Positions 1-64,000 of a stretch of DNA of 64,000 bases are shown here, piece by piece. The stretch covers positions 1-64,000 of the forward strand of contig JAHRHY010000007.1 in assembly GCA_019671135.1 (NCBI GenBank). The letters are read 5' to 3'. Under the pieces are notes generated by a model. The model made no database searches and had not been told where the DNA came from. It saw only the letters and a program-made list of their open reading frames with translations. The position numbers and the translations under genes were made by a program. Every line of letters starts with the position of its first letter. Positions within the stretch are counted from its first letter, which is position 1. The stretch is from Linnemannia hyalina. Taxonomy: Eukaryota; Mortierellomycota; Mortierellomycetes; Mortierellales; Mortierellaceae.

Positions 1-264
1 TAAAAAAACCCTAAAAAACCCTAAAAAACCCTAAAAAACCCTAAAAAACCCTAAAAAACCCTAAAAAACCCTAAAAAACCCTAAAAAACCCTAAAAAAAC
101 CCTAAAAAACCCTAAAAAACCCTAAAAAACCCTAAAAAACCCTAAAAAACCCTAAAAAACCCTAAAAAACCCTAAAAAACCCTAAAAAACCCTAAAAAAC
201 CCTAAAAAACCCTAAAAAACCCTAAAAAACCCTAAAAAACCCTAAAAAACCCTAAAAAACACCT
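1..264. repeat. Telomere, (CCCTAAAAAA)n
   Basis: About 26 head-to-tail copies of a 10-bp unit, CCCTAAAAAA, fill the left edge; the other strand reads TTTTTTAGGG toward the edge, the expected G-rich 3' strand of a left chromosome end. One unit near position 90 carries an extra A. The last units degrade (CACCT) at about 265. The T6AG3 unit is longer than the common TTAGGG. Confidence 0.95.
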
Positions 265-269
265 AAATT

Positions 270-393
270 TTTACGCTAGTCACGCACAATCGAATTGATA
301 AGACAAGAGAGGGATCTTTGTTAACAGCCCAGACACCTCCATTTATGTCGGTGTCTGGTCATATGACTAAATTACTGTCTCTAGCCTAATTAC
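270..393 (-). repeat. LTR of a Ty3-type element (family R1), abutting the telomere
   Basis: Read on the minus strand this starts TGTAATTAGG and runs to CGTAAAAATTT, where it gives way to telomere repeat. The same sequence recurs at 20690-20822 in the other orientation and there continues to TTTTCA, giving a TG...CA LTR of about 133 bp. It holds a stem-loop (CCAGACACC at 329-337 pairing with GGTGTCTGG at 350-358) and a GATCCCTCTCTTGT stretch shared with the LTRs at 30771 and 39003. The last few bases are missing on the telomere side. Confidence 0.75.
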
Positions 394-2117
394 ATTAGCT
401 GACACCCCCGAGACAGGCAAATATGCGACAAGTAACCTATGTTGCACTCCCATAGTGGTAGTCATCACTTGCACCGCCTCGTTAACGAATTCTCTGCCAT
501 TGTCAGATTGGAGGATACGTGGAAAACCAATAGTGGTGAAGATTTTGAACAAAACTTTTGCAATGGTCATCCCCTTCTTGTCAGGTATGGGTTCCAAGAA
601 GACGAACCTTGTACAAACATCAACCAAAATGAGTAGGAATAGGTTTCCATCGCTCTCCACAGGGAATGGACCGGTCAAATCAACCGCCATATGTTCACCT
701 GGTAACTGAGCATGAATGGCCGTCAGAGGGTGGTATCCCTTGCGTGCGATGTTGACTCGCTGGCATTCTTGGCAACGCTGAACATACTCCAAGCAATCCT
801 TGGCCAGATTAGGCCACGTCTTTTGCAACGAATGAATATGCTTGACCATGGCATTGGTCCCAATGTGACCAAGCGCATGTGCGTCGACTAACACTCCTCT
901 TCTCTCTGAGACAGCTACCGTCACACGTTGAGTGTCGGCGTCCTGGATTAAGTGAACATAACCATAAATTTTGCTCGGAGCAGATCCTTGAATGCGGGCT
1001 GTCCACAACTCTTGAGGAAACTGGCGAGACAAAGCGTCTGGTAAAACGTTCAGAACGCCAGGTCGATAAACAACCTTAAACGTGTAATCCAAAATAGTCT
1101 CCTGCCATGCGGTAAGCATCGAGTTCATATCCTTCTGCGTATGCATAAAAGTAAGAGCGCGATGATCCGTGAAAAGCGTAAAGTGACGGCCCCACAAATA
1201 GTAATGCAACTTCTTCAGTGCAAACACAATTGCCAATAACTCCTTCTGAGTTGTACTATAGCGTCGTTCACTGGGTTGCAATGAGCGCGCAACAAAAGAA
1301 ATATATCTAATGTTTTTGGGATTCGCCTCGCCTTCCGGCAGCTGATATAAAATTGCTCCAATTCCAACGTTAGATGCATCTGTAGCAACATATAACGGCA
1401 AATTGAAATCCACCCAGCAAATTATGGGCGATAAGACCAACAAATTCTTTAGTGCCTCAAAGCTCTTCAACTGAGCAGCATTCAACGTAAATGGACCCAC
1501 CACATTACGCATAGCATCTAGCGGAGCGCTAATGGTAGCTATAATGGGTACGTGATCGCGGAAAAAATTAAAAGTCCCCATATAAGATTGAACCTGCTTA
1601 CCCGTAGTTGGGGGTTTCCAATCATTGATATTCACCAATTTATTGGGATCAATTCTTTTTCCATCAAGATCCACAATGAAGCCCAGCAACGCCACCTGCG
1701 TACTGTAGAACTTGCACTTGTCAAGGTTAATAATAAGCTTGGCATCAGTTAGCCGTTTAACCAACTCTATCATCTGAATCGCATGATCGCTTCTGTTCTT
1801 TGATGCGAGAAGAATGTCATCGATAAAATTTCTGACAAATTTCAAATCCCCAAGGATTCGGCTCATGCCACGCTGAAACAAACTGGACAAGGGCTTCAAT
1901 CCAAAAGGAGCCTTCTTGAACATATATTGAATCCCGTTATGCATAAATGCCGTCAACGGCTGATCTTCTTCATGGATTGGTAATCGATGATACGCCTGCT
2001 TTAGGTCCACAGTCGAGAACACTGCATTGCCTCCAGCAAATTGCATGATGTCTGATATAAGTGGTACCGGAAAATTATCATCGGGTAGGTGCGCGTTTAA
2101 GGGCCGCGGATCCAAGC
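394..2117 (-). pseudogene. Ty3 element pol fragment: RT, RNase H, integrase
   Basis: One open frame on the minus strand covers the middle and end of a Ty3 pol. Reverse transcriptase starts mid-domain, keeps FSTVDLKQAYHRLP and the catalytic FIDDILLAS. RNase H shows ATDASNVGIGAILYQ and FTDHRAL. Integrase keeps the HHCC zinc motif (GHIGT...CQECQ) and the first two acidic residues (VDLTGPF, QSDNGREF) but breaks off before the third, about 45 bp from the LTR, so an internal deletion removed the rest. The start is cut by the LTR at 2118. It is closely similar to the intact element at 33021-38471. Gag and protease are absent, so it cannot move by itself. Confidence 0.9.
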
Positions 2118-2323
2118 TGCAACATATTAGGTTTATCATTGCTCTCTAGTTAGTCATTCCTTGTCACTCTCTATCATCTCTGACTCACTATGACACTACA
2201 CCTAGAAACCTAGTTGACGACTTTGTATATATATTTAGTTGTACCATAGTAATAACATCAATCATCACTGCTTCAACTCTCGTCCCCGTTCTATACTTCT
2301 CTGTCCCAGTCTTCGCCTGTTGC
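2118..2323 (+). repeat. 5' LTR of the chromovirus, with adjacent primer-binding site
   Basis: The 206-bp LTR starts TGCAACATATTAGG and ends GCCTGTTGCA. Directly behind it, TGGTAGCAAAGG (2324-2335) fits a primer-binding site complementary to the 3' end of initiator Met tRNA. A solo copy of the same LTR lies inverted at 41746-41952. It was inserted into the Ty3 RT fragment on its left. Confidence 0.85.
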
Positions 2324-2528
2324 ATGGTAGCAAAGGTTCCCTCGTTCCACCGATCTCTTGATTTTTCCCTCCTCGTTTTCACTGCCCGCGTTTTACTTTA
2401 ATTTTCCCTCGTCCCAGCTCTCTCTGCACACCAGCCCTGAATTTCATTCCCTGCCCCTATTTTCCTTCGTACCCTCTTACACTCTGGACATTTTTGACCT
2501 CTCCGCACTTCTATCTGCACTACCAGTC

Positions 2529-3530
2529 ATGGTTACCCCTGCCCGCCTTAACCCCCCTCCTGTCTTTACAGGCGCCCGCGACGGTTTCTCTGCCTTGGCC
2601 TGGCTCGTTGCGGTTAACCGCTACTTCAACCTTGCTAAGATAAGTGAGACTGAACGAACACCCCACGCTCTCTCGTACTTGGGCACGCCTGGCCCTGCCC
2701 GATGGTTTGATGGATGTGGGCTCCCTGATACTTGCAACTTCGAGACCGAGTTTACTCCTGCTTTTAAGCTAGAGTACATTCCCAACAACTTTGCGGGCTC
2801 CTGTCGACGACACCTCACCAATCTTCGCATGACCAACAACTTTTCGACCTACTTATCTACATTCAAGGAACTTTTGGGCGCCCTCCTTGGTTATGCCTCC
2901 ACCGACGCTGCCAAGACCACGGTCAACGAGTTTGCCCAAACATCCTTTATCGACAACTGCCCCTTGGTTCTTCAACAGATGATCGAAGGACACATTATTC
3001 AAAACCCCAATATCACCCTCATTCAGATCTTTCAATACGCCCAAGAGATGGACCGCATTTACTCCTTCAAACCCGACACCGGCCCCAAGACCAACTCGCT
3101 CGCCATCGCCTCCGCCCCCATTATTTCTTCCTTCACCTCTTCCTCCGCTCTCTCTCAAGCCACCCCCATGGAAATCGATAACATCCAGATCGCCCTCAAC
3201 AATATCACCCAACGATTTAATCGCCTAGAGAGAAACATGGGTCATAACAATAACTACAACCGCAACAACAATAACAACAACGGCCCCCGAAACAACAACA
3301 ACAACGGTAATCCCCCTTCCCTGACCCCTCAGGAACGCGAATGGTGTAAAAACAACAATGCTTGCCGTCGCTGTCGCCAACCTGGACATTATGCAAAGGA
3401 GTGCCCCATCTACGGCGACAACAACAACACCAACCGTGGCAACAACAACAACCGCCAAGGACGATGGGTTTATCAAGTAGCCGTGGGTGATTCCCCCGAG
3501 TCGGGAAAAGCCTCCGACGATCAGGCTTAG
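2529..3530 (+). CDS. gag: Chromovirus Gag
   Basis: A 333-residue capsid/nucleocapsid polyprotein is read from the ATG at 2529 (MVTPARLNPP), the first ATG in a frame that is open further upstream. The N-terminal two thirds match the usual retrotransposon capsid style (LSYLGTPGPARWF, then helical blocks). A low-complexity Asn/Gly/Arg stretch precedes one CCHC zinc knuckle, CRRCRQPGHYAKEC, near 3361-3402, for RNA packaging. Gag ends 21 nt downstream of a canonical slippery heptamer, so Gag-Pol is probably made by -1 frameshifting. Confidence 0.9.
   Translation: MVTPARLNPPPVFTGARDGFSALAWLVAVNRYFNLAKISETERTPHALSYLGTPGPARWFDGCGLPDTCNFETEFTPAFKLEYIPNNFAGSCRRHLTNLRMTNNFSTYLSTFKELLGALLGYASTDAAKTTVNEFAQTSFIDNCPLVLQQMIEGHIIQNPNITLIQIFQYAQEMDRIYSFKPDTGPKTNSLAIASAPIISSFTSSSALSQATPMEIDNIQIALNNITQRFNRLERNMGHNNNYNRNNNNNNGPRNNNNNGNPPSLTPQEREWCKNNNACRRCRQPGHYAKECPIYGDNNNTNRGNNNNRQGRWVYQVAVGDSPESGKASDDQA
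3503..3509 (+). other. Putative -1 ribosomal frameshift site, GGGAAAA
   Basis: In the gag frame this reads TCG GGA AAA, that is G GGA AAA, matching the canonical X XXY YYZ pattern. The pol frame is -1 to gag and is open from 3491, after a TGA at 3488-3490, so the 40-nt overlap (3491-3530) contains exactly one such heptamer. No downstream pseudoknot was worked out. Confidence 0.65.
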
Positions 3531-6500
3531 TCCAGGACTTGATCGTCGACGTTCCCTCCCTTTCTCCTCTGGACAAAGGGAGTGTTTCCTTACCAGAGTT
3601 AAGTTACAGTTCCAAGAATAAAAATTCTGCTATCAAAAACACTCCCCCCTCTGTATCCATTATTCGCACTACCACATCCGCACCTCGTAGCCTACACAAA
3701 CTCTCCTTCTCTCCTCCTCCACTCTCCCTTTTTCCCTCATCCATCCCTGCCTCGCCTCGTACTCCCTCCTCAATTGCCATCGACTCGACCACCACTGCCC
3801 CCAACACTCACTCCACCACGGTACCCTTTGACGATGAGTTACAACTCACCGACGACGTATCTGATACCTCGTCTGTTGGTCTTAGCCCATCAGAAGAAGT
3901 GGACCTGGACCCACTCTCCTCTCCTGCTGCTTTAGACCAACCCATGTCCAAGCGCAGGACCAAACGCTTGCGACACAAATCCGTCCGCCTGCACGCTTTT
4001 ACGGCCGAGAAAGCCTCCCGTACGCTCTTGTCGTTTATTGGTAATGTGGCTGGTGCCCCTGCGCGTATTTTAATCGATTGCGGTGCGGAAGGGAACGTCA
4101 TCAGTTCTTCTTTTTGCAAACAACACTCCCTCACTCGCACTCCTGGCCCCTCCATCCCCATCATCCTTCCAAACGGTTCCTCTTCCATTTCATCATCCAC
4201 CTCCACCTTTACCATCGACCGCGACCACTACTCCGACAAACTGGAAGCACTCGTTTACCCCCTCTCCAACTACGACCTCATCCTTGGAAAACCCTGGCTA
4301 ACGACCATCAACCCTTTCATCAACTGGCGAAACAACGACCTTCACTTCACCCACAATGGACACACTGTTCTCTGGCGCTGTCGTGGTGCCAACGCCAACT
4401 CCATCTCCGCTCGCACACAAGGGAAACTCCTCTCTCACCTTCACTTTCACTCCCTTGCTACCCAACCTGGAAACGCTGTCTACCTCGCCCTCGTCAAAAT
4501 CGCTAAAAAGACCAACGACAACAACAGTAACGACAACAAGCCGACCTCCCCTCCACTCTCACCCGACATTCACAACATCGTCCACAACGAGTTCCCCGAC
4601 GTTTTCCCTTCCTCACTCCCCTCTGGCCTTCCCCCTGACAGAGGCGATGCAATGAAGATCGAAACTGATCCGAGCGCTGATCCCCCCTTTCGCCCTGTTA
4701 TACGTCTCTCGATTGCTGAATTGGATGAACTAAGGAAGCAACTCGACGACCTACTTGGCAAAGGCTTTATCAAACCCTCTACCTCCCCTTATGGTGCCCC
4801 TGTGTTGTTTGTGAAAAAGAAGGATGGTTCCTTGCGTATGTGTGTTGATTACAGAGGGTTAAACCGGATTACAAAAAAGAACAGACACCCCCTTCCCCGC
4901 ATTGATGAACTTATCGACCGTTTCCGCGGGGCACGCTACTTTACCAAACTTGACCTCCTCTCCGGTTACCATCAGCAACGTATAGCAGAAGAGGACACAC
5001 ACAAGACAGCCTTCCGTTGCCGCTACGGCCATTTCGAATTTAATGTGGTCCCTTTCGGGTTAACGAATGCACCGGCGTCCTTCTCCAATATGATGCTACG
5101 AGTATTAGACCCTGTTCTCGACAAGTGGGTTGTTGTTTACCTCGACGACATTCTTATCTACTCGCGCACCGAGGCCGAACATCTACAACATCTCCGATCC
5201 GTCCTCACGCTCCTCCGCAAGTACGGTCTCTACGCCAAGTTGAGCAAGTGCTCCTTTATGCAGGAAGAGACCGAGTTCCTCGGCCACGTCATCTCCAAGG
5301 ACGGTATCCACACGAGCGGCGGTCTCGTTCGTGCCATCCGTGAATGGCCCCGTCCCCAGAAGCAGAAAGATGTTCAGCAGTTTGTTGGTCTTGCACAGTT
5401 CTATCATCAGTACATCGCTAACTTTGCCTCGATCGCCCTACCGTTGACCGCTCTCTTAGGTGAAGGCGTTCCTTTCTCTTGGTCTCAGGAGCAGGAAGTA
5501 GCGTTTACGACTCTGAAGGAGGCCATCAGTAAAGCACCTGTTCTACATATCTTCGACCCCGACCTTCTAACAACCGTCGAAACCGATGCCTCCGGCTTTG
5601 CTCTCGGTGCCGTTCTCTTTCAGACCGATGAGCATGGCGAGTCGCGCCCCGTCGCCTTCACCTCCCGCAAGCTGAACTCTGCCGAACGCAACTACCCAAC
5701 ACACGAACAGGAACTGTTGGCTGTTGTACATGCATTGAAGACATGGCGCTACTATCTGGACGGATCCCACTTCATTGTATACACCGACCATGCCACCCTC
5801 CAACACTTCCCCACTCAACCCAAACTCACCCGCCGTCAGGCCCGCTGGATGGAACTGTTGCAGGAATACAACTTCACCTTCAAGTATAAGAAAGGAGCCG
5901 ACAACATTGTCCCAGATGCCCTGTCTCGCCGACCGGACCATAGAGAGATTAACACACTCTCAGTACAGCTCGACCCCAGGCTCCGGCAGCGCCTGATGGA
6001 TGGTTACAAAGAGGATCACCGCCTCAAACCGATCTATGAAAGCTGCCTCCAGGGAAGTCCACCGTCTAATTACTCTCTTGTTGATGGTGTTCTTTGCATT
6101 CAACGTAATGATCTTTTACTTGTTTGTATCCCCTCGAACTCTGACCTTCGGCTTTCTCTTCTTCACGATGCACACGACTCCGCTATAGCTGGTCACTTCG
6201 GTTTCGAGAAGACGTACGGTCATCTCCACTCGCGGTTCTTCTGGCCATCTATGGCGAAGGACACCCGGCTGTATGTGCAGACCTGTGAGTCGTGCCAAAG
6301 GACTAAGCCCAGCAACCAACCACCTGCTGGCCTCCTCCAGCCCCTACCCATTCCCGATCGACCCTGGCAAACGGTGACAATGGACTTTGTCGGCCCCCTA
6401 CCCAAGACCCCACGCGGCTTTGACTCCATTACGGTCTTTGTTGACAAACTCACAAAGCAAGTGCACTTTGCCCCCTGCCACACCACCGACTCCGCCTCGC

Positions 6501-7447
6501 AAGTTGCACGCATTTTTTTCGACCATGTTTTCCGCTTGCACGGCATGCCGACCACTATTGTCTCCGACCGCGATACCAAGTTCACGAGCCGCTTTTGGAA
6601 AGAATTGAGCCGTCTGATGGACGTCCACCTTGCCATGTCGACTGCCTTCCACCCTCAGACCGATGGCCAGACCGAGCGTGCCAACCGCACCCTTATCACC
6701 ATGCTCCGTAACTTTGTCGACCAACGGCAGTCTAACTGGGACCTCCTACTTTCCGCCGCCGAATTTGCCACGAACAACGCCACCAATGCCTCCACTGGAG
6801 TCTCCCCGTTCTTCTTGAACTCCGGAGCCCATCCCAACATGCCCATGTCATTGTTGACCCCTACTCCCGGCCCCAACCCATCGGTTAACGAGTTCGTGCA
6901 ATCTCGAAGCGAAGCCCTCACCCTCGCTAAGGAGTCCCTTGCTGCCGCCCAAGAACGTCAAGCAGCCAACGCCGACATCCGTCGGCGAGAGCATGATTTC
7001 AAGGTTGGTGACCACGTTCTCCTTAACCTTGAGAATATCACCTTACCCTCGGACCGCACCCGCACGTCGCAGAAACTCTTGGCTCGCTTTGCCGGCCCCC
7101 ACACCATTGTTGAACAGCTGTCCCCGGTCTCCATCCGCCTTGATCTTCCACCGTCCATGAAGATTCACCCCGTCTTCCACGTCGACCGATTCCGACGCTA
7201 CCAACCATCACCTGCGACGCTAGGACCAAGAACACCAGCACGGCCACCACCGGTTATCGTTGAAGATGAGGAAGAGTATGAGGTCGAGGCCATTGCAGAT
7301 CATAGGAAGGTTAACAACAACATGGAGTACCTTCTACAATGGCAAGGATACCCGCGCGAGGACTGGACATGGGAACCAGAGAGTGAACTGGCACACTGTA
7401 AGGACATCCTCAACAAGTACAAGCGCGACCATGGCCTTAGGACTTAG
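3509..7447 (+). CDS. pol: Chromovirus Pol: protease, RT, RNase H, integrase, chromodomain
   Basis: After a -1 shift the frame runs uninterrupted for about 1310 codons. Domains in order: aspartic protease (IDCGAEGNVISS near 4075, a DCG variant of DTG), reverse transcriptase (YLDDILIYS near 5138), RNase H (ETDASGFALG, YTDHATLQHF), integrase with an HHCC motif (HFGFEKTYGH... CESCQ), core acidic residues in MDFVGPLP, SDRDTKF and GQTERANRT, a GPY/F-like module, and a chromodomain at about 7270-7430 (LLQWQGYPREDWTWEP). Chromodomains target such elements to modified histones. The TAG stop at 7445-7447 straddles the junction with the next element, so the natural last residues are lost. No start codon is needed if frameshifting is used. 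Confidence 0.93.
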   Translation, partial: SLRRSGLVQDLIVDVPSLSPLDKGSVSLPELSYSSKNKNSAIKNTPPSVSIIRTTTSAPRSLHKLSFSPPPLSLFPSSIPASPRTPSSIAIDSTTTAPNTHSTTVPFDDELQLTDDVSDTSSVGLSPSEEVDLDPLSSPAALDQPMSKRRTKRLRHKSVRLHAFTAEKASRTLLSFIGNVAGAPARILIDCGAEGNVISSSFCKQHSLTRTPGPSIPIILPNGSSSISSSTSTFTIDRDHYSDKLEALVYPLSNYDLILGKPWLTTINPFINWRNNDLHFTHNGHTVLWRCRGANANSISARTQGKLLSHLHFHSLATQPGNAVYLALVKIAKKTNDNNSNDNKPTSPPLSPDIHNIVHNEFPDVFPSSLPSGLPPDRGDAMKIETDPSADPPFRPVIRLSIAELDELRKQLDDLLGKGFIKPSTSPYGAPVLFVKKKDGSLRMCVDYRGLNRITKKNRHPLPRIDELIDRFRGARYFTKLDLLSGYHQQRIAEEDTHKTAFRCRYGHFEFNVVPFGLTNAPASFSNMMLRVLDPVLDKWVVVYLDDILIYSRTEAEHLQHLRSVLTLLRKYGLYAKLSKCSFMQEETEFLGHVISKDGIHTSGGLVRAIREWPRPQKQKDVQQFVGLAQFYHQYIANFASIALPLTALLGEGVPFSWSQEQEVAFTTLKEAISKAPVLHIFDPDLLTTVETDASGFALGAVLFQTDEHGESRPVAFTSRKLNSAERNYPTHEQELLAVVHALKTWRYYLDGSHFIVYTDHATLQHFPTQPKLTRRQARWMELLQEYNFTFKYKKGADNIVPDALSRRPDHREINTLSVQLDPRLRQRLMDGYKEDHRLKPIYESCLQGSPPSNYSLVDGVLCIQRNDLLLVCIPSNSDLRLSLLHDAHDSAIAGHFGFEKTYGHLHSRFFWPSMAKDTRLYVQTCESCQRTKPSNQPPAGLLQPLPIPDRPWQTVTMDFVGPLPKTPRGFDSITVFVDKLTKQVHFAPCHTTDSASQVARIFFDHVFRLHGMPTTIVSDRDTKFTSRFWKELSRLMDVHLAMSTAFHPQTDGQTERANRTLITMLRNFVDQRQSNWDLLLSAAEFATNNATNASTGVSPFFLNSGAHPNMPMSLLTPTPGPNPSVNEFVQSRSEALTLAKESLAAAQERQAANADIRRREHDFKVGDHVLLNLENITLPSDRTRTSQKLLARFAGPHTIVEQLSPVSIRLDLPPSMKIHPVFHVDRFRRYQPSPATLGPRTPARPPPVIVEDEEEYEVEAIADHRKVNNNMEYLLQWQGYPREDWTWEPESELAHCKDILNKYKRDHGLRT

Positions 7448-7897
7448 GAGGCCATCCATGTTCGGCTCCACCAACCATAGACTACAGTATAAAAATATCT
7501 GTCAACACCTATTAAAACAGTGTGTTCCTTGAGAGTACAACAAATCTCATCAGCTTTTTCCTTCCACCAGTCTCCATTTTCTACATTCACCACCACTACT
7601 TTGTAACATCATCTACTTTAGCTGAGAAAGCCTTGGACATGATCATCTCATATTGGATCCTGGATATTACAGATAGTAATTTCCTTTCCAATATGAGATG
7701 ATCATGTCCAAGGCTTTCTCAGCTAAAGTAGATGATGTTACAAAGTAGTGGTGGTGAATGTAGAAAATGGAGACTGGTGGAAGGAAAAAGCTGATGAGAT
7801 TTGTTGTACTCTCAAGGAACACACTGTTTTAATAGGTGTTGACAGATATTTTTATACTGTAGTCTATGGTTGGTGGAGCCGAACATGGATGGCCTCC
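7447..7897. repeat. Left terminal palindrome (451 bp)
   Basis: Arms of about 212 bp starting GGAGGCCATCCATG and ending in its complement CATGGATGGCCTCC are perfect inverted copies by eye. They flank a spacer near 7660-7686 that is itself a partly paired mini-hairpin (GGATATTAC, AGATA, GTAATTTCC). The arm contains TATAAAAATA. The same 451-bp unit closes the right end. Confidence 0.9.
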
Positions 7898-8510
7898 TAG
7901 TAGAGCATTTGTTTTCGTGTTTATATAATTAGCGATGGTTACTAATATCTCCTTTTCATGATATATCCTATGTGTATATCCAATATAGCACTCGTGATAC
8001 TGGTGATGATGTAGTGGTAGTTTTAAAAAAAAAGTTGGATCCCGATTTTTTTAAAAAGTAGCATAGTGGCTTTAACAAACATTGGTTGTTGGAAAGAAAG
8101 GGTAGCTGATACGTTTTTAATGGCGTTATTGCTACACTTTCTCAACAATATTCGACATTCGACATTTGACATTCGGCATTCGATTCGACAGCTGACAAAC
8201 TGTAGTTATTACCATAGTTATGATATTTGATATGAACGCATTTTGGATGACCTCGTGATTATCGTGATGTTTAATTTTAATACATTCTTGATAAACTCGT
8301 AAGTATTACAATGTTTAATGTTGACATACTTTAGGTAAGCCCACGATTTGCACGACGTTTAATATTATTACACTTTGGTTAACTTACAATTGTTATAGCA
8401 TTTATTGTTATACAGATTGTAGGTAATTACGACAATGGTAAAAACAGAGATATCGCAATTAGACCATGCATTGTGGGTAGTTGTAGATATAACAATTATA
8501 TCGTTTAAAA
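7898..8510. repeat. Left inverted repeat, unique part
   Basis: AT-rich sequence without a credible gene, repeated in inverted form at about 19640-20235. It includes a short run of ATTCGACATT-like repeats near 8140-8190. Confidence 0.8.
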
Positions 8511-9667
8511 TAGACGTTTCTTAAAACACATCACATATTTTATAATGCAAATGGCTATTATATTACAACGTTTCTATTGCATTTTGTGTGATAACAAGAT
8601 AGAAAAAATGTGTTGTTAATAGAGTAATTATGTCGTTAAAAATAGACGTTTCTTAAAACACATCACATATTTCGTGATGCAAATGGGTACGAACATTGTA
8701 ACATTTCTATCGCATTTTGTATAATAACAAGACAGAAAAATGTATTGTTAACAGAGTAATTATGTCGTTTAAAATAGACGTTTCTTAAAACGTATCACAT
8801 ATTTCGTGATGCAAATGGGTATGAACATTGTGACATTTCTATCGCATTTTGTGTGATAACAAGATAGAAAAAATGTGTTGTTAACAAAGCAATTATGTCG
8901 TTTAAAATAGACGTTTCTTAAAACACATTACATATTTCGTGATGCAAATGGGTATGAATATTGTGGCGTTTCTATCGCATTTTGTATGATAACAAGACAG
9001 AAAAAATGTGTTGTTAACAGAGTAATTATGTCGTTTAAAATGGACGTTTCTTAAAACGTATCACATATTTCGTGATGCAAATGGGTATGAACATTGTGAC
9101 ATTTCTATCGCATTTTGTGTGATAACAAGAGAGAAAAAATGTGTTGTTAACAGAGTAATTATGTCGTTTAAAATAGACGTTTCTTAAAACTTATCACATA
9201 TTTCGTGATGCAAATGGGTATGAACATTGTGACATTTCTATCGCATTTTGTGTGATAACAAGAGAGAAAAAATGTGTTGTTAACAGAGTAATTATGTCGT
9301 TTAAAATAGACGTTTCTTAAAACTTATCACATATTTCGTGATGCAAATGGGTATGAACATTGTGACATTTCTATCGCATTTTGTGTGATAACAAGAGAGA
9401 AAAAATGTGTTGTTAACAGAGTAATTATGTCGTTTAAAATAGACGTTTCTTAAAACTTATCACATATTTCGTGATGCAAATGGGTATGAATATTGTGGCG
9501 TTTCTATCGCATTTTGTATGATAACAAGACAGAAAAAATGTGTTGTTAACAGAGTAATTATGTCGTTTAAAATGGACGTTTCTTAAAACGTATCACATAT
9601 TTCGTGATGCAAATGGGTATTAACATTGTGACATTTCTATCGCATTTTGTATGATAACAAGATAGAA
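8511..9667. repeat. Subterminal tandem repeats, ~131-bp unit, about nine copies
   Basis: The unit carries the landmarks AGACGTTTCTTAAAAC, CATATTTCGTGATGCAAATG and TTTCTATCGCATTTTGT, recurring about every 131 bp. Middle copies are almost identical, outer ones more diverged, the usual sign of unequal exchange. The right repeat arm has about five copies (18993-19640). Confidence 0.9.
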
Positions 9668-9872
9668 AAAAGAAGTTGTATAAAAAAAAGTTATGTAGAC
9701 TTAGGAAATGTCCATAAAATATCGTTTGTATAATTTGGTGGTGGAAAGAAAATTGGTGGTTACAAAAAAGTGGTCGCAAAACCGCCATGATGAAGTACTT
9801 TAACATCTGGTTGAGGGGCTTGTTCCCCTATCGTGTTTATCGTTAATAGTTTTAAAAAATCCAAAAGTGTGT

Positions 9873-9880
9873 TATATAAA
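9873..9880 (+). promoter_or_regulatory. Inward TATA-like element in the left inverted repeat
   Basis: TATATAAA lies at the inner end of the repeat arm, preceded by a TTTTAAAAAA run at 9850-9859. The mirror copy at 18786-18793 stands 42 bp in front of the transposase ATG, which supports a promoter role; on this side the next ATG of a credible frame is at 10049. Confidence 0.5.
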
Positions 9881-10048
9881 GGAATTTTTGCTAATAGTTT
9901 ACGTTTAAATTCTCTTGAAATAGATGATATATGCATTATATTTCTATCCAATCTATCATGGAATATGAGATAACTTCTTTTATAGTGCAACAAATCTAAA
10001 AGTGTATTGTAGTATAGGCATTCTTCCTAATGGTTTACTAGTTATGCA

Positions 10049-10294
10049 ATGCCAACACTTAAAGAAATTAAGCAAATAATAGCCATTTATATACATGAGC
10101 ATCATATGCATCCTACAATGGCAATGTACTTGAGAGCTGTTTTGTTACGTGGTAAGTCTCAGCAAGAACTTAATGGTATGTCAAAGGAAGAACTGTGGGG
10201 ATTGGTAGACTTTTTTGCACCAGATTTACAAAAACATATGCATACAATTGGTGCATTATCATGGTCAGCACACCGAAAATTTGCTTCAGAGTAA
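10049..10294 (+). CDS. Hypothetical 81-aa protein
   Basis: The frame begins at an ATG 169 bp behind the TATA-like element in the repeat arm and stops 55 bp before the ATG of the next gene. The product is probably helical (LKEIKQIIAIYI, KSQQELNGMSKEELWGLVDF) with no membrane segment or Cys motif. The end loosely resembles SAP-type DNA-binding helices, which is only an impression. It could be a short real gene of the element or a leader of the following gene. Confidence 0.45.
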   Translation: MPTLKEIKQIIAIYIHEHHMHPTMAMYLRAVLLRGKSQQELNGMSKEELWGLVDFFAPDLQKHMHTIGALSWSAHRKFASE

Positions 10295-10349
10295 AGTGGT
10301 TTTTAAAAAGTTTGTAGTACATATCTCTGCAAACAGTAAGCTTTTCAAC

Positions 10350-12002
10350 ATGTCCGCTATACCTAAATCCATTAACAAGGCGCTGAACTCATATGCCCAT
10401 CTTATCTCTGATGTGGGCAAAGAGATTGCATTGCCTGGCAAACCAAAGACTGGCTGGAAAAAGTACTCAGAGATATTCTGCGATAGTTTAATACTCTGGG
10501 GATTGCACAACCGGGCTGACCTTGTTGACGAGCAACGCAAGAACACCACTGCCAATATTTGCGAAGCTTTTAAAGACCTTGATATTAGCCACTCCATGGT
10601 TAAAGTTGTTAACGAGGGTTATATCAAACCCAATAGTTTTTTTAGCTCTGAAATGCTACGAAAACATAGAAAAAAGTTTAGAAGTTCGGCCTTATACCAT
10701 GCAGGATATTTCAGCATTAAGGTAACGCTCAATGAACTGGAGGCCATCTCTTTAATTTCCGAGTTACCACCAATATTTCATAAGCTTGAGGTTGACTATA
10801 TTATCCTCCATGATATAGACATTGCTACGGATTGTAGATATGTTACAAGCCGTCCAATTCTTCAGCAATACCTTCAAGAGAGATTTGGAGAAGATTTGGA
10901 TATTGCCGACGATCTCCATAAGGTTGGTAACCACTGTCTCTCTTGGTTTGGAGTCACCGAAAAAGACCAAAAGGTCCGTTGTAAGGTTTATAACAAACTT
11001 GTACAGATGTTGGAGAGTGCTGAAGTAAAAATGTCGTTGGGTTCAAGAATGGAGAATTTTGTTATGGATGTGGATAAGGACCTACATAAGAGACTTCGAA
11101 AGGCGAAGAAAACAGGTCTAACAAGACTTGAAATTACCTTTTATGGACAGGAGATATATACATTCTCCTATTATAAAGGAGTTTTGGATGCCATAAAGGA
11201 AGAGATCCAAGAATGTCCCACGTTCTGCGTAAAATACAAGGCATATTGGAAGTACATAGTTGGCAATATATCATCCATGGTAGGTATTCATGTAACAATG
11301 GGTGAAAAATCGGCATTCGCATATTGCCATTGGTGGAACTCTGTTACAGGTAAGAAGTATGGTTCATATCGTAACAATGTCGAGAAAGAGGAAGCAATGA
11401 CGTTGTTAGCCAACTATAGCTTCAACGATAGACCAATATACTTTTTGGAGGTTGAGATGGATGAGAATAGCATCAAGGATATTACAGTTACCAAGTACAA
11501 ACGGCCTGACGAATGTACAGCAATAACACTTGTTGCAGGAGCACATAAAGGCATGTACCCATACATTTACGATGATGATGTTTTACAATTCGAGGATATG
11601 GGTATAGTGGAGGTAGATAATGTAAAGATCCAATGGCCTGAGAGAAGAATCCGCAAAGGTGCACCACCAATTGTTGATATTCATCTAGAAAACATGAATG
11701 GTGAGAATTTTATACAAGTCCATGATAGAGCTATCCACAAAGCAACATATAAAGCTGGATATAATGTACTTGAAATAAATACCAGCTATACAGTCATAGC
11801 AATTGCAATGGATATGTATCACAACAAAGAGTATATTTTTGCAACATTGTCCAATGGTATTAAAGTACGATGTGGACTTAGTTTAGAAACAAAGATCGTT
11901 GCATGGCTGGAAGAATATCCCGATGGCCAAGTTCCGTATATGAATTTCACCACATTGCAATGCAGAACTGTTCGCGGGTTCAAGGATATTTATATACGTT
12001 AA
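10350..12002 (+). CDS. Replication-initiator-like protein (550 aa)
   Basis: The ATG at 10350 (MSAIPKSINK) is chosen because the upstream extension of the frame has no other ATG and a TTTTTAAAAA palindrome (10300-10309) lies 40 bp in front. Three landmarks occur in the order seen in Rep_trans-type rolling-circle replication initiators: an acidic core HDIDIATDCR at residues about 154-163, a KVYNK block at about 212, and TGLTRLEITFY at about 255. In known initiators these correspond to metal-binding and fold-stabilising strands; the nicking tyrosine is not identified here. The C-terminal half is unfamiliar. The frame is intact and convergent with the transposase gene, 37 bp between stops. Family assignment is by motif pattern only. 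Confidence 0.6.
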   Translation: MSAIPKSINKALNSYAHLISDVGKEIALPGKPKTGWKKYSEIFCDSLILWGLHNRADLVDEQRKNTTANICEAFKDLDISHSMVKVVNEGYIKPNSFFSSEMLRKHRKKFRSSALYHAGYFSIKVTLNELEAISLISELPPIFHKLEVDYIILHDIDIATDCRYVTSRPILQQYLQERFGEDLDIADDLHKVGNHCLSWFGVTEKDQKVRCKVYNKLVQMLESAEVKMSLGSRMENFVMDVDKDLHKRLRKAKKTGLTRLEITFYGQEIYTFSYYKGVLDAIKEEIQECPTFCVKYKAYWKYIVGNISSMVGIHVTMGEKSAFAYCHWWNSVTGKKYGSYRNNVEKEEAMTLLANYSFNDRPIYFLEVEMDENSIKDITVTKYKRPDECTAITLVAGAHKGMYPYIYDDDVLQFEDMGIVEVDNVKIQWPERRIRKGAPPIVDIHLENMNGENFIQVHDRAIHKATYKAGYNVLEINTSYTVIAIAMDMYHNKEYIFATLSNGIKVRCGLSLETKIVAWLEEYPDGQVPYMNFTTLQCRTVRGFKDIYIR

Positions 12003-12018
12003 GAATGCTAATAGATAG

Positions 12019-12028
12019 TTTTTAAAAA
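12019..12028. promoter_or_regulatory. TTTTTAAAAA palindrome between two convergent stop codons
   Basis: This lies 17 nt behind the stop of the initiator-like gene and 12 nt behind the stop of the transposase gene on the other strand. Similar palindromes lie just outside other genes of these elements (10300, 13455, 16348, 17706, 18805), so it may be a shared transcription signal. Confidence 0.35.
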
Positions 12029-12039
12029 TTACAATGGGC

Positions 12040-12868
12040 TTACTTTGTACGCTTATATGATGGAATCTCCACTCCTGCAAAAATTTCACGTCGCTTATTA
12101 GTCGGCTCTTCCCGTTGTTTATCCTCGACATCCATAGTAGTCATCTCCAAGAACTGCTCTTGTAACTTTGTTATATCTCGTGCATCATGCAACATCTCAT
12201 CCACTGGAATATAATCCAAGATTTGTTCCATTGCACCATTGGCATATGGAAAGTCGAAGCCATCTCTAATCCAGGCACTATGAATGGGTTCCAGATTTAA
12301 CTGCAGTAGTGCCACCATCTTCTTGATGTTCATAAGTAAGAGACACAATCGCAATTGCAAATTATATGTTTCTATCTTGGTTACCAACACTGGTTTCCTA
12401 TTGTTGTGCTTCTCAAAGGTTGCTCCAAGATCTCCAAATTCGGCTTCTATCTGAGAGCGGAAACTGCCGAAAATCTTATTGTAGTTAGTTTCATCTTGTG
12501 CAAGATCTTTCCCACGGCTTTTGCGAATTGGATAACAAAAGTTTTTCTTGCTCATGCTTGTTTCTTCTACTATTTTCTTAATGTATTGTGTGTACCCTCC
12601 ATCCAATGCAATACAATCTAGCTCGTGGATGTGCTTATGTATCTTCATACCAACCAACATAGTACCATCGTTGTTATCCTTGCAAGGTAGCGATTTAGAG
12701 ACTAGTATTGCCATGCCATTGCAATCGACACACACTTGCGTTCTTACACCAGATTTCTTCAGCTTGTAAGAGTACATGTCTGAGCTAGACTTTTCTTCAC
12801 ATGAAAGACGTGTATCATGACCATCCAAATGCAATGTTACATGTGGGAATAGTGGTGGATTCCTGAGT
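12040..12868 (-). pseudogene. DDE transposase 1, 3' half
   Basis: This is the C-terminal part of a DDE_Tnp_4-like transposase, homologous to the intact enzyme at 16369-17658. It carries all three catalytic blocks: LHLDGHD, CIALDGGY and SFRSQIEAEFGDLGATFE. The N-terminal half is 5.4 kb away at 18315-18744 on the same strand; the two are separated by the direct-repeat element at 12873-18314 with a TTAG target duplication. Removing the insert would leave the frame intact, so loss of function is due to the insertion alone. The open frame seen running past 12873 is repeat sequence, not native protein. Confidence 0.85.
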
Positions 12869-12872
12869 TTAG

Positions 12873-13366
12873 CGGCCCCTTCATGTGCAGAGGATATAAA
12901 AAGGCATATAAAAAATATCCAAAGTCCAAGGAACGGAGTGTTGACTTCCATAACTGGCATATCTCTTCATAGTGGGCAACAGAACACAGAATAAAATAGC
13001 AATAGACAGCACAAGAATTTTTAAAATGTAATCTCTCCCCTGTATTTCACGACAAAGATACAGTTGAGAATACAAGTGCTTTAGATGATCACATACAAGA
13101 ACTACTCTGTCGAATCTTGCAGTGAGGGTTACAGGTTAATAGTAGATGGACATATTCAAGAGTTTGGTGTGCGAAAAATAAGAAGACTTTGTTGTTTGGA
13201 GAATAGGTTGGTGTTTAGTAGGATAGTTAAACAAAAAATGTTACAATGGTTGTCTTATATGCTTGGTATCATATATACATTCTCCTCTAATGGACGCGGT
13301 GGATATCGTCAAGATCTGCAGAGATGTAACAAACACCATATGATAATTTGGACTTGAAAGGCCTCC
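12873..13366. repeat. 494-bp terminal repeat, left copy (subtype A)
   Basis: The unit starts CGGCCCCTTCATGTG and ends GAAAGGCCTCC; the two tips are imperfect inverted repeats. It contains AGGATATAAAAAGGC and a TTTTTAAAAT palindrome. Two short open frames start back to back 9 bp apart in its middle; they recur in other copies simply because the repeat does. Confidence 0.9.
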
Positions 13367-13489
13367 TAGGTGGAAGTGTCGAAGACATGTTACATTTTTA
13401 AAAAGTTCATGCTATATATACAACCACAAATGCCAACTGTTGACAATTGGATAGTTTTTAAAATATCTACTCTTCATCTGTCTCAACAA

Positions 13490-15694
13490 CTACCAAAACT
13501 TTACATCTGGAGAGTACAATTTAGGCAATTCCTCGATCGTGAACCCCATGGCAATTAACTTCTGCTTTTGTTTGTTGTTGGTAAATTTGTCTCGACTATA
13601 GTTACTGTCACCGTTTGCAGGTATCTTATACAGCAGTCCAACAATAATGTCCTCTTCGTACCTCTTGAGCAGATGACATCCGTCGAAAAGGTAGTTGGTT
13701 GCATATTCATGCTTCTTGTCAAACGAACATGTTGTCCATTTAATTTCGTCTTTATCTATGACGATTATACCCGAGGAGCTTTTATCTTTAGGGTACCTTT
13801 TCCACATAACATCCTCAGCATCTTTATCATCCTCAGCATCTTTATCATCTTCAGCATCGTTATCACCCTCAGCATCTTTGTCATCCTCAGCATCGTTATC
13901 ACCCTCAGCATCTTTGTCATCTTCAGCATCTTTATCACCCACCGCATCTTTGTCATCCTCAGCATCTTTATCGCCCTCAGCATCTTTATCATCCTCACAT
14001 GTGCTCTCATCTTTCTGTGGCAAGCTTTGCTTATGCTCATGCGGTTTAAATCCCATAGCAAACAACTTCTCTTTTTCCTTCTGGCTAAGAGAATGACACT
14101 CTACATTCTCTGCAGCAATATGGTCATCAGTCATCAAGCCGATTACAGTGTCTTTTTTGCGCATCTTGAGAATGTGCATTCCATTTACAAGTACATTCTC
14201 GGAATATTCCAAGTACTTGTTAAGTTTTTTCCATATCACCTTGGATTTATCTGTTGGTCCTTCTACTGGTACTTCTTCTTCTACTTCGATCTCCTCGTTG
14301 AAAAGCGTCTTTCTCTCTTCATCAGACAATGGTTGAAGTTTCATCTTGCTAAGCATGGAGCGTTCCAAGATATCCAACTCTGGAACATCACCGACACCGC
14401 GCAGAGCATCAAGCGTAAACAGGCCAACGTATGTATTCTTTCCAGATAGCCTGACAATGTACTTGCCATTCATCGTAAACTTAGTTGCATACTCAAGCAT
14501 GTCGTTATTAGGATGAATCATCCATCCTCTGTCCTTCGCACGTGCTATGTCTTTCTCTGATCTAATGTTATGCACCGTTGTGGCCAGTGCAAATGTATGT
14601 TCATCTTTTCCATCCTTAGAAACGTCTACATTAGAAGATGGCTCTGCATTTTTGGGCATCTCTGAATGCCTTTTCTTTCGAGAAGTCTTCTTCTCATCAT
14701 CCTTAGATGACTTTTTATGAGATAGTTTTTCATCAGGGTTATCCTTAGAGGTATCATCTCCAGATTCTACATCAGGTCTGTTATTGGACTTGCCATCATC
14801 AGAGTCTTTATCATCAGGGGAATCATCGTCAGAGCCAGCATCATCAGACGTATCACCATCATCTGTATCATCCTCAGAATTCTCATCAGCAGAAGACTCT
14901 TCTATTTTTTCTACATCTGCAGGAGTTGCCTCTTGGAGTCCCATCTTTTGCAATATACGTACCTCTTTGTCAGATATTTCCGGTACAGGAAGATTTTTCC
15001 CCATGAGCTCAGGTGGACACAATACAATGTAGAGGTCCTTTTCCTTCAGCTTAATAATGTACTTGCCATTTACAGTAAAGTTCTTTGCATATAGAAAAGC
15101 TGGATTAGTTGCATAACGCATCCATATGCCTGTATTAGCGAGTGGTACATTTTTCTTGGACGTTATGTCAACTACCTTTGGACTCAACGGAAAGGAGACG
15201 GCAATTTTATCTTCTTCATCATCATCGTCGGACGGCTCTTCATCCTCGGAAGTCATATCGTCATCAGATGATACAAACTTAGAAGTATGTGTCTTCTTTA
15301 AAGCCTTGGAAGACTTGGGACGCGTAACGACAGGTGCATTCTTGTTACCACGTTTTATATGACCTCTATCTTGATCTTGATGACGCCCACAGTATGTTTG
15401 ACCAATTTTGGCTACACTACCACAATTAGCGCCCTTAATGGTTGTGCCTTGACACTTGCGCGCAGGATCGTGGACATAACAATGCATGCCTTCATCGTCA
15501 ACTTCCTTCATGCATTTACGCTTGGACTTGACGCACTTTGCTCCACAAAAGTAGTATCTCTCCACTTCCTTATCCCCATCAAGCGCCTTAAAGATCTTAT
15601 TTGCATCTTTCTTGGTAAACTCCACTCCCTTCTTAGAAGAAAATGTCTCGAAGGCCTTGGTGATGAGCTCGATTGTAAGCTGAACGTACTGCAT
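13490..15694 (-). CDS. Cys-rich zinc-binding protein with acidic linkers and four repeats (734 aa)
   Basis: The product is read from the ATG at 15694. Residues 50-105 hold Cys50, 54, 61, 72, 81, 91, 102 and His75, 105, with the pattern CQGTTIKGANC...YCGRH typical of small C-x(n)-C-x(n)-C-x2-H zinc units. Four copies of a ~65-residue module follow at about 191-253, 395-460, 490-555 and 650-725, each with W, a Y/N-A-N/T core, NGKYIIKL-like strand and a closing K-M/A-MG. Between them are Asp/Glu/Ser/Lys-rich linkers and a DKDAE-type run coded by a minisatellite near 13810-14000. Similar Cys/His units and short repeated modules occur in large DNA virus proteins; that link is inference. A TATAAATA lies about 220 bp upstream. 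The job is unknown; a DNA-binding or accessory role in transposition would fit. Confidence 0.75.
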   Translation of the reverse strand: MQYVQLTIELITKAFETFSSKKGVEFTKKDANKIFKALDGDKEVERYYFCGAKCVKSKRKCMKEVDDEGMHCYVHDPARKCQGTTIKGANCGSVAKIGQTYCGRHQDQDRGHIKRGNKNAPVVTRPKSSKALKKTHTSKFVSSDDDMTSEDEEPSDDDDEEDKIAVSFPLSPKVVDITSKKNVPLANTGIWMRYATNPAFLYAKNFTVNGKYIIKLKEKDLYIVLCPPELMGKNLPVPEISDKEVRILQKMGLQEATPADVEKIEESSADENSEDDTDDGDTSDDAGSDDDSPDDKDSDDGKSNNRPDVESGDDTSKDNPDEKLSHKKSSKDDEKKTSRKKRHSEMPKNAEPSSNVDVSKDGKDEHTFALATTVHNIRSEKDIARAKDRGWMIHPNNDMLEYATKFTMNGKYIVRLSGKNTYVGLFTLDALRGVGDVPELDILERSMLSKMKLQPLSDEERKTLFNEEIEVEEEVPVEGPTDKSKVIWKKLNKYLEYSENVLVNGMHILKMRKKDTVIGLMTDDHIAAENVECHSLSQKEKEKLFAMGFKPHEHKQSLPQKDESTCEDDKDAEGDKDAEDDKDAVGDKDAEDDKDAEGDNDAEDDKDAEGDNDAEDDKDAEDDKDAEDVMWKRYPKDKSSSGIIVIDKDEIKWTTCSFDKKHEYATNYLFDGCHLLKRYEEDIIVGLLYKIPANGDSNYSRDKFTNNKQKQKLIAMGFTIEELPKLYSPDVKFW
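13810..14000. repeat. Coding minisatellite, 15/30-bp units
   Basis: Repeats of CATCTTTATCATCCTCAG-like units encode the DKDAEDDKDAEG run in the third linker of the Cys-rich protein. The frame is kept throughout. Confidence 0.85.
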
Positions 15695-16368
15695 GTTTTT
15701 GGATATGAACGATATAGATTGTACTTGTGGTATGGTGGGTGTGAATGACTTTTCAGTTTATGTGTGGTAGATTGCAGCTGCTTAGTACACTGATATAAAG
15801 AATTGCAATAAAAGATGGTTGTATAGGTATGGATGGTTGTATAGATATGGATAATGGTTGGTTGGTTACTAGATAAGATAAAGATTAAGCAAGAGGGAAG
15901 TGGAGTCCTTTATTTATACTAATTCATGGGACACTGCCACATTGGATATTAATAGCGCTTGCTTATTAACACTGCTTGGCGCTTAGTAACAAAAGAGTTT
16001 TAAAAAGGCATCTAAGTGGTTAATAACGTAGTGTTCCTCGTATGACGTAGATCTTGCTTATTAAGACTGCTTGGCGTTAAAGACGGGGTTTAAAAATGGT
16101 TAAGAATGTAGTATTCTTTTATGACGTAGGTTTGTACATGTGTTTATGTATTCTTTTATGACGTAGGTTTGTACATGTGTTTATCCTCTTTGTTAAATAA
16201 AAAGGAATGTTGTAGAATAGCATAGAATAGCATCCGATCTACTACAATAATACCATGACTTTTAATAATAGATACCGGTGCATATTAGCGTCTAGGCAGT
16301 TAATACCGTATCTCAACGCTGACTAAATAGGCTATGTATGACTATTCTTTTAAAAACCTGCAATAAGT
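15695..16368. promoter_or_regulatory. Intergenic region with TATAAATA and repeated TGACGTAG motifs
   Basis: This AT-rich spacer separates the two minus-strand genes of the element. A TATAAATA (minus, near 15912-15919) suits the Cys-rich gene. TATGACGTAG occurs four times, two of them within a perfect 36-bp tandem duplication (about 16112-16183) that is single in the second copy of the element. TGACGT is the core of ATF/CREB-type sites; binding here is a guess. CTTTTAAAAACC lies 13 nt behind the transposase stop. Confidence 0.45.
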
Positions 16369-17658
16369 CTACAGATTACCATTAACATCCATTTGTCGCT
16401 TCGTACCTCTAAGCTCAATGGAAAGACCGGGTTGCATTATTACTGCTTGATCCATTGGTGTGTCCTCATCAACATTAACATCAACATCACCATGAAGATT
16501 AATACCAAGAAATTTGTTCTGGAGTTGTGCCATTGTATTTCCATCCTCCACTAGCGCACCAACATCAACATATCCCATTGGTTGCTCAACGTCGTTCTCT
16601 GTTGTCGGATACTCGAATCCTTCGCGAAGCCAAGCTGTATGAATTGGTTCTGCAGAAATCTTCAACAAAGCAACCATCTTTTTCATGTTTAAGAGTAACA
16701 AAGATAACTTCAACTGCAAATTATATGTTTGTTTCTTATCCACCAACACAGGAGTACGGTTGTTGTGTTTCTCAAATGTGGAACCAAGGTCTGCAAACAG
16801 AGATTCCATCTGCGAGCGGAAACTACCAAAGGTGGTATTGTATAACGCTTCTTCCTGTGTAAGTTCCTTGTTCTTCTGTTTACGGTATGGATGAGCGAAA
16901 TTTTGGACTTTAAGAGTATCAGACTCATCTATAAGCCTCCTTAAGAACTGTGGATACCCTCCATCGAGAGCAATGCAATCCATCTCATGCACTCTCTTGT
17001 CCAACTTCATCGTTAGCAGCATTGTTCCATCAGCATTGTTCTTGCAAGATGCAGATTTGGAGACAAATAAAGCCATGCCATTACAATCCATTGCTACCTG
17101 TGTGCGTAATCCTGACTTTTTCAGCTTGTAAGAGTACATATCAGCACTGCTCTCACCTTTGTATGTTGCTCTTGTATCATGACCATCAAGATGCAATGTA
17201 ACATGCTTAAATAATGGAGGATTCTTTTCCTTTGCAGACAAAAGGCGTATTTTAATTGTGGAGAACATTGTTGCAATGCAGTTGGTGATGTACTTGTTGT
17301 GCAAAGTATATTCTTTCTTATAAAACACAGAGTGCATTGCATGAAAGCTACTTTTTGGCATGTGTGGTTCCATTGCTTCCATAGACAGTCCTTTGACAAG
17401 ATGGTAGAGCATTAAAAGACCTTTCTCCACTTCTTTGTATGGACCAGGATACTTAACCTTTGGCCAGATGTCAACAAGAAAGAAGTACACTGGAATAGGA
17501 CCAAGGCGTCGATTTAGGGTTTCTTTTATTTCTGGCATATACCCAATTTCCTTGCTTACAGTACGATGATTATTACGTGGTGTAATTGTTGGCCATCCAG
17601 CGTTGAGGAAAGTCCAATGGTCATCAAGCAGTTGTTGGAAGTGTTTTGTTAGATCCAT
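16369..17658 (-). CDS. DDE transposase 2 (429 aa)
   Basis: The start is the ATG at 17658 (MDLTKHFQQL), 48 bp behind a TTTTTTAAAAA palindrome. The N-terminal half has a helix-turn-helix-like block (VEKGLLMLYHLVKGLSMEAM) and the C-terminal half an RNase H-fold DDE core in DDE_Tnp_4 style: Asp158 in LHLDGHD, Asp232 in CIALDGGY and Glu285 in SFRSQMESLFADLG. The tail is acidic. It is intact, with a near-identical copy at 26319-27614 and a more distant homolog in the outer element. It probably moves the direct-repeat elements and perhaps the solo 494-bp units, which share the ends. Confidence 0.88.
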   Translation of the reverse strand: MDLTKHFQQLLDDHWTFLNAGWPTITPRNNHRTVSKEIGYMPEIKETLNRRLGPIPVYFFLVDIWPKVKYPGPYKEVEKGLLMLYHLVKGLSMEAMEPHMPKSSFHAMHSVFYKKEYTLHNKYITNCIATMFSTIKIRLLSAKEKNPPLFKHVTLHLDGHDTRATYKGESSADMYSYKLKKSGLRTQVAMDCNGMALFVSKSASCKNNADGTMLLTMKLDKRVHEMDCIALDGGYPQFLRRLIDESDTLKVQNFAHPYRKQKNKELTQEEALYNTTFGSFRSQMESLFADLGSTFEKHNNRTPVLVDKKQTYNLQLKLSLLLLNMKKMVALLKISAEPIHTAWLREGFEYPTTENDVEQPMGYVDVGALVEDGNTMAQLQNKFLGINLHGDVDVNVDEDTPMDQAVIMQPGLSIELRGTKRQMDVNGNL

Positions 17659-17820
17659 AATAATATTTATGTATTGGATTGTCATGACGTTAACCAACAA
17701 TAACAATTTTTTAAAAAGGCTTATACTTAACTGCATACACAACAGCATGTAGGATGGTATCTATCATACAGCAAGCACATAGTTGAGAATACAAATATAT
17801 TTTTATATTTTATTCGGTAG

Positions 17821-18314
17821 CGGCCCCTTCATGTGCAGAGGATATAAAAAGGCATATAAAAAATATCCAAAGTCCAAGGAACGGAGTGTTGACTTCCATA
17901 ACTGGCATATCTCTTCATAGTGGGCAACAGAACACAGAATAAAATAGCAATAGACAGCACAAGAATTTTTAAAATGTAATCTCTCCCCTGTATTTCACGA
18001 CAAAGATACAGTTGAGAATACAAGTGCTTTAGATGATCACATACAAGAACTACTCTGTCGAATCTTGCAGTGAGGGTTACAGGTTAATAGTAGATGGACA
18101 TATTCAAGAGTTTGGTGTGCGAAAAATAAGAAGACTTTGTTGTTTGGAGAATAGGTTGGTGTTTAGTAGGATAGTTAAACAAAAAATGTTACAATGGTTG
18201 TCTTATATGCTTGGTATCATATATACATTCTCCTCTAATGGACGCGGTGGATATCGTCAAGATCTGCAGAGATGTAACAAACACCATATGATAATTTGGA
18301 CTTGAAAGGCCTCC
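17821..18314. repeat. 494-bp terminal repeat, right copy (subtype A)
   Basis: The copy is identical by eye to 12873-13366 and in the same orientation. It is followed by TTAG, the target duplication. Confidence 0.9.
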
Positions 18315-18744
18315 TTAGCAGACATCAAGCGTATAGGAAATGTGGAGAACATATTCGCAAGTGCATGGTTAATATGCTTCGAATGCACATTATAGTTAGT
18401 CTTGTAGAACTCTGTATGAATGGAGTGGAAACTACTTTTTGGTATGTGGGTTGACATTCCATCCATTGCCAAGCCTGCAACTAAGTGGTACAATATCAAC
18501 AATCCTTTGTCGACTTCTCTGTATGGACCTGGATACTGCTTGAGAGACCAAATAACTACAAGAAAGTAGAATACAGGAATTGCACCTAATCTTCTTATAA
18601 GTAAGTCTTTAACAGTTTTCATATGTGCTACTAGCTTCAACGCAGTCCTATGATTATTAGATGGTTCTTGCGTAGGCCATTCTACATCCAAAAAAGTCCA
18701 TTCATCCTCTAACAACCGTTGAAATAGGCGCTTTAAGTTTGCCA
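18315..18744 (-). pseudogene. DDE transposase 1, 5' half
   Basis: The coding part begins at the ATG at 18744 (MANLKRLFQRLLED), 42 bp behind the TATATAAA of the right repeat arm. It matches the N-terminal half of transposase 2, including GAIPVFYFLVVIW, the helix-turn-helix-like block and IPKSSFHSIH, and ends at RLMSAK where the direct-repeat element entered. The catalytic half lies at 12040-12868. Confidence 0.85.
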
Positions 18745-18763
18745 TGACTGTAATTACAACCTG

Positions 18764-20235
18764 GTAAACTATTAGCAAAAATTCCTTTATATAACACACT
18801 TTTGGATTTTTTAAAACTATTAACGATAAACACGATAGGGGAACAAGCCCCTCAACCAGATGTCAAAGTATTTCATCATGGCGGTTTTGCGACAACTTTT
18901 TTGTAACCACCAATTTTCTCCCAACCACCAAAGTATACAAACGATATTTTATAGACATTTCCTAAGTCTACATAACTTTTATTTATACAACTTCTTTTTT
19001 CTGTCTTGTTATCATACAAAATGCGATAGAAATGTCACAATGTTCATACCCATTTGCATCACGAAATATGGGGTACGTTTTAAGAAACGTCTATTTTTAA
19101 AGACATAGTTGCTCTTTAAACAACACATTTTCTCTACCTTATTATTACACAAAATGCAATAGAAATGTCACAATGTTCATACCCATTTGCATCACGAAAT
19201 ATGTAATGTGTTTTAAGAAACGTCTATTTTAAACGACATAACTATTCTGTTAACAACTTCTTTTTTCTGTCTTGTTATCACACAAAATGCGATAGAAATG
19301 TCACAATGTTCATACCCATTTGCATCACGAAATATGTGATACGTTTTAAGAAACGTCCATTTTAAACGACATAATTACTCTGTTAACAACACATTTTCTC
19401 TACCTTATTATCACACAAAATGCGATAGAAACGCCACGATGTTTATATCCATTTGCATCACGAAATATGTGATGTGTTTTAAGAAACGTCTATTTTTAAC
19501 GACATAATTACTCTATTAACAATACATTTTTTCTATCTTGTTATCACACAAAATGCAATAGAAACGTTGTAATATAATAGCCATTTGCATTATAAAATAT
19601 GTGATGTGTTTTAAGAAACGTCTATTTTAAACGATATAATTGTTATATCTACAACTACCCACAATGCATGGTCTAATTGCGATATCTCTGTTTTTACCAT
19701 TGTCGTAATTACCTACAATCTGTATAACAATAAATGCTATAACAATTGTAAGTTAACCAAAGTGTAATAATATTAAACGTCGTGCAAATCGTGGGCTTAC
19801 CTAAAGTATGTCAACATTAAACATTGTAATACTTACGAGTTTATCAAGAATGTATTAAAATTAAACATCACGATAATCACGAGGTCATCCAAAATGCGTT
19901 CATATCAAATATCATAACTATGGTAATAACTACAGTTTGTCAGCTGTCGAATCGAATGCCGAATGTCAAATGTCGAATGTCGAATATTGTTGAGAAAGTG
20001 TAGCAATAACGCCATTAAAAACGTATCAGCTACCCTTTCTTTCCAACAACCAATGTTTGTTAAAGCCACTATGCTACTTTTAAAAAAATCGTGATCCAAC
20101 TTTTTTTTAAAACTACCACTACATCATCACCAGTATCACGAGTGCTATATTGGATATACACATAGGATATATCATGAAAAGGAGATATTAGTAACCATCG
20201 CTAATTATATAAACACGAAAACAAATGCTCTACTA
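18764..20235. repeat. Right inverted repeat with about five ~131-bp tandem units
   Basis: This is the inverted counterpart of 7898-9902. Tandem units (18993-19640) carry GTTTTAAGAAACGTCT about every 132 bp. The inner end has a TATATAAA on the minus strand (18786-18793) directed at transposase 1. Confidence 0.9.
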
Positions 20236-20686
20236 GGAGGCCATCCATGTTCGGCTCCACCAACCATAGACTACAGTATAAAAATATCTGTCAACACCTA
20301 TTAAAACAGTGTGTTCCTTGAGAGTACAACAAATCTCATCAGCTTTTTCCTTCCACCAGTCTCCATTTTCTACATTCACCACCACTACTTTGTAACATCA
20401 TCTACTTTAGCTGAGAAAGCCTTGGACATGATCATCTCATATTGGATCCTGGATATTACAGATAGTAATTTCCTTTCCAATATGAGATGATCATGTCCAA
20501 GGCTTTCTCAGCTAAAGTAGATGATGTTACAAAGTAGTGGTGGTGAATGTAGAAAATGGAGACTGGTGGAAGGAAAAAGCTGATGAGATTTGTTGTACTC
20601 TCAAGGAACACACTGTTTTAATAGGTGTTGACAGATATTTTTATACTGTAGTCTATGGTTGGTGGAGCCGAACATGGATGGCCTCC
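20236..20686. repeat. Right terminal palindrome (451 bp)
   Basis: The same 451-bp palindrome as at 7447-7897. Its central spacer reads in the same plus-strand direction as the left one, so relative to the element the two ends carry opposite spacer orientations. Confidence 0.9.
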
Positions 20687-20689
20687 TAA

Positions 20690-20822
20690 TGTAATTAGGC
20701 TAGAGACAGTAATTTAGTCATATGACCAGACACCGACATAAATGGAGGTGTCTGGGCTGTTAACAAAGATCCCTCTCTTGTCTTATCAATTCGATTGTGC
20801 GTGACTAGCGTAAAAATTTTCA
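20690..20822 (+). repeat. LTR of family R1, second copy, inverted relative to 270-393
   Basis: It starts TGTAATTAGG directly behind the palindrome and ends TTTTCA. A stem-loop pairs CCAGACACC (20726-20734) with GGTGTCTGG (20747-20755). No 5-bp duplication is seen; both neighbours are truncated elements. Confidence 0.75.
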
Positions 20823-23488
20823 ACTCTTGAACGTCGATTCAAAGTAATGCCCTCCGGTACAGGTAAAAACACCTTCATCTCCGGAATTGGGCAAAAGCTG
20901 GTGGAAGGGATCCTTGCGTTCTCCTCCAGTAGCTCCTTGACGCACTCCATAAATGACTTCTTTTCCTCGATGTACTCCCGCGTCGTCTCCACAGGGGGTG
21001 TCATAAGAGGTATGAGAGTCGGCTTCTCGTCCTCAACAGGCATATGTACTCGATCAGGAGACTCTACTAGGTCAGGTAAACCTATGATGTTGAAGCCATA
21101 CCGATGAAAGAGATCCATACCAATAGTAATGGCATGGGGTTGATCAATAACCTCGTATGGTGCGCAAAGCAAATTCTTTCCACAGATAACCTCCATGTTC
21201 TCTGTTTCGCCGATGCGTGCAATAGTCGAAGTATCCGCTAACTCGATGTACCCTTTCATTTTATTGACAGGGATCGAATATTTGCTGACTATTCTTGAAC
21301 TGATGAACGAGTGCGTGGCGCCTGTATCGATGAGCGCTCGGTGTTGTTCTCCGTGGATGGTGACAGGAACAAAAAGACGATGGTCTGGTTGGTTCTTGCG
21401 TTTGACCGATCCGTACGCAACTTGCACAAGAGAAAAATCATCGTCACCGAATTTAAATAACGGGTAGCCGTCACACATCTTTGCAACAGGGTTGTCTTTT
21501 AACGTGTGTCTTTCAAACGCTTGAGCGAGTTCGTCATCCTCGACTTCGTACGAGCCAAAAGCGCAACCATCATCTTCTTTACTGATTACACCAACTGCCC
21601 CATACTTGATCTTCGCTTTTATAATACCAGCCGTTTCAGCACTTCTCCCACCTTCCCCTCCGTCGAGAGGTGATGGAGGAGGTGAACCTACATGAACCGA
21701 CATTCCAAAGCGGGACTCCGCATTCGCTTTTCTCTTCTTTCTCCTTTTCTTCTTTACAACAAGATTGCCCTCCACACTGTTTTCAGTATTACTGCTGGTC
21801 GCCTCACGCATCACTTTATTCGACTCAACCATGGGTAACACATCTATCTGCGCCGTCACCAGAGGGGTTACATCAAGCTGACGAGGATCCTCGTTGGCTT
21901 TGGTTGTTATTGCCTGTGTGTGTGGAATAGACATGGCACTGTACTTAATAACGCAATCTTGTTCTTCTTCAACAACGTCCAGTAGCAAAGCAGGATCAAC
22001 GGACGTACCATTATACGGATGGCTCCTTCCTTTGCCACGATTCTGCCATCGTCCCTGCGGTGCTCCTCTACCTCGATTGCCGGGATACTGACCTTGATGG
22101 CCGTTTGGGTAGCTGTTATGGTTGTTGTTGGCGCTGACGGTATTGCTTCCTGACGATGCTCCTGCATTCGTCTGAGCGGCCACCGTCTTCTTTACTTGCT
22201 GATGTTGCCTATGGTGTTGGCTGCCTCCTTGGTTGATGCCGTCGCTCTCCTTGGACATTCTCGCCTTCCTCGACGCATCGATGAAGACCTTCCACTCCGA
22301 GCACTCATCAGGACCAAGGGCGTTCGGGATCGCGTTCATCAGGAAGTCCAACGACGTTACATCCGGCACCGCCATACCCACATGTTTCAGTAACATGTTC
22401 ACCGTCTCAGACAGTTGCATCACCGTCAAAGTCAGTGACGGGATTGACATCCTCAGAGTCTGGGTGACATCGGTGTGTTTAGGAAGCTCCTTGACACGGT
22501 AGACCTCGACCAGCCGTCGCAATCTCAGCTCATACTCCTTAAAAGACTCTGTCTTCTCTCTGCCCATCTTGGCGAACTCCTCCACCTCAGACGTCTTCTC
22601 ATGCAGAGTCATGGCGCAATCCACGAATGTCTGCTCGCACTGATCCCACGTCCACGCCGGACCCGTATCCTTTTTCCTCGCTCCTGTTAATGCATCCTGC
22701 ACTTTGACATCTAGATTCGCCAACGCTAATAAACGATAACAAATCTTTTCAAACGTCGTAGTGCCGTAGGCAAGGTTACCTTGGGTATGAAACTCATACA
22801 GGAAACAGCGAACTGAAGTTCGGATAGGACCGGACGTCTTAGCGTCGACTTTAGGCATCTCATGATCTGGCACCTTGCGATGGTACCTGGGCATAACATT
22901 GAGAAGCACAATCTGCTTGTCGTCCATAGTGCCATTCCCGCCATAGGAGGACTTTGGGAAGCTGGGTGTAGACGATGACGATGCGGCGCTGTGGACAGTC
23001 CTCGCTTTGGCTTTCCTCGCCAAGTTCATATCATCTAGACTCGACTCCCATAACTCCAGCTACGCCTTGATGCTGCGGACCGTATCCTGCAACTGGCCCA
23101 TCCTCTGGCTCTGCTCCGGGGTTCCTCCACCGTTCATCATCATCATTGCCGTCAGTTGTCCCTTTGTTGCCGTATGAATCTCCAACTGCTGCCCCAGATT
23201 ATTAACCTGCTCCTGGCAATACTCCGCTGTGATTATGGGCAGAACGCCAGACTGACCTCGTGTATGACCGACTGAGGGGGATTCCTGTCTCAATGAGTTC
23301 TCCGCCTCGTCGTCAACTTCCATGTCGACCTCTCCGCTGGGTTGTACCGTCTGCGACGATTCTCCCTGAGCAATACTCATGGACTCCATGGCCTCCTCCA
23401 CGACAGCCTCTGCATCGTCGGTACCACTTGTACCTTCTTTTGCAACACTCTTTCCATTCCTCAGAGTCATTGTCCTAAGTACAGTCAT
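20823..23488 (-). pseudogene. Ty3 element gag-protease with an in-frame stop, pol cut off
   Basis: Reading from the ATG at 23488 (MTVLRTMTLR), one frame encodes a Gag-like region (WDQCEQTFVDCAM, FAKMGREKTESFKEYELRL), a Gly/Arg/Asn-rich stretch without a zinc knuckle, and an aspartic protease (HRALIDTGATHSF, TIGMDLFHRYGF). The pol linker ends at about 20825, where the R1 LTR begins; RT, RNase H and integrase are missing. A single TAG at 23060-23062 interrupts an otherwise continuous frame. It is related to the intact element at 33021-38471 but its LTR differs from R1. Confidence 0.88.
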
Positions 23489-24129
23489 GACGAGAGTGAG
23501 GAACAAAGAAGGGAATGAGCAAAGAAACAAAAAATAAAATAAACTTGATGATTCTGATTCACTGATCTCTTTTTTCGGCGTCTCGACAATACAACGATTG
23601 CGATCACGAACAAAAGGAAAGGTAAAGGCGATAAACGTTCTTTATTTATGAATTGCTGCACAAACGTCTGTGTCTATATGCTTCGCACACCGGAGTGATA
23701 GACGACACAAGATAATGACGAAGCGAAAAGATCACTCAACAAAAAAGTTGAGGGAAAGCAAACTAGAGAGATGAATCGATCAAAAACAAGTACGATACAC
23801 ACAGGGGTTGAGTCTGCGGAACGTAGTTCAATCACCACAGTCACAATTTGACAGTGCTCCAGAAGAACCGAAGAACGAAAGAACAGTAGTACGATACACA
23901 CGGGATTGAACCTGTGGGGTGTACGTCAATCACTACTCTAGAAGAACCAGAGAGTGGATTGAAAGAGAATGGATGCACAAAGGATGTACAACCAACTCGA
24001 CAAGACTGTATGCACAACGGATGTATAAACAGCTTGATGGATTGAAACTGAATGCACGAAGGATGCAAAAACAGTTCAATGGATAGATAAAAACAATACA
24101 AACAAACCACTTGGATTCGTTAAAAAAAC
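23489..24129 (-). other. Leader of the broken Ty3 element (no gene seen)
   Basis: Between LTR and gag there are imperfect duplications around CACACAGGGGTTGAGTC and CACACGGGATTGAACC, and short ATGCACAAAGGATG-like repeats. No credible coding frame is present. Confidence 0.5.
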
Positions 24130-24248
24130 TGCGATAAAATAAGGTTTAGACTCACTTTGTAAGTAACGAGACAAGAAGAAGGTTGTATTAGGGCCCACCA
24201 GGAACGATCTCTTATGTCGTTCCTGGTGGCTTAGTTCTAGCTAGTTCA
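24130..24248 (-). repeat. 5' LTR of the broken Ty3 element (family R2)
   Basis: On the minus strand it runs TGAACTAG... to TTTATCGCA, about 119 bp. A 13-bp stem, CCACCAGGAACGA (24195-24207) with TCGTTCCTGGTGG (24217-24229), sits where the other LTR families have theirs. Borders are inferred from layout, as only one copy is present. Confidence 0.6.
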
Positions 24249-24290
24249 TGTCTTCATCTATCTATGATCCACAAGGCAAATACGCAACAC

Positions 24291-25687
24291 ATCTTGCTAA
24301 GCATGGAGCGTTCCAAGATATCCATCTCTGGAACATCACCACCGCCACGCAGATGATCAAGCGTAAACAGGCCAACGTATGTATTCTTTCCACATAGCTT
24401 GACAATGTACTTAGCCTTCATCGTAAAGTTAGTTGCATACTCAAGCATGTCGTTATTAGGATGAACCATCCATCCTCCATCCTTTGCAAGTGGTATGTCT
24501 TTCTCTGATCTAATGTTACGCACCGTTGTGGCCAGTGCAAATGTGTGTTCATCTTTTTCATCCTTAGAAACATCTACATTAGAAGATGGCTCTGCATTTT
24601 TGGGCATCTCTGAATGCCTTTTCTTTCGAGAAGTCTTCTTCTCATCATCCTTAGATGGCTTTTTATGAGATAGTTTTTCATCAGGGTTATCCTTAGAGGT
24701 ATCATCTCCAGATTCTACATCAGGTCTGTTATTGGACTTGCCATCATCAGAGTCTTTATCTTTAGAGGAATCATCGTCAGAGTCAGCATTATCAGACGTA
24801 TCACCATCATCTGTATCATCGTCAGAATTCTCATCAGCAGAAGACTCTTCTATTTTTTCTACATCTGCTGAAGTTGCCTCTTGAAGACCCATCTTGGCCA
24901 ATATGCGTGCCTCTTTCTCAGATATTTCTGGCGCAGGGAGATTCTTGCCCATGAGCTTAGGTGGACACAATGCAATGTAGAGATTCTTTTCCTTTAGCCT
25001 AATAATGTACTTGCCATTTACAGTAAAGCTTTTTGCATACAGGAAAGCTGGATTAGTTGCATAACGCGTCCATATACATGTATTAGCGAGTGGTACATTT
25101 TTCTTGGACGTTATGTCAACTACCTTTGGACTCAACGGAAAGGAGACGGCAATTATATCTTCTTCATCATCATCATCGGACGGCTCTTCATCCGATGACT
25201 CCTGCTTGTTTCTCTTTCGCTTCTTTGGTTCTTCATCCTCGGAAGTCATATCGTCATCGGAAGACACAAACTTAGAAGTATGTGTCTTCTTTAAAGCCTT
25301 GGAAGACTTGGTACGCTTGTCGACAGGTGCGTTGTTGTTACTACGTTTTATATAACCTCTATCTTGATCTTGATGACGTCCACAGTATGTTTGACCAAGT
25401 TTGGCTACACTACCACAATTAGCACCCTTAATAGTTGTGCCTTGACACTTGCGCGCAGGATCGTGGACATAACAATGCATGCCTTCATCATCAACTTCCT
25501 TCATGCATTTGCGCTTGGACTTGGTGCACTTTTCTCCACAAAAGTAGTATCTCTCTACTTCCTCATCCTCATCAAGCGCCTTAAAGATCTTATTTGCATC
25601 TTTCTTGTTAAACTCCACTCCCTTCTTAGAGGAGAATGTCTCAAAGGCCTTGGTGATGAGCTCGATTGTAAGCTGAACGTACTTCAT
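24291..25687 (-). pseudogene. Truncated Cys-rich four-repeat protein gene
   Basis: It matches 13490-15694 from the ATG at 25687 (MKYVQLTIEL) through the Cys/His unit and two of the four repeat modules, then breaks at LSKM, after which the frame reads unrelated residues to a stop near 24254. Its first linker has an extra stretch (KKRKRNKQESSDEEP). By eye it differs from the first copy more than the neighbouring transposases do from each other. Confidence 0.85.
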
Positions 25688-26318
25688 GTTTTTGGATATG
25701 AATAATATGGATTGTACTTGTGGTATGGTGGGTGTGAATGAGTTTTCAGTTTATGTGTGGTAGATTGCAGCTGCTTAGTACACTGATATAAAGAATTGCA
25801 ATAAAAGATGGTTGTATAGGTATGGATGGTTGTATAGATATGGATAATTGTTGGTTGGTTACTAGATAAAGATTAAGCAAGAGGGAAGTGGACTCCTTTA
25901 TTTATACTAATTCAGGAACACTGCCACAATGGACATTAATAGCGCTTGCTTATTAGCACTGCTTGGCGCTTAGTAACAAAAGAGTTTTAAAAAGGCATCT
26001 AAGTGGTTAATAATGTAGTGTTCCTCGTATGACGTAGATCTTGCTTATTAAGACTGCTTGGCATTAAAGACGGGGTTTAAAAATGGTTAAGAATGTAGTA
26101 TTATTTTATGACGTAGGTTTGTACATGTGTTTATCCTCTTAGTTAAATAAAAAGGAATGCTGTAGAATAGCATAGAATAGCATCCGATCTACTACAATAA
26201 TACCATGGCTTTTAATAATAGATACCGGTGCATATTAGCGTCTTGGCAGTTAATACCGTATCTTAAAGCTGACTAAATAGGCCATGTATGTCTATTCTTT
26301 TAAAAACCTGCAATAAGT

Positions 26319-27614
26319 CTACAGATTACCATTAACATCCATTTGTCGCTTCGTACCTCTAAGCTCAATGGAAAGACCGGGTTGCATTATTACTGCTTGA
26401 TCCATTGGTGTGTCCTCATCAACATTAACATCAACATCAACATCACCATGAAGATTAATACCAAGAAATTTGTTCTGGAGTTGTGCCATTGTATTTCCAT
26501 CCTCCACTAGCGCACCAACATCAACATATCCCATTGGTTGCTCAACGTCGTTCTCTGTCGTCGGATACTCGAATCCTTCGCGAAGCCAAGCTGTATGAAT
26601 TGGTTCTGCAGAAATCTTCAACAAAGCAACCATCTTTTTCATGTTTAAGAGTAACAAAGATAACTTCAACTGCAAATTATATGTTTGTTTCTTATCCACC
26701 AACACAGGAGTACGATTGTTGTGTTTCTCAAATGTGGAACCAAGGTCTGCAAACAGAGATTCCATCTGCGAGCGGAAACTACCAAAGGTGGTATTGTATA
26801 ACGCTTCTTCCTGTGTAAGTTCCTTGTTCTTCTGTTTACGGTATGGATGAGCGAAATTTTGGACTTTAAGAGTATCAGACTCATCTATAAGCCTCCTTAA
26901 GAACTGTGGATACCCTCCATCGAGAGCAATGCAATCCATCTCATGCACTCTCTTGTCCAACTTCATCGTTAGCAGCATTGTTCCATCAGCATTGTTCTTG
27001 CAAGATGCAGATTTGGAGACAAATAAAGCCATGCCATTACAATCCATTGCTACCTGTGTGCGTAATCCTGACTTTTTCAGCTTGTAAGAGTACATATCAG
27101 CACTACTCTCACCTTTGTATGTTGCTCTTGTATCATGACCATCAAGATGCAATGTAACATGCTTAAATAATGGAGGATTCTTTTCCTTTGCAGACAAAAG
27201 GCGTATTTTAATTGTGGAGAACATTGTTGCAATACAGTTGGTGATGTACTTGTTGTGCAAAGTATATTCTTTCTTATAAAACACAGAGTGCATTGCATGA
27301 AAACTACTTTTTGGCATGTGTGGTTCCATTGCTTCCATAGACAGTCCTTTGACAAGATGATAGAGCATTAAAAGACCTTTCTCCACTTCTTTGTATGGAC
27401 CAGGATACTTAACCTTTGGCCAGATGTCAACAAGAAAGAAGTACACTGGAATAGGACCAAGGCGTCGATTTAGGGTTTCTTTTATTTCTGGCATATACCC
27501 AATTTCCTTGCTTACAGTACGATGATTATTACGTGGTGTAATTGTTGGCCATCCAGCGTTGAGGAAAGTCCAATGGTCATCAAGCAGTTGTTGGAAGTGT
27601 TTTGTTAGATCCAT
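26319..27614 (-). CDS. DDE transposase 2, second copy (431 aa)
   Basis: This is nearly identical to 16369-17658. It has two extra residues in the acidic tail (VDVDVNVD) from a 6-bp repeat expansion and keeps all catalytic residues. The start is the ATG at 27614, 48 bp behind a TTTTTTAAAAA palindrome. It could supply active enzyme for related non-autonomous units. Confidence 0.88.
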   Translation of the reverse strand: MDLTKHFQQLLDDHWTFLNAGWPTITPRNNHRTVSKEIGYMPEIKETLNRRLGPIPVYFFLVDIWPKVKYPGPYKEVEKGLLMLYHLVKGLSMEAMEPHMPKSSFHAMHSVFYKKEYTLHNKYITNCIATMFSTIKIRLLSAKEKNPPLFKHVTLHLDGHDTRATYKGESSADMYSYKLKKSGLRTQVAMDCNGMALFVSKSASCKNNADGTMLLTMKLDKRVHEMDCIALDGGYPQFLRRLIDESDTLKVQNFAHPYRKQKNKELTQEEALYNTTFGSFRSQMESLFADLGSTFEKHNNRTPVLVDKKQTYNLQLKLSLLLLNMKKMVALLKISAEPIHTAWLREGFEYPTTENDVEQPMGYVDVGALVEDGNTMAQLQNKFLGINLHGDVDVDVNVDEDTPMDQAVIMQPGLSIELRGTKRQMDVNGNL

Positions 27615-27776
27615 AATAATATTTATGTATTGGATTGTCATGACGTTAACCAACAATAACAATTTTTTAAAAAGGCTTATACTTAACTGCATACACAACA
27701 GCATGTAGGATGGTATCTATCATATAGCAAGCACATAGTTGAGAATACAAATATATTTTTATATTTTTTTCGGTAG

Positions 27777-28270
27777 CGGCCCCTTCATGTGCAGAGGATA
27801 TAAAAAGGCATATAAAAAATATCCAAAGCCCAAGGAACGGAGTGTTTACTTCCATAACTGACATATCTCTTCATAGTGGGCAACAGAACACAGAATAAAA
27901 TAGCAATAGACAGCACATGTTTTTTTAAAATGTAATCTCTCCCCTGTATTTCGCCCCAAAGATACAGTTGAGAGTACAAGTGCTTTAGATGATGACATAC
28001 AAGAACTACTCTGGCGAATCTTGCAGTGAGGGTTACAGGTTAATAGTAGATGGACATATTCAAGAGTGTGGTGTGCGAAAAATAAGAAGACTTTGTTGTT
28101 TGGAGAATAGGTTGGTGTTTAGTAGGATAGTTGAACAAAAAATGTTACAATGGTTGTCTTATATGCTTGGTATCATATATACATTCTCATCCCATAGTCG
28201 CTATGGATATTGTCGAGATCTACAGAGATGTAACAAACACCATATGATAACTTGGACCTGAAAGGCCTCC
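27777..28270. repeat. 494-bp repeat, subtype B, right end of the second direct-repeat element
   Basis: It has the same length and ends as the other copies, but by eye about 5% different from the subtype A pair, for instance CATAGTCGCTATGG near its right end. TTAG follows at 28271-28274. Confidence 0.9.
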
Positions 28271-28744
28271 TTAGGGCTAATGTGTCCGTCTCTGGGAAGG
28301 AGCGATTAGCGAATGATCGACAAATGCTCATTTCTCTCAAGCATGACGATTTGACCATTGTTGTATGGTACCCCAGTGATGTTGGGGAAAGAAATGGTGG
28401 ATGAAATAAACTTATTTGTCCAGGTTAGCCCCCATCAGCAGGCATGATTTGCATGTCCGACGTACATCGAAATACGATGGCTAGTCTTGTGGTCGTTGTG
28501 GCTATTGTGGCTGAACAAACTTTATTTGCGGAGAGTGAAAGATCAATCACAATGCGCCAAGTATATAGTTTTCTGATCGAGTTATCATAGACGGGACGTT
28601 TTCTTTGTTTGAGTCGTGATCGACGAAAGGTCCAACACTTTTAGGTCGCTTGTGGCTAGTCTTGCGCTGAGTTCTTTTTCTTGATTGCATTACGCGATTT
28701 GTTTGCACCTTCAAACCATCAGCATCATGGAAGGTCATCACCAC
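28271..28744. other. No clear gene; probable degenerate LINE sequence
   Basis: Short open stretches on the plus strand (GKERLANDRQMLISLKHDD) may belong to a LINE, but stops are frequent and nothing can be assigned. Confidence 0.3.
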
Positions 28745-30063
28745 CCCTAGATACAACGGCGGCCTTGGGGTCATAGATCCGGCGAAGCAACAACAAGCTT
28801 TTCTCATTAAGCACCTTCGCAACGCCACGACTACGACAGTCTCCTGGGGGAAGGACATTGTACTGGATATTATCCTCTGGAAGACAAGTGACATCCATCG
28901 CCTATCCTTCATGCTGGACCCTCAGGAGAACAGACTCCACCAACAACTCAAACACTTCCCCCACCTTCTGTAGCTAGTCAAGGCGGCCAGCACACTCCCC
29001 CCGATCAAGACACCCACCATGCAGGCAGGACTTCCAGATTCGACCACTTTTCTGGAAAGCCCGCTGGAATGGTGGTTCCCTTCGATGGATAATGACAACA
29101 CCACTCTCACCGCACGGATTGGAGACCTGTTCGAGTTGGAGATAGACGGGAATAACAAGTTCAAGGCGGCATACAAGCGCCGACTCTCCCGGAAATCGAA
29201 GTGTATAAGAGACGAACTCATTACACATCTTGCAGGAACTAATACTCGGCGGATGTCACAAGCATACCTGGACGCGATACAGACACTGCATGCTGGAGTC
29301 GTCGGAGGTCGCCTGGCTCAGAGAATACGCTCACTCATCCTCCTCGACAACGGCAAGACAAAGGTAACTTTAGGGACTGCCTCCACCAGACAGATCCGAC
29401 AGTACCTGTCCCCGACTCTCGAACCCGAACCTCCCCCGACCCCCTTTCGACGATGCACCCTGAATCCGGCACCAAGTCCCAATGGCGCAAGTTCTGGAAA
29501 ACCAAGATTCCACATAGAGCCCGTTTTTTCTGGTGGCGATACAAGCGTGACATTATCCCATGTGGCACGCTTCGGGCCCACAGGTGGAAACAGGACGCCC
29601 ATTGTGACGCTCAGGGATGTAGGGAAAGAAAGGCTGACAAAAACCACCATATCTTCGGATGCAAGGGCATGTAATAGCAACAGGAGAAGGGTGATAGACA
29701 AGAGCAGGAGGCAGAAACGGATGGTGTTTATTGTACAGGGGAGCTAGGGTATTTATGTGTGCTAGGCTATGGGCTCCAGGATGGTGGTGATGTGGTGAGG
29801 TGGTGATGTGGTTAGATGGGGATGTAATTAGGTGATAATGTGGTTAGATGAGACAGTGGTTAGATGACGCTAATGATCTAGGGTCACAACAGATTATGAT
29901 ACTGTGACAGGGCAAGTACCTAGCATGGCAGTTCATTTTGCGAGAATACACGGACAGGCCCACATGGTCCGATGAAGATCTCCATACTTTGCTCTCCTTT
30001 AAACCCCCCATCTTTCCCATTAAGCCCAAATACACATCACCCCTCCACAATTGCTGGCCTGCT
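28745..30063 (+). pseudogene. LINE reverse transcriptase, C-terminal remains
   Basis: GGLGVIDPAKQQQAFLIKHL is the segment that follows the RT domain in many LINEs. Further on, WRKFWKTKIPHRARFFWWR and IPCGTLRAHRW with CDAQGC...HHIFGC form the RT-associated zinc-binding domain. After the solo LTR at 29670-29909 the protein resumes as GKYLAWQFILREYTDRP and ends at a TAG abutting the next 494-bp unit. An in-frame TAG near 28972 and at least one frame change make it a dead fragment. Confidence 0.8.
29670..29909 (+). repeat. Solo LTR (240 bp) with target duplication GGGCA
   Basis: Starts TGTAATAGCAACAGG, ends ATACTGTGACA, flanked by GGGCA at 29665-29669 and 29910-29914. A relative lies at 47158-47451, sharing TTATTGTACAGG and GGGTATTTAT. 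It splits the LINE zinc-domain region. Confidence 0.85.
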
Positions 30064-30073
30064 GCCTTATAGG

Positions 30074-30567
30074 CGGCCCCTTCATGTGCAGAGGATATAA
30101 AAAGGCATATAAAAAATATCCAAAGCCCAAGGAACGGAGTGTTGACTTTCATAGATGACATATCTCTCTATAGTGGGCAACAGAACACAGAATAAAATAG
30201 CAATAGACAGCACAAGAATTTTTAAAATGTAATCTCTCCCCTGTATTTCGCCCCAAAGATACAGTTGAGAGTACAAGTGCTTTAGATGATCACATACAAG
30301 AACTACTCTGGCGAATCTTGCAGTGAGGGTTACAGGTTAATAGTAGATGGACACATTCAAGAGTGTGGTGTGCGAAAAATAAGAAGACTTTGTTGTTTGG
30401 AGAATAGGTTGGTGTTTAGTAGGATAGTTGAACAAAAAATGTTACAATGGTTGTCTTATATGCTTGGTATCATATATACATTCTTATCCCATAGTCGCTA
30501 TGGATATTGTCGAGATCTACAGAGATGTAACAAACATCATATGATAACTTGGACGTGAAAGGCCTCC
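30074..30567. repeat. Solo 494-bp unit (subtype B)
   Basis: A complete unit, CGGCCCC to GGCCTCC. Flanks are TAGG and TTGG, so no exact duplication; exchange with another copy could explain that. Confidence 0.88.
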
Positions 30568-30570
30568 TTG

Positions 30571-30739
30571 GCAGGCGTGCTAGGTGGCCGTCGATCGGAT
30601 CGATGAAGACCTGATCGTAGGTGATCCGCGGGAGGGCGGTCGGAGGGGAGGAGGGTGGAGGTGACCCTCTCGCCAGCATGGAGGCATACGAGGGCCGTGG
30701 AGGGTGTTTGGGTGGAGACCCGCTGTTGTGCTGGTCCAT
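30571..30739 (-). pseudogene. N-terminal coding fragment, possibly LINE ORF1
   Basis: MDQHNSGSPPKHPPRPSYAS followed by a Pro/Ser-rich stretch resembles the start of the fragment at 39756-40052 (SYANATKS). It is cut by the 494-bp unit on one side, and the Ty3 element at 30771 entered just in front of its ATG. Confidence 0.4.
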
Positions 30740-30770
30740 AGAGCAGCGAGGAGTGGAGGTTATTTATCTG

Positions 30771-30912
30771 TGTGCTATAATCACGTGTATCATTAGGACG
30801 AAGAGTACATAAGGACTCTTCGTCCCTGAATTAAACAGATCCCTCTCTTTGTTTCGTTATTCCCTTTTTCCATAACCTCATTGCTTATCACAACCCCGGT
30901 TATTATTTTCCA
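30771..30912 (+). repeat. 5' LTR of the complete Ty3 element
   Basis: TGTGCTATAATC to TTATTTTCCA. A stem-loop pairs GGACGAAGAGT (30796-30806) with ACTCTTCGTCC (30815-30825). Confidence 0.95.
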
Positions 30913-30979
30913 TTTTTCTTAACGAATTCACAATGGGGATCACCCCTGCTTCACACACCCTTACACGCATTCACTCCTC

Positions 30980-31010
<31 letters not shown>

Positions 31011-31857
31011 GAGAGATGCGAAAAGGGCAAGTGAATGCACTCCCATCACCGAATGGAAGGTCAGCCATGCAGCGATGCAGCCGACAGAGCACCGTCTCAC
31101 CACTGGCACCACTCCAGTCTGAAAACACTGGCACCACTACTGCTTATACCCCAGGGTATCGAAAGCACGACCTCGCATCGACTGCGATGCTTGAGCAGAG
31201 ACTAATCCTCACCGCAGGTAAGATCTCGCCACTGATGATTAGTGTCACATGATGTTGAAAATAAAAAGACGATGTCATCGTTCGTTTTGTCCCCGAGAGA
31301 GATTGCGTGATTCATGCATGAACCAATGGCAGATGACCTACAAGTAACAATAGGAGTGCCTTGCGAGAACTTGGCATATATGAGAAGGGGAGGAACATGA
31401 TTGATTGTTCTCTTCACCACACACCTTCCACACCTTCCATCTTACACAATTTCACTCCTGCACACTATCATGACAACGGGAACAATGTCCGGGACAACCT
31501 GCAGAAGATGCATGAAAATGCTCTCTCGCTCCCACCTCAAAGACAGAGCGATTTTCATCAACACAATACCATCCATGCATGAATGGACCAATCAGATTGA
31601 TGAAAAGAAAAGAGAGGACAATAAAACGAATAGTCATGCGGCTCTGATTTGCATGAATCTTGTCAAGAAAGACATCCTCGCATGAGTGTCTCGACCAAGC
31701 ACCAAGCACCACATCCTGATTTCCTTGATCCAATTGGCATTCAGGAAAAGAAAAGGAAGAGACATAAAAAGAATGAGAAAAGAGAAAGAGGATGAGAGAT
31801 ACAACTTCTTTCCACATTCTTCGCTTTCCATTCCATTCACACAAACCAACTTTCACA
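30913..31857 (+). other. Leader of the Ty3 element (no gene seen)
   Basis: A 24-bp A run lies at about 30982-31005. No standard TGG primer-binding site follows the LTR; the post-LTR stretch TTAACGAATTCACAATGGGG resembles the region behind the R2 LTR, so both may use a different primer. Confidence 0.45.
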
Positions 31858-32433
31858 ATGACCTCAACCCGCTCCACCCATGGCACCAAAAAGCCAGTCA
31901 AGAACACTCGCTTTGCAGCTGAGCTGGAGTCGTCACAACAGCAACTTTCTGCGTCCAACAACTGGTCCAAGGAGGACAGCGTCGAGCAGGAGGACAGTAT
32001 TGAGCATGAAGACTATATCGATCATGAGGCCGATGAGACGATTTGTCTCTCACAGGACCCGCTCTCGCAAGACGCGGAAGCCCGATCGCCTCCACCAGTC
32101 TCTTCACCTGTACCTGTGCTGTTGTCTGCACCGGCACCATCTTCGGAGAACATTCCTCAGGCTTGGTGGACCTCTCTCCAACAAGAACAGCTAGTGGCCT
32201 ACACTCAGCAACAGCAAGAGCTCTTTGCTCAGGCCGGGCGGGTGTACGAGAGGCTTCTCTCCTGCACCTCGCAGCAGGAATACGATCAGCTGACGTTGGT
32301 GAAGCAACACTTAGATCAGAAAGAAAAGGAGCTTCGATACATGTTGGAAGCACGACAAGCCTGGGAATCTTTCGCTCGTACATACGAGCAGCGCCTGACG
32401 TACCTTAACTCCCGTGCGCAGTCTCATCCTTAG
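31858..32433 (+). CDS. Extra ORF of the Ty3 element (191 aa)
   Basis: Read from the ATG at 31858 (MTSTRSTHGTKKPVKNTRFA); the frame is open 22 codons further up with another ATG at 31792. The first half is acidic and Pro/Ser-rich, the second half Gln/Glu-rich and probably coiled coil (EYDQLTLVKQHLDQKEKELRYMLEARQAW). No enzyme motif. Sense-strand ORFs before gag are unusual in Ty3 elements; it could be a Gag-like or accessory protein. Confidence 0.6.
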   Translation: MTSTRSTHGTKKPVKNTRFAAELESSQQQLSASNNWSKEDSVEQEDSIEHEDYIDHEADETICLSQDPLSQDAEARSPPPVSSPVPVLLSAPAPSSENIPQAWWTSLQQEQLVAYTQQQQELFAQAGRVYERLLSCTSQQEYDQLTLVKQHLDQKEKELRYMLEARQAWESFARTYEQRLTYLNSRAQSHP

Positions 32434-33020
32434 GTTGTGTATGATGCTTCAATAGAAATAAACACAATATCACAGATAGTTAGCCCACTGCTGTTTCTAT
32501 CATAAATTATCTTATTTTCCCTTAATGTTATAGAACCATCGATCCACTTGACCCAAATGGTGTAAAGGTACATGTCCAGACAACAATCCCATGAACAAGA
32601 GATTTGTACGCCTCTTCTTCGCATGTATCTATCTCCATTAAATTGCACTCACATGTACATACCGATACATAAAAATGCGACAGTACCCTCATTCGCATCA
32701 TGACTCGTGCATGCAAACGATGCTGTCCCAACTGCATTCACGATCACGCACTGCAGCTACGAGAAGGGAGAGTGATAATGAAAAGCGTAGACATCCCCAT
32801 AGGATGGTGTCGCGCTTATTGCAATATACATCCTGTCTAGTTCAAATAACATTACTACCCTAGGAAATGTACAAGCGATGAGTGATTAAATGGAGACCCT
32901 TCCTGTTCAGAAAAAGGACCAGAAAGCTTTTTCTTGAGAGGAGGAGATCACTCTTCATTTTTTTAAAAAAAAAACGATCACTCCCACACTCTCACTCTAA
33001 AACAAAAAATCATCACTCCT
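32434..33020 (+). other. Spacer between the extra ORF and gag-pol (no gene seen)
   Basis: Mixed-composition sequence with an A run near 32963-32973 shortly before the gag-pol ATG. Confidence 0.5.
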
Positions 33021-36000
33021 ATGTCTGACAACGTTGACAACAACGAGTTACCCACTCTCCAAGACTTGGCTATCGATGCCACCGGCACTTTTGTTGTCGT
33101 TCCATCTCCCACCCCTGCATCCCAAGAGGACATCATTATGAGCGATGACAACGAACAAGCCTCGTCCATCTTGTCGGCAAACCAGCACACGCAGCCCTCT
33201 CCAGTCTTCGACCTGAACACCTTTTCTGCCATGACGGATGCTGACGATGAGAGTGACTCCGAGCTCACCAGCGGTCTTGAGGAAGCCATCACCACCAAGA
33301 AACACGATCTCTCTACTTGGTCCAAGCTATACCGTCGGACCCTGCTCAAGATGCACAAGAACCCTCTCGATGTCAATTACCAGATGTGGCAGAAGGAAGC
33401 CATCCAACTCTTGGAAGTCGTGCGACAAAAGACCGCGGATTGTGCGCGTCTGTCAGCAGCACTGGCTCTCGACCAACCGATGGCACCGATCATTACCAAT
33501 CCCACGGCGACTATGGCCACCGCTATCAGGGTCGACAGCAAGAAGTTGACACTCGATTCGGGCACTCCCCGATTTGGTGACAACAAGCACGGCAAGGGAC
33601 AATCGTATCAAGTCATCCGCGACCCTCACCTGTTCCTCGACGGATTTAAGACTTACTGTGAGAACAGTTACGGCGAGACTCCTTTCCTCGCCAGTGCCCA
33701 ACGCCTGCTCTGTATGGCGATTCTGGACGATCAGAAACGACAGCAGTTCACTGATGAGCTGACTCGTCACAGTAGTTCTTCTCTAACTTGGGAGGAATGT
33801 GAAGTTGCCTTCGTCGACAGTGTTTTGACTCCGACTGAACGCTTCAACACCGTTGCTCGTGTCGCCGAAATTGGCCGTCGTCACAAGGAGTCGTACCGAA
33901 ACTTCGCTCTTCGTCTCCAACGATCAGTGCGCGTGTATCAAATTGATGATAACAACGCCACTGTACTGTCTGGCATCATGAGTTCAATCCCATCGGTGGA
34001 GCTCAACCTGATCAAGACGTCGATTCAGAAGATTGGCACCTCCTTATCTGAGGTCAAACTGGACTCTATTTGTGAGATCCTAACCAACCTCAGTGTAATG
34101 GAAGGACCAGACGACTCTCTCAAGAGACCCCACAGTCTCGTCGACGATGATGAAGATGACAAGGATGCCTCCTCGTCCAAGACCAGTAATAACCATGGTC
34201 ACAAGAGACAGCGTCACCGCAAGAACGACCGCCGTGGCAAAGGCAAGCCGACTGCTGATTCGTCGTCGTTCCCATCTTCGTCTAACTCTGGCAAGAAGAC
34301 TTTCCACTGTGACAATCACGGTGAAAATTACTCGCATGATACCAAGAATTGCAGGCACTGCACCAAGTGCAACAAGAATGGCCACACTGCCCCCTACTGC
34401 AACAGTGATCGCAAGAAAAACTTTGACAGCAAGGGTGGCAAGAGCTACAAAAACAAGAAAGAAGGTAAATTGTCTATACCTCCTTTTTCTGAATCTGAAC
34501 TTTTGTCTGTGTCTGATCAAACCTTGCTCACTCATGCTACTATTTCTCTACAGACAAGTGAACCTGAGGACCCCGTAGAGACGAACGACAAGACACTTCC
34601 CTCTCCTGTCATAACAGAACCTAGTAATAAACAATTATCACTGACTGGTTCTAATACTATCCCTCTTGGTCCAATTCTGTCTCCTTCGCTTGCTGTCCAT
34701 ACTTCTTCAGCAGAAGAAAACAATCTGTCTGTGACTACAGAAAATGATTTATCTGTTACCCCTTTACCTGATAGCGAACAATCAGTTACAACTGATAAGG
34801 ATGTACCTGCACCTACAAGTGCACGACCCCAATACGCGTTTCGCTCGTTGCCACCAAAACAATCTGCCCTTGTCTCTGTGCCATACTTTGAAACAAAAGA
34901 ACCGTCTTTTGCTAGCCTGTCTAACTTTGCTGCTCAAAGTCAGGCTAACATGGACCACCACAGTGACGATGACAGTAGCATTGGTATGACGACTGAGGAA
35001 CTCGACACTTTCGCATCTGACAAATTAACTATCAGACACTATGCTGCTATTAAGGATGCAGTAGAACACGACCATAGATTTCGAATCGAAATCCGTGCAT
35101 TCAAGACGACATACCATGTGTTAATAGATACTGGTGCTACACATTCTTTTATCAGACAGGACATAGTCAAGGAACATAACATTCCTTTCACTAAAATCCT
35201 CGGTAATTTTACACTAGCAAACAAGACTACTGTTGAACGCATTGGTGTAACTGATCAAGTTGAATTCGAATTCAATGGTCAGTTTCTCTCAGCCCCTTTT
35301 GAAATAATCGAAGATCAAGAGTTTGCTCTTACAATCGGAATGGATCTTTTTTATCATATGGGTTTCGCTCTCTGCGGCCTCCCAGAAATAAAAGAGATGG
35401 CACCTGCACATGATGTTCCCGTCGAAGACGAGAAACCATCTTTGCGTCCGATTACCACCCCTGAAGAGGAACTCACCGCCGAGTTTAAGCGCATGAAAGG
35501 AAGATTCCTAGATGCCATCAGCAAAGCACTCAAAGACAATGAAAATATCTCAAAGACAAGTCATTGTCCCGTTCCTGAGATGATGGTGTATCTACCTGTT
35601 CCAAAAGGTACCATTGTGTATCGACGACCAAGACAATTTGCTCACTCCCAGAGACCTATCCTGGACGAGACAGTCGCACGCTGGTTAGAGGATGATGTGA
35701 TTGAGCTTGCACCAGCAGGCAATCCACATAACAACACACTCATCCTAGCAGCAAAGAAAGATTTGAACGGAAAGAAGTCATTGTGGCGCGTGTGTCTTGA
35801 CCCCCGTGCTCTCAATGTGCATTTACCGGAGGATAATTTCCCTCTCCCTCTTATCTCCGACATAATGCAAAAAGTAGCTGGTCATTCCATTTACAGCACC
35901 ATCGATCTCACCCAAGCGTACCATCGTCTACCTATTCATAAAGAAGATAGGTACCTCACTGCTTTCATGCATGAGGGAAAACAATACATGTTCAAAAAGG

Positions 36001-38471
36001 CCCCCTTTGGTCTGAAGCCACTCTCGAGCTTGTTCCAAAGAGGTATGTCTCGCATACTTGGCGATTTGCCTTTTGTTCTGAACTTTATTGATGACATTGT
36101 TATCTTTTCAAAAAGTAGAGAAGAGCATGCAGCTCATGTCAAATGTGTGATCGAAAGACTCAACGAGGCGAAATTGATCATCAACAAGAACAAGTGCAAT
36201 TTTTTCAGCACACAGATCTCTCTGCTGGGATTCATTGTTGATCTCTTTGGAAAGAAAGTCGACCCTACCAAGTTGGCTAACATTCACGAATGGGCACCAC
36301 CTACCACTGCCAAACAAGTGCAATCATATTTGGGCACCCTCAATTTTTTTCGTGAATATATCCCTCTCTACAGTACTATTGCTGCACCACTTGATGCACT
36401 TCGTCACAGAGAAGGAACTTTTAAATTATCAAAAGATGAAATGGATTCTTTCAATGGACTCAAGGAACTACTTGTACGAGCTCCCGTGTTATCCTTCCCA
36501 GACTTCAGTCGACCGTTCTACGTTGCCACGGACGCGTCCAACGTTGGAATTGGTGCGGTACTGTATCAGTTGCCGGAAGGTGTACCCGAACCGAAGGATA
36601 TGCAGTCCGTTCCCTCGAACGTCAACTACATATCTTTCATGGCTCGCACTTTGCAGGACCGAGAGAGAAAATATTCCGCTACTAAGAAGGAGTTATTAGC
36701 GATCGTTTTCGCATTGAAAAAATTCCATCAATATCTTTGGGGTTACCATTTTACCTTGTTCACCGATCATCGGGCTCTTACTTTTCTTCACTCACAGCAA
36801 GATTTGAACCCAATGATGACAACTTGGTTTGACACCATCATGGCTTACTCGTTCAACATTGTTTACCGTCCTGGAGTACTCAATGTGTTACCTGATGCGT
36901 TATCTCGTCAGTTCCCTCAGAAGTTGTGGACTGACAGGCCTAAGTTGAAAACACCAATGAAAGTGTACGGCTACATTCATATGCTCAAAGACAAATCGGT
37001 TCCTAGAATCACTGTCGCGGCGAAAGACCGTCCTTCACTCATGACTGAGATTCACTCCCTCGGTCACATTGGTGCGAACAAAATGGTTGACAAAATTCAC
37101 GCCCAAGATAAGACGTGGCCATTCATGGTCAAGGATTGTCTTGAGCACGTCAAACAATGCCCTGAGTGTCAACGCATTAATATCACTCGCAAAGGGTACC
37201 ATCCCCTCAAGGCTATTCATGCACATTTACCAGGCGAGCATATAACTGTAGATCTCGCTGGTGAATTCCATTTGTCCTCGAAAAACAACAAATATCTTCT
37301 CGTCCTGACAAACGTATGCACCCGCTTCGTTATTTTGAGAGCTATACCTGATAAAACAGCCGCTACTGTTGCGACCACGCTGTTTGACATTTTCACCCTG
37401 ATCGGATTCCCCCGAGTCCTTCAATCAGATAACGGAAAAGAATTTTCCAATCAGGTCACAAAAATAATGACAGAACAATTGGGTATCCATCACCGTCTTG
37501 TCACACCCTATCATCCGAGAGGCAATGGACTAGCCGAGAACCGGGTTAAAGCGGTCAAAGAAATTCTTCGAAAAGAGACCAAAGGCAAAAACCACGAATG
37601 GGATCGTCATGTTCCCATGGCCCAATTTGCCCTCAATGCAAACATTGCGAGTCTGCATGGTTCCACGCCTTACTCTCTTTTCTTCGCACGCAAGGAAAAC
37701 GGACACTACAATTACACTGACCTCTCGAACCAGGTCATGTCCCATGAAGACTTGCTGAAGAGACTCGAATTTATGACTACGATCGTGTTCCCCGCTATTG
37801 AAGCGAAGGCGAAATCTAATCAGCGGAAAATGATTGAGAGATTCAATAAAACGATACTGCACAGCGAATTTCCTGATGGTTCCACAGTTATGGCGGTTGA
37901 TCCTATCAAAGGAGACTCCCTCTCTCCGAGATATGAAGGACCGTTTACTGTTGTTCGTAAAAACAAGGGCGGTGCATACATCCTCAAAGATGGCACTGGC
38001 TCTATGCTTGGTCGTAACTATGCGCCCTCGCAGCTCAAACTTGTATATGAAGACCCAGACTCTTTCCTTACGTACGAAGTCGAGAAAGTTCTTGACGCTC
38101 GTTGTACAAAGGAAGGGACATGGGAGTACTTTGTCAAGTGGAGAAATTATTCTGATAACGACAACACCTGGGAACCAGAGGACAATTTTGTTGAGAGGAA
38201 ATGCATCACGGACTATTGGGCCGATCACCCACCCCGTAATGAGGATCCTCGTCCGCACTCTCGTCATGATTCGCAAACGGATCAGCCAACGCTTACCACC
38301 GACGAGCAAATGAGCGAACCTCACAGTAGCAATCGCTCGAACAAAAAGAAGAACAAGTTCACACCTAAAAAAGGTGAACACAACCTTACTCGCAATAAGC
38401 TCACTCAGTCCAGTCAATCAAAAATCAATGAGTTGAGACCTAGAACTCGTTCTCGGATCGGGAAGGATTGA
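33021..38471 (+). CDS. gag-pol: Ty3 Gag-Pol polyprotein (1816 aa)
   Basis: A single frame from the ATG at 33021 encodes Gag (to about residue 430), a CCHC knuckle CTKCNKNGHTAPYC near 441, aspartic protease HVLIDTGATHSF near 700, reverse transcriptase with FIDDIVIFS near 1023, RNase H (ATDASNVGIGAVLYQ, FTDHRALTF), integrase with GHIGANKMVDKIH...CPECQ and the DDE acidic residues in VDLAGEF, QSDNGKEF and GNGLAENR, and a chromodomain at about 1685-1737 (YFVKWRNYSDNDNTWEP) before a basic tail. Gag and Pol share one frame, unlike the chromovirus at 2.1 kb. Confidence 0.95.
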   Translation: MSDNVDNNELPTLQDLAIDATGTFVVVPSPTPASQEDIIMSDDNEQASSILSANQHTQPSPVFDLNTFSAMTDADDESDSELTSGLEEAITTKKHDLSTWSKLYRRTLLKMHKNPLDVNYQMWQKEAIQLLEVVRQKTADCARLSAALALDQPMAPIITNPTATMATAIRVDSKKLTLDSGTPRFGDNKHGKGQSYQVIRDPHLFLDGFKTYCENSYGETPFLASAQRLLCMAILDDQKRQQFTDELTRHSSSSLTWEECEVAFVDSVLTPTERFNTVARVAEIGRRHKESYRNFALRLQRSVRVYQIDDNNATVLSGIMSSIPSVELNLIKTSIQKIGTSLSEVKLDSICEILTNLSVMEGPDDSLKRPHSLVDDDEDDKDASSSKTSNNHGHKRQRHRKNDRRGKGKPTADSSSFPSSSNSGKKTFHCDNHGENYSHDTKNCRHCTKCNKNGHTAPYCNSDRKKNFDSKGGKSYKNKKEGKLSIPPFSESELLSVSDQTLLTHATISLQTSEPEDPVETNDKTLPSPVITEPSNKQLSLTGSNTIPLGPILSPSLAVHTSSAEENNLSVTTENDLSVTPLPDSEQSVTTDKDVPAPTSARPQYAFRSLPPKQSALVSVPYFETKEPSFASLSNFAAQSQANMDHHSDDDSSIGMTTEELDTFASDKLTIRHYAAIKDAVEHDHRFRIEIRAFKTTYHVLIDTGATHSFIRQDIVKEHNIPFTKILGNFTLANKTTVERIGVTDQVEFEFNGQFLSAPFEIIEDQEFALTIGMDLFYHMGFALCGLPEIKEMAPAHDVPVEDEKPSLRPITTPEEELTAEFKRMKGRFLDAISKALKDNENISKTSHCPVPEMMVYLPVPKGTIVYRRPRQFAHSQRPILDETVARWLEDDVIELAPAGNPHNNTLILAAKKDLNGKKSLWRVCLDPRALNVHLPEDNFPLPLISDIMQKVAGHSIYSTIDLTQAYHRLPIHKEDRYLTAFMHEGKQYMFKKAPFGLKPLSSLFQRGMSRILGDLPFVLNFIDDIVIFSKSREEHAAHVKCVIERLNEAKLIINKNKCNFFSTQISLLGFIVDLFGKKVDPTKLANIHEWAPPTTAKQVQSYLGTLNFFREYIPLYSTIAAPLDALRHREGTFKLSKDEMDSFNGLKELLVRAPVLSFPDFSRPFYVATDASNVGIGAVLYQLPEGVPEPKDMQSVPSNVNYISFMARTLQDRERKYSATKKELLAIVFALKKFHQYLWGYHFTLFTDHRALTFLHSQQDLNPMMTTWFDTIMAYSFNIVYRPGVLNVLPDALSRQFPQKLWTDRPKLKTPMKVYGYIHMLKDKSVPRITVAAKDRPSLMTEIHSLGHIGANKMVDKIHAQDKTWPFMVKDCLEHVKQCPECQRINITRKGYHPLKAIHAHLPGEHITVDLAGEFHLSSKNNKYLLVLTNVCTRFVILRAIPDKTAATVATTLFDIFTLIGFPRVLQSDNGKEFSNQVTKIMTEQLGIHHRLVTPYHPRGNGLAENRVKAVKEILRKETKGKNHEWDRHVPMAQFALNANIASLHGSTPYSLFFARKENGHYNYTDLSNQVMSHEDLLKRLEFMTTIVFPAIEAKAKSNQRKMIERFNKTILHSEFPDGSTVMAVDPIKGDSLSPRYEGPFTVVRKNKGGAYILKDGTGSMLGRNYAPSQLKLVYEDPDSFLTYEVEKVLDARCTKEGTWEYFVKWRNYSDNDNTWEPEDNFVERKCITDYWADHPPRNEDPRPHSRHDSQTDQPTLTTDEQMSEPHSSNRSNKKKNKFTPKKGEHNLTRNKLTQSSQSKINELRPRTRSRIGKD

Positions 38472-39002
38472 AGACAATCATATCCTCCGATTGACACATA
38501 AAACGCATCGACGTTTTGTTTGAACAAAAATCGCACTGACGATTTGTTCGAGGTTTTTTAATGGTGCCACAACCTTTTTCCTCACAATAATAACAAACAT
38601 CCGCAGAGGTTTTCCCGCTTTCCTCTTGCAATCAAATTCACTATATTGAGGTTTTTATTTTTTCCTCACAGCTTATCAACATATCTACCGAGGTTTTTAT
38701 TTTTTATCCTCACACACACATATACATATTCTACTGTAGTCATTATTGTCTTTTCTACACCAGCTCTCCAGGGCTTCGCCCTTCCAAGGTTTTTCTATTT
38801 TTCCCTTATACCCGTTCTTTCATATGAGGTTTCCTTTTTTTCCCTCAAACATCCAAACGACAACTCTTTCGTTTAGTCATAGTACTCTACTCCACGTCGT
38901 TTTGTCAGTTAGTAAGAAGCACACACAATTACTAGCATAGATACACTACTTCTAGCCCTAATCTTAAGCCCGGCTTACAGCCTCTCCCCCCGTGGAGGGT
39001 TA
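38472..39002 (+). other. 3' region of the Ty3 element with GAGG...CCTC repeats
   Basis: Five T-rich stretches framed by GAGG and CCTC or close variants occur at about 38549, 38649, 38691, 38788 and 38826, each able to form a small hairpin. A purine-rich GTGGAGGGTTA precedes the 3' LTR. Confidence 0.5.
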
Positions 39003-39144
39003 TGTGCTATAATCACGTGTATCATTAGGACGAAGAGTACATAAGGACTCTTCGTCCCTGAATTAAACAGATCCCTCTCTTTGTTTCGTTATTCCCTTTT
39101 TCCATAACCTCATTGCTTATCACAACCCCGGTTATTATTTTCCA
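39003..39144 (+). repeat. 3' LTR of the complete Ty3 element
   Basis: Identical by eye to 30771-30912. ATCTG follows at 39145-39149. Confidence 0.95.
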
Positions 39145-39149
39145 ATCTG

Positions 39150-39560
39150 GTGTAGTTTGGTGTGGTGTGTGTTTTGTGTAGTGGTTTGTTAATAGAGGAC
39201 ACACCCTGTGAAAATCAAAAAACGCTTTAATTTTCGTCTTATTCCGACAGTCCCTGTGAGAATAAGGTCACACAACCCTGTGTGAATAGATTAATTATTA
39301 TTTTTTTTTTTTTTTTTTTTTGAGCGCTGAAGTATATCAATAGAAAACAGACAAAGTTTGATCCAAGGTTCTTTAGGTGTATAACTTGGTATTGTCAAGA
39401 AAGCAGACCAAGCAATAGAATGAAGTAGATAAAGAGAACCTTGATCAAGGGCTAGGAAATGAGTATAAGGAATAGGTTAAGGCGTATGTTGTATTGGCGA
39501 TACCAAGTAAAGAGCTATAGATTTACTATCTAAGGCCCTTTTATATTTGTTAGGGCGAAG
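39150..39560. other. No gene; poly-T tract and AT-rich DNA
   Basis: A T run at about 39299-39322 could be the poly-A tail of a minus-strand non-LTR element, whose ORF1-like remains lie just to the right. Confidence 0.35.
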
Positions 39561-40052
39561 TCACAAGAGCAAGCTCTTGTCTCGTGACACATGTATCGAA
39601 AGTTCGCCTTCCAGATGTCGAAGGTTGCGGGGTGGGAACGATGGCTCTGTAGGACTTGTCCTTGATGGTGAGTCCATTTTGAAGCATCTCGGTTCTTTGT
39701 ATGGGATCCTTGGGTGCAACCTCGTATTTAACGTTGTGGAGGATGGCGTGTTCAATTACGGCAGCGTGACCAGGATAGGTGTCGATGAGAGTGTCCCGAA
39801 CGTTGTTCTCAGATGCGACCTTGGTGGGAATGCTGAAAATGAGGGTGTCCGGAGAGATGAGGTGATATGCAGGTTCATTCCATTGGGAAGAGTGGAATCA
39901 CAGTAGATGAGCTCGCATTTTTTGAGGTGTTTCGAGGGAGGTGGAGTGAAAGAAGAGGAGGATTTATTACTTTTGGTGGCATTGGCGTAGGATGCCGGCG
40001 CCGGGGCTTTTGGGGAAGTATCACCGCCCACGTTATTACCGTCGTGGGACAT
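39561..40052 (-). pseudogene. Probable LINE ORF1 remnant
   Basis: A Pro/Ala-rich start (MSHDGNNVGGDTSPKAPAPA) is followed by LKKCELIYCDSTLPNGMNLH, then a frame change near 39755 and a further stretch (RLHPRIPYKEPRCFKMDSPS). This layout fits a LINE ORF1, but no RNA-binding motif is seen. Confidence 0.4.
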
Positions 40053-40254
40053 GGGAAAGAGTTTTCAAAAGGTACCCCTAGAACTGGAGTGACCTGGTGG
40101 CGGAGTCACGTGACGGGATAATTGCAAGACGCATTCAATGGAACTAGGAGAAAACCTATTCTCATGTTACCCGGGCAACCTGGGACCTGGCTGTCTTGGG
40201 GCAAAACGTGGCAAAGATATCACTATGTAACATTTCCCTCGTCTTTAGTGTTTC

Positions 40255-40570
40255 TCAAGAATATTCGATATTCGGCATTCGATTCGATTCGATTCGATTT
40301 TTTCAAATTTGAATAGTAGTCTCATCGATTCGATTCGATATTTTCGAATTCAAATAGAGCTCCGATTCGATTCGATTCGACTTTTATTCAACCAGATTCG
40401 ACTTTTATTCGATTCTACCTTATTAAAATCGAATAAAAGTCGAATAAAAGTCGAATCGAATGAGGTCCATATTCGACTGTTGTCGAATTGAATGCACTCG
40501 ATATTCGAATCGAAAAAATCGAATCGAATTCGAATAAGGCCCATATTCGATTCGATTCGATTCGACTGTT
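40255..40570. repeat. Simple repeat, (ATTCG)n
   Basis: Runs of GATTCGATTCGA with interspersed AAAGTCGAAT variants. A shorter stretch of the same type lies inside the CRN pseudogene near 42370-42440. Confidence 0.9.
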
Positions 40571-40629
40571 GAGAAACTACTCGTCTTCCTTGTCCACTCG
40601 CCTCGTTCTTCCTTTCGTCCGCCCTCGTC

Positions 40630-42578
40630 TTCTTACACTAGGTCGTATACAGGGACTGTGCGTGCCGTTGTGACATCGTAGATTTTCATGCACAGATGCA
40701 CGGACTCACCCTTGAACGTATTGGGGCACACTTGGAACAAGCCCCTGCAAGCAGTCGAGAATGTATGACGGGGAGCCAGGACCTTCAAGCAATAACCAAG
40801 GATCACGAGGCGCGAAAATAAGAGCACCAGTGTTATGTTCTTGGCAAAAACAGTATTGGTGCCGGCCGCGTCTTCCAATGTTTTGTTGTCAATGGAATCA
40901 ACTAGGCAGAAAATGTCGTCCAATCCAAAGTCCGACTTTGCCGAAGCCCCATTGAAAGCAGAGCATCTCGGTCATGGAACGAGTCTTTCCACATCCAGTG
41001 ACTACAAATACGGGAAAGTCTTGTGCGTGCATTTTGTCGAGGATGTGAAGCAGGACATTGGAGCGGAGCCTCTCAGCAATAAAGGCGAACACTTGGTGGA
41101 ATGTCAAGGAGATTCAAAAACTGCATCGGTTCTGAGTCCTGTGATTTGACAACGCCACTGCGCAAGACCTCGATTAAATACACAAGGAGAGTTTTATCGT
41201 AAGTTAAGAATGGGACGAAGGTGTATAGTACAATACAAAGATAGGTGACAAACGACGCGCTTACCGACAAGCGGTGTGCCTGGGCGTGATTCATCCGAGA
41301 GGTGACCAGGGCGAGGAATGGAGATACAATGGACACAGCGCATGTGACACGTGTGAATGAGAGCAACGCGTGTCTGCATTACCTGGAAGGAGGCGCTGAA
41401 CGACGATGAGAATTGTTTTTTTATATATTTTTTTTGGGGGTGGTGCGATGAAGTAAACAAGACTATCTGTGGGGGATCTATTCTTGACAAATGGGCAGCA
41501 GAGCTAGGACTATATCCGTAAGGATAAGCTGGGAGAGGACCAAGGAGTTCACATATGTGAGATCGATAGAATAAACAAACTAAAATAAAAAGGGAGGGAA
41601 GGGGAATGAAGGAAAGGAATACTAACAGTGAAGTAGACCCCTGGATGTGCGCTTCTTTGTGTCTCGACTTCTCGGTCGCCCGTGCACCTCGTTTCAAGCT
41701 GTTGTCGATATATTGGCTGGGCACGGAATTGTTTCCAAGCGAGACTGCAACAGGCGAAGACTGGGACAGAGAAGTATAGAACGGGGACGAGAGTTGAAGC
41801 AGTGATGATTGATGTTATTACTATGGTACAACTAAATATATATACAAAGTCGCCAACTAGGTTTCTAGGTGTAGTGTCATAGTGAGTCAGGGATGATAGA
41901 GAGTGACAAGGAATGACTAACTAGAGAGCAATGATAAACCTAATATGTTGCAGAGACAGGTGGACCAGCGGAACTACGACTCGAGGCAGGCAATGGATCT
42001 AAGTCATATAGTCGATTGGGGTACAAAGGAGGTCGAGAATGTGTCGATGTAGTAGTGGACCCTCGCTTTCAATGACGATTATCAGAAGTCATCATCAAAA
42101 GTATGGATAAAAAAGAATAAGAGAAAAGAAGCGTCCCGAGCCAACAGCTCGGTTCCGAATTATTTTATTATCATTTTCTACACTATAAACTGGTGGTCAC
42201 AAGAACGCCACCAAAATTCACTCAAAAAGAAGATCCCCATCTACATCACCACACCAGTGGTTGGTCCGAAAAGATATCAGAGAGGTCGTCCGGTCGGGTC
42301 AAGCTCGGTCGAGGAATCAATCTCGTTCAAGACGATCGGCTTGTGCTTGTTGGCCGAGACTTGGATGGAGAAGCGCCTTCGAATCGGATTCGATTCGAAT
42401 GCGCACAAACCTCCTGTAAAACATAAGGATTCGAACAGAATTCGATTAGATGCCCTAGCCAAAAGGCGAGCTTGTCTGCAGCAAAGTCGCCGTTGACAGA
42501 GAAAGCCCGAGATAATTCCTCTCCATCAACAAGACGGAAAAGGATCAGACAATTGTTGATTATGGTGTTGCAAAGCAT
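40630..42578 (-). pseudogene. Crinkler (CRN) pseudogene A
   Basis: CRN proteins are secreted or host-directed effectors with an N-terminal ubiquitin-like/LFLAK-type domain. Here the ATG at 42578 starts a domain with ILFRLVDGEELSRAF; a simple-repeat insertion and frame change follow, then SIQVSANKHKPIVLNE. A solo LTR sits at 41746-41952. A Ser/Pro linker (GHLSDESRPGTPLVG) precedes a GT splice site, and a P-loop NTPase part begins at about 41107 (FVVTGCGKTRSMTEMLCFQW). One frameshift near 40930 and truncation at about 40630 remove the rest. It is head-to-head with pseudogene B. Confidence 0.75.
41746..41952 (-). repeat. Solo chromovirus LTR with target duplication GAGAC
   Basis: This is the inverted copy of 2118-2323 (TGCAACAGGCG to TATGTTGCA), flanked by GAGAC at 41741-41745 and 41953-41957. 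Confidence 0.92.
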
Positions 42579-43313
42579 GAAAAGAATAGAGGAAATAAAG
42601 AAAAGAGATAAAAAAAGGCGAAGGTTAAAAGAGGAGGGAAGATGTGGGGGGAAAGCGGAACATCTGGAGCCAGCCAGATCTTTGGAGTGCGTGCTGCAGT
42701 TCATAAATGTCGAGAATGTTGTTTATTAAAGAGGCAAACATGGCGCTTCTGCGTAAGCTAATCCGCATCATTGGTCCGTAGAGCCTGTTGGCATCGTCTA
42801 GTCGCTGGAGTCGTTGAGCTCATCAATGCCTCCGCCACTACACATTGCCTTGCAACGAAAGTATAATGATCCTAGGATCCATCCCATGGTGCTACATGAC
42901 CTCAAGTATTCCAAAGGCGGCGCGATTTATGCACTTCGGTGGCGTAATTCTCGCGCCCATTGTCCTGTTTCATGCCCACGCCCTTTAGCACTTTCCACGC
43001 TTTCGTCATCGCCTTTACAATCACTTGCTTCCTTTCTCTGTCACTCCCACACTCAGCTAATTACTGGACCACCTTCCCTGCATCGTTTTTATCGTCTCTT
43101 CCCCACTTTTTTCTACTGTTCGAATTTACTCTCCATTTGTTTCTCAACGCCCATTTCCACACCTTCACTGCATTTGCCACCGTTCCCACTCCCTTTTAAT
43201 CCCTTGTCTTTCTTTCGTTTCCATCAACCACACACTTTCTTTCATCCTTTCACCTCTTTTTTTCTTTCACCCCTTGGCTTCACTCTTCTTTTCATTTGAT
43301 TCTTCGCAATACC
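42579..43313. promoter_or_regulatory. Shared upstream region of the divergent CRN pair
   Basis: 735 bp between two head-to-head CRN starts. The right half is C/T-rich on the plus strand (CCTTTCTCTGTCACTCC, TTTCTTTCGTTTCC), common in fungal promoters. No clear TATA box. Confidence 0.35.
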
Positions 43314-43863
43314 ATGGCCGACAATAGCCAGAGTCTGTAGTGTATTGTTGACGGTGACCCCATGTTGAGAGCTTTCGAACTGGTCATACCATCGAGAGAG
43401 ACTACTTTTGGTCAACTCAGAAGCTACATTCATCTCAGCAAGCCTATCTGGTTTAAGGATCTGGAAGCAGAGGATCTCATCCTTGGGAGCGTCTCGATCC
43501 CAATCACAAAAGACAATGAGGACACTCCCATCCTACTCGAAGATGTCCCCCCCAGCGACAAGTACAGGCTTGGCCCGGCCACGCATCTCTCAAAGGCGTT
43601 CCCTGAGGAGCTGCCTGAAGAGACAGTCCACATCATCGTCCAGCGACCCCCGCCAGGTAATCAAACGCGCTTCGCTCTTATTCATACCTTGCGCATGAGC
43701 TTGTTCCTCTTGCTAACCTTAATTCTCGTGTCCTGTTGCACTAACATAGTCCCTGTGCCTGTGCCTGTTCGTGTGTCCACTGCTCCGTCGGATATTATTC
43801 GTTCTGGCTCGCCCGCCAATGGTAACCGATTTTTACATTTACCATTCGTCTGTATTCTACTAA

Positions 43864-44357
43864 GGAGGCCTTTCACGTCCAAGTTATCATATGGTGTTTG
43901 TTACATCTCTGTAGATCTCGACAATATCCATAGCGACTATGGGATGAGAATGTATATATGATACCAAGCATATAAGACAACCATTGTAACATTTTTTGTT
44001 CAACTATCCTACTAAACACCAACCTATTCTCCTAACAACAAAGTCTTCTTATTTTTTGCACACCACACTCTTGAATGTGTCCATCTACTATTAACCTGTA
44101 ACCCTCACTGCAAGATTCGCCAGAGTAGTTCTTGTATGTGATCATCTAAAGCACTTGTACTCTCAACTGTATCTTTGGGGCGAAATACAGGGGAGAGATT
44201 ACATTTTAAAAATTCTTGTGCTGTCTATTGCTATTTTATTCTGTGTTCTATTGCCCACTATGAAGAGATATGCCAGTTATGGAAGTCAACACTCCGTTCC
44301 TTCGACTTTGGATATTTTTTATATGCCTTTTTATATCCTCTGCACATGAAGGGGCCG
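43864..44357. repeat. 494-bp unit in a CRN intron, duplication CTAA
   Basis: Inverted relative to 12873-13366, subtype B. CTAA lies on both sides (43860-43863, 44358-44361). As a solo insertion with its own duplication it shows the unit moves or is left behind alone. Confidence 0.92.
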
Positions 44358-45983
44358 CTAAAAGTAAATTCAAGTCTCTAACACTCTGCTCTTTTTGTCA
44401 CCGTTATCCACTCAAAGGCATTATGGACGTCATCAAGCAAATACAGAGTACCCTCATTCTTCGCGGCCGAAGATCAGATCCACGACCTCTGTTATCCAGA
44501 ACCATGCCCTTGCAGGAACGTTCAATGGATAAGGCTCTCGATACAGTCCTGAAAAATGTCCAAACATGCATGTCTTGGCGAGAAGACAATCAAGTCCCAA
44601 AGGCAAATAGCTCATTCCTTGTGTGCAGCGGAACAGCCGGCATTGGTAAGGATGCTCATTTCTTTAGAGTTGCCTGACAGTCTTTGGTATCAAACGTGTT
44701 AATGACTCCAGATCAAATCCATAGTCCATTAGGGAAAACGCGTTACGGGCGAGAGCTGTACAGAGCCTTGCGACTTCGACTCTCAGAAAAAACCAAAGCC
44801 AACGACGTCGATTACGCTCCTCGCTTCTACTACATGCTGCTCGACTTCAGCAAGGACGTTAAATTGAATCGGACCAATGCCAGCCTTGATACAGGAACCA
44901 TTCTTGCCTTGCGTTTGGCCTATTATCATTTCTTCCAAGGCAAATACTTCACATTATTTGAAGATTTCCGCCATCAAGCTGTCGAACATATTAATTTCTT
45001 TACGGTCAGCAACGTCATTCTCGCCATTTGCAAGGATTTGGAGCTAAATGAACAACGACCATTGTTCCTTTTCCTTCACATTGACGAATTTCAGCTGATT
45101 TTCGATCATCGCTGGAAGGGAACCCCTAACGGCCACCGTGCATCCCTACCTCAAGCTGGGATTCGCCTGCCTGGAGACAAAACCGAGTGTCACACACCGC
45201 AGGGCCTCTGTCTGTTCCAGGATATGATGCGCACCCTAGGAGACTTTATGAGCGGTACGTTCAGGCCTCATATGATCCAGACCTTTCTCTCGGGAAACGC
45301 TCGGCGGGAAGTGACTATGGCAGCGCAACCGACGCCTTACACCTTCGAGTTCCTCAGCTGTCCAACACTATCCCTGGGAACATGCTACGACACCATGAGC
45401 CATTTCACCACGCTCGCCAATGTCCACCACTGCGAGTGGATGCCAAAGATGGCGTTTCTTTACTTACTATCGGCCACCGACGGTCTTCCGCGAGCACTAG
45501 AGCTCTTACTGGAAGAGCTTTTCGGATATCGACTGGAGAAATGTAAGACTTTTCCAGATGCGCTGCCTCACATCGACATGAGCACAGATCAAATTTTCAG
45601 GAACGTTGCAAACAATCTCAACAACTATTACTCTATTACTGCCTTTGCCCAGGCATATGAGGAACTTGTTCCTGCGCTTGTTCATCTCAACATTTTTCAG
45701 CAACCATCACTGCGCACGCTCGCCCCATCCAAGCTCTTTCCGGAACTCACCTTGGATGTCCTAGAACGCGACATACATACCGTTCTGGAAGAGATAGATG
45801 AAGGCAAAGAACTGGTGTTGGTCCGGATCCCCTTCTTCTTCCTCCACTTCTACAACATAGCCATCGGTGAAGTCCGGAATCGCCTAGGATCCGCATTGTT
45901 GTACAACTGGGTTGCGGACCGCGAATGGAGATTCTTCGAAGGCATGATCGCCGAGTATGAGGCGCTACGCACGAACCTTCTTA

Positions 45984-46477
45984 GGAGGCCTTTCACGTCC
46001 AAGTTATAATATGGTGTTTGTTACATCTCTGTAGATCTCGACAATATCCATAGCGACTATGGGATGAGAATGTATATATGATACCAAGCATATAAGGCAA
46101 CCATTGTAACATTTTTTGTTTAACTATCTTACTAAACACCAACCTATTCTCCAAACAACAAAGTCTTCTTATTTTTCGCACACCACACTCTTGAATGTGT
46201 CCATCTACTATTAACCTGTAACCCTCACTGCAAGATTCGCCAGAGTAGTTCTTGTATGTGACCATCTAAAGCACTTGTACTCTCAACTGTATCTTTGGGG
46301 CGAAATACAGGGGAGAGATTACATTTTAAAAATTCTTGTGCTGTCTACTGCTATTTTATTCTGTGTTCTGTTGCCCACTATGAAGAGATATGCCAGTTAT
46401 GGAAGTAAACACTCCGTTCCTTGGGCTTTGGATATTTTTTATATGCCTTTTTATATCCTCTGCACATGAAGGGGCCG
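45984..46477. repeat. 494-bp unit in a CRN exon, duplication CTTA
   Basis: Inverted, subtype B, flanked by CTTA at 45980-45983 and 46478-46481. It interrupts the CRN coding sequence between the NTPase and nuclease parts. Confidence 0.92.
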
Positions 46478-47157
46478 CTTATCGGTGATGGCCGCGAATC
46501 AGCGACACTCGGGGACATCTACCCAGGAGCCATTGGACAAGCAGAGACATTGGGCCGTATTGTCAAGCTCAAGGAGCTATCGATTGTTGAGGCGGCGCAC
46601 CGATTCCCAGAGTGGGGAAGACTGACGGTTGGTGAACAAGAACAGGACTGGAGGTCTGGCATTGTGATCAAGAATGCAGATGGTGCGCAGTTCGGAGATG
46701 TATGCATTTATCGTGAGAGGGCAGACGACAACGATGACAACATCCTTTGTGCGCTACAGGCAAAGAAGCTAGAGAGTCTACTCTCAGCCGCGACCATCCA
46801 GAGCGAGCATAACAAAAACACAAGGACGATCGAGAACATACCACATGGATCGATCTTGGAGCAGGAAGGAATCAAACAAGCGCGTGCCATCACTGTCCTT
46901 ATCACTACCGCGGATATGTCGGATGACGCTCTTCGAAAGCTTGAGAGTTCGTTTCCCGACGACTGTCTCTTGATCTACCGACGAACTTTCAACAAATTCT
47001 TCGGCAACGCATTCAGTGTACCTATGGCCCTCGCAGTTTCAAAGGATCTCAACTGGAATATCACGACTCAGGAGACTCTGAAAAAGAAGCATAGGCTTGG
47101 AGACAAGGAGGCGGACCAAGTCCTCAAGAACATGCCCTACCGCTCGTATGCCGATCT

Positions 47158-47451
47158 TGTAATAGGAGCAGAGCAAGAGAGAAGAGGCAAGGGTGAGGAC
47201 AAGGAAGGAAGACAAGAGGCAAGGAGAATAGCAAGGGAAAGAGACAAGAGGGTGTAGGGACAAGAGGAAAGGGCAAGAAGGAATCGGTTTATTGTACAGG
47301 AGGGACAGGGTATTTATACGTCTATGGTATGAGGGATTATGGTGAGGTAATAATAAGCAGGGGTAGTGTGTAAGACAGACACACAAGATATTAACAAGGA
47401 AGTAAGGAACAAGGCAGCCAAAAGCAGGAGGCAATCTACAATCCTGTTACA
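47158..47451 (+). repeat. Solo LTR (294 bp) with target duplication GATCT
   Basis: TGTAATAGGAGCAG to AATCCTGTTACA, flanked by GATCT at 47153-47157 and 47452-47456. Same family as 29670-29909 but longer. It replaces the natural CRN C-terminus with a false tail. Confidence 0.88.
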
Positions 47452-47562
47452 GATCTTGTTGAAAAGGTACCTGCAATGGGCTCCAAGAAATTTGGTGAGG
47501 AGATGGGATTCTTACCGTACCAAGATTTCCAGCCTGCAAAAAGGCAGCGAGTAGAATAACCT

Positions 47563-48169
47563 TTGCCATGGTCTCAAACTATGCCTATTTCACCTACAAT
47601 GCCTTTTCCGCCACGTACGCTAATTTCACTTCTTTTATCGCATTCGTTCGCATAAAATTTCCGAAGCGCTCCACAAAAGTGATCCATATCTTTCTAATAT
47701 TATCCAACTTTTTTGAAATGCTCATCATCCATTTTGCTGTAATATGAACAGCTGGGGATAGAAGAAGCAGGGGGTCTTCAGGAATGCCTCTAGTTTGTCT
47801 GTGTATCTTTCCGCCTAGGACTTGTCCAGTCAAGATGTAGGAGGAAAATGAAAGACGAGAAAGAAGGTGGTTGTTGACTCGTTATTGAGCACATTAATTG
47901 CAAGAGGAAGAGAGAAGGTAAAGAGTTACTTATTAAAAACTAGGGCATTGCCATTTGAATTGTTCTCTTCATTTTTTATGCATTGTTTTATGTGTTTATT
48001 ATTGGAGGTGTACTATACCAAGTAAACAAAGAATGGTTTGTGGTATGTTTGTTTGAATGAGTTGGTGTTGGTTAAGGTGCTGCTTTGAAAACTATGTTTC
48101 TGGTGTAATGTCCTTTGGTTGCTGTAAAGGGTGTTGTTGGCGTGTTTGAGGGTCGAAGCATTGTGGAAG
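47563..48169. other. No assignable gene
   Basis: A minus-strand frame at 47594-47833 (KLDNIRKIWITFVERFGNFM) looks protein-like but matches nothing I know and has no start context. The remainder is AT-rich. Confidence 0.3.
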
Positions 48170-49115
48170 CGTTAAGGATAAGGACTTTTAAGTTGTTAGG
48201 GTTTGAACATCTTGATAGTGCAATATAAAGTTGCCCATGTGAAAACACACGTTGTTGTAGATAGACACCTGTTGTTGTTAGCGTTTGTCATTGCGACTTG
48301 TTGATGGTAAGTGCAAAAGCAGGTCGGATTGGAAATTGCAAGCGCGTGAATTTAATTGGTGTGGAGCCGCCGTCTTTTGAGGAGAGTGGAATTCGTGGGA
48401 TGAGAACGATGTTGCTAGTGAATGATCCTGCAATGATCTGCGCTTCTATAATGTATTCGCCGAGTTTTGTTACTTGTCATCTGTGTTTTCTCGTGTTGGC
48501 TGAAGGATCACTTCTTCTGGTATCTTAGTGTTATTGAGGTGGATCCCCTCGCTGTAGGTTCGCTCAGTGCTATCTCCTACTTTGAGCAAATAGTTTATGT
48601 ACGCTTGGTGCTTTGTGTTGCTCCAATCCGCAAGGTTTTTGTTCGTTTAAATATTGTGATATGGTTCCAGATATTTGTTGAGTTTTTCATTGATGACTTG
48701 TTGATAACTTGTTGTGTGCCACGTTGAACTATTGGTAGTGTTTGTCCAAAGTCGCCACCGAAAACGATAAGTTTACCGCCAAAAGGGGTGTTTGGATTGT
48801 CCATCAGATTTCGGAAGGTACGGTCGACACATTCAAACACAGGTTGGTGTTTGTGCTGCTCACCGCAAGGTCCATGGATCATCGAGCGGGTAATGGAAGC
48901 GTACGCCAGCGGGTGTTGGTTTTAGTCGGGGATCTCGATGGGAACAATAGTGTCATAGTCTGCAAGTGTTTTAGGTTTGTGGTCAGGGTGGACAATAAGA
49001 AGAATATAACAATGCATAGTCTTCGCTTTTGAAATTCCACCATCCAGCGCCCTAAGTTTGACAGCAAAGTCCCGTGTGGTGGGATCTGGGCAATCAGTTG
49101 CTGTTTATCCTTCAA
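48170..49115 (-). pseudogene. Helitron RepHel remnant
   Basis: Three separated landmarks of Helitron proteins occur in order on the minus strand: the Helitron-like N block end (MIHGPCG near 48880, with a TAA a little before it), the PIF1-type helicase segment FGGKLIVFGGDFGQTLP near 48770, and the closing helicase motifs FPIRPAFALTINKSQ and GQLYIALSRCSNP near 48200-48330. A TGA replaces the glycine codon of SQGQT. The HUH nuclease and Walker A region are missing, so this is an internally deleted relic. Confidence 0.8.
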
Positions 49116-49196
49116 TGAGATATTTGGTGATCTCTGGCCATCTGGGGTTGAAAGAAAAGGTAATAAATAAGTTGGGTTTGCCGAGTCGGTTTGCTA

Positions 49197-50047
49197 CAGG
49201 GCTCCAATCAATTGATCAACCAAAACGCGATTTCGACGTTTTTTTCGAAATGCTAATTCATCAATGTTCTGAGCAACCCCCAGATTGTCATTCATTCTCT
49301 TGATTCGTAACCTCATTCATCACCACTTTTCTTTTTTGCATGAACCGACATCGGATCATCGCTGGAATCGAAATGCTTGATCTTGATCAATTAATTGGAT
49401 CGCATGTCGTGGCGAATGATTTGCATGTAAAATTTTACATGGGTTTAGCACGGAACAAATTGTTTTTTTGAGTACTACCATGTCAATGCACTTTCTTCAG
49501 GCAAAATGAAAGCAGTTCCATACAAAAGATATGGAATGTGATCTAGGTTACGCACAAAGCGTTTATACTGTATCATTTACAGAAGGTATCGTTGAAGTAT
49601 ATTTTGTTACATGGATCTAGCACGATTTCACATTTTGTCATGATATTGCACTCTATTGAGAATAGCTGGCTTCGCACCTCAAAGAACTTTAGATCGCGCT
49701 TGATGTGCTCTATATGGAACTGCTTTCAGGTTGCCTGTAGAAAGTGCATTGACATAGTAGTATTCAAAAAAACAGTTTGCTCCGTGCTAAACCCATGTAA
49801 ATTTTTACATGGAAATCATTGGCCACCACATGCGATCCAATTAATTGATCAACCAAGATCAAGCATCTCAATTCCGGCGATGATCCGATGTCGGTTCATG
49901 CAAAAAAAGAAAAGCGGTGATGAATGAGGTTACGAATCAAGAGAATGAAAGACAGGAATCTGGGGGTTGCTCAGAACATTGATGAATGAGCATTTCAAAA
50001 AAAAACGTCGAAATCGCGTTTTGGTTGATCAATTGATTGGAGCACTG
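49197..50047. mobile_element. Tc1/mariner-type non-autonomous element with long inverted repeats
   Basis: Ends read CAGGGCTCCAATCAATTG on the left and the complement of CAGTGCTCCAATCAATTG on the right, with TA on both outer sides (49195-49196, 50048-50049). Inverted arms of roughly 330 bp surround about 190 bp of noncoding DNA. No transposase. Confidence 0.8.
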
Positions 50048-50126
50048 TAGATGCTTGAGTGAACGGCCATTTAATAGGAAAAAGAAAGAAACGAGATATG
50101 GGCAGTTATAGTAGGGACCGTACTAC

Positions 50127-50444
50127 CTAGATGGACGTAATGCTCTCAGTGTTGCACGTCACACCAAAGTGAGCTTGGTCAGCTATAGCACTGTCATAAT
50201 CGCTCTCAACAGAGCAACAGTAGGATTTCTCACAGTTTGCATTTTTGGTAGGGATGAAACTACAATAAGGCTTTGTGATATCCCACTCTGAATAACAATT
50301 AACGCCCTTGCTTATTTTGCTCGAACAAGTGCTTGCGACTCTTGTAGCTTCACCGAGAAAATAACAGTAATTTTTCTTAGTGGCGGAGACATGTGTCGAA
50401 ACGAAAAGACAGAAAACGAAGAAAGCCAAAAGATTGCGAGCCAT
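50127..50444 (-). CDS. Small secreted cysteine-rich protein (105 aa)
   Basis: The ATG at 50444 starts a typical signal peptide (MARNLLAFFVFCLFVSTHVSA, likely cleaved behind it). The mature part has eight cysteines, including a CC pair (KSYCCSVES), consistent with four disulfides. Small secreted Cys-rich proteins are common candidate effectors in plant- or host-associated fungi; nothing here shows the target. It lies alone between an inactive transposon and low-complexity DNA, which is typical for such genes. Confidence 0.65.
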   Translation of the reverse strand: MARNLLAFFVFCLFVSTHVSATKKNYCYFLGEATRVASTCSSKISKGVNCYSEWDITKPYCSFIPTKNANCEKSYCCSVESDYDSAIADQAHFGVTCNTESITSI

Positions 50445-50867
50445 TATGACAAAGGATGAGTGGTGTACGAAAAAAAGGAGTGTTAAGAAAATGGAATCCT
50501 ATAGTATAAAAAGGATGATTGAGGATGAGATGAATAGATCATTTATGTTAATCGCAGTGTCACAATGCAGTTGCATAATCGCTGTTTGTAAATAACCATA
50601 TTATTATGATGTTGTTACCTTGAGGCTCTTGTGAGGGCTCTTGTGACGATTCGTGTGGGGTTCCTGTTCTTTTGGCGAGTTGTATGGGGTCCTTGTTATG
50701 GAATGTATGAGATTCTTGGAATAGCTTGTTGTGTTGGTTCTTGAAAGTGGAGTGTAGTGAGTGCGGCAGTCGACGTCTTGAAAGTTGTTGGTTGATTGGG
50801 GGTGCGGGTTCCCCGAAGTCACGCTCTTTTATACAAGAAGCGGTTCCTATGGTTTTCGCCTTTCCCA
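50445..50867. other. No assignable gene
   Basis: Upstream region of the secreted protein, with short imperfect repeats around 50620-50700 (GGCTCTTGTGA, TGGGGTTCCTG, TGGGGTCCTTG). Confidence 0.35.
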
Positions 50868-51075
50868 TCCCTTGACCTTTTCTTCATCCCTTAACCTTTT
50901 CTTCATCCCTTGGTCCTATTCATCCCTTGACTTTTGTCATGCCTTAGTTTTTCTTATCCCTTGACCTTTTCTTCATCCCTTGGTCTATTTTGACCCCTCG
51001 ACTTTTTTCATGACTTAGTTTTTCTTATCCCTTGACTTTTTTTTATCTCTGGATCTTTTCACCCCTTGATTTTGT
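50868..51075. repeat. Minisatellite, CATCCCTTGACCTTTT-type units
   Basis: About ten imperfect units of 15-20 bp. The same type recurs at about 51890-52060. Confidence 0.85.
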
Positions 51076-52160
51076 TACTCAGGGGAGAGGGTCGAAGGCC
51101 AGTGTTGTAGGACCGCTGTTAAGTCCTTAATTGGTACGGAGGGGAGGGGTTGTAGTCGGGGATAGTGATAGTAGCGTCCTAAAGAATCACACGAAACGAT
51201 ACACTGCAGCGCGCCAGCGAAACTCTTGTCAATACTGCTCTCGTCCAAGAAGTGATGTGTAAAAGGACAAAGAGCAGACAAGAGGGCTCGGCGCACGACT
51301 AATACTATGTCTACTAAAGAATATAACTGCTAACCTAAGGCATCGCCGCCACTGCCTAGCCACCATATCTTTTTGTAACAATTTCTCACCGTGCATAGAG
51401 GTACACCTTACCCCTTAAGTGAATCTACAGCTATCGCGTGTGGATAAAGGCATAAACAGTGCGACATTGAATTCTAATGAAGCAAGGATCGAAAGAGCCG
51501 ACACCAAAGGATCAAAAAGCGACGTCGCTATGAACGTTTGGCTGCCACAAGCCAGTTGAGCTCATGTCCTTCTCAATTGCAACACGGAGAGACTGTTATC
51601 ATCAGTCTCATTCCATAGGCGACGCATTCAACTTCCTGTCGTGTCTCTATGCCATGACCGCATCTCCATTCATTGTGACAACCTATTCTCTCCCTCTTTG
51701 CCCTTAATCACCCCTCTTTTTGCATCCTTCCTTTCTCACTCTGGCCCTTGGTCTTTTTGCGTCCCTCCTTTCACAATCTGCCCATAATGCGTCCCTCCTT
51801 TCCCATTGTATCCGTGATGCCCTCCTTTCCCGTCTGTGCATGGATATATTTGTATCCGGTCTGTGCATGAATTTTTTTGGTCCCTCCCCTTCATGCCTTT
51901 GTTTTTCTCATCCCTTGATTTTTTATGCCTTGGTCTTGTCCATCCCTTAGACGTTTTCATCCCTTGATCTTTTTCATCCCTTGATCTTTTTCATCCCTTA
52001 GACTTTTTCATCCCTTAGACTTTTATCCCTTAGACTTTTGTTATCCTTTTGTCTTTCTTCCTTCTATTACAGGGTGAACAATCCAATGCTTACTGAGTCC
52101 TGCTTCAGTATGGTAGGAAGAGCCGACATCAAAGGATCAAAAAGCAACGTTGCTATGAAC
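51076..52160. repeat. Low-complexity region with a direct repeat, no gene
   Basis: A ~60-bp sequence at about 51496-51555 (AGAGCCGACACCAAAGG... CACAAGCCAG) recurs at about 52119-52180 with few changes. T/C-rich minisatellite fills 51680-52060. Confidence 0.75.
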
Positions 52161-52404
52161 GCTTGGCTGCCACAAGCCAGATATTATACCCTAAGATAAA
52201 TTTATTGGCACCACTTCCTCAATTTCCTCAATCCACTCCCCCCTCCCCCCTCCCCCCCAAAAAAAAATTAACCGCAGCACATCTCGATCAATGTAAATAT
52301 AGACAGCTAGAACATTCTTTCACAGATAGCCACAATGGGAGCCACACGCTAGCCACAATGAGAGCCGCTGTCAGCCACGAGTCCTGTGCTCCTTTGAATC
52401 CGTT

Positions 52405-52445
52405 TTCTTTTTCTTTTTTCTTTTTTCTTTTTTCTTTTTTCTTTC

Positions 52446-52480
<35 letters not shown>

Positions 52481-52660
52481 TTCTTTTTCTTTTTTGTCTT
52501 TTTGTTGTCTTTTTTTATGTTTGTCTTAGTAGTAGTAGTTGTTGCTGTTGCTGTTGCTGCTGTTGTCGTTGTTTTGTTGTTGTTGCTGCTGTTGTTTGTT
52601 GTTGCAGTTGCTGTTGTTGCTGCTGTTGCTGTTGTTGTTGTTTGTTGTTTGTTGTTGTTG
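52405..52660. repeat. Microsatellites: TTTTCTTT, TTTTCG and GTTGTTGCTG runs
   Basis: Three adjacent simple-sequence blocks. They create long artificial open frames of Phe/Val or Asn/Thr/Lys on the two strands. Confidence 0.9.
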
Positions 52661-52916
52661 AGAATGTCTCTCGAGAGAGAATTCATGGCAATGGAGGTGG
52701 TGAAAGTTAAAGAAAGTCGATAGGAGTGATGTGAAGAACAATAAAGAGGGGCGGATGTGGTCGGTGAATTAAGATGTGGAGAGAAAGGAAAGAGCTTTAT
52801 TTGCAAGAGATGGAATGCTTGAGGACAAGATAAAATTAACTCGGTAACACGTCATTAAGAATATAAAAGTGCATTTTTATTGAGTGTCAAGTGGGCAGAG
52901 GAAGCTGCAATAAAAG

Positions 52917-53668
52917 ATTAGCTCCTCTGCTTTTTGGAGCGGTCCTCATCGTTGCTGTCATCGTCGTCAACAGAGCGCTTTCGAGCATTCTTGAGTCGAT
53001 CAATAAACTCTACATGCTCCTGGGGGAAAATGTCGCCGAAATTGTCATCGCTGATGTTGATCACGACCTGCTGAACACCATTGGGGTCCTTTGGGAGTTC
53101 TTAAGGTGCTGGCAGCTTGTCAGTCCATTTGGTAGGGTGTGCAACAATCATGCTGATGTAGACGTTGTCAGGGCAGTACTTGCGAAAATTCTTTGCGTGG
53201 CCCTCAATCTTGGCTGCCGAGACTGTGCTGAGTGCGTCATTCCAATCCTTTTCCGAGAAGTTAGACGACCCTTGATGCAGCTTCATCTGAACGAAGACAG
53301 GGACCAACCGAGCACCGTCGATCCGAATGAAGAAAACCAAGTCTGCTCCCGACGGTTTGGATTTGGGAAGAAAAATGGCGCGACAGGTATGTTGTTGCGG
53401 GTTGACCTATGGTTGATATGAGCGTCCATGAAATGCTCCATCGACATCATCCCGTGAGTCGTGCCTTGCTCGAGTCCAGGTTCCCTCCAGCCAACAACTT
53501 CCGCCTCGCCGACGAGAGCTGGACACATATCAGAGATTGGGGGCTGATGCGGCCACTCAGATAGAGGTCGTGTGTTGAATGTCTCACTGAAGACCTTCAT
53601 CATGAACCGCTCAAACACACATCCCTGTTCAATAGCCGTCGACTTTACCATACGTTTCCGCACATCCC
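52917..53668 (-). pseudogene. Crinkler pseudogene D, C-terminal nuclease part
   Basis: On the minus strand the order is FERFMMKVFSETF near 53600, a frame change near 53300, then IDGARLVPVFVQMKLHQ, where QMK fits the Q-x-K of an REase-like core, and KYCPDNVYISMIVAHPTKW. A TAA at about 53101-53103 interrupts the frame, after which INISDDNFGDIFPQEHVEF and an acidic-basic tail (KKQRS) reach the end near 52917. Such tails are typical of CRN proteins. The upstream end meets a 494-bp-unit scrap at 53669. Confidence 0.72.
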
Positions 53669-53753
53669 TGGTGTTTAGTAGGATAGTTAAACAAAAATAT
53701 TACAATGGTTGTCTTACATGCTTGGTATCATATAAAAAACCCTAAAAAACCCA
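53669..53753 (+). repeat. 494-bp-unit scrap fused to interstitial telomere repeat
   Basis: 53669-53735 matches an internal part of the 494-bp unit (GGTGTTTAGTAGGATAG to GGTATCATATA). AAAAAACCCTAAAAAACCC follows without a gap, about two telomere units in the same orientation as the chromosome end. It sits at the broken end of CRN pseudogene D. Confidence 0.8.
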
Positions 53754-55053
53754 CTCAGTCTTCCACGTGTCCTTACTGGAACCATACCATACCAACGACA
53801 TACAATGTCATATTTTTCCACCCCCACCGCTATTGCAAGAAGTGGTTGGGCCGATATGGAACCGAGTGGCATCCGTACACCACACATTACGCACTCTGAG
53901 GAACTACTTTGTGAGTTCCACAACCGCTTCCTCGATAAAACCGAACCCCTTCTCGCTCTCGGTGCGTGCTCGCTCCTAAGGAGGAGGATCTCCACGTTCC
54001 GCCCCAGGTTGCCAGATTTATGCAATAGTCGGTTTTGTCCTTGTTCCGTTGAACGCGCCTCGCATTTTGATTTGTCACGTTAACTTCCGCCACCAGCTAG
54101 ATTCTTGCCACCTGTTCGGCACGACTCAGTTCCTAGATGTACCTCTCTGCTTGTACTTCTATCCCTTTGTATCCTTGGTCTAGACCGATACATGGAAAGC
54201 AATAGATAATAACCTAATCTGTTGCATCAAGGACGCGATTTGGAACAAAATGATCGCGACGGGAGTGGGTGATACAGGAGCACCAACGTTGTTTGGTTGG
54301 AAATGAGGAAGCTCCATCAATAGCATTGAGCAGAGGAAATTGCGTACATGTCTGAAATTTACAATCATTGAAGCACTTTTTCCAGCCTAATATGTTTTTT
54401 TTGTAGAATATTGGGCAGAATATAGTACGAACCATTCTGAAAGAATTGTTGGAATTTACACATGACGATTGCGGGCACAGTCTTGCTTCATTTTTCGGGC
54501 TTGCGGCGTGGCCAATCCGACGTAGCAAGGTGGAGGACGACTCTTACGCTCCATGGCGCCGCTCATCAAGGTCAACATATTGTCGAATGCAGATGAAAAT
54601 GGAAGCCAATCGAGGGCACAATATTCAAACTCAGCAAGCAAGTTATCAAAGCAGACACAAATGGTACCGCACGACAAATCTGATAGATGGAGCAGGTTCT
54701 GTCGACCGTTTGCATAAAGAGGACGACAATATCATCAGTGCCCTCGTATTTGGTGACAAGCTGGTCCAATGCCCGTTTCGATCAGATCGCGCAGCGACAG
54801 AGGTCCCCGATGACTTTTCTGTAGCATGGCACATGTGATACTTCACCAAATCCAATGTCTTGCTCTTCTTTGTGCTTCAAGCTAAATCCGGATGTCGCGG
54901 TTCTGATCCTATGTTGTGAAAGCAGTCGAATGAACAGCGATCCGGTTGTGAGGTGGTGGAGGTGCTAAGGCAGATGTGGGAAATATAGAAATGAGCATAT
55001 GAAAGCAACTACTTCAAACAATAACCTGGGCATACTCGCGATTCTTCTACTTA
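53754..55053. other. Degenerate coding-like DNA, not assigned
   Basis: Minus-strand stretches near 54570-54780 (KYEGTDDIVVLFMQTVDRT) and 54456-54650 (CALDWLPFSSAFDNMLTLMS) look like parts of one protein after a frame change. I do not recognise it. A plus-strand frame at 53805-54083 is equally unassigned. Confidence 0.3.
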
Positions 55054-56352
55054 CTATGCGACTCGCGTTTCATTTGCTTGGTCCGTGATATACGACAGCA
55101 TCTTCAGCACGAATCCGGCTACTTGGTCCGCTTCCGTAAGAGAACTCCATATGGTATGCAACTTTAATCCATGCAAGTACAGTTTCCTGAGTGTGGACTC
55201 GTCTTCTTGCAGCACCCCTCCTCGTAGGTCCTTTCGAGCCTTTTCCCTGTCTTTGCTCTCTCGCTCTTCATCTCGAAAGACCTAATAAAAGGTTGAGAAG
55301 AGGTTTAGCATTACAGAGTTGAGGTATAGTAGCAAGTAAAACACCACAGCGTTTCCTCGGCGGCAGTTACAAACATCACGAGAGTCCCGGCGAAAGGTTT
55401 TCGCCTTGTTCTCCTCCTTAGTGATGACCGGTAGTAGGTGCTTCATCATCTTGTACAGAATCTCGTAGGTATCGCCAAAAAAAATCTTTTGCAGGGCCGT
55501 TGGCTGCTTATTCAGAAACAGGATTCCTGCTGTTACTTTAAGTGTCACAATAAAAAGAAAGTGAACTTTTAATTAGTATCTCGACCGCCATAGGTGCAAA
55601 ACTGACATTAAGCTAGCAAAAGACTTACAAGAAGTCCGCCATATTGTTTGGATCGTAATTGATAGCAACGAAGTCCGTATAAAAGTCCTATAACATATCT
55701 GAGATATTGATATCGCCGAGTGATCCGTAGAAATCGAAGTCATTGTCTGTATCTAACACCAGTTTCAGAGGGAGATGAGACAACATCTGTGAAGTTCTTG
55801 CAGCATCCAGGTCAAGGCTCTTGTCGGCATATTAGAAAGTAAAAGAGCGGATAGTTAGTACTTGCGGTTGATGAAGAACCACCAAGATGCAGCGATTTCG
55901 CGCTAATGTCTCACACATACTTCCTTCTCTGGATCATTGAAGAGGCTTTCTTCTTTCTTGGCAAAAGGCCCATCGGCTGATTGTTGTACCTGAAAAGGCG
56001 TTGATGACAAGTCAGTAGCTCGCTTGACATAGAAGCATGTGTTGGGCATATAAGCAAAAATATTTCAGCTTATCATTTTTCTCCTCGGGCTCTCGAAGAT
56101 ATTTTCCCAACCACTAAAGGTTGCTAACTCTGATTTCTAAAACGTCGCCATTAATTCAATGTACATTATCCGTCGGGCCAGGACCATATATGTGTTATCT
56201 TCTTTTATTGTATAAAATGCGAAAATCCAGAAAACTAAACGAGAAAAAATGAAATAAGTTCTGCTCAGGCACCAGATCTGTCCCTTATCTTCTTTTGTTT
56301 CGCCAGGGACATTGTCCGCATCATCAGAGTTCACCCTTCTCAGCAGGTCCCC

Positions 56353-57350
56353 ATGGAACAACCCTCTCCCTCATCGTCCTCCTCTTCCTCTTCCTCACCC
56401 CCACTCGACCACCCACTCGATCCCAAGGATGCAGAGATCCTCTTCCTCAGCCAAAGGCTGGATCGCATGGAACGCTTTATGGCAGATCGCCTTCGCCAGG
56501 GCTCCGACCCTGCGATCACAACTCAAGCTCCACTTCAACACTACCGCCCCTCAGACGTGGATGTCATGGGATGCCCCAGCATCAAACCAGCAACGCCTAT
56601 CGAGTTTTTCACCAAACCAACAAAGAGCGACACCGAACGCAAGGAAGTCATTCGAGGCTTTCCCAAGAACGTTCACATGGACCAATATAAAGCACCCAAG
56701 GTCCCATACGTCGTCTCCAACAACCTCGACTTCAACAGGAAGCATGATTCACAGATCCGCGATTTTCAGGAGCGATGCGCCGAGCTCACACGCCCCGTGG
56801 ATTACTTCTATCACCAATTCCGACAGCTTCAGGAGATCGACCCTGAACATCTCAAGCCAGACCAGATTCTGGACCTTTCCGTCAGTTTTGCAGTCCTTAT
56901 GCGCCAACACCTGGCGGAATGGCTGTTAAGATGGACGAGACCCGCATGGCTAACGTTCGCGAAGCCGCAGGAGCACACTTCGAGGACAACGCTCTCAACA
57001 TGTTCGACCCACAGTCCTTCTACGACCACACCAAGTCTATCCGCACCCTACAGTCATATTTTAAGAGCAAGCCAGGAACCGACAATCGCCGAAACAAAGG
57101 CGACAACAATAATGACAACAACAACAATAGTCACGGCAATGGCCGCGATAACTCCGATAAAAATTGTAATAACAACCAGGACCGCCGCTCACAGAGCCGC
57201 TCAGGTCGGGATTTCAATAACAGCAACCGTTCCTCCTCTTCTTTCAGAGGGACTCCGGAAACCAAAGGTGGAACAGCCAACAGCGCGGACGAAGCACCTC
57301 CTGCAGGAACGACAGATCCCAAGGTCGGAGGGCGGCTCAAAGGATTCTTA
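56353..57350 (+). pseudogene. DIRS Gag-like ORF with a frameshift
   Basis: From the ATG at 56353 the protein has a Ser/Pro start, a helical block (DAEILFLSQRLDRMERFMAD) and a conserved-looking core to VSFAVLMRQHLAEW, where the frame shifts by one near 56915. It resumes as DETRMANVREAAGAHFEDNA and an Asn/Asp/Arg-rich linker that runs into the RT. Confidence 0.65.
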
Positions 57351-58742
57351 GGAGCCTGGAAGAGCATTACCCAAGAGTCCCCCATCCTCGACATTATCAA
57401 GGACGGCTACAGGATCCCCTTCGAGTCGCCACCACCAACATCGACCTCGCATCTCCCGCCACACCCAATGTCGGAGGAAGCAATGGCGAGCATCGACAAA
57501 GAAGTGTCCGATTTGCTGAGCAAGAATGCGATCGAGCCCAGCACTGGACCCGGTTTTTCAAGCCAGTTGTTCGTGATTCCAAAGAAGACAGGAGAACTAC
57601 GCCCGGTGTTGAACCTGCGTTGCTTGAATCAGTATCTGCCGATCCGACCTTTCAAAATGGAGACTATCTCTCAGGTAGTTCGCCTAATAAAAAGGAACGA
57701 TTTTCTTACCAGTATCGATTTAAGAGATGCATTTCTACACGTGCCCATTCACCCTTCTTCCCGGCGTTACCTATAATTTCAATGGCGAGGCAAACTGTAC
57801 CAGTTCAAAGTGCTCCCGTTCGGTCTATCTCTGGCTCCGCTCATCTTTACCAAGATTCTGAAGCCGCTACTACGGTGGGCGCGATCACGCGGGATCAGGA
57901 TATCGGCCTACTTGGACAATTTGATTATTGCAGCAGCGACCAAGGAGCTATCACAGATACACACCAAGATGGTGACGGACAAGCTAGCCAGCCTCGGTTT
58001 TCTGACAAAGGAATCCAAGTCGAGCCTGACGCCATCCCAGACACTACAACATCTGGGCTACGAGATCAACACAACGGCGATGACATTACCGATCCCAGGA
58101 ACCAAGATCCGGGACATGAGACGCGAGGCATCCAAGTTAATCAACAAGGCGAGATGCACAGTACGACAGCTATCACCATTCATCGGCAAGGCGATCGCCA
58201 TGACAGAAGCAGTTTTTCCGGCTCGACTCAAGGTGCAGCACCTACAAGCGGTCAAGATCAATGCACTGAAATCGGGAATACCATGGGAGGGCTCCATTAC
58301 TCTGCCGACGACAGCAACCGAGGAACTGCTTTGGTGGCGCACACACCTTCAACTATGGAACGGTCTCTCATGGGTAGTGGCCAATCCTCAGATCGACATC
58401 TACACGGACGCTTCCACGTCCGGGTGGGGAGTAGTAATCAACAACCGATCATACAGTGGCACCTGGCCGGCAACTCACTACCCCCGACACATCAACTACA
58501 AGGAATTGTTGACGGTCTTCTACGCCCTTCAGAGACCACAGGTCAAGGGTCGCACAGTCAACATCATATCGGACAACATCACGACAATCGCCTACATCAA
58601 CCACTTTGGCGGAACGAGGTCGCCGGAGCTGATGAAGCTGGCGACATCAATATGGAACTGGTGCCTCAAGACCGGAACCAGGATTCGAACAACGTACGTC
58701 CCATCTGCTTTCAACCCAGCAGATGCCCCTCCCGTCAACTGA
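57351..58742 (+). pseudogene. DIRS reverse transcriptase-RNase H, two inactivating changes
   Basis: The RT has SSQLFVIPKKTGELRPVLNL, DLRDAFLHVPIH, LPFGLSLAPLIFTK and the catalytic block AYLDNLIIAA, where the second Asp of YLDD is Asn. A TAA at 57774-57776 interrupts the frame between RRYL and FQWRGKLYQF. RNase H follows with IYTDASTSGWG, NYKELLTV and NIISDNITTIAYIN. Confidence 0.85.
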
Positions 58743-59572
58743 CGGGCCAACTCGAGTGGTCAATCAGTCCATCCTTTTTCGACCACATGGACCAAAAATG
58801 GGGTCCCCATACCGTCGATCTCTTCGCATCTCCCGAAAACCACCATCTACAACAGTACATGACCTGGAAACCATCATCAGGCGCAATAGGTCACGATGCT
58901 CTCCGACACCGATGGCAGCCCCTAGGCAACGTTTACCTTTGCCCACCTTGGAATCTCCTCCCTCTCGTCCTGGAGAAGATTCGCCAGGAGCAGATCTCAG
59001 CAACGATCGTAACACCCCACTGGCTCTCAGCAGTATGGTACCCAACGGTCAAGATGATGTCAGTCGCAGCCCCCTTTGCGATACCGCGACACCACGTGCT
59101 TCCAGCTCCAGGAAACGCCCTCGACATTCTGGCCAAGAATCCTCATTGGTCTTTAACAGCATGGCGCATAAGCGGCGCCGCCCCGAGGACGAAGGATGCG
59201 ACGACCAGCCGACCATCAAGTACGCCACCATTGAGGACCACGAGATAGTGGTCCCACATCACAAGGACGAATCGGTCCCCCATCGACCTCTCATTTGCGA
59301 CGTCCGCTTCCCCAAGACAACTGTCACCAGTCAAACGATCAGCAGTCACATCGCCGCGATCACCGACCTACTCGGCCTCCCGCCGAACAAGACTCGACCC
59401 AAAGCCCGCGCGATCGGCCCTGCAGGGGCCATCAAGAAGGGCGCCCATGTCAACGACGTGATTTTCAACAATTACTACCGCCTGACGCGAGCAACCGCGA
59501 CCAATTTGACGTCGTTGGTTTCTCTCATAACTTCTGCTCTGGATCCACATATATGGTCCTGGCCCGACGGAT
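58743..59572 (+). pseudogene. DIRS tail region and tyrosine-recombinase remnant
   Basis: A DIRS-specific stretch (FFDHMDQKWGPHTVDLFASP, VYLCPPWNLLPLVLEKI) lies behind the RNase H. Near 59210-59520 a different frame gives ITDLLGLPPNKTRPKARAIG and FNNYYRLTRATATNL, the C-terminal part of a tyrosine recombinase. The catalytic Arg and His boxes are mostly missing. Confidence 0.65.
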
Positions 59573-60287
59573 AATATCTAGCGGAGCCGAAGATATGAAG
59601 GCTCAAGCCTATTATCCGAGGGCCAGGACCATATATGTCCCGCCCTTGGATTTTTTGTTTTCCCACCCTTTTTTGTCTCCTGGCACCTGGCTCACACCAC
59701 GAAGATAAGGGACAGATCTGGTGCCTGAGCAGAACTTATTTCATTTTTTCTCTTTTCACTTTCGTTTAGTTTTCTGTATTTTGCATTTTATACAATAAAA
59801 GAAGATAATACATATATGGTCCTGGCCTTCGGATAATAGGCTTGAGCCTTCATATCTTCGGCTCCGCTAGATAAAATGATGGGAACAGAAAATGCAAAGA
59901 GTGAAAGACAGTGCATACATACCTGTCTCTTATTCATAACTCCACTCGTGTCGATTTGCGCGAGACCGCATGCTTGCTCTGCTAGCTTGGCGTGACGGAT
60001 AGAGTTCATAGCTACCTTCTGAGCCGTGAATATACGCAACGTTCCAGCGTCGCCTTCCAGACTCTGTACCATGAGTTCGCAAATGCTCGAATAGCTCCCT
60101 TGGCGCTGCAAATGAAGTCGTTGATATCATTGTTCGACAGGAGAAAATCAGAGAGAATCCAGTCGCAGATTCGCTTGCACTTGAAGTATTGATGAACGAC
60201 GGGCTCTTTCAACTCGGCATTTGACTTGATCATCATGAGTGTCTCTTGATCCCAAAAATACTTTGGGTTATCCAGCAGCTCAGCCAT

Positions 60288-60566
60288 GATAGATAAGCTG
60301 TCGATAGGTGTGTCTGTGTGAGTGCGGTGAGTGTGATGAGGGTGTGTTGTGCGCCTGACTGATGCAGTCGTTGAGTCAATACTATATGGTTATCAAGAGA
60401 TCACACGGCACTGTACTTCACTGATTGGATTCGGTTTGAAAAGGGAAACATCGGTCATTTCTCTTACAAGCTCAAGATGACTCTCTTGTTGAGCTTGCTC
60501 ATGAAAGCTCTGCACAACGGCAGAATGAATGAAGGTATCACTGTGGACCCAGAATAGTCCTTACCG
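60288..60566. other. No gene seen
   Basis: Short spacer between the CRN start and the split gene; nothing recognisable. Confidence 0.4.
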
Positions 60567-60939
60567 CTATCGGATTCCTGGAACTCCTAAAGCTTCTAGT
60601 ATGTACCATCTGATGGCACACTCTCTGAGATATGTTCGCGTGACTTTTCTCGGCCATGTCTCTTCAGGCAGTTCCTCAGTAAACATCTTCGAGAGACGCA
60701 TGACCGGACCGGGCCTTTTCTTGTCACTACTGGCGATATGGGTGAGCTCTGTGATGGAGATCGAGACGCTCGAGAAGGAGCTTGTCTGCATCGACATCGC
60801 TTAAATCGTTGGTCTCCTCGGTCTTGATGTGCTTCTTGAGGCCATTGACTGTCTTAGTGGGGTAAATCTCGGCAGAGAAGGCGTTCAATGTGGACTGCCC
60901 ATCAACAAGACAGAACAGGGTCACAAGGTCGTCAGCCAT
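60567..60939 (-). pseudogene. Crinkler pseudogene C, N-terminal domain only
   Basis: The ATG at 60939 starts a classic CRN domain: MADDLVTLFCLVDGQSTLNA and TVNGLKKHIKTEETNDLSDV. The frame shifts near 60770, after which KKRPGPVMRLSKMFTEELPE continues the domain. The linker and the catalytic half are absent. CRN genes lie on both flanks of the subtelomeric region, so copies spread by duplication or ectopic exchange. Confidence 0.8.
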
Positions 60940-61630
60940 GGTACTGCGAAGTATCAGTGAAAATGAGGTGAATGAAGGATATGGAGAAGTCGAGGGGTGA
61001 AAGAGAAAAAGGCGAAAAGGATGAAAGAGGGTGTGAGCGTAAAAGGGAAAGAAGGATTAAAAGGGCGTAGGAACGGTGGCAAGCGCGAGGAAGATGAGAA
61101 ACAAACGGAAAGTAAAGTGGAACAGAGGGCGTGGGAGCGGGAAGAAGGAAGAAAAGAATCGAGTGATGACTTATACTATTTTTCCTATCACATTAATCAC
61201 AATGTTTGAAAATTTAAAACGGGTCTTGGAAAGAGTCAGCCAGGGTTCATGCCCTTTGTTAGGACATGAAATGGTAAAAATATTATGGGTTGATGATAAA
61301 CAAAAGAAAGGAAGACGGTGTGGGACGAAAAGGAGATGCTCAACCAAAAATAACGCGTTCAAGGATCTGCTGTTGGTGTGCGAGGGCTGTTGCCAGAAAG
61401 TACAACGACAACAACACCATCAGCAAATTAACTCTCTGACGAACAAGAAACACGTCTTTCAACGCACCAGGTAGCGCCCATTCGTGTTCTCTCCGAATTT
61501 TCGTTCCTGGATATCGACATTGGCCAAACAAACAAATGTAAATGAAAAGGTGGACAAAATCATTCTCTGCAGAGTATTATTACATTGAACAAAAAGGAAT
61601 AAAAATGCAAGGCGCTACTAGGTCAACCTT
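60940..61630. other. Intergenic, no gene seen
   Basis: Purine-rich leader of the CRN start (GAAAGAGAAAAAGGCG and similar) and the region behind the CHMP7-like gene. Confidence 0.45.
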
Positions 61631-64000
61631 TCATGCATGCTCCATCATCTTGGTCTCCTTACGTGTCGTGTTCGCCCTCTTCTTCTCCTCCTCCACAGTA
61701 TCTTCAGTTTCGCTTCCTGAGAGTTCTACAGACTCGTCCCTGTGTGAAGCGGACTTCATAGGAATGTCGTCTTCTGGTACATGGATATCCTGAAGCTCAT
61801 TCATCAAGTTTTCCTGGTTCGATGCGTCGTCCTCTATCTCATCCTCACAAGAACTCTGCTTTGATTGGCTCTTGATCTCCTGTCCCGTTGGCTCCGAAAC
61901 GGTTCTTTCAGTATCCATTGGCGCGGTAGTGTGCATATCTGGTAAAGAATCCGTGGCCATGGGTTGCGCCTGCTCTGATGCCTCATGTGGAGATACCAAG
62001 CTGCTCGACATGTCGCCCGCCTGACGCCCCTCGCCTATCAATTGTGGTGGGTGGATTGTCGCCTGGCTGACCTTTCTCTGCTTGACATAGGCCTGTACGG
62101 GTATCTCGGCGACACGTTTTCCTGGGGTTGTTGGTGTAGGACCGTAGGACTGTGAAACAAAAGGGTCGGTTGGTAGTGGTGGAGTCGTTTTTTTGATTGC
62201 CAAAGGTCTCTCGGGGCTGGCGTGCTTCTTCGGAGGCGACGTTGCCTTGACAGTCGAAGGGGCGTATATAGATGTCGACTCTGCCTCTGCCATTGCTTCC
62301 AGCTCAGCCATCAGCGCATCTTCGTCGTCATCGCCAGTGTGGGTAGTCTCTATCAGCAAGCTCGCGCCATCGTTCATTGCCTGATCCACCTCCTGCTGAT
62401 CTGCAAACACATCAGCCAAGCGGTCCATCGTAGCGTCCACATTGTCCCTGGTCAGCATTTCCTGACCGTTCTCATCCTTGGTCGCCATGACAGAGGCAAG
62501 AGTGTTGGCGCCCAGTTTGTAGGATTGAAGGAGCTCTGCATCCGTTTCTGACGACTGAATCCTGAAAAAGATGGACGAAATCGTGTCGATAGACTTGAGC
62601 CGTTTGTTAAGCACTTCGTCAAGATGCTTTCGTTGACGCAAGGCATATGTAGCTTGTGAACGCTGGCTCTTCTTGAGACACGCCTTTGCTTTCTCTGTTA
62701 ACCTAAGGAAGAAAAAAAAATGCCAGCGTGAGTGTTGTGCAGAAACAACGCATTTCAGTCACCTCACCGGAAAAAGATGACATTCACTTACTCGGCAATA
62801 CGATCCTCAATGTCCTGAACCTGCTTCTCAAGCCGCCCAATAGTCTCGCGTAGCTCAATGATGCCGCGGTCTGTTTTCGTAATCTCCTGCTTTGCCTTGT
62901 CCCGAATGGTCTCCTTGTTGGCAAACTTGATAACCTAGAATGACCAAAATGCAAATCGAGGTAAATAATTGAAAGACTGGTTTCCGCACACAGCTGCAGC
63001 AACCAAATTTGAATGCATCAAAGAAAAAGGTCCTTACCAGCTCGTGATCCTGGAGTTCGTTGGCCTGCTTGCTCTCGTCCAACTTCCCGGTAACAAGCAC
63101 CTTCAGCTCATATTGCATGTAGCGAATCAATATCTCGAGATCCCTGTCCGTCAAAACAATCGTTGGTCCGGCGCCTGCGACAGCCCCATCATTTGACAAT
63201 GAACTCCTGGTTCGGAGAGGCAGTAATGCCGTCCTTGAAAACTTTTGTCGAAAGTCAGCAAAGGTCATTAGGTTGTCGGAGGCGGGATAGTTGACGGACT
63301 CTTGTTGGATCTTGTGGATGCGCGCAGCGGCCTCCTGAACAAAGGAAATGATCACAAATGTGTCCCGATATCCGGTTGAGGGTGAGCTCGAGGGTGTCAA
63401 CCCCAATCCCAATCCTGAATTAGCTCCCCCAGAACTAGCCCCTATTCTGCCTAGGCCTAGATTTCCATTGGATGCTACCCCTGTAGAGGCCAGTGTAGGG
63501 GATGCCGAATATCCCGGCGGCGGGGTGTTGGAATCTGACAGACTCAATTGCTTGAGACTCCAGAGCAGGGGTGCCTTGACGACCTTGTGAAATATCCACC
63601 CTGTCCAGCCCACACCAGCCCAAGGTAGAAACTCGGATCGTGGTATGATAACACCCATCCTGGTCATCTCGCTTAGGACTGTCGGAAGAGATTGAGGTCG
63701 CTTTTCATCTCTCCTGTAAAACTTTGTTGCAAGGTGGTCCAGCTCTAGCTCCAAGATTCCGATAGCGGCCCCTGTGGGCTCATACCGTGGTTTGGCTCTA
63801 GAAGTTCCACCGCCGCTGTCTGCTTGCCCGGAATTATGTGTATAAGGTGATATCGTGTAGAGGAATGAGTCGTCATGGGGAAGGTAGGCAGATAAGAGTC
63901 CGTTTCGTGCCGCTCCAAGGATGGCTGTCTGCCACCAACCAACGTTGGCCTCGTATCCGAAAGGGTTGGTCTCCTTGAGCTTGTCGAATTCCGAGTAGAG
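61631..64000 (-). CDS. chm7: ESCRT-III Snf7/CHMP7-like protein (5' end beyond the window)
   Basis: The first segment in the window gives LYSEFDKLKETNPFGYEANV, then LELELDHLATKFYRRDEKRP, the winged-helix-type N-terminal half of CHMP7. Introns with GT-AG borders lie at 62935-63037 and 62703-62791. The Snf7 half has VIKFANKETIRDKAKQEITK, RQRKHLDEVLNKRLKSIDTI and LLQSYKLGANTLASV with following acidic helices, and the frame ends at 61631 with a long Ser/Glu tail. CHMP7/Chm7 recruits ESCRT-III to the nuclear envelope for sealing and quality control. A frame change between about 63800 and 63830 is unexplained: a very short intron or an indel. This is the first conserved gene from the chromosome end. 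Confidence 0.85.

Follow-up and report, generated by a model that had tools for sequence, protein, structure and literature searches.

A palindrome-tipped DDE transposon of Linnemannia hyalina with a candidate Rep_trans-like partner gene

Introduction

What kind of element is bounded by long inverted arms with palindromic tips and carries genes for both an initiator-like protein and a transposase? This question is raised by positions 7447-20686 of the window, the whole 64-kb stretch of Linnemannia hyalina DNA analysed here, which an earlier note had described as a 13.2-kb element that might be an integrated linear hairpin-ended replicon or a giant transposon using such a form. Genomes with rolling-hairpin replication or hairpin telomeres, such as those of parvoviruses and poxviruses, have terminal palindromes, flip/flop forms and identical inverted repeats. 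How cut-and-paste elements increase their copy number is likewise an old question.

Results

A 7.8-kb transposon interrupted by a second element

Self-BLAST of the window recovers the two inverted arms seen previously, at 7447-9902 (2456 bp, + strand) and 18764-20686 (1923 bp, - strand). Each includes its palindromic tip, here called P; the outer stretches of the arms are 96.4% identical over 1700 bp and the inner ones 91.8% over 879 bp. Subterminal tandem repeats are indeed present at both arms, although their period is 133 according to TRF and not ~131, and the arms are of unequal length because the array at 8494-9671 holds 8.9 copies and that at 19005-19641 only 4.8. The intact copy L028 is 7797 bp long, its arms of 2191 bp each are 100% identical, and its only two ORFs of at least 150 aa encode the Rep-like protein and an uninterrupted DDE transposase (L028:5132-6445). 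The 13.2-kb span is not the native length: the element in the window belongs to a DNA transposon of 7.8 kb that is present in many copies, here called A, and this copy has been enlarged by an inserted element, B. Given that copies of A occur at no fewer than dozens of genomic places (37 places of A-type copies, excluding a 67%-identical type and A-type copies on unsized contigs), this anatomy is not due to chance.

B (12872-18314) disrupts the DDE gene of A in the window copy. It is flanked by TTA duplications at 12869-12871 and 18315-18317 and separates the C-terminal part of the A transposase (12040-12868, - strand) from the N-terminal part (18318-18745, - strand, start approximate). The terminal direct repeats of B, called M, were located by self-BLAST at 12872-13366 and 17820-18314 (both + strand), and a 498-bp segment at the left M is 100% identical to 17818-18315. 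Two ORFs on the - strand of B encode a cysteine-rich acidic protein without Pfam match (13490-15757) and an open DDE_Tnp_4 transposase (16369-17760), which shares 58% identity with that of A and matches PF13359 at 31.5 bits (cut-off 24.8). Split by B, the window copy of A looks like a chimera or recombinant of two insertions. Rfam and tRNA scans within the 64-kb window gave no matches. Protein relatives mark the genome as that of a Mortierella-type fungus.

The palindromic tips are joined to the target

Self-BLAST and tip comparison place a 451-bp palindrome at each arm end (7447-7897 and 20236-20686), as the earlier note had claimed, and the two are identical. The left P, with the termini GGAGGCCATCC/GGATGGCCTCC, equals its own reverse complement outside a 29-bp asymmetric centre, which holds all 25 mismatches; the same end sequence is found on both sides of each P. 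One TATA-like motif lies in each half (7488 on the + and 7847 on the - strand), and what had been taken for inward TATA boxes face the centre of P, not genes. Across copies, the centre occurs in its two orientations about evenly (19:16; the duplicate L004 is excluded, three centre-deleted ends are unscored, and the shared P of L018 is counted once per side). In 7 of the 11 copies compared, the two arms match exactly, and the junction between P and arm is constant in the A ends compared, save for the right end of L017, where M lies in between.

Twenty two-ended copies were compared, leaving out copies with one readable outer flank, and 15 of these carry identical 3 bp outside both tips. TTA or TAA accounts for only three of these 15 target-site duplications (TSDs), the rest being TAT, ATA, AAA, ATG, TTT, CAT and TAG. 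Matching empty sites were recovered for four of the six two-ended copies tested. Distant ends were paired on an assumption from their orientation in three cases (C19 45212-64578, C12 1892964-1911848 and C33 42934-55823), and the A end at C33:66079 was omitted, its right flank being unreadable. P-less ends are carried by L011, L026 and L017, in addition to the four copies described below.

A linear hairpin-ended replicon would be expected to integrate without a target-site duplication of the whole unit. A does resemble hairpin-replicating genomes in its palindromic tips, in having the centre of P either way round, in its identical arms and in its initiator-like protein, yet the TSDs lie outside complete tips, empty sites exist, a DDE_Tnp_4 gene is present, and intact L028 has no more than its two ORFs of at least 150 aa. 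Moreover, a peptide-pattern scan of IMG/VR with the Rep alignment produced 27 pattern matches and zero confirmed relatives. For these reasons, A is a transposon and not an integrated virus or replicon; the virus-like reading with covalently closed hairpin ends is largely refuted, and we consider it very improbable. Of the earlier alternatives, that of a transposon using a hairpin-ended form holds in part.

P also occurs without A. Among the best 40 of 118 candidates scored, solo P with 3-bp duplications were found at 10 sites. The flanks of L031 and L039 mirror each other, so that these two could represent a single site. The earlier note had named, as evidence against its reading, a palindrome that is an unrelated insertion present elsewhere by itself; P is present by itself, which counts in part against that reading, but it is not unrelated, as its outer ends are the ends of the whole A. 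The target-joined ends of A, with their 3-bp duplication, are these outer P ends, and at the solo sites P alone forms the 451-bp unit. P is hence a mobile module and also the functional tip of A.

How did P come to stand there? Two palindromic MITEs may have come to flank a long-armed unit with the Rep-like and DDE genes, after which the outer MITE ends took over; solo P would then be independent MITE insertions. We give this composite origin slightly less than an even chance. It would account for solo P with TSDs and for the matching ends on either side of each P, and it is in line with family A2, which has a gene pair like that of A while P is not its end, and with B, which is built alike, having the mobile M at either end. 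Solo P could, however, equally be solo-LTR-like remnants after recombination between the two P of A, and no ancestral P-less end was found in the four one-ended copies examined for it: in L015, L019, L020 and L009, the P-less ends are later truncations, because the arm or body halts at an A2 end.

A is related to PIF/Harbinger elements

The PHIS superfamily, as outlined in PMC4482050, comprises PIF/Harbinger, ISL2EU, Spy, Pangu and Nuwa. A is a DDE transposon of this PIF/Harbinger-related kind, having the DDE_Tnp_4-type transposase and the 3-bp TSD that serve as PHIS criteria. The C-terminal part of its transposase matches PF13359 at 31.6 bits (cut-off 24.8), which bears out the DDE transposase reported in the element, and PF13359 is precomputed on most of the 120 DDE relatives listed, out of 326. 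The TWA duplication of PIF/Harbinger proper is not the rule in A, given the three TTA/TAA cases in 15. Further features shared with PHIS elements as described are the AT-richness of the TSD, the two genes and a TIR beginning with G, whereas the 2.19-kb arms, the TSDs beyond TWA and the palindromic mobile tips set A apart from PIF/Harbinger, for which that account gives TIRs of 5-1042 bp, ~93% of them below 60 bp (PMC4482050). The partner gene differs as well, being Rep-like in A and Myb/SANT in PIF/Harbinger (PMC4482050); Pfam gave no Myb/SANT match in the second protein of A, including 71 aligned members. PHISTA, the Harbinger-related transposons of rust fungi, likewise belong to PHIS and have partners that are not Myb/SANT proteins, but they carry a TET/JBP dioxygenase and make TA duplications, and the excerpted text of PMC12730594 mentions no Rep-like gene.

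The partner protein has a Rep_trans-type active-site pattern

The Rep-like gene (10350-12002, + strand) encodes 550 aa from the first Met and is under selection, with pN/pS of 0.09-0.30 (values from the 12 of 15 Rep pairs with >15 changes). The best 73 of 182 matches were scored in the search for relatives, and a second, profile-based protein-database search returned 95 matches with only five additional proteins, all short. K213-x-Y215-x-K217-xx-Q220, D46, D158, E262 and R260 are kept in 70-71 of the 71 aligned members. In the protein, D...D, [RK]xYxKxx[EQ] and RxE follow one another as they do in Rep_trans, with one Asp near the N terminus, and its predicted sheet may share the curved, TBP-like form of Rep_trans initiators (PF02486; RepDE, RepSTK1) as described in PMC4797284. 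Counterparts of the Rep_trans nucleophile and metal ligands were matched by sequence order and strand kind, without superposition, and a Lys occupies the position of R189 in the published site. A missing catalytic Tyr was considered and rejected, since the published site points to the Y of KVYNK.

Sequence profiles do not detect a kinship with Rep_trans. Pfam had no credible match for the protein and the 71 members (best 0.0033, to Filamin, in 1 of 71), nor did a PHROGs search yield anything credible, and a sequence search of solved structures with query A1 gave a single match at chance level. The PF02486 profile had no match in the genome, while Bacillus subtilis was positive among 14 control genomes. 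Profile-profile comparison by hhalign with eight Rep_trans proteins fell below significance (E 0.39 / 0.22), which is why the case rests on fold and motif. Among the comparison proteins, Pf1 orf430 and SMA9 rstA were without Pfam match; XacF1 and fs2 were discarded as Rep_trans yardsticks, being other initiator types by Pfam. Unlike Rep_trans proteins, the Rep-like protein has extra C-terminal parts within its 550 aa, and its gene adjoins a DDE transposase on a fungal chromosome (PMC4797284). For Rep-Arvir of archaeal viruses, too, Rep_trans kinship is visible by structure and active site only, and Rep-Arvir matches TBPs and inovirus Reps; it differs in being archaeal, in having KHYYM as its tyrosine motif and in carrying a winged-helix domain (PMC13107129). 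The Rep_trans-style initiator proposed earlier is supported by active-site pattern and, weakly, by predicted fold, and not by sequence profiles.

The resemblance of the AlphaFold model is weak, and no stronger to Rep_trans initiators than to TBP. With TBP chains scoring as high as Rep_trans proteins and no profile match to PF02486, the protein might be only a DNA-binding partner of TBP-like fold that replaces Myb/SANT in the same transposon. Centre flips and arm identity would then come from host inverted-repeat recombination, and the TSD-less copies and shared or centre-deleted tips do suggest recombination between copies. A pure DNA binder, however, would not need nucleophile and metal residues, and the near-complete conservation of the putative nucleophile, its basic neighbours and metal ligands, in Rep_trans order and on corresponding strand kinds, counts against this explanation. 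We judge it to have roughly one chance in three.

Discussion

We favour, with reasonable though limited confidence, the view that A is a PHIS DDE transposon whose target-joined ends are the outer ends of P, that its DDE transposase cuts P, and that its partner is a Rep_trans-like nickase. The transposase would cut at the GGAGGCC ends of P, and the partner, as a tyrosine endonuclease, may bind or nick the hairpin-forming tips or arms and thereby prime copying or resolve hairpins. Such action on tips or arms would explain why copies are so numerous, why the arms of a pair are identical and why P centres flip. A stronger version, which we think unlikely, would make A a self-copying element with two nucleases: a Rep_trans-type nickase, then the first one of a eukaryote, would nick or resolve the palindromic ends and so replicate a hairpin-ended linear intermediate, with flip/flop tips and identical arms as its products, and the DDE transposase would then insert it with a 3-bp duplication. 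A shares terminal palindromes, both centre orientations and identical inverted repeats with parvoviruses and poxviruses; unlike these, it is TSD-bounded, encodes a DDE transposase and is known here from chromosomal copies.

Rep_trans enzymes appear restricted to bacteria, with archaeal viruses added by a 2026 paper, as stated there (PMC13107129), and a eukaryotic Rep_trans protein working alongside a DDE transposase would, if confirmed, be without precedent there. Among the papers listed in searches of an open-licence library, we found nothing fitting on Rep_trans in fungal elements, palindrome-tipped Harbinger/MITE composites, Mortierella transposons or telomeres, or flip/flop forms with hairpin telomeres, and no work joining PF02486 with fungi or treating Mortierellomycota transposable elements with terminal inverted repeats. 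If the kinship is true, a conserved and selected relative in at least dozens of fungal transposon copies would bring the Rep_trans nickase fold into eukaryotes, and a nickase that the element itself encodes and that works on its palindromic ends would offer a directly testable answer to how cut-and-paste elements gain copies.

Composite transposons and MITE-flanked macrotransposons have complete mobile units at both ends. A, with P, and B, with M, are alike in this respect; in contrast to composite transposons, the units at their ends are palindromes or MITEs that encode nothing, and P meets the arm at a constant point in the copies compared. The mobile tips of both A and B suggest a modular-end design in this lineage.

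A transposon of the PHIS superfamily with palindromic ends

Self-comparison of the copy of element A at 7447-20686 of the window confirmed inverted arms of 2456 and 1923 bp, and the 451-bp palindromic tips (P) reported in the earlier note were borne out, their only interruption being a 29-bp asymmetric centre. The subterminal tandem arrays it described are present, with a unit of 133 bp rather than ~131 bp. The claimed 13.2-kb element likewise exists, but it is not a single uninterrupted unit, as a second transposon splits an A of the intact type. The complete copy at locus L028 measures 7797 bp, has arms of 2191 bp that are 100% identical to each other and carries the transposase gene as an open ORF; in the part of the A transposase that was tested, PF13359 scored above the cut-off.

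A is a transposon. When both outer flanks of the 20 two-ended copies were read, the 3 bp outside the two palindromes matched in 15 (AAA three times; TAT, ATG, ATA and TTA twice each; TTT, TAA, CAT and TAG once each), whereas matching bases were missing from the window copy, L028 and the pairs on contigs C13, C33 and C12. Empty sites were found for four of the six two-ended copies tested (L010, which carries an internal deletion, L013, L024 and L025): removal of the element and one duplication restored an uninterrupted relative over 80/80 bases at 100% identity. For L012 and L027, the search of available sequence for an empty site gave no match. The matching duplications and the empty sites together identify the outer ends of P (GGAGGCCATCC) as the ends joined to the target.

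By its transposase and 3-bp duplication A belongs to the PHIS superfamily, yet it fits none of the PHIS groups named in the portion of PMC4482050 available to us. Compared with PIF/Harbinger elements as that portion describes them, the targets of A are not restricted to TWA, its arms are more than 30 times longer than most terminal inverted repeats, and its partner protein is not of the Myb/SANT type. Fungal PHISTA elements, according to the accessible part of PMC12730594, share with A the lack of Myb/SANT; their partner, however, is a TET/JBP gene, in contrast to the Rep-like gene of A.

Flipped centres, matched arms and solo palindromes

Relative to the arm, the centre of P occurs in both orientations, with 19 F1 and 16 F2 among the 35 A ends whose centre could be assigned (a duplicate was dropped, and three ends with a deleted centre went unscored), and orientation differs even between copies that have the same sequence in the adjoining arm. 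Within a copy the arms tend to agree: over the 590 bp adjoining P they are identical in 7 of 11 two-armed copies (L013, L014, L023, L024, L025, L027 and L028), and differ at 1 position in L012, 5 in the window copy, 8 in L018 and 63 in L010, the last because the deletion shortens its right arm. Over 1740 bp they are identical in five of six copies tested, the sixth, L012, showing two differences. Arm haplotypes nevertheless vary from one copy to another. At C13 780385-795523 one P is common to two A copies, with no matching duplications. Flipped centres, identical arms and a shared P would all follow from hairpin replication; all three could alternatively have arisen by recombination between inverted repeats.

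A single common P links adjacent A copies at L018 (C13 786924-796514) and L023 (C9). The shared P on C9 has a centre deletion, and the centres of L016 and L023 are deleted at the same place.

P is also found on its own. Among twelve further P loci, nine proved to be solo copies flanked by a 3-bp duplication, two were the ends of A fragments and the last was a damaged double; a tenth solo P lies inside the transposase gene of A copy L021. Matching empty sites were recovered for six of these ten (98.75-100% over 80 bases). Solo P may have jumped as MITEs, or may be what is left of an A whose two tips recombined.

The Rep-like protein and its transposase partner

In the genome, at least 29 copies of the A type keep the Rep-like ORF whole (597 codons stop to stop); a second type, at 38-40% identity, has at least 26, of which 25 are stop-free (73 of 182 candidates scored). 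Six copies were compared with one another, and the 12 of the 15 pairs that had more than 15 changes gave pN/pS values of 0.09-0.30. Named relatives come from Mortierella, Linnemannia, Podila, Actinomortierella, Haplosporangium and Gryganskiella, two of which a taxonomy look-up placed in Mortierellomycota; the others belong there too. The one exception, P0213, is labelled a Nitrososphaerales archaeon MAG, sits on a 2.3-kb contig and is probably a fungal contaminant.

None of the profile methods used linked the Rep-like protein to Rep_trans, and its model gave middling structural scores, with TBP scoring likewise; we therefore state a likeness to Rep_trans and not membership. The protein resembles a Rep_trans endonuclease and probably acts like one. 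Rep_trans is regarded, in the part of PMC13107129 available to us, as bacterial, with a newly described archaeal family. That A is copied via hairpins by a eukaryotic Rep_trans enzyme strikes us as rather unlikely. A second block in the Rep-like protein, at residues 311-345 (FAYCHWWNS.T.KKYG), is about as conserved as the active-site block and was barely covered by the fold search.

The Rep-like and DDE genes lie tail to tail, ~36 bp apart, in A and also in A2, a second family (L042, L065) with the same gene pair plus a small Cys-rich ORF, at least 26 genome copies of its Rep-like gene, a DDE protein 47% identical to that of A, and arms built of units repeated every 413 bp. In the protein database, at least 12 Rep-DDE pairs, defined by equal parent-sequence length and the same source, occurred among 89 Reps and 120 of 326 DDE proteins, whereas shifted lengths gave 0.86 pairs on average and never more than 4; one pair occupies neighbouring locus tags (BGZ52_005333, 005334). 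The end of A2 (GGGAATCG...), set at the position at which the arm breaks off in L065, L015, L019 and L020, has no palindrome, the longest self-inverted match within 500 bp of L065 being 20 bp at 80%. The Rep-DDE pairing thus extends beyond elements with palindromic tips, and these tips may have been captured later.

The window copy and its surroundings

Of the 37 A-type places on contigs of known length, 28 are no more than 100 kb from a contig end, a zone that holds 10% of the sequence of these contigs. The window itself covers the left end of contig 48 in the 51.5-Mb genome, and a tandem-repeat scan placed a telomere-like array of CCCTAAAAAA at 3-267; this 10-bp telomere-like unit is unusual for a fungus. 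The two arms of the window copy are of different haplotypes and its flanks read TTA and TAA. A paralogue of the right flank (20686-20819) lies at 265-398 and continues uninterrupted. From these sequences we infer that the copy is probably a chimera produced by recombination of two A insertions.

The transposon that splits it, B (12872-18314), has inserted into the transposase gene of A, flanked by a TTA duplication, and is a DDE_Tnp_4 transposon ending in two identical ~496-bp direct repeats, M, an LTR-like layout. Its plan parallels that of A: complete mobile units, here M in direct orientation, lie at both ends, and M also occurs solo. The other M copies read are 94-100% identical to those of B. 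Elsewhere in the window, one M ends a truncated B (27774-28271, within 24290-28274), one lies at 30073-30568, and two are solo, with 3-bp duplications of TTA (43863-44360) and TAA (45983-46479).

By eye, an ORF at 3491-7447 resembles a Ty3-type retrotransposon polyprotein, and the base that opens A's left tip falls within its stop codon. A 208-bp repeat is found at 2117-2324 and, in opposite orientation and 99% identical, at 41746-41953; it recurs within the transposase region of an A2 copy (L041).
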